Positions 1 through 33,003 of a DNA stretch of 33,003 nucleotides are shown piece by piece (within the stretch, counting starts at the first letter, position 1; each line of letters opens with the position of its first letter). The DNA comes from Haloferula sp. (GTDB lineage Bacteria; Verrucomicrobiota; Verrucomicrobiia; Verrucomicrobiales; Akkermansiaceae): assembly GCA_007126655.1 (NCBI GenBank), contig SLAV01000309.1, positions 1 to 33,003 of the forward strand, in the 5' to 3' direction. The notes under the pieces were generated by a model. It saw nothing but the letters and a program-made list of their open reading frames with translations. It had not been told where the DNA came from and did no database searches. The translations under genes and the position numbers were made by a program.

Positions 1-1
1 C

Positions 2-259
2 ATCGGCTTCCCCGCAAAAACCAGCCTCGGCAAAGCCATGGGCGAAGGCGCACGGACCGAGGTATCCGCCGACCCCATGGACGACTTCAGCAGAGGCATG
101 TCAACCGCCATGATGATGAACTTCCAGGTCCGCCACCTCCCCTCCCTCTACATCACTCTCGTCATTCTCGGAATCCCGACCCTCATCCTCGCAAATGGCC
201 TGCTCGACAAATTGAAAGGGCAGAAACCCGCCCTGAATTCTCATTTCCGCAATCCGTAG
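2..259 (+). CDS. C-terminal end of a protein truncated by the window edge; one hydrophobic segment near the C-terminus
   Basis: Frame is open from position 2 (IGFPAKTSLGKAMGEG...), with hydrophobic stretch LYITLVILGIPTLILANGLL; stops at TAG 257-259. Confidence 0.45.
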   Translation: MGFPAKTSLGKAMGEGARTEVSADPMDDFSRGMSTAMMMNFQVRHLPSLYITLVILGIPTLILANGLLDKLKGQKPALNSHFRNP

Positions 260-305
260 CCGGGACTTGCAGTCCCGGTCCGTCGTGGGGACATCCTGTC
301 CCCAC
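257..305. repeat. Double hairpin directly at the stop codon of the upstream ORF (candidate terminator or palindromic repeat)
   Basis: CCGGGACT-TGC-AGTCCCGG (260-278, 8-bp perfect stem) followed by GTGGGGACA-TCC-TGTCCCCAC (285-305, 9-bp perfect stem). Confidence 0.6.
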
Positions 306-337
306 ACCATACCGTATCCATAGCCCCCGAAACCCCG

Positions 338-859
338 ATGACCCAAAAAACCACCCCCCTCGCCCGTGCGATGCAAACCGCCGCCACCATCACGCTGGCC
401 GCCTGGATCGTCGGCTGCGCGGCACATGACTCCCCGGACAAATTGGCCTGCCAAACAAGCTGTGGAAATTGCGAAGACTGCGAGCAAATCGCCGCCAGCA
501 CCGCGCCGGACGGCACTGAAACGGATGAGGAAGAAACCCTCCGCATCATCCCGCTCGATGCGATCCACCAGGAAGAAAGCGGTCGCGCCAGCGGGATTCT
601 CGGCGGTTTTTTCGCGGGAATGGTGAACTTGCTCTTCGATGGATTGTTCGGCACGTCATCCGACGACCACTGGAGCTGCCCGCAGCGATCCGGTGGCCGC
701 CGCGCGGCGGGACGAAGAGCCGGCAGCGAGGCGGGAGGCGGGTCGGGCGGCCAGGCCGACCGGGGCACGCGCAAGGAGGGTGCCGCCGTGGAACGCGCCC
801 GCGACCGGCGGGAGCAAGGTGCTGCGGGCCAACGCAGGCAGCCACCCGCAGGCAATTGA
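338..859 (+). CDS. Hypothetical lipoprotein-like protein; C-terminal half low complexity
   Basis: ORF with N-terminal hydrophobic segment ending in VGCAAHDS (lipobox-like); tail is RG-rich and may be out of frame. Confidence 0.35.
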   Translation: MTQKTTPLARAMQTAATITLAAWIVGCAAHDSPDKLACQTSCGNCEDCEQIAASTAPDGTETDEEETLRIIPLDAIHQEESGRASGILGGFFAGMVNLLFDGLFGTSSDDHWSCPQRSGGRRAAGRRAGSEAGGGSGGQADRGTRKEGAAVERARDRREQGAAGQRRQPPAGN

Positions 860-954
860 TGACCCGATGTCCTCTCCACTGCTTTCCAATTCATCTTTGA
901 CTTGGCACCATGCGGGCGATGTGGTTGAGTGTCTTTTGATGCGGTCGTCCGCAT

Positions 955-2364
955 TCATTCGGCTCCGGTTGTGGCCCGGCCCGGATTCTTGATCTGCCAG
1001 TCACGTTCGATTTCCTCAAGCGAGCGCCCCTTGGTTTCCGGCACGAATCGCATCACCACCCAGACGAGCACCACGCAGAACGCGGCATAGATGAAGAATG
1101 GAAAGCCGTGATGGAACCGTTCGAGCAACCAGGGGTTCTCATCCATCATCGGGAACGTCTGGGAAACCACGAAGTTCGCGCTCCAGAGGAAGAACGTGGC
1201 GATCGCAAGCGCGCGGCCACGCAGTTTGGTGGGGAAGATTTCGGACAGGATCACCCAAGTGACCGGGCCGACGGACAGCGCGAAGCTGGCGATGTAGCCC
1301 AGCACAAAGAGCAACAGCCAACCGCCGATCGCCTGCGCCGACGAGGCGGCGCCGATCGCGACCAGTGAAATGCCCATGCCTGCGGCTCCGGCGATCATCA
1401 ATGGCCGCCGACCGATCCGGTCCACGGTGACGATGGCGATGACGGTGAAGACCAGGTTCACCGCCCCGACCACGACGGTCTGCAGCAGGGCGATGTCGGT
1501 GCCCGCGCCGGCGATCGAGCGGAAGATGTCCGGCGCGTAATACAGGAAGACGTTGATGCCGGTGACCTGCTGCAGCACGGCCAGCGCGATTCCAAGGATC
1601 AGCACGCCACGCAGGCCGGGGCGCAGCAGTTCCCGGAAATTCCCGCTTTCCTGGCGCAGGGTGGCCTCGATTTCGGCAATCTCGCGGTCGGCGTGAACCG
1701 CACCGTCGATCCTGGCGAGGATCATCCGGGCCTGCTTCGTGCGTCCTTTCCGGCAGAGGAATCGCGGGCTTTCCGGCACGAAAAACAAGGCCGCCAGCAG
1801 GATCAGGGCCGGCACCGCTTCCGAACCGAACATCCAGCGCCAACCGGTCGTCCGCATCCATGAGTCGTCACCGAGCCCGGCGATGTGGTAATTGACGAAA
1901 TAGACCACGAGCATGCCGAAGACGATGGCGAACTGATTGAGCGAGACCATGCGTCCGCGAAGCCGGGCGGGCGAGATTTCCGCGATGTACATCGGGCTGG
2001 TCATCGAGGCGATGCCGACGCCCAGGCCGCCGAGAATCCGGAAAATGACAAACTCCGTGAAGGTCCGCGGCAGTGCCGTGCCAAGGGCGGAGACCAGGAA
2101 GAGCGCGGCGGCGAGCAGCAGCGTGGTTCTGCGGCCCAGGCGGTCGTTCATCGGCCCCGCCAGGATCACGCCCGCCACACATCCGACCAGGGCGCAGCCC
2201 GCCGCCCACCCCTTCATCGTGGCATCAAGATCGAACCACTCGCGCAAGGGTTCGATGGCACCGCTGATCACGGCCGTGTCGTAGCCGAAAAGCAGCCCGC
2301 CGAGCGTGGCGACGCCGCATGCGAGCACCAGATAGGATTTCCCCGCTCCCGCCTTCGGATTCAT
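955..2364 (-). CDS. MFS sugar porter (XylE/GalP/AraE type)
   Basis: GGLLFGYDTAVISGA, DRLGRRTTLL, PESPRFL, PETKGRSLEEIE signatures; start overlaps the upstream gene stop (ATGA at 2361-2364). Confidence 0.92.
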   Translation of the reverse strand: MNPKAGAGKSYLVLACGVATLGGLLFGYDTAVISGAIEPLREWFDLDATMKGWAAGCALVGCVAGVILAGPMNDRLGRRTTLLLAAALFLVSALGTALPRTFTEFVIFRILGGLGVGIASMTSPMYIAEISPARLRGRMVSLNQFAIVFGMLVVYFVNYHIAGLGDDSWMRTTGWRWMFGSEAVPALILLAALFFVPESPRFLCRKGRTKQARMILARIDGAVHADREIAEIEATLRQESGNFRELLRPGLRGVLILGIALAVLQQVTGINVFLYYAPDIFRSIAGAGTDIALLQTVVVGAVNLVFTVIAIVTVDRIGRRPLMIAGAAGMGISLVAIGAASSAQAIGGWLLLFVLGYIASFALSVGPVTWVILSEIFPTKLRGRALAIATFFLWSANFVVSQTFPMMDENPWLLERFHHGFPFFIYAAFCVVLVWVVMRFVPETKGRSLEEIERDWQIKNPGRATTGAE

Positions 2365-3635
2365 CGGTTTGTTTCCTCTGAGTTGAATTCACGGATCGCG
2401 TCCACCATGGCGACGACGTTTTCCACCGGCGTGAGCGCCTGGATGTTGTGGATGGTGTTGAACACGAAGCCGCCGCCGGGTGAGAACACCTCGCAGCGCC
2501 GCCGCACTTCCGCGCGCACTTCCGCCGCTGTCCCGAATGGCAGGGTTTTCTGCGTGTTGACCCCGCCGCCCCAGAAGGTGATTTTTTCGCCGTGGCGTTC
2601 CTTGAGGATTTCCTCCGACATGCCGCGCGCGGAACACTGGACGGGGTTCAGGATGTCGAAGCCGGCCTCGACAAAATGCGGGATGAATTCCTCCACCGCG
2701 CCGCACGAGTGCTTGAAGGTTTTCCAGTCGGTATGCTCGTGGATCCAGTCGTTCATCTTCTTGTAATGCGGGAGCCACAGGTGGTCGAAGGTGTCGGTCG
2801 AGCAGAAGCTCGATTCCTGGGTGCCGAAGTCGGTTCCGCAGACGACCACCACATCGAGCACGTCGCCCACGGCGTCCTTGAGCAGGGCGAGATTTTGCAG
2901 CGCGATGTCACTCTGGCGCCGGAACACCTCATCGACGTATTCCTGGTTCACGGCCGTGGCCATGTACCATTCGGCAATGTCGCGGATGCCCTTGGGATGG
3001 GTGAGAAACGGCGCCGGGACCAGCGCAATGTCACCGAGGCAGGTTCCATTGAGGTGGGTGATCACCGCACGCTCGCTGCCGCGCAGCCGGTCGGCCTCCG
3101 CCTTCCAGTAGGCGAGGTCTTCCTCGCTCATGACTGAGAACTCCTCGAGGTTGTCGTCCGGATTCAGGTTGTCCTCGTCGATGGGTTCCTGGCGGATGAT
3201 GGCATCGAAGAAATAGCCCGATTTCGGCATGTGTCCGCTGGCTGGCGCGGAGGTGTCCCCCTTGGGATGAATGAATGTGCCTTGATCATTCTCGTAGGTC
3301 CGGAAGTGTTCGGAGACCAATAGTTCCTGGCCCCATGGGGCGCGCCACATTTTCCAGTTCTCGTTGGGAAAGCCGAAGATCGTGTAGCGCGGGAAAATGC
3401 TCACCACGTCGGCACCCATGGCATCCAGCAGATCGTCCTCGACCAGCCCCAACATCTGGTAGGGCTCACAGACTTTCACCGGGCGCTTTTCGAGACCGTA
3501 GTGATTCCTCAGGCCGGCGACCACGCTGCAGTGGATGCCGGTGATGAAGGAGCTGCCGAAATCGACCGGCACGCGGTCGGGCTGCTGGTGGCGGATTGCG
3601 GCGCGGACGCGCGCGCGGGATGTCATGGGGTCCAT
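2361..3635 (-). CDS. Uroporphyrinogen decarboxylase-superfamily protein (probable corrinoid methyltransferase)
   Basis: RVRAAIRHQQPDRVPVDFG N-terminus, KHSCGAVEEFIPHFVEAGFDILNPVQ, GGGFVFNTIHNIQALTPVENVVAMVDA C-terminus typical of UroD-like methyltransferases. Confidence 0.85.
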   Translation of the reverse strand: MDPMTSRARVRAAIRHQQPDRVPVDFGSSFITGIHCSVVAGLRNHYGLEKRPVKVCEPYQMLGLVEDDLLDAMGADVVSIFPRYTIFGFPNENWKMWRAPWGQELLVSEHFRTYENDQGTFIHPKGDTSAPASGHMPKSGYFFDAIIRQEPIDEDNLNPDDNLEEFSVMSEEDLAYWKAEADRLRGSERAVITHLNGTCLGDIALVPAPFLTHPKGIRDIAEWYMATAVNQEYVDEVFRRQSDIALQNLALLKDAVGDVLDVVVVCGTDFGTQESSFCSTDTFDHLWLPHYKKMNDWIHEHTDWKTFKHSCGAVEEFIPHFVEAGFDILNPVQCSARGMSEEILKERHGEKITFWGGGVNTQKTLPFGTAAEVRAEVRRRCEVFSPGGGFVFNTIHNIQALTPVENVVAMVDAIREFNSEETNR

Positions 3636-3688
3636 GGGTCGTCAGGGTTGTGGCGGGATGGCCGTTCCGGCATCCATTGGAATGCTAT

Positions 3689-3705
3689 CCCGCGGTTGCC
3701 GCGGG
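3689..3705. other. GC-rich hairpin in the divergent intergenic region
   Basis: CCCGCGG-TTG-CCGCGGG perfect 7-bp stem followed by TTCTTGTG on the + strand. Confidence 0.5.
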
Positions 3706-3797
3706 TTCTTGTGCTGCGGTGTGATTGTTTGGTGATTTCGTGCGATCCGGGGCCTTATGTCTTGTGCCGGCTTGGCCGGCGCGTTTGAAGTGGCGCG

Positions 3798-4697
3798 ATG
3801 AACTCGAAGAATCTGATGGATGAACTGGAATCGCGGCCGCTTTGTGGTGACGGCGCAATGGGCACCCTGCTGATGGAGCGGGGAATGAAAGGGGGCTCCT
3901 GCGGGATGGCCTGGAACACGGAGCGCCCGGACGATCTGATGGCAATTCACAAGGCTTACCACACGGCAGGATCGCGGCTCATCACCACCAATTCGTTCGG
4001 CGGATCGCGCTTCATGCTCGATGGCCACGGGCGCGGCGACGATGTGCGGGATCTCAACATGGCCGCCGCACGGGTGGCCCGGGCGGTGGCGGGCGACGAC
4101 GCCTGGGTTCTCGGTGATGTCGGTCCATGCGGGGATTTTCTCGAACCGGTCGGCGAACTGACCGAGGACGAGCTTCGGGATGCATTCCGCGATCAGATCG
4201 GAGCGTTGATCGAAGGCGGGGCGGACGCCGTGCTTGTGGAAACCATGAGCGATCCCGGGGAAATGGCCTGCGGGATTGAAGCCGCGCATTCCTGCGACCC
4301 GGACATCCCGATCATCGCCACATACGCTTTCCAGAAGACTCCGGGCGGTTTCCGAACCATGATGGGCACCAGCGTGGAAGAGGCCATCCGCCGGGCCTTG
4401 GACGCGGGCGCGAAAATCGTCGGAGCCAATTGCGGCAGCGCCCTCGACCTGGACGACTACGTCGCCTTGTGCGGGGAAATCGCGGCGGTCGCCGGTTCCG
4501 CGAAAGTCATTATCCAGCCGAACGCCGGAGCACCCGAGCAGATCGACGGCCGGACCGTTCATCCCGCGACTCCCGATCAGATGGCGGGCACCGCCGGGCG
4601 TCTGATGGACGCGGGCGCGCACATCATCGGCGGATGCTGCGGGACCACTCCGGAGCACATGGCCGCCATCGCGAACCGGGTGGCGGGCCGGGCCTGA
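3798..4697 (+). CDS. Homocysteine S-methyltransferase domain protein (BHMT/MetH-N-like)
   Basis: GDGAMGTLLMERG, TNSFGGSR, GANCGSAL and GGCCGTTPEHMAAI Zn/Hcy-binding Cys motifs. Confidence 0.93.
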   Translation: MNSKNLMDELESRPLCGDGAMGTLLMERGMKGGSCGMAWNTERPDDLMAIHKAYHTAGSRLITTNSFGGSRFMLDGHGRGDDVRDLNMAAARVARAVAGDDAWVLGDVGPCGDFLEPVGELTEDELRDAFRDQIGALIEGGADAVLVETMSDPGEMACGIEAAHSCDPDIPIIATYAFQKTPGGFRTMMGTSVEEAIRRALDAGAKIVGANCGSALDLDDYVALCGEIAAVAGSAKVIIQPNAGAPEQIDGRTVHPATPDQMAGTAGRLMDAGAHIIGGCCGTTPEHMAAIANRVAGRA

Positions 4698-4701
4698 GGC
4701 C

Positions 4702-5415
4702 TCAGGAGCCCGCGCGCTCGCGGAACTGCCCGGGCGTGACTCCCTTCACATCGCGGAATACGCGGGTGAAGTAGCTTTGGTCGCAGAAGCCGCAGCGGTC
4801 GGCAATGGAGGCGAGCGTGTCGTCGCTTTGCAGCAGCAGGTCGCAGGCGAGGTTCACGCGGCACTGGCGCAGCAGTTCGGTGAACGAGCGCCCGGTGCGC
4901 TGCTTGAGCACATGGGAGAAATGGCCGGGGGAAATCCCGGCGTGCCGCGCGGTTTCGTCCCGCGTGATCTCGCGGTGCAGGTTGTCCCGCATGAAATCCA
5001 GCGCCTTGCCGATCAGGAGCGGAGGCGTGAAGTTTTCCTGCCGCTCGATCATGGAAAACAAGTGCTCGAACGCATTGCGCAGCCATCCGGCGAGTTGCTC
5101 GTCATCTTCGATTGCGGCGAGTTCGGTGAGGATCCTGTAATTCGTGCCGAGCACATCGCTTTGCATCGCCCCGGCTTCGATCGCCGCCCGGGAAAGCATG
5201 ACCACCAGCTCCAGCAACAACCCCTTGAGCAGGTCGCCGCGGTCCTCGCCCGAGCTGTAGATGTGGACGAGCACGTGATTGATGATGCGCACCGCCTCGC
5301 CGCGATCGCCCCGCCGCATGGCGGCCAGGAGCATGGGTTCCTGATAGAGATAAAACTCGCGGATCCGGTCGTAGGGCCGGTGGTCCAGCAGATGCACGGC
5401 GGGGAAATCGTTCAT
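4702..5415 (-). CDS. AraC-family transcriptional regulator
   Basis: C-terminal double HTH: ARHAGISPGHFSHVLKQRTGRSFTELLRQCRVNLACDLLLQSDDTLASIADRCGFCDQSYFTRVFRDVKGVTPGQFR; start overlaps the RACE stop (ATGA 5412-5415). Confidence 0.93.
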   Translation of the reverse strand: MNDFPAVHLLDHRPYDRIREFYLYQEPMLLAAMRRGDRGEAVRIINHVLVHIYSSGEDRGDLLKGLLLELVVMLSRAAIEAGAMQSDVLGTNYRILTELAAIEDDEQLAGWLRNAFEHLFSMIERQENFTPPLLIGKALDFMRDNLHREITRDETARHAGISPGHFSHVLKQRTGRSFTELLRQCRVNLACDLLLQSDDTLASIADRCGFCDQSYFTRVFRDVKGVTPGQFRERAGS

Positions 5416-7046
5416 GGCAGCATCAGGTGTTCGACATAGTGATCTTCGAAATCCGCGATCAGGTTCAGTTCCACCACATCGGTGCGCTCCCGCAGGGATT
5501 CCATTTCGCCGAGCGTGCCCTGGTCGAGCAGTGCGAGCAGCGCCCCGGCGAGCGAGGTGTTGCCGACGACGCGGATTTGTCGTGGTTGGAAGCCGGGCAG
5601 AAGACCGCAGGCGATGGCGTGCGGCACATTCAGATGCATGCCGAATCCGCCGGCCAGATACACTCGGGAGATTTCCCCGGCCCGGATGCCGGCGATTTCG
5701 AGCAGCGTCTCGATTCCCGCGCCGATGGCGGCCTTGGCCTGGAGCAGCAGTGCCACGTCCACCTCGCTGATGAACAATGGGTGGTTTTTTCCGAGGCGCA
5801 GCGCCCGCGCCCCGTCCTCATCGACGAGCCGGCGGCTTTCCGGAACCCGCGACCAGGCGTCCGCCTCGAACCGCCCGGCGTGGCCTAACAGACCCACCGC
5901 CCGCGCGGTGGCGAGAAAGTCGATGTAGGCCGAGCCGCAAATGCCCGATGCGCGTGGCACGGGAACCTCCCCGATGGTCGTCACACGCGTTTCAAGGGAA
6001 CCGGAGGACAGGGAAATCCCGCTCACCGCACCCTCCCGCGCGCGGGTGCCACAAGCCAGCCCGGCTCCTTCGAAGGCCGGGCCGGCCGCCGTGGCGCAGG
6101 CGGTGAATTCGCCGCCGCGCTGGAGGATGATCTCGCCGTTGGTGCCGATGTCCACCAGCAGGCTCGGCGCGTCATCATAGATCATGCCGGTGGCCATTGC
6201 CCCGGCGGTGAGGTCCGCGCCGATGTATGCGGCGATCGATGGCAGGAGCCGCACCGGCGTTTCCGCGGGCAGCCCGTCCAGCGCGAACCCGAGGTCCGCC
6301 GCCGCGAGGGAGCGTCCTGCGAGAAAGGGCGCGGTGAATGGCGCGACGCCGAGCGGCGCCGGGTCCACACCCGCGAGCAGGTGCAGCATGGTGGTGTTGC
6401 CGGCGACGGTGCCTCCGGCGATGCGGTTCGGCCCGCGCCCGGCCCGCTCGCAGGCCTGCGCAAGCAGGGGTGCCAGGGTTTCCACCACCACGGCGGTTTG
6501 CATCGCGGCGACGGCTTCCGGGTTGCGCGCGGCGTCGATGCGGGTGAGCACGTTGTCGCCGAAGCGGATCTGCGCGTTGAACCCGCCGGCGCGGGAAAGG
6601 ATCTCGCCGCTGGCGAGATCAACCAGCATGACCACCACCGTGGTGGTGCCGATGTCCACCGCGAAGCCGGTGTCGCGGGTGCCATCCGGAGAAAACAACG
6701 GATCGTGCGCGCAGGGCACCGCGATTTCAAAGGTCTCGCCGATCTGTGGCCGGTGCTCGATGCGCGAACGGGTGGGGATCGAAATCGTGACCGGCCCGCC
6801 GGGCCGCGCGCGGCAGGCGCGCACGGTGGCGGGCGCGCGGACCGTCCGGTTGTCCACCGTCAACTCGCCTTCGCCGAGCCGAACCTCGCATCCCCGGCAA
6901 AGCCCGCGTTCGCCGCAGCGGGTGTTGAGCGGGGATCCGTGGGCGGCGAGGATTTTCGACAATGCGGTGTCCGCATCAGCCTGAGGGCGGATTTCCAGCA
7001 GCCCGCCCGCTTCCGATTCGATCCGGATGATGCGGTCGCGGCTCAC
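5412..7046 (-). CDS. RACE-type reductive activator of corrinoid proteins: 2Fe-2S ferredoxin domain + ASKHA domain (DUF4445)
   Basis: C-x5-C-x2-C cluster (NTRCGERGLCRGCEVRL), VDIGTTTVVVMLVDL, LVDIGTNGEIIL, AGGFGMHLN, C-terminal FEDHYVEHLMLP. GTG start at 7046 (VSRDRIIRIESEAGG) preferred over the longer ORF to 7142 because it forms a GTGA overlap with the upstream gene. Confidence 0.92.
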   Translation of the reverse strand: MSRDRIIRIESEAGGLLEIRPQADADTALSKILAAHGSPLNTRCGERGLCRGCEVRLGEGELTVDNRTVRAPATVRACRARPGGPVTISIPTRSRIEHRPQIGETFEIAVPCAHDPLFSPDGTRDTGFAVDIGTTTVVVMLVDLASGEILSRAGGFNAQIRFGDNVLTRIDAARNPEAVAAMQTAVVVETLAPLLAQACERAGRGPNRIAGGTVAGNTTMLHLLAGVDPAPLGVAPFTAPFLAGRSLAAADLGFALDGLPAETPVRLLPSIAAYIGADLTAGAMATGMIYDDAPSLLVDIGTNGEIILQRGGEFTACATAAGPAFEGAGLACGTRAREGAVSGISLSSGSLETRVTTIGEVPVPRASGICGSAYIDFLATARAVGLLGHAGRFEADAWSRVPESRRLVDEDGARALRLGKNHPLFISEVDVALLLQAKAAIGAGIETLLEIAGIRAGEISRVYLAGGFGMHLNVPHAIACGLLPGFQPRQIRVVGNTSLAGALLALLDQGTLGEMESLRERTDVVELNLIADFEDHYVEHLMLP

Positions 7047-7792
7047 GGCTGGGTCTGGCGGAGGATGGATTCGTCGGGTGAGTGCGCGGATGCCGATCCG
7101 GGCTCCACGACCAGGAAACGCGTCGGGTCCCAGTTTCCCCACAACAGGTCCCGCAGCAAGGCGGGGTCGCCGTGGATGCGCTCGAATTTCCAGCCGAGGG
7201 ACTTGGCGCAGCGTTCCGCGTAGGCGGCCTCCTTTTCGCCATCGGGCGTGCCGATGTCGATGTAGGTCGCGGTGTCGTGCATCGCCCAGGTCTGGTTTTC
7301 ACACTCGATGAGAAACTCGACGTCTTCCGCGTCGAATTGTTTCGCATACTCCTCGCGGATGTGGGCCAGCCGGTCCGGACCCGGCACCCGCCGAGCGCGG
7401 TTCCAGCCGGGTGTGTAATACATGCACCCCGGACAGGCGCGCTGATGCTCCGCATAGCGCTCCTTGCCGCCCATGAACAAGGTGATGCAATCGTGTGCGC
7501 GCGGCAGCACGTAGGGATGCCGGCCCGCCCGCAGCCCCGCTGTGCCCAGCCCGCATAGGCCATAGGCCAGCGCCACCGCGTCGATGTCGTCGCGGCCATC
7601 GAGCGAATCCAGCTCGCCCTGGAGCTTCGCCCGCAGCTCGTCGGGGCGGTCGTGCAGGGCGATTTCATACCACCGCGTCTCCACGATGTGCCCGGCACCC
7701 TCGGCCAGCATCGCGATTTCGCGTTCGAAGACGGAACAGGCAAGCAGGATGATTCTCGGAGGTGTCATCGGGACCGCTTCATTCAGATTCAT
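7043..7792 (-). CDS. DUF1638-family protein
   Basis: RIILLACSVFEREI..., ALAYGLCGLGTAGLRAG, LPRAHDCITLFMGGKERYAEH, PGCMYYTPGWNRARR resemble the DUF1638 family; alternative start at 7768. Confidence 0.82.
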   Translation of the reverse strand: MNLNEAVPMTPPRIILLACSVFEREIAMLAEGAGHIVETRWYEIALHDRPDELRAKLQGELDSLDGRDDIDAVALAYGLCGLGTAGLRAGRHPYVLPRAHDCITLFMGGKERYAEHQRACPGCMYYTPGWNRARRVPGPDRLAHIREEYAKQFDAEDVEFLIECENQTWAMHDTATYIDIGTPDGEKEAAYAERCAKSLGWKFERIHGDPALLRDLLWGNWDPTRFLVVEPGSASAHSPDESILRQTQP

Positions 7793-7950
7793 TCCCCAGC
7801 CTCACCCAAGCAAAAACGCGGCGGACGCCAACGACGACGTCGCCGCGTGTCCCGACCGGCCCGCGATTTCCGCCAATGACGGGCCATGCACGATGAGAAA
7901 CCACCGGGGATTGCCCGCGGATGATCCGGAATACAGGTTGGTGACGGCAC

Positions 7951-8979
7951 TCAAACCGCGAGAAACTCCTCCACCTTGGCCATGATCGATTGTTCCCTGC
8001 CGGGGACGCTCAGCACATCGCATTCGCTGCCGAGAATGAACGGGTGACCGGCTTCACGCATGCGCTTCTGCAATTCCTCGGAAAGCTTTCTCACACGGCC
8101 GGGTGGAACCAGCTCGTCGGAATAAAATTGTTTCGTCGGCAGGTTGCCGTAGAGCACGGTGGATTTGGAAACCAGGGCCGCATCCTCCCACAAGCGGCGC
8201 GAACTGCCCAGGCTGAGCACCGCCGGGTCCAGACTCGCGAAACGTTGGACCATGCCTTCGGTGAGTTCGCCGCAATCGTGAAAAATCAAATCGGCATCGG
8301 AGGTCGCCAATTGGTTGCGAATCGCGCGGTTCAGGTCGATCACGAAGCGGTCGAAAACCTCGTGGCTTTCCTTCAGCTGGTTCGGAGAGAAATACACTTG
8401 GTTGGCCGCCGGTTCGCACACGATGATCGCCCTGGCACCGGCCTGGATTTGCGCATCGAGATAGCAGCCGACAGTTGCGGCGGCCATCTCCAGCAGTGTT
8501 TCCAGCAGGGCCACCTCGTCGTCGTCCTCCGCGGTGGCTCCGGAACCGGCCAAAAACACCGGCGTAATGGGATCGCTGATCAGCTTGGTCATCAACGAAA
8601 ACGGCCCGATGCCCATGCCCACCGGCAAAAGGTCGGTCTCCTCGGATACATGCCGGATGGCCTCACACACGGCATTCATGCGGCGGGTAAGCCGCACCTC
8701 GCCAGAGTCGGCCGGGATTTCGTCGAAGTGAAACGCATCAATATCCTCAGGGGCAATGCCGCGGGCGGACAACATGGCCTCCTTCTCCAGCTTCAAGTCC
8801 ATCAGCGGAATCGCCATCGGACAGCGGAAGCGGCGAGCCGCCTCGGCGACCACCGATCCGAGTCTGCGCCCGTCGTTTGGAATCGTCTTGTGGTCGGCGT
8901 GTTCGTGCAGAACCAAATGCGTGCCAATGGGCATTCTCAATCCGGATGCGGCGAGATCCAGGTAGTATTGGCGATTCAT
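7951..8979 (-). CDS. UroD/MtaA-type methyltransferase (methylcorrinoid-related)
   Basis: HxC...C putative Zn site (IFHDCGELT ... ILGSECDVLSVPG); start MNRQYYLDLAASGLRM at 8979, 13 nt downstream of the corrinoid-protein stop. Confidence 0.82.
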   Translation of the reverse strand: MNRQYYLDLAASGLRMPIGTHLVLHEHADHKTIPNDGRRLGSVVAEAARRFRCPMAIPLMDLKLEKEAMLSARGIAPEDIDAFHFDEIPADSGEVRLTRRMNAVCEAIRHVSEETDLLPVGMGIGPFSLMTKLISDPITPVFLAGSGATAEDDDEVALLETLLEMAAATVGCYLDAQIQAGARAIIVCEPAANQVYFSPNQLKESHEVFDRFVIDLNRAIRNQLATSDADLIFHDCGELTEGMVQRFASLDPAVLSLGSSRRLWEDAALVSKSTVLYGNLPTKQFYSDELVPPGRVRKLSEELQKRMREAGHPFILGSECDVLSVPGREQSIMAKVEEFLAV

Positions 8980-8992
8980 CCTGATGTATGGG

Positions 8993-9643
8993 TCACGACC
9001 TGAGCAGGGACATCGCCGCATCCACCGCGCTTCCCGCATCCGCGGCATAGCCGTCGGCACCGATTTCATTCGCGTATTCCGTGGTGATGGGGGCGCCGCC
9101 GATCATGATTTTCGCCGCCAGTCCGGCCTCGCGGATCGCCTTCACGGTTTCGCGCATCGCCGGCATGGTGGTGGTGAGCAGGGCGGAGAGACCGACGAGT
9201 TTCGCGTTGTTCTCGCGGATTGCCTCGACGAATTTCGCAGGCGGCACGTTCACTCCAAGGTCGATCACGTCGATGTTCGCGCCCTTCCACATCATCGCGA
9301 CGAGGTTTTTCCCGATGTCGTGGAGGTCGCCCTCGACGGTGCCGATCACCGCGTTGAATTCGGGCTTCACGCCGGCCTCGACCAGCATCGGTTCAAGCAA
9401 CTTGAGCGCCTCCTTCATCGCGCGTGCGGCGATCAGCATTTCCGGCACGAAAATCTCGTTGTTCTTGAATTTCTCGCCAACCACCGCCATCGCCGAGACC
9501 AATCGGGATTCAACGATGAATTGCGCGCTCTCCCCCGCGTCGAGGCATTCCTGTACGAGCGCGGGAATCTCCTTGCGTTTCCCGGCAATGATGGCCTGGC
9601 TCAATGGATGGGTATCGCTCATGTCGGAACATAGATTATCCAT
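8993..9643 (-). CDS. Stand-alone corrinoid (B12-binding) methyltransferase protein, MtbC/MtaC-like
   Basis: GTVEGDLHDIGKNLVAMM (DxHxxG cobalamin-binding motif), LSALLTTTMPAM, IMIGGAPITTEYANEIGADGYAADAGSAV; alternative start at 9622. Confidence 0.95.
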   Translation of the reverse strand: MDNLCSDMSDTHPLSQAIIAGKRKEIPALVQECLDAGESAQFIVESRLVSAMAVVGEKFKNNEIFVPEMLIAARAMKEALKLLEPMLVEAGVKPEFNAVIGTVEGDLHDIGKNLVAMMWKGANIDVIDLGVNVPPAKFVEAIRENNAKLVGLSALLTTTMPAMRETVKAIREAGLAAKIMIGGAPITTEYANEIGADGYAADAGSAVDAAMSLLRS

Positions 9644-9741
9644 GCACCCGCCCCCGGTATTGTGATTTGGTGCGTTTGTTTGGTAAAACGGGATGCTGCC
9701 GGATTATGGCTCAGGACTTGGGAGGCTCATCGTCGAACCTG

Positions 9742-9771
9742 CACGCAATGAGGATTTTTATGCATTGTGTG
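9742..9771. promoter_or_regulatory. Imperfect dyad in the divergent intergenic region (candidate operator)
   Basis: CACGCAATG-N12-CATTGTGTG, 8 of 9 positions complementary. Confidence 0.35.
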
Positions 9772-9829
9772 AGGTTGCCGGAAAGGCCGGTCTGTGGCAT
9801 ACTCGCTACGTCAACATCTTGAACACACC

Positions 9830-10657
9830 ATGGGAAAAATTGGAATCGGACTGAATCTGGAAGCCGTGCGCACGTCGCACAAGAACTTTGAATGGGGCGT
9901 CGAATTCGCGGCCGACCTTGGCTACGAATACATCGAGCCGATGGTGCACTGGGGCCGCGAGCTGCTCAGCGAGGCGCGTTATTTCCACAGCGTCTCGATG
10001 CTCGACGATCCCTACCGCATCCGCGACTGCGTCGAGAAACACGGTCTCAAACTTTCCGCCTTCTCATCGCACAGCCAGGCGTCGAAGCCCGAGATCTGTG
10101 TCGAATACCTCAAGCAGGCCGCGCGCTTCGCGAAGGAGGCCGGCTCGCCGGTCATCATCACCCACGAGGGACACAAGCAGCCATGGACGACGATGGAGGA
10201 GGACTTCGTGCTGATCAAATATTCACTCACCGAGGCGCTCAAGGTCGCTGAACGCCGCGGCATCAAGATCGGCTTCGAGATGCACCAGACGTATTCGCTC
10301 AAGCCCGAACTCTACGACAAATGCCTCAACCTCGTCGATTCACCGAACCTCGGAGCCAATTACGACACCGGCAACGCCCACCTCGGCGGTCAGGATGCCG
10401 TCGAGTGGTTCGACCGGGTGAAGCACAAGGTAATCCACGTCCACGCCAAGGACATTTCGATCGAGCAGTCCGACGCGGAGCGCGGCAAGGTGATGGGCAC
10501 GGCCGTCGGCTGTGCCTGCGGCGACGGGGTGGTGGACTACCCCGCTATTTTCGAACTCTGCCGCGATTTGCCCCAGGACATCGTATTCAGCGTCGAATGT
10601 GAAACACTTGAACAGGCCGAACGTAGTGTAAAATACCTCAAGAGCATCCGCGACTGA
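9830..10657 (+). CDS. Sugar phosphate isomerase/epimerase (AP-endonuclease-2-like TIM barrel)
   Basis: MGKIGIGLNLEAVRT... EFAADLGYEYIEPMV, GFEMHQTYSL, NYDTGNAHLGGQDAVEWFDRVKHKVIHVHAKDIS. Confidence 0.88.
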   Translation: MGKIGIGLNLEAVRTSHKNFEWGVEFAADLGYEYIEPMVHWGRELLSEARYFHSVSMLDDPYRIRDCVEKHGLKLSAFSSHSQASKPEICVEYLKQAARFAKEAGSPVIITHEGHKQPWTTMEEDFVLIKYSLTEALKVAERRGIKIGFEMHQTYSLKPELYDKCLNLVDSPNLGANYDTGNAHLGGQDAVEWFDRVKHKVIHVHAKDISIEQSDAERGKVMGTAVGCACGDGVVDYPAIFELCRDLPQDIVFSVECETLEQAERSVKYLKSIRD

Positions 10658-10691
10658 GCGCCCGCTTGAAATCCCAACCTGAACACCCGCC

Positions 10692-11993
10692 ATGAACCGC
10701 CGCCAATTTCTCACCGGAAGCCTCGCCGCCGGAGCTTCGCTGTCCATCCTGCCATCCCGTGCCCGGGCCGGCACGTCGGCCAACTCCACCCTCCGGCTCG
10801 CCCAGATCGGTTGCGGCCGCATGGGTCGGGGCGACATGGGCAACGTGATGGCCGGCGGCTGGAAGAATGAGTTCAACGCCCGCATCGTCGCCTGCTGCGA
10901 CGTCGATGCGAACCGCGCCGCGTCCGCCGTCGAAATGGCGCGCGGTTTCTACAACGAGCGAGGCGAGGACAACGTCGAAATCTCCACGCACGGCGACTAC
11001 CGCGAGATCCTCGAACGCGACGACATCGACGGCATCCTCATCTCCACCCCGGAGAACTGGCACGGCATCATGGGCGTGGCAGCCGCCAATGCCGGCAAGC
11101 ACATGTACGTGCAGAAGCCGATCACCTACTCGATCCCCGAGGGCCGCGCCTTGGTCAAGGCGGTGCGTGACAACAACGTCGTGCTGCAGACCGGCTCGCA
11201 GCAGCGCTCCAGCATCCGTTTCCGCCAAGTCTGCACGATCATCCGCAACGAATGGCTGGGCAAACTGAGGAAAATCGAGGTCGAGGTGCCCACCGACCGT
11301 GGCCGGGCCGATGGCGAGCCGGGATCGCCTCCCGAACATCTCGATTTCGACATGTGGCTCGGCCCGTGCCCGGAAGTCCCTTATATCGAAGCGCGAGTCC
11401 ATCCAGAGAGCGGATTCGGCCGCCCCGGCTGGCTGCAGGTCGAGCAATACTGCCTCGGCATGATCACCGGCTGGGGATCCCACATGTACGACATCGCCCA
11501 ATGGGGCATCGGTGACGACCATTTCCCCGTCGAGTTCCAAGCCACCGGCGAATTCCCGGACCGTGGGCTGTTCGACGTCCACGTCGGGTACGAGGGCGAG
11601 GCCCTGTATGACAACGGCGTGGTCATGACCTCGAAAAACGGCAACCCCGGCGTACGCTTCATCACCGAGGACGGCTGGGCATATTGCGCCCGCGGCCGCA
11701 TGGAATGCAGCGACCCCGAGCTGCTCCGCCGCCAGCCCGGCGACGGCGAGATCAAGCTCTACACCAGCACCAACCATATGGAGGACTTCCTGGGTTCCGT
11801 CCGCGACGGCAGCGATCCGATCTGCCCGGTCGAAATCGGTCACCGCTCGAACGCCATCTGTGTGCTCCACCACTTATCGATGAGACTCGATGGTCGCAAG
11901 CTCAAGTGGGACAGCGCCAAGGAAACCATCACCAACGACGATGAAGCACACGCCCGCCTCACCATACCGATGCGCGAGCCTTATGTCCTGTGA
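10692..11993 (+). CDS. Gfo/Idh/MocA-family oxidoreductase with Tat-like signal
   Basis: MNRRQFLTGSLAAGASLSILPSRARA signal; IGCGRMGRGDMGNV, ILISTPENWHGIMGVAAANAGKHMYVQKPITYSIPEGRAL. Confidence 0.93.
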   Translation: MNRRQFLTGSLAAGASLSILPSRARAGTSANSTLRLAQIGCGRMGRGDMGNVMAGGWKNEFNARIVACCDVDANRAASAVEMARGFYNERGEDNVEISTHGDYREILERDDIDGILISTPENWHGIMGVAAANAGKHMYVQKPITYSIPEGRALVKAVRDNNVVLQTGSQQRSSIRFRQVCTIIRNEWLGKLRKIEVEVPTDRGRADGEPGSPPEHLDFDMWLGPCPEVPYIEARVHPESGFGRPGWLQVEQYCLGMITGWGSHMYDIAQWGIGDDHFPVEFQATGEFPDRGLFDVHVGYEGEALYDNGVVMTSKNGNPGVRFITEDGWAYCARGRMECSDPELLRRQPGDGEIKLYTSTNHMEDFLGSVRDGSDPICPVEIGHRSNAICVLHHLSMRLDGRKLKWDSAKETITNDDEAHARLTIPMREPYVL

Positions 11994-12053
11994 GTCGCCC
12001 GACAACCCGACCGTTTGAAGGCAGCCTTGCGGCCGCGATTCTTCAGGGGGTGG

Positions 12054-12080
12054 ATGCAAGTGGCGTGAAAGCCCTTGCAT
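12054..12080. promoter_or_regulatory. Perfect inverted repeat immediately upstream of the sigma-54 promoter
   Basis: ATGCAAG-N13-CTTGCAT. Confidence 0.55.
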
Positions 12081-12081
12081 T

Positions 12082-12097
12082 TGGCACAAATATTGCT
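12082..12097 (+). promoter_or_regulatory. Sigma-54 (-24/-12) promoter upstream of rpoN
   Basis: TGGCACAAATATTGCT matches TGGCACRNNNNTTGCW with the invariant GG-N10-GC; 49 nt between the element and the rpoN ATG. Confidence 0.8.
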
Positions 12098-12146
12098 TCA
12101 CTTTCCACAATACGCGTCCACTGTGTGGTTGTAACGCCCCACAGGC

Positions 12147-13541
12147 ATGTCAGACGCGTATCTCACACAGTCGATCTCCCAGCAGCAGACTCTCGCGCCG
12201 CACATGCGCAAGAGCCTGGAGATACTGCAAGCTGGCACGCAGGAACTGTCGCAGTTGATCAGTCAATCCCTCGAAACCAATCCGGTGCTGGAGGATGTGA
12301 CGGATTTCGAATCGCTGGACGCCGATTCGCCCGACGACCCGCTGGACGCGCTCAACGAGACCGACGATGATTGGCGTGAGCAGTCGATCCTGGAAAACCG
12401 CAACAACATGTGGACGCAAAACGACGAGGAGCGTCGCCAGCGTATGTTCGAATGCCTCGTGGCACCGGTGACATTGCAATCCCACTTGCAGAGGCAGATC
12501 GATGAGGCGCTGGTGCCGCCCGATGTGCGCGAAGCCGCCGGGTTGATCCTGGGGAACCTCGATTCGCGCGGCTTCCTCGAACAGAAACCCGAATCCCTGG
12601 CCGGCCAGAGCGGTCTTGAACTTGGCGCGATCGAGCGCGCCCTCGCGCTGGTGCGCTCGTTCGACCCACCCGGTGTGGGTGCCGCGGATCTCTCCGACTG
12701 CTTGTTGCTTCAGTTGGAGCGCGAGCCCGGGGGCGCGGGCAGCGTCGAATACCGCATTGTGCGCGACCACCTTGAGGAACTCGCACGCAAGCGCCACCCG
12801 CAGATCGCCCGCGCCATGGGCGTGAGTGTGGACCGTGTGGCACGCGCCGCCGAGCACATCGGCCGACTCAATCCGAACCCCGGCAGCGACTTCGACGCCA
12901 CAGGCAACCCGCACGTCGTTCCCGACGTGGTCATCGAGCGTGGAGAAGACGGCCGCCTTGCCGCCACCCTCACGGGCGAGCATCTGCCACAGCTGCGCAT
13001 CAATGATTTCTACAAGGACATGACGGGCGCGCGTGGCATCGACCCCAAGGCCCGGCAGTTCTTGCGCGAGCAGATCCGCGAGGGCCGCGGGCTGATGCGG
13101 GCGCTCGCCCTGCGCCAGGAGACAATCCTCGCCATCGCGCACAAGATCATCGAACATCAGGAGGGCTTTTTCCGGAAGGGGCGGCGGCATCTTCGGCCGA
13201 TGACGATGCACGAGATCGCCGCGGAACTCGACCTGCATCCCACCACCGTCTCGCGCGCCGTCGCCGGCAAATATGTCCTCACTCCGCGGGGACTCATGGA
13301 AATGCGCGCGTTTTTCGCCACCGGTTACCACACCGAAACCGGCGACCAGGTTTCGAACGCCGGCGTCCGCGAGGCGATTCAGCAACTCGTCGCAAAGGAA
13401 AACCCGGCCAAGCCGCTTTCCGACGAAGCCATCACCAAGGCCCTCGCCAGCCAAGGCATCAAGGTCGCCCGCCGCACCGTGGCGAAATACCGCGAGCAGC
13501 TCCACATCCTGCCCTCGCACCTGCGCAAGGCGTATTCATGA
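12147..13541 (+). CDS. rpoN: RNA polymerase sigma-54 factor
   Basis: N-terminal Q-rich/LEILQAGTQELSQLISQSLETNPVLED region and C-terminal RpoN box ARRTVAKYREQLHILPSHLRK. Confidence 0.98.
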   Translation: MSDAYLTQSISQQQTLAPHMRKSLEILQAGTQELSQLISQSLETNPVLEDVTDFESLDADSPDDPLDALNETDDDWREQSILENRNNMWTQNDEERRQRMFECLVAPVTLQSHLQRQIDEALVPPDVREAAGLILGNLDSRGFLEQKPESLAGQSGLELGAIERALALVRSFDPPGVGAADLSDCLLLQLEREPGGAGSVEYRIVRDHLEELARKRHPQIARAMGVSVDRVARAAEHIGRLNPNPGSDFDATGNPHVVPDVVIERGEDGRLAATLTGEHLPQLRINDFYKDMTGARGIDPKARQFLREQIREGRGLMRALALRQETILAIAHKIIEHQEGFFRKGRRHLRPMTMHEIAAELDLHPTTVSRAVAGKYVLTPRGLMEMRAFFATGYHTETGDQVSNAGVREAIQQLVAKENPAKPLSDEAITKALASQGIKVARRTVAKYREQLHILPSHLRKAYS

Positions 13542-13599
13542 CGTCAAGAGGTCCGGTGTTTTTACTTTGCGGCGGCGTGGGCGCGTTTATCATGGACCC

Positions 13600-14538
13600 A
13601 TGCGATTCAAAATCGTCACCACCGCCGCGCTTGCCGTGGCGGCATTTTTACTCATGTCCTGCGGCACTTCAAGGGACGCCATGCCGCTGATGGGCGAGAA
13701 CACCCCGGAAATGAACGAAAAGGGTGAGGCACTTTTCCGACAGGCACGGGATCTGGAGGAGGCGGGCCGCACCTCGCGTGCCATCCGCACCTACGACCGC
13801 GTCGCCACCCGCCATCCATTCGCACCGTCCGCCGGGCAGGCGCGATTCCGCCAGGCCGAGCTGCTTCAGGAGAATGGCGACATCGTCAAGTCGTTCGAGG
13901 CATACCAGCAATTCATCGACCGCTACCGGGGCGACGGGCTTTACGAGACGGTGCTCGCCCGCCAGGCGGAAATGGCACAGGCCGCCGCCGATGGCGAGGT
14001 GCGCTCCGGGTTCCTCGGCCTCCGCACCCGCCTGTCGCTCGACCGCACCGTCGAAATGCTCACACAAGTCGCGGAAAACGCGCCTCAATCCCGCACTGCC
14101 GCCAAAGCCAAGTTCAACATCGGCCAGCTCTACGAAAGCCGGAACCGCCCGGACGATTCGGTCGATGCATACCGCAGGCTTGTGCGCGACCAGCCGGATG
14201 CACCAGAGGCACCCGACGCCCTGTTCCAGGTCGGTGAAATCCTCCTCGCCCAGGCCGACAGTGGCAATCGCAACCAGGCCACACTCGACCTTGCCCGCGA
14301 GGCATTCAACGACTACCTGCTCCAATACCCGCGCCACGGCAAAAACCGCGAGGCCCGCGAACGACTCGCGGAAATCCAGACACGCAACCTCCAGCGCACG
14401 TTCGACACCGCCAGCTTCTACCAGCGAACCGGACGCACGGAGGCCGCGAAAATCTATTTCCGCGACGTCGCCGAAGAAGCTCCCGAGGGTCCCCTCCGCG
14501 ATGCAGCGCGCGAGCGCCTGCGCGAACTCGGTGAGTGA
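13600..14538 (+). CDS. Outer-membrane assembly lipoprotein, BamD/YfiO-like TPR protein
   Basis: Lipobox LLMSCGTS, repeated TPR-like segments (GEALFRQARDLEEAGRTSRAIRTYDRVATRHPFAPSAGQARFRQAELL). ORF extends to 13273 but ATG 13600 gives the signal peptide. Confidence 0.8.
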   Translation: MRFKIVTTAALAVAAFLLMSCGTSRDAMPLMGENTPEMNEKGEALFRQARDLEEAGRTSRAIRTYDRVATRHPFAPSAGQARFRQAELLQENGDIVKSFEAYQQFIDRYRGDGLYETVLARQAEMAQAAADGEVRSGFLGLRTRLSLDRTVEMLTQVAENAPQSRTAAKAKFNIGQLYESRNRPDDSVDAYRRLVRDQPDAPEAPDALFQVGEILLAQADSGNRNQATLDLAREAFNDYLLQYPRHGKNREARERLAEIQTRNLQRTFDTASFYQRTGRTEAAKIYFRDVAEEAPEGPLRDAARERLRELGE

Positions 14539-14567
14539 CCCCGCGCCATGACCCAGCTCCGGATCCA

Positions 14568-15092
14568 ATGACCGCGCGCCCGATCTTCCGCCCGTTTTCG
14601 GCTGCCGTCGCCGCGGCCTCTCTCGCCTCATGCGCGGGATACGAAATGGGCGGGCGCAAGCCCGCCTCGCTCGCCGGGGTGGACCACCTCGCCGTGCCGA
14701 TGATGGTCAACGACACCCAGCACCCACGCGCCGAAGCCCTCGCCACTTCCGCCGTGACCCAGGCGCTCGTGCGAGACGGGACTTACCGCGTGGCCGCCAT
14801 CGACCGTGCCGATGCCGTGCTTGAGGCCACCCTCGAGAGAATCGATTACGATGTCGTCCGCGGTTCCCGGTTCGACACACTGCTGGCCGAGGAGTTCCGC
14901 AACACCGTCACGATCGACTGGCAGCTGCGCGACGCCGCCGACCCCACTCGCATACTCGCCCGCGGTTCCGCCAATGGAGCCAGCCAGTTATTCCGCGACT
15001 CAAACCTCCAGACCGCCCGCAACAACGCGCTGAACGAGGCCCTCGAAAACGCCGCCGACTCGCTCGTCTCTCGCATCGCCGACAGTTTCTGA
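14568..15092 (+). CDS. LptE-like LPS-assembly lipoprotein
   Basis: Lipobox ASCAGYEMGG, VDHLAVPMMVNDTQHPRAEALATSAVTQALVRDGTYRVA, LEATLERIDYDVVR; an alternative GTG start at 14535 would overlap the upstream stop (GTGA). Confidence 0.75.
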   Translation: MTARPIFRPFSAAVAAASLASCAGYEMGGRKPASLAGVDHLAVPMMVNDTQHPRAEALATSAVTQALVRDGTYRVAAIDRADAVLEATLERIDYDVVRGSRFDTLLAEEFRNTVTIDWQLRDAADPTRILARGSANGASQLFRDSNLQTARNNALNEALENAADSLVSRIADSF

Positions 15093-15131
15093 CCCCGGAA
15101 AACCCATGCCATACGCGGCGTTGCAATCTGG

Positions 15132-15206
15132 GAAATCGGGCTTGAAACGCTGCGACAGAATGCCGGGCCACATTGCGCTGGCATTCCGTCCGCAGCCCAT
15201 GATTTC
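15132..15206. repeat. Structured intergenic palindrome downstream of the LptE-like gene
   Basis: GCTGCGACAGAATGCC (15149-15164) pairs with GGCATTCCGTCCGCAGC (15180-15196) with one mismatch and one bulge; outer arms GAAATC (15132-15137) / GATTTC (15201-15206). Confidence 0.6.
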
Positions 15207-15377
15207 AAACTCTTCAGGAGTGGGTGTTTACAATCATCCCTCCGGTGCCCGCCTCTTCGAAACCCCCACCGCCCTCGGGATACCCTCGGGGCAGGAATCT
15301 GTGAAACGGCAACGAAGCCCCGCCCCGCGGCGAATTCCCTTCCCACCGCGCCGTTTCCGGACTTCACTGGTGACGCC

Positions 15378-16001
15378 ATGCGCTATCATCACCCGCGCCT
15401 CCATCCGTCCGGTAAAACAGGCGTCCGCCTGGTCGTCATCGGTACCGCCATCTTCCTCGCCGCGCTGCTGGCCCCGCTCGCCGTGGTCCTCCCGACTGTG
15501 CGAGAGGACTCGCTCAGCGAACGCTTCCTCGCCCCCGGCGAACTCGTCGTCGAAGTCGAAGAACCCGGGCGGCACATCCTCTGGCACGATTTCATCGGCA
15601 TCCACGAAGGAAGGTCACACAACCACGATCCAGCGATACCCGACGGATTCGAGATCACGATCACCGACGGAGACGGCCGCGAACTCGACTTTTGGACCAG
15701 CGGTGCCGCCACCACCGTGACCATTGGCAACACGTCGAGACGCGGCATCGGCAGCGTCGAGATCGAAACTCCGAAAACGGTTCAAATCACCGTGACTGGT
15801 GATGCGCCTGAACGCGTCCTCTCCTTCTCACGCGCCCGCCTCGCCGAAACCATGCGTCGCTCGCTGCTCGCCTTCGGCATCGCGTTCCCAATCGGCATCG
15901 CCGGACTCGTGCTTGTCGTTGTCGGCATCCTCAAATTCACCCGGCCGCCCCACCCCCGCGCAGGCGAACAGGTGCCCGGCTACGAAAAGGAAGGCGTCTG
16001 A
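15378..16001 (+). CDS. Hypothetical membrane protein (two predicted TM segments)
   Basis: VRLVVIGTAIFLAALLAPLAVVLP and SLLAFGIAFPIGIAGLVLVVVGILKF hydrophobic segments flanking a soluble domain. Confidence 0.65.
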   Translation: MRYHHPRLHPSGKTGVRLVVIGTAIFLAALLAPLAVVLPTVREDSLSERFLAPGELVVEVEEPGRHILWHDFIGIHEGRSHNHDPAIPDGFEITITDGDGRELDFWTSGAATTVTIGNTSRRGIGSVEIETPKTVQITVTGDAPERVLSFSRARLAETMRRSLLAFGIAFPIGIAGLVLVVVGILKFTRPPHPRAGEQVPGYEKEGV

Positions 16002-16096
16002 TCCCCCGCCCCGCCAACAAATCTCCGATGCCGGGCATTTATCCGGCTACACATTATCCGCTTGTCCGCCACCGCCTGATCGTCAACATCAAGGTA

Positions 16097-17389
16097 ATGA
16101 AAAACAAAACCCGGTTTACCCGCCGCCGTTTCCTCACCTCTTCCCTCGCAGCGGCCGGCGGCCTCATCGCCGCCCCGCAAATCGTCCGCTCGGAGACCCT
16201 GGGCAACGGTGCCAGGGCCGCGGCCAATTCGCGCATTGGCATGGGCTTCATTGGCATGGGGCTCATCTCGAACAACCACCTCAGATCGTTCTCCAACATG
16301 GGCGACATCCAGCCGATCGCCATCTGTGACGTCAAGGATTGGGCGCTCGAAAAATCTCTCGAAACGCTCGCCGAAATCGGCCATGAAAACATTCTGACCA
16401 CTCCGCGCTTCGAGGAAATCCTCGAACGCCCCGACATTGACGTCATCTGCATCACCACGCCCGACCACTGGCACGCCGCAATGGCCATCGCCGCCATGAA
16501 GGCGGGCAAGGATGTTTACATCGAAAAGCCCATGACCCTTACCATCGAGGAGGGCAAGGCCATCATCGAGGCCGAACAAAAATACGGGCGCATCGTCCAG
16601 GTCGGCTCGCAGCAACGCTCGCAACAACACTTCCGCATCGCCGCCAACCTCGTCCGCAACGGCCTCATCGGCGAGGTGAAGGACATCTACTGCCGGCTCG
16701 GCCACTTCCCGTGGCCGCCCGATCCCGAGGAAACCGTCCCCGTTCCCGAGGGGCTCGACTACGACCGCTGGCTCGGCCCCGCACCATTCGAGGAATACTC
16801 CGACCACCGCGTTCTCGGACAATACTCCGGCGGATGGCGCTGCTATTGGGACTATGGAGGCCGAAAATTCGGCGACTGGGGCGCACACCACTTCGATATC
16901 GTCCAGTGGGCGCTCGGCCGCGACGACACCGGCCCGGTCGAATTCATCCCCGCCGGCCACGACGGATATGATTATCATCACCACCGCTATGCCGACGGCA
17001 TCACCGTCTGGCGCGACCGCAAGCCCGATCACGACCACATGATCCGTTTCATTGGCAGCGAGGGAGAAGTCCACGTCAGCCGCGGCCGTGTCGCCAGTCT
17101 GCCCGAGAACCTCGTCCGCCACCAGTTCACCGACGACGACATCCAATTGCGTGTGTCCAACAACCATCGCAGGGACTTCATCGAGGCGGTCAAATCCCGC
17201 GAGCCCTCCATCTGTCCGGCATCCGTCGGCCACCGCACCGCCACAATCTGCCACGTCTCCGCCATCGCCCAGCGCCTCGAACGCCCGTTGCTGTGGGATC
17301 CGGTTGCCGAACAGATCACAAACGATGAGGAGGCCCGCGCCATGCAAACCCGGGATCGCCGCGAAGGATACGAACTACCCGCCGTCTGA
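16097..17389 (+). CDS. Gfo/Idh/MocA-family oxidoreductase with Tat signal (paralogue of 10692-11993)
   Basis: MKNKTRFTRRRFLTSSLAAAGGLIAAP Tat-like signal; VICITTPDHWHAAMAIAAMKAGKDVYIEKPMTLTIEEGKAI. Confidence 0.93.
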   Translation: MKNKTRFTRRRFLTSSLAAAGGLIAAPQIVRSETLGNGARAAANSRIGMGFIGMGLISNNHLRSFSNMGDIQPIAICDVKDWALEKSLETLAEIGHENILTTPRFEEILERPDIDVICITTPDHWHAAMAIAAMKAGKDVYIEKPMTLTIEEGKAIIEAEQKYGRIVQVGSQQRSQQHFRIAANLVRNGLIGEVKDIYCRLGHFPWPPDPEETVPVPEGLDYDRWLGPAPFEEYSDHRVLGQYSGGWRCYWDYGGRKFGDWGAHHFDIVQWALGRDDTGPVEFIPAGHDGYDYHHHRYADGITVWRDRKPDHDHMIRFIGSEGEVHVSRGRVASLPENLVRHQFTDDDIQLRVSNNHRRDFIEAVKSREPSICPASVGHRTATICHVSAIAQRLERPLLWDPVAEQITNDEEARAMQTRDRREGYELPAV

Positions 17390-17431
17390 GCGGGAACCGC
17401 CGCACGGCCCGGTCTCCTGCGGGCCGCCGCA

Positions 17432-18160
17432 TCACGCAGGTTCCTCCACCAGCACCGTCCTCTCAATCTCCGTAATCGCCTCAGCGCTCGTGAGGATCCT
17501 CGCGTAGCGGTTCCGCATCGTATCCAGCGAGGCTTGGTGCAGCTCCGGCGTGACCGTGGCGCATGCGTCGTCCACCACGGTTACGAAGTATCCCAGATCG
17601 CAGGCATTTCTCGCCGTCGTCTCGACGCACTCATTCGTGTACACCCCCACAAGATAGAGCGAGCGGATGCCCATGTTGTTGAGCACGTAATGAAGGTTCG
17701 TGCTCGAGAACACCCCGCTCGCCGTTTTGTCGATCACAATCTCGTCGCCTTGGGGCGCGACCTCCGGAAGGAACTCCGCCTCTTTCGAGCCCGGAGGAGC
17801 CAGCAGATTCAGCCGCCGATGCCCCGGCGAGCGGTCGCGCCCGTCCTGCGTCAGCGCGCAGATCCGGCAGTGGATCACCTCCAGATCATTCTCCCGGAAG
17901 CACTCCTGCAATGCCCGCATGTTCGGCAGCACCTGCTTTTTCAGGCGGTCGAAATAATAATCCCGCTCCGATTTCCGCGGCCGCTGCTTGTTTTCCGCCG
18001 CGAACACCCCGAATCCCCGCGCCGCATCAAGATACTGGACGTCGATGCACAACAGCGCCGCATTATGGTGCTCCAGATGAAACTGGCGGCGAGGATTCGT
18101 GACGAACGCCTTGCGATAGTCGTTCAGCAACGGGTCGATGACTTGTGGGGTCTCTTTCAT
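17432..18160 (-). CDS. Isochorismatase-family cysteine hydrolase
   Basis: Catalytic triad context: LLCIDVQYLD (Asp), DKTASGVFSST (Lys), LVGVYTNECVETTARNACDLGY (Cys); start ATG 18160. Confidence 0.9.
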   Translation of the reverse strand: MKETPQVIDPLLNDYRKAFVTNPRRQFHLEHHNAALLCIDVQYLDAARGFGVFAAENKQRPRKSERDYYFDRLKKQVLPNMRALQECFRENDLEVIHCRICALTQDGRDRSPGHRRLNLLAPPGSKEAEFLPEVAPQGDEIVIDKTASGVFSSTNLHYVLNNMGIRSLYLVGVYTNECVETTARNACDLGYFVTVVDDACATVTPELHQASLDTMRNRYARILTSAEAITEIERTVLVEEPA

Positions 18161-18180
18161 GGATATCAGTGTGGCACGAA

Positions 18181-19440
18181 TCAAAGCACGCGGCGCGTTC
18201 CACCGCCACAAAGTTTCTCCAATGCGTGCCGGAGCAATCTGGCTCCAGCGTGGATGTCGTCCCACGAACTCCATTCCGCCGGGGAATGCGAGCGCCCCGA
18301 CCGCGACGCCACGAACACCATCGCCACCGGGGCCACCGACGCCACGATCTGCGCGTCGTGCGCCGCACCCGAGGGCATCCGCCGGTGCGCGAATCCCAGC
18401 GATTCCGCACCCTCCGCCAGCAGCCGCGTCAACCGGTCGTCGCAGCGAACCGGAGCCACCCGGCTCTCCTCCTGGAACTCGAACATCAACCCGCGCCGCC
18501 GCGCGATGGCCGAAAGCGCCCTGCGGAAAGCCAGCGCCAGCTCGTCCATCACCGCCTCGTCCGTGTCCCGCACGTCCAGTGAGAAAATCGCCGCGCCCGG
18601 AACGGTATTCGGCGAACCGGGATACAGCCCGATTTTCCCCACTGTCGCCCGCGAGTGCTCCCCACCCACCTCGTCAATGATCCTCGGCACCTCGTGCGCG
18701 AAATCCGCCACCCCCATGAAGGCGTCGCGCCGCATCTGCATCGGCGTCGTTCCAGCGTGGTTCGCCTCCCCTTTCATCGTCACCGCCCACTTGAACAGGC
18801 CGGTGATCGCGTCCACCACGCCCAGCGACTCGCCTGCCGCGTCCAACACCGGCCCCTGCTCGATATGCAGCTCCAGATACGCCGCCACCGTCGCCGGATC
18901 CCGCCGTGCCTCCAGTGCCTCCCACGGGTCCATCCCGCAAGCCTTCATCGCGTCCGCCAATTTCACCCCGTCGAGGTCCGCCGCCGTATCCAGCGTCTCC
19001 GGTGTCACCATCCCGGCGAACGCCTGCGAGCCGAACAACCCGCCAAACCGCCCCTCTTCGTCGGAAAAAGCAATCAACTCGATGCCCCGCTCCGGGATGA
19101 AACCCTCGTCACGCAGGGCCCGCATTGCCTCCAGCCCGGACAAAACACCCAATGCCCCGTCAAGCGTTCCCGCGCAGGGTACCGTATCGATGTGGGACCC
19201 CACCAGCACCACCGGCAGCGTCGGATCCGCCCCCTGCCAGCGTCCGATCACATTCCCCGCCCCGTCCAGCCGGGCTTCCAGCCCCGCCTCCCTCATCCGC
19301 TCCAGCAACCACCTTTTACCCTCCATTTCCGCCTCCGTGAACGCCATCCGGTAGAGTCCGCCGTCCGACTCATCACGTCCGATCGCCGAGAGCTCGCGCA
19401 GATGACCTTGCAGCCGTTCGAGATTCACAATCGCTTCCAT
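18181..19440 (-). CDS. Zn-dependent hydantoinase/carbamoylase-family amidase (AllC/AmaB-like, M20 fold)
   Basis: LVGSHIDTVPCAGTLDGALGVLSGLEA, AFSDEEGRFGGLFGSQAFAG, ELHIEQGPVLD, HAGTTPMQMRRDA, GAAHDAQIVA. Confidence 0.93.
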   Translation of the reverse strand: MEAIVNLERLQGHLRELSAIGRDESDGGLYRMAFTEAEMEGKRWLLERMREAGLEARLDGAGNVIGRWQGADPTLPVVLVGSHIDTVPCAGTLDGALGVLSGLEAMRALRDEGFIPERGIELIAFSDEEGRFGGLFGSQAFAGMVTPETLDTAADLDGVKLADAMKACGMDPWEALEARRDPATVAAYLELHIEQGPVLDAAGESLGVVDAITGLFKWAVTMKGEANHAGTTPMQMRRDAFMGVADFAHEVPRIIDEVGGEHSRATVGKIGLYPGSPNTVPGAAIFSLDVRDTDEAVMDELALAFRRALSAIARRRGLMFEFQEESRVAPVRCDDRLTRLLAEGAESLGFAHRRMPSGAAHDAQIVASVAPVAMVFVASRSGRSHSPAEWSSWDDIHAGARLLRHALEKLCGGGTRRVL

Positions 19441-19530
19441 GCCACGATCATGCACACCCCCACAACCGATGCAAACCCGGGAAACCAAGGCGCATCCGAA
19501 CGAAGCCGCAATGTGTTTCCCCGCCCTGAT

Positions 19531-20256
19531 TCAATACACGCCGCCGTCAATTTTCAACGATGCACCCGTAATGTATGCCGCCTCCCCGCTTGCCAGAAAA
19601 ACCACTGCCGCGGCGACCTCTTCCGGGCGACCGAACCGACGCATCGGCACGCGCTCCAGCGCCGCGCTCCTTGCCTCCCCGTCCATCGCCGCAAGCATCC
19701 CGGTCTCGATGTAACCCGGCAGCACCACATTCACCGTTATCCCGGCCTGCGCGGTCTCCTTGGCCAGCGAACGAGTCAGCATCACCACCCCGGCCTTTGC
19801 CGCCGCATAATTCGACTGGCCGACCGCCGGCTGCAACGCGCTCATCGACGCGATGTTGATGATCCGCCCGTGGCCCTGCCGCGTCATCTGCGAAACCACC
19901 GTCCTGCAGCCGTAAAAGACCGAGTCCAGATTCGTCTTGATCACCTCGTGCCAGACTTCTTCAGGCATCGTCGCCAGCAAGTGATCTTCATGGGCGCCGG
20001 CGTTGTTCACCAGCACATCGATCCTGCCGCAGTCATCCAGAATGGTCCGCGCCGCCGCCTGCCAATCGGAGCCACGCGTCACATCGAGTTCCAGCAAACC
20101 GCAACGCCCGACATGATCCACCGCCACCGATTCCGCTTCAGATCGGTTGGTTCGCACACCCAGCCAAACCCGGTCGTCGGGATGACTCTCCAAAAACCGC
20201 CTCGCCATCGCGACACCCAGCCCGCCGTTACCACCCGTGATGAAGATACTGCGCAT
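19531..20256 (-). CDS. SDR-family oxidoreductase (FabG-like)
   Basis: FITGGNGGLGVAMARRF, VNNAGAHEDH, SNYAAAKAGVVMLTRSLAKE, C-terminal ASGEAAYITGASLKIDGGVY. Confidence 0.95.
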   Translation of the reverse strand: MRSIFITGGNGGLGVAMARRFLESHPDDRVWLGVRTNRSEAESVAVDHVGRCGLLELDVTRGSDWQAAARTILDDCGRIDVLVNNAGAHEDHLLATMPEEVWHEVIKTNLDSVFYGCRTVVSQMTRQGHGRIINIASMSALQPAVGQSNYAAAKAGVVMLTRSLAKETAQAGITVNVVLPGYIETGMLAAMDGEARSAALERVPMRRFGRPEEVAAAVVFLASGEAAYITGASLKIDGGVY

Positions 20257-20505
20257 CACGCATACTTGCAACCCACCCCCACCTGGTCAAGTAGCGCCTC
20301 TCGCCCCCACTCCGAGCCGATCCACAAGACGGATCGTAACCACGCGCCCACAACTCCATCCTCCCCTCCCTGCTCCATGCCAGCCTCCCCCAGACACCCA
20401 CAACAGCCCGGCCCGTTTCTCCAGGCGGCGCGGGAACACACACCGCAACTGAAACCGAGCCTCCCTGCCACCCGATCGCGTCTCCAAGCTCCAGGCTTCC
20501 GGCTC

Positions 20506-21117
20506 TCACGCCGATTTCCGCAACAGCGCCACCATCACGCCCTGGATCACCAGTTCGCGGGCGGGAATCAGGTCGGGATAATTCGCGTTCTCCGCATGGA
20601 GATAGGGCTTGCCGCGCTCGACCACGTAGCGTTTCAGCGTCGTCTCGCCATCGATCAACGCCGCCACAATGTCGTTCTTGCGCGGCTCGCGGTGCTCCAG
20701 AATCACCGTGTCGCCGTCGCAGATGTGGGCGTCGATCATCGAATCGCCCCGAACCTTCAGCGCGAAAGTTTCCGAACGCCGTGCCAGGCCGAGGCTTGTG
20801 ATATCGATCGACACGCAGCCCTCTCGCTCCGGCTCCACGTCCTGCGCCATGCCCGCCGCGATGTTCCCGTAAACCGGAATGTCCACGATCTCCGCGCGGT
20901 CCAACAACTCGGGAAACACCACCGCGCGGGCCTTGCCCGGAAGGCGCTGGATCGCCCCCTTGCGCTCCAGCGCGCGCAGGTGGCTCATCGCCGCCGTCTG
21001 GCTGGCGAATCCGAAATAGTGCTGGATCTCACGGGTCGAGGGCATCACCCCGGTCTTGCGCTGGGCCATGTGCAGATAGTCGAGGATTTCCTGTTGGCGT
21101 TCGGTTAATGCGGTCAT
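20506..21117 (-). CDS. lexA: SOS repressor LexA
   Basis: MTALTERQQEILDYLHMAQ... wHTH, FPELLDRAEIVDIPVYGNIAAG cleavage region, LKVRGDSMIDAHICDGD, protease Ser/Lys context VAALIDGETTLKRY. Confidence 0.97.
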   Translation of the reverse strand: MTALTERQQEILDYLHMAQRKTGVMPSTREIQHYFGFASQTAAMSHLRALERKGAIQRLPGKARAVVFPELLDRAEIVDIPVYGNIAAGMAQDVEPEREGCVSIDITSLGLARRSETFALKVRGDSMIDAHICDGDTVILEHREPRKNDIVAALIDGETTLKRYVVERGKPYLHAENANYPDLIPARELVIQGVMVALLRKSA

Positions 21118-21131
21118 CGTTTTATGAACAG

Positions 21132-21145
21132 TGTTCTCTGGAACA
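21132..21145. promoter_or_regulatory. LexA operator (SOS box)
   Basis: TGTTC-TCTG-GAACA perfect dyad, 14 nt from the lexA ATG. Confidence 0.8.
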
Positions 21146-21192
21146 GAGAGAAAAGGAAAAACCCGCGCCTCGCAAGACAAAAAATCATTCCT

Positions 21193-22299
21193 TCATTCCA
21201 CCACCCTGAGAATCTCCGGAAACTGCCCGGGAACGCCAGCCAGCCGTGGCGTCAGCTTCTCATCATCCTCGCGCCCCGTGATCCGCAGCGCCACCTCGCG
21301 AGTTGCCGCCGCAAACCCGGGCCGCCCCTCCCCCGCGCGGATCAGGCGGTCCCGGGGCGCGCCCGCCTCGAAGTCCCAGGCCACCGCCATGCGGAGATCC
21401 TCCATCGCATCGCGGTTGCCCGTCTCGCGCATCTCACCTTGTCGCAGGTCCGCCATCCACAACCCCCGGTTGTGCGCCCGCGCGATCCAGTATCCGTCGC
21501 TGGCCTCACGCACCCGCCGCACCTCACGCTCGCCGGCGTGCTCCGCATCCTCCCCCGCCCCGCGCGGATAAACCACCCAGCGCACCGGCGCGGACCACCG
21601 TTGGAAAATTGTGCGCCGCCCCATCCATAGCTCGTCCCCGCGATCCACCACCGCCCGCCACACCAACCCGCCCGGTGCCTCCGGAACCACCACCCGCCGG
21701 TCCGCCCCCGCCCCGCGCTCCTCCAGATCCGTCGCAAAACCGGTCGCGGCCGTCAGTTTCATCACCGCCGTGAACCCCGCATAGCACGCAAGCAGCCCAC
21801 ACCCCCAGACGAAGGCCCGCAGGCGTTTCGGGCGCTGCTTCTTCGTGCGGTAAAACATCATCCAAACCAGACAGGCCGCCGGCGGAAGCGCCAGCAGCGG
21901 ATCGCCCGCTTCCACGATCCCGAACGAAACGCGACCGCCCGCGAACGGCCACCACACCGCCGCACCCGCCGTGTCCAGGCACGCCAGCAAAATCCGCGCC
22001 AGCCACACCGCGGAAATGAAACACCCCGCCCGCACCGCCGTGATTTTCTCCCGTTTCCAGAACCTCGACAGCGGCCGCGCCAGCAACAGCCCGCCAGCCA
22101 CCGCCGCCACCGCCGAATAACCCGGCCCCCGGTGCCACCACATCCACCCGGCGGTATCCATAAATATGGGCACCACCATGAACACGCCGGGCAGCAACCC
22201 TGCCACAGCGCCCCACGCCACCGCGCGGTTCCCGAGCCGCTTGCCGAGAAGCCATTCGCCGACCAGCGCGCCAAGCACCGCACCCGCAATCCATTCCAT
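21193..22299 (-). CDS. Integral membrane protein, possibly DUF457/YdjM-like
   Basis: Multiple TM segments: WIAGAVLGALVGEWLLGKRL, WGAVAGLLPGVFMVVPIFMD, HRGPGYSAVAAVAGGLLLARPL. Confidence 0.55.
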   Translation of the reverse strand: MEWIAGAVLGALVGEWLLGKRLGNRAVAWGAVAGLLPGVFMVVPIFMDTAGWMWWHRGPGYSAVAAVAGGLLLARPLSRFWKREKITAVRAGCFISAVWLARILLACLDTAGAAVWWPFAGGRVSFGIVEAGDPLLALPPAACLVWMMFYRTKKQRPKRLRAFVWGCGLLACYAGFTAVMKLTAATGFATDLEERGAGADRRVVVPEAPGGLVWRAVVDRGDELWMGRRTIFQRWSAPVRWVVYPRGAGEDAEHAGEREVRRVREASDGYWIARAHNRGLWMADLRQGEMRETGNRDAMEDLRMAVAWDFEAGAPRDRLIRAGEGRPGFAAATREVALRITGREDDEKLTPRLAGVPGQFPEILRVVE

Positions 22300-22490
22300 G
22301 CCGCGATCTATGCGCCCGGCGGCGCAAGACCATCAACCCGAATGTTCGGAAAAAACCGCCGCCGTATCGGTCCATCGTCCACCACCACGCCGGTCCCGAA
22401 TCCATGTCTCCGGCGGCCAAACCGCAAAATCGGTGGCCAAACCCGCGTTGTTTCCCTACAGAATCCCCCACCCGTCATCCTCCATCATTC

Positions 22491-24023
22491 ATGAACCCCT
22501 TCCGCGAAGACCTCGTCGCCCGCAACCAGCCGGAGCCATGCACCATTGTCATCTTCGGAGCCACCGGCGATCTCACCCACCGCAAGCTCGTCCCCGCGCT
22601 CTACAACCTCGCCATCGATGGCGAGCTGCCCGCAGGCACGCGCATCATCGGCTTCGCCCGCCGCGATAAATCCGACGACGAATTCCGCGCCGGGCTCGAG
22701 GGAATCAACCGCGCGGTCTCCCGCAACGGGCACGACGGGTCCGTCTGGGATCCCTTCGTCCGGGACGTGTCCTACCACTGCTCCGAATTCACCGATGCCG
22801 ACGGCTACGCACGCCTCGCCGACCGCCTCGACGAACTCGACCGAAGCCACGGCGGCCGCGGCAACCGCCTCTTCTACATCGCCTCCGCCCCGGAGTTCTT
22901 CGATGTCATCCTCGAAAACCTCAAAAAATCCGGCCTCAACCGCGCCCCCGAAGGCTGCTGGGCGCGCGTCATCGTCGAAAAACCCTTTGGCACCGACCTC
23001 GCCACCGCGCGCCACCTCAACCGGGTCGTCAACGCCACCTTCGACGAGCGCGACACCTACCGCATCGACCACTACCTCGGCAAGGAGACCGCCCAGAACC
23101 TCATGGTCCTCCGATTCGCCAACGCCATATTCGAGCCGCTCTGGAACAGCCGCTCCATCAGTCACATCCAGATCACCTGCGCCGAAAACCTCGGCATGGA
23201 AGGTGGCCGCGGCGGATACTACGACAAATCCGGAGCCCTCCGCGACATGGTCCAGAACCACCTGCTCCAGCTCCTCAGCCTCGTCGCCATGGAGCCGCCC
23301 ACCGACCTTTCCGCCGACGGCGTCCGCGACGAAAAAGTCAAAATCATCCGCTCGCTCCGCCCGTGGGACACCCCGGAAAAAGTCGCGGAAAACGTCGTCC
23401 GCGCCCAATACACCGCCGGCCATGTCGATGGCGCGCCCGTCCCCGGATACCGCGGCGAGGACCGCGTGCCCGATGACTCGGACACCGAATCCTACGTCGC
23501 ACTGCGCGTCCTGATCGACACCTGGCGCTGGAACGGCGTGCCCTTCTACATCCGCATGGGCAAGCGCCTGCCCAAGAAATCCACCGAAATCTCCATCCAC
23601 TTCAAGGAGGCTCCCGGCGTCCTCTTCAGCGCCCTGCCCGGCGGCCTGCCCGGCGGCAATGTCCTCGTCATCCGCATCCAGCCCGACGAAGGCATCTCTC
23701 TGCGCATGGTCTCCAAAATCCCAGGCACCAGCCTGCGCCTCGAAACCGTGAAAATGGACTTCCACTACGCCACCAGCTTCGGCAAGGCCAGTCCCGAGGC
23801 CTACGAGCGCCTGCTCATCGACGCCATGGCCGGCGACGCCACACTCTTCGCCCGCCGCGACGAGGTCGAGGAGGCATGGCAATTCATCGACCACATCGAA
23901 AACGCCTGGCACGCCCCCGCCGACCAACGCCCGCCCATGGCCGAATTCACCGCCGGCTCGTGGGGCCCGAAGGAAGCCGACGACCTCATTGCCCGCGACG
24001 GCCACGCCTGGAGGCGGCTCTAA
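22491..24023 (+). CDS. zwf: Glucose-6-phosphate 1-dehydrogenase
   Basis: IFGATGDLTHRKLVPALYNLA, RIDHYLGKETAQNLMVLRFAN, WNGVPFYIRMGKRLPKK, GSWGPKEADDLIARDGHAW. Confidence 0.98.
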   Translation: MNPFREDLVARNQPEPCTIVIFGATGDLTHRKLVPALYNLAIDGELPAGTRIIGFARRDKSDDEFRAGLEGINRAVSRNGHDGSVWDPFVRDVSYHCSEFTDADGYARLADRLDELDRSHGGRGNRLFYIASAPEFFDVILENLKKSGLNRAPEGCWARVIVEKPFGTDLATARHLNRVVNATFDERDTYRIDHYLGKETAQNLMVLRFANAIFEPLWNSRSISHIQITCAENLGMEGGRGGYYDKSGALRDMVQNHLLQLLSLVAMEPPTDLSADGVRDEKVKIIRSLRPWDTPEKVAENVVRAQYTAGHVDGAPVPGYRGEDRVPDDSDTESYVALRVLIDTWRWNGVPFYIRMGKRLPKKSTEISIHFKEAPGVLFSALPGGLPGGNVLVIRIQPDEGISLRMVSKIPGTSLRLETVKMDFHYATSFGKASPEAYERLLIDAMAGDATLFARRDEVEEAWQFIDHIENAWHAPADQRPPMAEFTAGSWGPKEADDLIARDGHAWRRL

Positions 24024-24090
24024 CATAATCCGGGTGCCGCCATGTCCGGATGCCGCAAGATTTCCGCCAGGTGATCGGTATCAATGGATC

Positions 24091-25230
24091 ATGATCACAT
24101 CCGATACCGGCCTGCGGAGTGTCGCGTCGGTCAGAAAATTCGCCGCAAAAGGGACTGCGGAAGAATGCCATGTCATCATCCACTGCGGCGAACACGAAGA
24201 CGACACGGCATTGGAGGAAAAATGGCTCGCCGCCCTCGATGATGCGGAAATCCCGGCACAAAGCACGATCCTGCGTCGCCTCTTCTGCCGCAATGTCACA
24301 CAACCGAAACAATGGCTGGCGGATTTCCAAAAAGCATATCCCGGAGCATTCTCCGTCATTGGCCAGCCGCCGCTGAACGGGACCAGGCTCGCCATGTGGT
24401 CCTATCATATCCTGGATCCCGCGCGTCCGCCGGCCGGCTCGGGCGGCGGCCCGGGCTACGTGCTCGAGCGCGGGCCGCTGCGTCACGCGTGGAATGCCGG
24501 CCTCTGCGACGTCAACCATGCCAACCCCGGGGCCCAGGCGTCCGCCATCATGCACCGGCTCATGCGGTGGCTCGACGAACTCGGACTCACCCTGCGCAAC
24601 GACGTCATCCGCACCTGGTGGTTCGTCCGCGACATCGACCGGGACTACCAGGCGCTGGTGGATGCGCGGAACACCGTGTTCGAGGAAAACGGACTCACCA
24701 AGGACACCCACTTCATCGCCAGCACCGGCATCGCCGGAGGCCATCCCACGCCCTCCGCGAAAATGTCTCTGGATACCTATGCCATCGGCGGGCTGTTTCC
24801 CGGGCAAATCGAATTCATCCAGGCTCCCGAACGCCTGGGGCCGACCCACCGCTACGGTGTCACATTCGAGCGCGCGACCTCCGTATCCTATGCCGACCGC
24901 AGGCACGTGTTCATATCCGGCACCGCCAGCATCGATCCCGAAGGCAGGATCGTGCACCCCGGTGATGTCGTCATGCAGTTGGAACGCACCCTTGGCAACA
25001 TCTCCGCCCTTCTGGCCTCCGCCAACGCGGCGATGAGCGACCTCGCACACATGATCGTTTATCTGCGCAACCCCGAAGACGGTCCTCTCGTTGAAGAACT
25101 CCTTCAGCGGGAATACCACAACATCCCGATGGTGCTCGTGCACGCCCCGGTCTGCAGGCCGGGATGGCTGATCGAAATCGAAGGCATGGCCTGCGTGGCG
25201 GCAGACAATCCCGGTTTTCCCGCTTTTTGA
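24091..25230 (+). CDS. Rid/YjgF-like protein of the larger, chorismatase-like (FkbO/Hyg5) size class
   Basis: C-terminal HVFISGTASIDPEGRIVHPGDVVMQLERTLGNISALLASANAAMSDLAHMIVYLRN and VLVHAPVCRPGWLIEIEGMA typical of the Rid fold; 380 aa. Confidence 0.7.
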   Translation: MITSDTGLRSVASVRKFAAKGTAEECHVIIHCGEHEDDTALEEKWLAALDDAEIPAQSTILRRLFCRNVTQPKQWLADFQKAYPGAFSVIGQPPLNGTRLAMWSYHILDPARPPAGSGGGPGYVLERGPLRHAWNAGLCDVNHANPGAQASAIMHRLMRWLDELGLTLRNDVIRTWWFVRDIDRDYQALVDARNTVFEENGLTKDTHFIASTGIAGGHPTPSAKMSLDTYAIGGLFPGQIEFIQAPERLGPTHRYGVTFERATSVSYADRRHVFISGTASIDPEGRIVHPGDVVMQLERTLGNISALLASANAAMSDLAHMIVYLRNPEDGPLVEELLQREYHNIPMVLVHAPVCRPGWLIEIEGMACVAADNPGFPAF

Positions 25231-25275
25231 AACAACTGAAAGAGCTGTGCATATTTTGCGGTATCGATAGATGCT

Positions 25276-27111
25276 TTGAAATCGGAAAAGGCAACCCTGT
25301 CTATCCACTTGGTGGTTGCATTCGCCGTGTTGATTTCAGCCTCATGTTCACCGGAGGAAACACCCGACAACAAGCCTTCGTCGCCTTTGAGCGTCGCCTT
25401 TGATCCGAATGGAGCCTCCATGGTGGCAGTGGGCGACGCCACCTCGCAATCATTGCGCCTCGTCGATCCGGAAAACCGCGAACAACTCGTCCACGTGAAA
25501 CTGGCGGGCATTCCCGAGGGCATCGCATGGGCCGCAAATGGCAACAGTATCTTTGCCGCGGAAGCCGGAGCCGGAAGCATCGCCGAGATCGATCCCTCCC
25601 GCGGCCGGATCCTTCGCCGCATCCCCACCGGCCGTTACCCGGCCGGGATCGCCGTGGCCGACGAACGCGGCCTCCTGCTCGCAACCGATCGCGGCTTGAA
25701 CCACCTGACCGTCATCCGCCTCGATGATGAAAAAAAACTCGCCCGCATTCCGGTCGGCACCCAGCCGGGATTCGTCGCCGTCTCACCCGACGAATCGCTA
25801 GCCGTCGTCAGCAACCTCATCCCGTCCACCGCCGCAACCGCAACCGACCACGCAAGCGACATCACATTGGTGGATCTCGAATCCCTCGGAGTCCGTGCCT
25901 CCGTCCGCCTGCCCACCGGCTCAACCAACGCGCGCGACATCGTCATCGATGCGGAGGGCGCCCGCGCCTATGTCGCGCACACCCTCGGCCGCTTCCACCT
26001 GCCGACCACCCAGCTCGACCGCGGCTGGGTCAATACCAACGCACTGTCCGTCATCGACCTGGAATCCGGGACCCGCACCGCCACCGTGCTGCTCGACCGC
26101 ATGACCGAAGGCGCGGCCGATCCGTGGGGCGTCGCGATCTCGCCCGCTGGCGACAAGCTTTACATCACGCTTTCCGGCGTTCATCAACTCGCCGCCCTCG
26201 ACCTCTCCGGCCTCCACGCCTTGATCGGAACGGATCCGGATGCCTTCACCAACGACCTCTCCGTCCTCCACCGCGAGGGGCTGCTCAAGCGCATCGACCT
26301 GCCCGCAAAAGGCCCGCGGGGCATCGACATATCCGGCGATGGCCGCACCCTCGCGATCGGCGGCTATTTCACCCAAAACCTGATCACCCTGGACACCGGG
26401 GCACTCACTCCTGCCGCCATCCCTCTCGGCCCGCGGATCGAGGACGATCTCATCCGCCGCGGCGAACTCGCCTTCCACGACGCCGACCGCTGCTACCAGC
26501 GCTGGCTCAGTTGCGCGACCTGCCATGCCGACGCCCGTGTCGACGGGCTCAACTGGGACCTCCTCAACGACGGCATCGGTAATCCGAAAAACTCGCGCTC
26601 AATGCTCCTCAGCCACGCCACGCCGCCCATGATGTCACTCGGCGTGCGCGACAGCATGGAAACCGCCGTGCGCGCCGGCTTCATCCACATCCAGTTCATC
26701 CAGCCCGATGATGAGGACGTCGAGGCCGTCAGCGCATACATCCGCGCGTTGAAACCCGAGACCAGCCCGCACCGCAACCGCGATGGATCGCTCACGGAGG
26801 CCGCAATCCGCGGAAGGGAAATCTTCAACCGCCCGTCCGTCGGCTGTGCCACATGCCATCCCCAGCCACTCCACACCAACCTCCAGTCCTACGACGTCGG
26901 CACCGCCACCCCGCTCGACCGCGGCATCACCGAATACGATACCCCGACGCTCGTGGAAATCTGGCGCACACCGCCATACCTCCACGACGGCCGCGCGACC
27001 AACCTCCGGGAGATTCTCGTCGAATACAACCCCGACGACCGCCACGGCAAAACCAGCCAGCTCGATGAATCCGAAATCGACGACCTCGTCAAATACCTCC
27101 TTTCACTCTGA
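25276..27111 (+). CDS. Beta-propeller (YVTN-type) lipoprotein with C-terminal diheme cytochrome c / MauG-CCP-like domain
   Basis: SASCSPEE lipobox; propeller-like repeats (RIPTGRYPAGIAVADERGLLLATDRG); two CxxCH motifs (CATCHADARVDG, CATCHPQP) and TPTLVEIWRTPPYLHDGRATNLREIL. TTG start. Confidence 0.87.
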   Translation: MKSEKATLSIHLVVAFAVLISASCSPEETPDNKPSSPLSVAFDPNGASMVAVGDATSQSLRLVDPENREQLVHVKLAGIPEGIAWAANGNSIFAAEAGAGSIAEIDPSRGRILRRIPTGRYPAGIAVADERGLLLATDRGLNHLTVIRLDDEKKLARIPVGTQPGFVAVSPDESLAVVSNLIPSTAATATDHASDITLVDLESLGVRASVRLPTGSTNARDIVIDAEGARAYVAHTLGRFHLPTTQLDRGWVNTNALSVIDLESGTRTATVLLDRMTEGAADPWGVAISPAGDKLYITLSGVHQLAALDLSGLHALIGTDPDAFTNDLSVLHREGLLKRIDLPAKGPRGIDISGDGRTLAIGGYFTQNLITLDTGALTPAAIPLGPRIEDDLIRRGELAFHDADRCYQRWLSCATCHADARVDGLNWDLLNDGIGNPKNSRSMLLSHATPPMMSLGVRDSMETAVRAGFIHIQFIQPDDEDVEAVSAYIRALKPETSPHRNRDGSLTEAAIRGREIFNRPSVGCATCHPQPLHTNLQSYDVGTATPLDRGITEYDTPTLVEIWRTPPYLHDGRATNLREILVEYNPDDRHGKTSQLDESEIDDLVKYLLSL

Positions 27112-27133
27112 CAAAATTACCGGACCACCCACC

Positions 27134-28138
27134 ATGAAATACCTCCCGCTTGGCGATTCCAACCTTTCCTCATCCGTCATCGGCTTCGGCGCATGGGCCA
27201 TCGGCGGCGGTGCCGTCTGGGGCGGCACCACCGACGACGACGAATCCATCCGCACCATTCAAACCGCCCTCGACGCCGGCATCAACCTGCTCGACACCGC
27301 ACCCGCATATGGCTGGGGCCACAGCGAGCGCCTCATCGCAAGGGCCATCGACGGCCGCCGCGACGACGTCCTCCTCGCCACCAAATGCGGCCTCTGGTGG
27401 GACGACGACCGCGGCTCCTACTTCACCGAATTCAACGGCAAAAGCATCCACCGCTCGCTCCGCCCCGACACCATCGCCATCGAAGTCGAGCGCTCGCTCA
27501 AAGACCTCGCCACCGACCGCATCGATCTCTATCAGGTTCACTGGCCCGCCGTCGATCCCGAGAAAACCCCCGTCGCCGACACCATGGCCGCCCTCCTCAA
27601 ACTCAAGGACGAAGGGAAAATCCGCGCCATCGGTGTCTGCAACCTCTCGCCCGAAGAGCTGGAGGAATATCTCTCCCACGGCACCATCGCCACCCATCAG
27701 TTCCGTTACTCCATGCTCCATCGCGAGCCGGAAAAGGAAATGCTTCCCCTCTGCCAAAAACACAACCTCGCCACACTCACCTACATGTCGCTTGAGCAAG
27801 GCCTGCTCACCGGCAGGATCGGCATGGACCACGTCTTCCAGGAAGGCGAGTTCCGCACCAGCGCCGACTGGTTTCCATGGCTCCTCCCGCAAAACCGCCG
27901 CCGCATCCTCGATCTGTTGGATGGTTGGAAAAACCTCTGCGAAACCCACCACTGCACCCTCGCCCAACTCGTCCTCGCCTGGACGCTCGCCCAGCCCGGC
28001 ATCACCCACGTCCTCGCCGGTGCCCGCAAGCACCACCACATCCGCGAGACCGCCGCCGCCGCCGGCATCGAGCTTTCCAAGGAAGACCTCACCCGCATCA
28101 CCACCGACCTCACCACCCTCGGCGAGCCCGCCCCGTAG
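27134..28138 (+). CDS. Aldo/keto reductase
   Basis: MKYLPLGDSNLSSSVIGFGAWAIGG, NLLDTAPAYGWGHSERLIARAI, LATKCGL, RIDLYQVHWP, LAGARKHHHIRETA. Confidence 0.96.
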   Translation: MKYLPLGDSNLSSSVIGFGAWAIGGGAVWGGTTDDDESIRTIQTALDAGINLLDTAPAYGWGHSERLIARAIDGRRDDVLLATKCGLWWDDDRGSYFTEFNGKSIHRSLRPDTIAIEVERSLKDLATDRIDLYQVHWPAVDPEKTPVADTMAALLKLKDEGKIRAIGVCNLSPEELEEYLSHGTIATHQFRYSMLHREPEKEMLPLCQKHNLATLTYMSLEQGLLTGRIGMDHVFQEGEFRTSADWFPWLLPQNRRRILDLLDGWKNLCETHHCTLAQLVLAWTLAQPGITHVLAGARKHHHIRETAAAAGIELSKEDLTRITTDLTTLGEPAP

Positions 28139-28175
28139 GCGTGGTCGTGAGACCACGGCCACCCGCCAATCGACG
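28131..28175. repeat. 45-bp palindromic repeat, copy A
   Basis: CCCCGTAGGCGTGGTCGTGAGACCACGGCCACCCGCCAATCGACG; core dyad GTGGTC-GTGA-GACCAC; 43/45 identical to 30719-30763. Confidence 0.9.
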
Positions 28176-30705
28176 TCCGTCACTCATCACCATAACAGCC
28201 CTCCTCCTCACCACCGCCCTCGACGCGGCCGCCACCCCCGTCGAAAACTTCCCCGAAACCCTCGCCCACTCGATCCACCAGGAATTTCTTCAACTCGAAC
28301 GCCAAATCGCAGACCGCCCGAACTGGAACAACGCCCGCCTCGAAACCGAAGTCCACCGCCCCGAATCCCTCGTCCTCGAAACCGACCGCACCCCAGTCGA
28401 CATCGCATGGCGGCGCACCCACGCCCTGCTCGCCCACCTCCAAGCCACCGATGGCGCACCCGATCTAACAATCCAAGCCGCCGCCCTCCAGGCCCTCGCC
28501 CCCCGCGTCGCCAATCTCCAACAATCCCCCGACACCGCAGAAACCCGCGCCCTCTTCAACGCCATCGCCGCCATCCGCCGCGACATCGCGTTCTCCAACC
28601 CGCTGCTCGATTTCGACCGCCTCCTCTTCCTCAAACGCCACCGCGCATTGTTCAACCACATGTGCGACCAATACTACGGCATCGCCGCCAAACCCGGCGG
28701 CGGACTCCACATCCTCGAAAACCCCTTCGGACCCGAAAAATCCGTCCACAACCTCCTCGAAACCTCCACCGTCGAACGCGGCCGCCTCACCGGCCAAGCA
28801 CTCCGCGGCGGCCAGGCCCCACCCGACCTCCACTACGACGGCAGCGGCCGCCTCCACAACGCCGGCGACCAACCCGGCGGCGCATTCCTCTCGCCCGACC
28901 TCTCGTTCTGCGGCACCCGGATCCTCTTCTCCTACGTCGAAGGCACCGGCGACACCCGCCACCGCCACCACCAAGGCCCAGGCGTCAACTTCTGGTCCGA
29001 ACACTGGGACCCCGGCCGCGCGTTCCACATCTTCAAGGTCAACATCGACGGCACCGGCCTCCAACAACTCACCGACGGCCCGTGGAACGACATCCACCCG
29101 TGCTGGCTCCCCGATGGCCACATTGCCTTCGTCTCCGAACGCCGCGGCGGATTCCTCCGCTGCGGCCGCGTCTGCCCCGTCTACACCCTCCACCGCATGG
29201 ACGCACAGGGCGAAAACATCCGCCCGCTCAGCTACCACGAAACCCACGAGTGGCACCCCAGCATCGACCACAACGGGCGCATCGCCTACACCCGTTGGGA
29301 CTACGTCGATCGCGACTCCGACATCGCCCACCACCTCTGGCTCAAATACCCCGACGGCCGCGACCCGCGCGCCCCGCACGGCAACTACCCCCTCGTACGC
29401 GAATCCCGCCCGTGGATGGAAATGTCCATCCGCGCCATCCCCGGATCGCACCGCTACCTCGCCGTCGCCGCACCCCACCACGGCCAGCACTTCGGCTCAC
29501 TCGTCACCATCGACCCCGACATGGAGGACGACCGCGCCATGAGCCAGCTCCGCCGCGTCACCCCCGAGGTCATGCTCCCCGAAGCCGAATCCGCCCCCGG
29601 CGTCCCCCACGCGCGCGGACGCAACACCGGCGGCGAAGTCTTCGGCACCCCATGGCCCCTCAGCGAGGACTTCTATCTCACATCCTACGACCCCGGCCAA
29701 AAGCACCACGGCATCTACCTCGTCGATGCCTTCGGCAACCGCGACCTCATCCACCACGATCCCGACATCGCCCTCTCCGATCCCATCCCGCTGCGCCCGC
29801 GCCCCACCCCGCCCGTCATCCCGGATCAAACGAAATACTCCGCCACCCCCGACGAACAACCCGCCACCGGCACCGTCGCCGTCACCAACGTTTACGAATC
29901 CCTGCTCCCCTGGCCCGAAGACACCCGCCTCAGGGAACTCCGCATCATCCAGCTCTTCCCGAAATCCACCCCCGCGCCCGACGACCCCCACATCGGCCGC
30001 GCCGACCGGTTCGACGAAGCCCTCACCCGCGGCGTCATCGGCACCGTGCCCATCGAGGAAGACGGCAGCGCCCACTTCGAAATGCCCGCGGGCATCCCGT
30101 TCTACATGCAGGCCCTCGATAAAAACGGCCTCGCCGTGCAAACGATGCGCTCCGCCACCTACCTGCACCCCGGCGAGCGCATGAGCTGCACCGGATGCCA
30201 CGAACCCAAGCACCACGCCCCCCGCCCCCCGCTCGAAATCCCGCTCGCGCTGCGCCAGCCACCGGCCCAACCCCGCCCCGAAGCCACCGGCTCGCACCCC
30301 ATCACATTCCCCCGGCTCGTCCAACCCGTCCTCGACCGCAACTGCGTCCAATGCCACGAACAACACCGCGCCGAAGGCGCCCCCGGCCTGCGCGGCGACG
30401 TGTTCGCCAAACACGGCCACTCCGAAGCCTACCGGTCGCTCATCCCCTTCGCCTGGTCCAAATCCGGCGGCAACCACATCGGCATCACCCGCAACAAAAC
30501 CTCATACTCCATCCCCGGCGAAGTCGGAGCCCGCGCCTCCGATCTCTGGAAATTCCTCGCCGCCGGCCACCACGATGTCGAACTCGACCCCGGGGAACTC
30601 CGCCGCATCACCCTCTGGCTCGACGCCAACAGCCTCTTCTACGGCGACTACTTCGACCCCGAAGCCCAGGCCCAAGGCGAAGAACCCACCCCGCGCCTGG
30701 AATGA
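28141..30705 (+). CDS. HzsA-related (hydrazine synthase alpha-like) beta-propeller/multiheme protein, copy 1
   Basis: Signal VVVRPRPPANRRPSLITITALLLTTALDAAA from an in-repeat GTG start; GDQPGGAFLSPDLSFCGTRILFSY, HPCWLPDGHIAFVSERRGG, IPIEEDG-like VPIEEDGSAHFEMPAG; CxxCH motifs CTGCH and CVQCH. Confidence 0.82.
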   Translation: MVVRPRPPANRRPSLITITALLLTTALDAAATPVENFPETLAHSIHQEFLQLERQIADRPNWNNARLETEVHRPESLVLETDRTPVDIAWRRTHALLAHLQATDGAPDLTIQAAALQALAPRVANLQQSPDTAETRALFNAIAAIRRDIAFSNPLLDFDRLLFLKRHRALFNHMCDQYYGIAAKPGGGLHILENPFGPEKSVHNLLETSTVERGRLTGQALRGGQAPPDLHYDGSGRLHNAGDQPGGAFLSPDLSFCGTRILFSYVEGTGDTRHRHHQGPGVNFWSEHWDPGRAFHIFKVNIDGTGLQQLTDGPWNDIHPCWLPDGHIAFVSERRGGFLRCGRVCPVYTLHRMDAQGENIRPLSYHETHEWHPSIDHNGRIAYTRWDYVDRDSDIAHHLWLKYPDGRDPRAPHGNYPLVRESRPWMEMSIRAIPGSHRYLAVAAPHHGQHFGSLVTIDPDMEDDRAMSQLRRVTPEVMLPEAESAPGVPHARGRNTGGEVFGTPWPLSEDFYLTSYDPGQKHHGIYLVDAFGNRDLIHHDPDIALSDPIPLRPRPTPPVIPDQTKYSATPDEQPATGTVAVTNVYESLLPWPEDTRLRELRIIQLFPKSTPAPDDPHIGRADRFDEALTRGVIGTVPIEEDGSAHFEMPAGIPFYMQALDKNGLAVQTMRSATYLHPGERMSCTGCHEPKHHAPRPPLEIPLALRQPPAQPRPEATGSHPITFPRLVQPVLDRNCVQCHEQHRAEGAPGLRGDVFAKHGHSEAYRSLIPFAWSKSGGNHIGITRNKTSYSIPGEVGARASDLWKFLAAGHHDVELDPGELRRITLWLDANSLFYGDYFDPEAQAQGEEPTPRLE

Positions 30706-33003
30706 AAACGAAAGACGCCCCCGTAGGCGTGGTCGTGAGACCACGGTCACCCGCCAAACGACGCACGCACCCCCTTGCCCTCGCCAGCAAGCCTGCGCTC
30801 GCAATCCTCGCCGTCCTCCTCCTCACCCCGCTCCACTCCCGCGCCGAATCCGGCACCCCCGCCACGCTCCGCGACGCCATCCAACATCTGGCAGAAATCC
30901 ACCCCGAAGCCTACCCTCGCGCTCCCGAATTCCTCGAACGCCTTGACGCCCTCGGCCCCGACCCCGCACCCGCCGATCTCGCCGCCCTGCGCCGCGAGGT
31001 CATGCTTGCCAACCCGCTCCTCGATTTCGACCGCATCCTACTCCTCGAACGCGCCGCCGACTCGCCCAAGCACCTCCCAAACAACTGGGAGGGAAACTCC
31101 AGCCTCACCCGTGCGGACGTCCGGAACCGCATCGCCATCCTCCACAACCTCCGCGGCGAACCACAACTCGAAACCCTCCTCGAACCATCGAACAAAAAAC
31201 TCATCACCGACCTCGAACTCCACCCCTCCGGCGAGCGCATCCTCTTTTCCAGCCTCGGCGAGCACAACCGCTGGCGCGTCTTCGAAATGCCGCTCGACGG
31301 CTCCACCCCGCCCGACACCCTCCCACTCATCAACGAGCCGGACGTCGACAACTACGAACCCTGCTACCTGCCCGACGGCAGGATCCTCTTCGTCTCCACC
31401 TCCACCTACACCGGCGTGCCCTGCGTCGGCGGCAGCTCGCACGTCGGCAACTTCCACCGCTACGACCCCGCCACCGGGAAAATCCGCCGCCTCACCTTCG
31501 ACCAGGAGCACAACTGGAACCCCGCTGTGCTCCACGACGGCCGCGTCATGTATCAACGCTGGGAATACACCGACCTGCCACACTCCAACTCCCGCATCCT
31601 CATGCAGATGAACCCGGACGGCACAAACCAATCCGAACTCTACGGCAGCAGCTCGTATTTCCCCAACTCGTTCTTCTACGCCCGCCCCATCCCCGGCCAC
31701 CCCACGCAGGTCATCGGCATCGTCACCGGCCACCACGGCGTCGCCCGCGCCGGCCGCCTCATGATCCTCGACCCCGCCATCAGCCGCACCGAGGCCGAAG
31801 GCGTCGTCCACGAATTCCCGCACCGCGGCCGCAAAGTCGAGCCGATCGTCCGCGACCGCCTCGTCGATGGTGTCTGGCCGCAATTCATCATGCCATGGCC
31901 GCTCGATGAAAACCACGTCATCGTCTCCGCCCGCCCCGGCCCCGACTCGCTGTGGGGCATCTACCTTGTCGATGCATTCGACAACATGACGCTCGTCCAC
32001 GAATCGCCCGGCAACTCGCTTTTCGAGCCGATCGCCCTGCATCCACGTCCCACCGCCCCCGTCATCCCCGACCGCGTCAACCTCGACCGCGCCGACGCCA
32101 CCGTCCTCCTCAGCGACATCTATCAGGGCCCGGGTCTCGAAGGCCTCCCGTCCGGCAGCGTCAAACAACTCCGCATCGTCGAAACCTACTTCAGCCCGCG
32201 CAATACCGGCGGCCTTTACGGTGCGCTCGGCATGGATGGCCCGTGGGACATCCGCCGCGTCCTCGGCACCGTGCCCGTCGAGGAAGACGGCTCCGCCCAC
32301 TTCACCATCCCCGCGCAGACGCCTGTATTCGTCCAGCCGCTCGACGCCGATGGCCAGGCCTTGCAGACGATGCGCAGTTGGTTCACCGGAATGCCCGGCG
32401 AGCGCGTCTCCTGCGTCGGCTGCCACGCCGGCATGCACGAGGCCCCTCCCGCCGCCATGGCCAGGGCCGCCCTGCGCGAGCCATCGTTCATCGAGCCCGG
32501 ATGGCACGCACCCACCCGCGGGTTCAACTTCGAGCGCGAAGTCCAGCCCGTGCTCGACCGCCACTGCACCCAGTGCCACTCCGGCCAGGACGCCCATGCC
32601 GCCCCGGACCTGAAGGGCGATCACCTGCTAGACGGCTGGTCCACCCAGATGTCCGGCAACGCCCGGCACAACGGGGGTAAATTCACCGCTTCCTACGCCG
32701 AACTCCACCGCTACATCCGCCGCCCCGGCATCGAGAGCGACATGCGAACCCTCAGCCCGATGGACTACCACTTCTCCACCACCGACCTCGGCCGCATGCT
32801 GCGCGACGGCCACCACGGCGTGGAACTCGACGCGGAATCCTTCGACCGCTTCGTCACGTGGGCCGATCTCAACACGCCCTTCCACGGCACCTGGCACGAA
32901 ATCGTCGGTAAGGATGGTGTCATGCCCCAGCTCGAGCGCGCCAACGAACTCCGCGAAATCTTCGCCCCCTCCGGACCCATCCCCGACTACGAAGCCATCC
33001 CCG
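30702..33003 (+). CDS. HzsA-related beta-propeller/multiheme protein, copy 2 (3' end beyond the window)
   Basis: ATG at 30702 overlaps the copy-1 stop (ATGA). MKTKDAPVGVVVRPRSPAKRR...LALAILAVLLLTPLHSRA signal; VPVEEDGSAHFTIPAQ; CVGCH and CTQCH motifs; open to the window end, so absent from the supplied ORF track. Confidence 0.82.
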   Translation, partial: MKTKDAPVGVVVRPRSPAKRRTHPLALASKPALAILAVLLLTPLHSRAESGTPATLRDAIQHLAEIHPEAYPRAPEFLERLDALGPDPAPADLAALRREVMLANPLLDFDRILLLERAADSPKHLPNNWEGNSSLTRADVRNRIAILHNLRGEPQLETLLEPSNKKLITDLELHPSGERILFSSLGEHNRWRVFEMPLDGSTPPDTLPLINEPDVDNYEPCYLPDGRILFVSTSTYTGVPCVGGSSHVGNFHRYDPATGKIRRLTFDQEHNWNPAVLHDGRVMYQRWEYTDLPHSNSRILMQMNPDGTNQSELYGSSSYFPNSFFYARPIPGHPTQVIGIVTGHHGVARAGRLMILDPAISRTEAEGVVHEFPHRGRKVEPIVRDRLVDGVWPQFIMPWPLDENHVIVSARPGPDSLWGIYLVDAFDNMTLVHESPGNSLFEPIALHPRPTAPVIPDRVNLDRADATVLLSDIYQGPGLEGLPSGSVKQLRIVETYFSPRNTGGLYGALGMDGPWDIRRVLGTVPVEEDGSAHFTIPAQTPVFVQPLDADGQALQTMRSWFTGMPGERVSCVGCHAGMHEAPPAAMARAALREPSFIEPGWHAPTRGFNFEREVQPVLDRHCTQCHSGQDAHAAPDLKGDHLLDGWSTQMSGNARHNGGKFTASYAELHRYIRRPGIESDMRTLSPMDYHFSTTDLGRMLRDGHHGVELDAESFDRFVTWADLNTPFHGTWHEIVGKDGVMPQLERANELREIFAPSGPIPDYEAIP
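30719..30763. repeat. 45-bp palindromic repeat, copy B
   Basis: CCCCGTAGGCGTGGTCGTGAGACCACGGTCACCCGCCAAACGACG; differs from copy A at two positions. Confidence 0.9.

Follow-up and report, generated by a model that had tools for sequence, protein, structure and literature searches.

Corrinoid-dependent methyl transfer has been described in several systems. The split methionine synthase and MtgBCDE systems of Phaeobacter and Ruegeria, which are aerobic hosts, have a standalone corrinoid protein and a separate homocysteine methyltransferase, together with RACE/RamA and DUF1638 (PMC5764234, PMC12478193), and there is a genetic precedent in Phaeobacter that DUF1638 and RamA are needed with the split methionine synthase (PMC5764234). 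The Type 1 mlp gene clusters of obligately anaerobic hosts contain several UroD-superfamily methyltransferases, a corrinoid protein and RACE (PMC10418091). They are recognised by at least two Mlps, including Mlp2 and Mlp3, with more than 25% identity to CoM methyltransferases, and by parts that all point one way, uninterrupted by a divergent gene. His-Cys-Cys and substituted zinc sites are the signatures of S-methyl and O-methyl specificity, respectively (PMC10418091). Further systems with UroD-superfamily enzymes are the Odm/Vdm/Mtv/MtoABCD systems, the chloromethane system Cdm, and MtaABC, the methanol:coenzyme M methyltransferase. Here, we analysed a stretch of 33,003 nucleotides (the window) from a freshwater Verrucomicrobium. 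It holds a locus that we read as a modular corrinoid methyl-transfer system, which would carry methyl groups from an O-methyl sugar or cyclitol through a corrinoid protein to homocysteine; we put the probability of this reading at about one half. Somewhat more tentative is the wider proposal that a UroD-type family, with up to nine members per genome, serves O-methyl sugar or cyclitol demethylation in oxidase-bearing Verrucomicrobiota, with one shared corrinoid protein and with homocysteine, not folate, as the acceptor.

All genes named in a first-pass annotation were found in the window (Table 1), and its parts list, strands and spacings were borne out. The gap between the corrinoid protein and UroD-2 genes is 13 nt, and that between UroD-2 and DUF1638, which had been put at about 160 nt, is 182 nt, or 158 nt with a DUF1638 start at 7792. 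Overlaps of 4 nt are found between DUF1638 and RACE, RACE and AraC, and UroD-1 and the MFS porter (ATGA). The homocysteine methyltransferase gene is convergent with AraC and lies between UroD-1 and the remaining parts. No cobalamin riboswitch or any other Rfam RNA was found in the window or in L014-L021.

Table 1 Features of the corrinoid methyl-transfer locus in the window.
Feature	Position	Strand	Domain or match
MFS sugar porter (XylE/SP family)	955..2364	-	TIGR00879, score over the cut-off; PRK10077 XylE as best match
UroD-1, member of the UroD superfamily, probably the substrate-specific donor enzyme (MT-I type)	2361..3635	-	PF01208
Homocysteine S-methyltransferase, probable methyl acceptor enzyme	3798..4697	+	PF02574, 211 bits
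AraC-type regulator	4702..5415	-	HTH_18
RACE, reductive activator of corrinoid proteins, ATP-dependent, with Fer2 and RACo domains	5412..7046	-	PF14574, PF17651, weak PF00111
DUF1638 protein, probably assists in reactivating the corrinoid	7043..7768	-	PF07796
UroD-2, zinc methyltransferase resembling MtaA, probably specific for thiols or S-methyl groups	7951..8979	-	PF01208
Standalone corrinoid protein (MtbC/MtgC-like methyl carrier)	8993..9643	-	PF02607 + PF02310

Co-occurrence of the parts was surveyed in 118 related genomes. The corrinoid protein is present in 21 of them, DUF1638 in 20, the UroD-1 family and the homocysteine methyltransferase in 18 each, and UroD-2 in 11, and the parts co-occur with Fisher p-values of about 1e-9 to 1e-21, which ignore phylogeny. 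All 18 UroD-1 genomes also have a standalone corrinoid protein and DUF1638, and 16 of the 18 have the homocysteine methyltransferase; G032 and G083 have no close homocysteine methyltransferase, and G083 is only 82% complete. Every UroD-2 genome has UroD-1 (11/11), and every DUF1638 genome has a standalone corrinoid protein (20/20). Pairwise distances of the parts correlate with an r of 0.78-0.92, except for DUF1638 (0.29). Furthermore, the genes recur as clusters, with 27 loci in Verrucomicrobiota, Lentisphaerota and one planctomycete. The gene order is corrinoid protein-UroD-2-MtaB-UroD-1 in L031 and corrinoid protein-UroD-2-UroD-1 in L046, UroD-1 sharing the operon in both loci, UroD-1-MFS-DUF1638-RACE-AraC in L107, and RACE-DUF1638-CobW-MtaA-like-UroD-1-corrinoid protein in L104; the DUF1638-RACE-AraC set is repeated in L032 and L107. 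Chance or misannotation was rejected because the parts occur together across genomes and their clusters are found again in relatives. These clusters support the earlier reading of the locus as a conserved gene neighbourhood for corrinoid-dependent methyl transfer, and the neighbourhood survey that had been suggested, of the corrinoid protein, DUF1638 and homocysteine methyltransferase, showed conservation with near-perfect co-occurrence. The isomerase and Gfo/Idh/MocA genes (9794-11993), neighbours on which the first-pass annotation had drawn for its substrate guess, are not conserved beside the system in relatives and were rejected as parts.

The DLHDIG cobalt-ligand motif of the corrinoid protein lines up with 1y80, and the three zinc cysteines of T. 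maritima MetH (1q7m) are aligned in the homocysteine methyltransferase, whose gene immediately follows corrinoid protein-UroD-2 in L038, L039, L040 and L044. DUF1638 is a probable helper in corrinoid reactivation. The lack of an MttB-like partner, first noticed in the window, extends to the whole genome, in which there is no PF06253; MtaB (PF12176) is likewise absent from the genome and has left no remnant in the window. The folate-type methyltransferase domain PF00809 was found in the genome only inside MetH (C387), two further matches (C183, C135) being read as dihydropteroate synthases. With MetH as the only folate methyltransferase found in the genome, and with neither MttB nor MtaB, the methyl acceptor is most likely homocysteine. 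The homocysteine methyltransferase is likely the methyl exit, a feature also of the split methionine synthases already known, to which it ties the locus. Two points speak against this exit: methionine synthesis by the locus is redundant with MetH, and demand for homocysteine would limit flux through the system.

An alternative, which we consider unlikely, is that the locus chiefly serves as a split methionine synthase, B12-dependent and of the Phaeobacter/Ruegeria type, fed by methyl-folate or glycine betaine, and that the UroD genes are incidental. The corrinoid protein, homocysteine methyltransferase, RACE and DUF1638 are all as in P. inhibens and R. pomeroyi, and genome G023 keeps the cluster with no detectable MetH. 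However, the genome studied here has neither a separate pterin-binding protein nor MttB/MtgB, and all 18 UroD-1 genomes have the corrinoid protein, with operons common to both. MetH is also present, so a primary methionine synthase role is not required.

UroD-1 retains the H-x-C of the zinc site, while the third zinc cysteine is swapped for an HN motif. Its sequence had no match among PDB chains, hence fold comparison was used; the structure model is weak (pLDDT 72), with MtaA (4ay8) as the best PDB match. There are 2-9 copies of UroD-1 per genome. The substrate-specific donor enzyme is probably this protein, which is a better candidate than UroD-2. Of 23 UroD-1-family cases tested, 7 have an XylE-type MFS porter directly adjacent and in the same orientation, as do the window and L039. 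Neighbours of UroD-1 paralogs include the XylE-type porter, GH95, GH97, GH120, a combination of MR_MLE, SDR and sodium symporter, and a desaturase-Rieske(MocE-like)-reductase fusion; two UroD-1 loci, L110 and L113, have unrelated neighbours and no sugar genes. An O-methyl sugar or cyclitol is favoured as the substrate because UroD-1 genes adjoin sugar porters and, in relatives, GH95 fucosidases, sugar-acid dehydratases and MocDE-like oxygenases. Such a substrate had been guessed in the first-pass annotation, and the sugar-type neighbours of UroD-1 relatives give the guess new support, the substrate being read from neighbours.

The known UroD-superfamily MT-I enzymes use methoxyaromatics (PMC13222342), and the corrinoid protein and RACE match those O-demethylase systems. 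The donor could then be a methoxyaromatic (lignin-type) compound, with an Odm/Vdm/Mtv-like O-demethylase and an unusual exit, which we regard as rather improbable: the porter is of the XylE/sugar-porter type, the UroD-1 neighbours are sugar genes, with no aromatic-ring genes found among those inspected, and there is no folate MT-II.

Two UroD methyltransferases had been proposed for the locus; both are present, but their roles are not equivalent. In UroD-2, residues H234, C236 and C320, which form the His-Cys-Cys zinc signature, are invariant in 27/27 sequences. Its sequence gave only weak HemE matches among PDB chains, hence the fold was compared; the AlphaFold model (pLDDT 92.8) best matches 4ay7/4ay8 (MtaA). 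Against MtaA/CmuA models both UroD proteins score 22-44 bits, with cut-offs of 235-600, and in the fold match both have 16-17% identity to 4ay7/4ay8. Because of its invariant signature and its fold, which is most like MtaA, UroD-2 probably acts as a methyltransferase on thiols or S-methyl groups, and it is probably not the O-demethylase. It is quite doubtful that UroD-2 is itself the donor enzyme. Its site is that of S/Se-methyltransferases, its fold is MtaA-like, and two UroD genes occur with a corrinoid protein and RACE and with no folate methyltransferase nearby. Yet 7 of the 18 genomes with the remaining parts lack UroD-2, UroD-1 has no Cys site, no sulfur or selenium genes were identified beside UroD-2, and the hosts carry oxidases (haem-copper oxidase subunit I in 18/18 carrier genomes) and are not obligate anaerobes. 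Methanol is a very improbable substrate: MtaB is in the cluster at 7/27 loci, with the zinc ligands of 2i2x, which we take to be E164, C220 and C269, kept, but it is missing here and is found in only 4 of the 118 relatives.

In the preferred reading, demethylation of an O-methyl sugar or cyclitol, the sugar porter, predicted to be co-transcribed with UroD-1, would import the methylated compound. UroD-1 would transfer the methyl group to the Co(I) corrinoid protein, whose cobalt would be held as Co(I) by RACE, aided by DUF1638. The homocysteine methyltransferase would then pass the methyl group to homocysteine, yielding methionine, and the demethylated sugar would enter catabolism. UroD-2 may have an accessory role as an MtaA-like zinc enzyme, exchanging methyl groups between a thiol and the corrinoid protein, and in relatives it may act beside MtaB (methanol). 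The analysis shows which genes are present, that they co-occur and form conserved clusters, and which catalytic residues and fold their products have; every reaction, the way in which methyl groups move and the identity of the substrate are inferred.

Algal and microbial polysaccharides often contain methylated sugars, which block ordinary sugar catabolism. A literature search found no paper on corrinoid demethylation of sugars, and such a route seems previously undescribed. If correct, our reading would place methyl-sugar unmasking by a corrinoid route alongside oxygenase routes, add a new substrate class for corrinoid methyltransferases, with the methyl cap fed to methionine, and show corrinoid methyltransferases with homocysteine in oxidase-bearing bacteria. 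The orphan DUF1638 gains a tight genetic context. Since the interchangeable parts are few (UroD-1 paralogs, MtaB, UroD-2), the system is directly testable.

Compared with known systems, the locus shares its standalone corrinoid protein, separate homocysteine methyltransferase, RACE, DUF1638 and aerobic type of host with the split methionine synthase/MtgBCDE systems. Unlike them, it has no pterin-binding MtgD and the genome no MttB-type MtgB; UroD-type proteins are found instead (in relatives also MtaB), and MetH is present. The Odm/Vdm/Mtv/MtoABCD and Cdm systems resemble it in the corrinoid protein, RACE and, at the superfamily level only, the UroD-type MT-I candidate, but the locus has a sugar context, not an aromatic one, no folate MT-II, and a homocysteine methyltransferase and DUF1638. 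The fold and zinc signature of UroD-2 recall MtaABC, and in sister loci MtaB adjoins the corrinoid protein and UroD-2, whereas this genome lacks MtaB and the cluster includes a homocysteine methyltransferase; to our knowledge, coenzyme M is not expected in these bacteria. With Type 1 mlp clusters the locus has in common several UroD-superfamily genes, the corrinoid protein, RACE and the lack of a folate methyltransferase nearby. The His-Cys-Cys zinc site of the Mlps is present in UroD-2 but not in UroD-1. The locus differs from these clusters in having a homocysteine methyltransferase, whose gene lies divergently between the UroD genes, in DUF1638 and the sugar context, and in its oxidase-bearing carriers, and both UroD proteins are far below the MtaA/CmuA cut-offs, as judged by the MtaA/CmuA models and 4ay7/4ay8. 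The locus falls outside the definitions of both the split methionine synthase/MtgBCDE systems and the mlp clusters, which are its closest relatives.

The eight genes of the locus have the positions, strands and spacings given by the first-pass annotation. Pfam and NCBIfam profiles, applied to the window, upheld the identities of DUF1638, AraC and the two PF01208 proteins, UroD-1 and UroD-2. They describe the corrinoid protein as PF02607 plus PF02310, the homocysteine methyltransferase as PF02574, the sugar porter as XylE-like, and RACE, the ATP-dependent corrinoid reductive activator, as the RACo middle and C-terminal domains. The locus is a real, conserved system and a variant of the corrinoid methyl-transfer modules. 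Judged from sequence, corrinoid methyl transfer is well supported as its mechanism class.

Conservation of the neighbourhood, on which the initial reading depended, was borne out by a scan of genome contigs, in which 20 of 27 UroD-2 loci also carry the corrinoid protein. Judging by record titles, these loci belong to Verrucomicrobiota or Lentisphaerota, with the exception of one planctomycete. The homocysteine methyltransferase is found within 12 of the 27, and in four it directly follows the corrinoid protein and UroD-2. In seven, the cluster includes the methanol enzyme MtaB, with its zinc ligands retained as in M. barkeri MtaB. Relatives of UroD-1 share an operon with the corrinoid protein and UroD-2 in loci L046 and L031, the latter with MtaB between UroD-2 and the UroD-1 relative. 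In locus L107, a single strand encodes UroD-1, the sugar porter, DUF1638, RACE and AraC; L104 combines RACE, DUF1638 and CobW with an MtaA-like protein, UroD-1 and the corrinoid protein. Protein distances are correlated for most parts, weakly for DUF1638. From the shared operons and correlated distances, the UroD-1/MFS and corrinoid genes are parts of one system.

Of 118 related genomes, 21 encode the standalone corrinoid protein, 20 DUF1638, 18 a member of the UroD-1 family (2 to 9 matches per carrier genome), 18 a close homocysteine methyltransferase and 11 UroD-2. Every one of the 18 genomes with UroD-1 also carries the corrinoid protein and DUF1638, and UroD-1 is in turn found in each of the 11 with UroD-2. 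Fisher p-values for co-occurrence range from 5e-9 to 1e-21, which overstates significance because the genomes were treated as independent. The distribution of DUF1638 tracks that of the standalone corrinoid protein rather than that of MetH. Five loci (L051-L054 and L056; Lentisphaerota and a planctomycete) have UroD-2 relatives of about 52-54% identity, with the zinc site intact and no corrinoid protein nearby. In five loci a DUF6580 membrane protein, possibly a vitamin transporter component, is encoded immediately upstream of the corrinoid gene; the window has no such gene at the corresponding position.

UroD-1 and UroD-2 have a common fold, and BLAST similarity between them is not significant. 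In UroD-2, H234, C236 and C320 are invariant (27 sequences) and match the HxC...C of M. mazei MtaA (4ay7). Its AlphaFold model (pLDDT 92.8) best matches 4ay7/4ay8, then HemE and zinc-containing MetE. Within this superfamily, His-Cys-Cys is the mark of S-methyltransferases, whereas in O-methyltransferases one Cys or both are substituted (Kountz and Balskus, PMC10418091). UroD-1, whose model is weaker (pLDDT 72), mostly retains the first His and Cys, and an almost invariant HN occupies the third zinc-Cys position. Since seven genomes without UroD-2 keep the other parts, UroD-2 would serve either as an accessory exit for the methyl group or as an entry point for S-methyl groups; exit to a thiol is slightly preferred, at odds near even.

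On the substrate side, a XylE-type sugar porter directly adjoins 7 of 23 inspected UroD-1-family genes on the same strand, usually spaced by 3 nt or a 4-nt overlap; the window and L039 add two such pairs. Glycoside hydrolases near UroD-1 include GH95, the family of alpha-L-fucosidases (a Pfam match in L101, which the L111 and L112 proteins resemble), GH97 (L114) and GH120 (L111). Another host UroD, on contig C317, and its L116 relative neighbour an SDR, an enolase-superfamily sugar-acid dehydratase and a sodium:solute symporter. A desaturase-Rieske-reductase fusion lies near UroD genes in L017/L038, L103, and, as relatives of the L103/L017 protein, L100, L105 and L111. Its ferredoxin domain is MocE-like, scoring under that model's cut-off, and the protein may be an oxygen-dependent O-demethylase working in parallel to the corrinoid route. 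MocDEF probably carries out the demethylation of rhizopine. This compound is an O-methyl inositol amine whose catabolism involves the mocDEF genes (PMC10107442). Taken together, the porter, hydrolase, sugar-acid and MocE-like neighbours favour O-methylated sugars or cyclitols, with moderate confidence because several UroD-1 loci lack sugar-type neighbours. We found no description of corrinoid demethylation of sugars among the open-access papers searched.

The host genome (4.1 Mb, 95% complete), of which the window is one contig, has a complete MetH split over contigs C387 and C127 and no separate MetH-like pterin domain. Each of its two remaining PF00809 proteins looks like a dihydropteroate synthase (C135 by eye from sequence, C183 by profile score), and no folate methyltransferase besides MetH was found. 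The absence of MttB, noted earlier for the window, extends to the whole genome, which also lacks MtaB. Two further PF01208 genes lie on C3, probably HemE, and C317 (464 aa, UroD-1-type). The homocysteine methyltransferase aligns with the three zinc Cys of MetH retained, and occurs in 17 of 21 corrinoid-protein genomes, often adjacent. Because MetH is the host's sole folate methyltransferase, homocysteine is the likeliest acceptor. Genome G023, which is 96% complete, carries the cluster and MtaB (L015 on C11, L066 on C60) but no detectable MetH; its homocysteine methyltransferase and corrinoid protein may therefore act together as its B12-dependent methionine synthase. Haem-copper oxidases in 18 of 18 carrier genomes indicate that the carriers are probably aerobic or facultative.

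Coordinates of features in the window and in related or host loci
Feature	Location	Remark
UroD-1	window 2361-3635 (-)	beside MFS porter
UroD-2	window 7951-8979 (-)	beside corrinoid protein
RpoN	window 12147-13541	
Long putative ORF	window 18655-21108	817 aa, no Pfam match
Glucose-6-phosphate dehydrogenase	window 22404-24023	
Long putative ORF	window 27150-30122	990 aa, no Pfam match
Short MetE-like protein	L063:3077-4120 (G000:C269, host)	347 aa, PF01717 88 bits; resembles core MetE without N-terminal domain
Single-chain fusion	L103:4159-6543; L017:1305-3596	fatty-acid desaturase, MocE-like Rieske, NqrF-like reductase
DUF6580	L017:8204-8752; L018:5697-6536; L020:11273-11938; L021:4667-5245; L023:5361-5912	
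PurU-like formyl-folate hydrolase	L031:8336-9172	ACT and formyl transferase domains; between homocysteine methyltransferase and corrinoid protein

Two known systems are near neighbours of this locus. It does not fit the type 1 mlp clusters in gene order, Mlp similarity or host lifestyle; as for the metal site, UroD-2 has His-Cys-Cys and UroD-1 does not. In Phaeobacter, RACE, DUF1638, a corrinoid protein and a homocysteine methyltransferase form a split methionine synthase, with its pterin and betaine modules making up Ruegeria MtgBCDE (PMC5764234, PMC12478193). All four of the former parts are present here, but the pterin and MttB (MtgB-type donor family) modules are missing, and UroD-1 and UroD-2, with MtaB in relatives, would occupy the donor side in their place.
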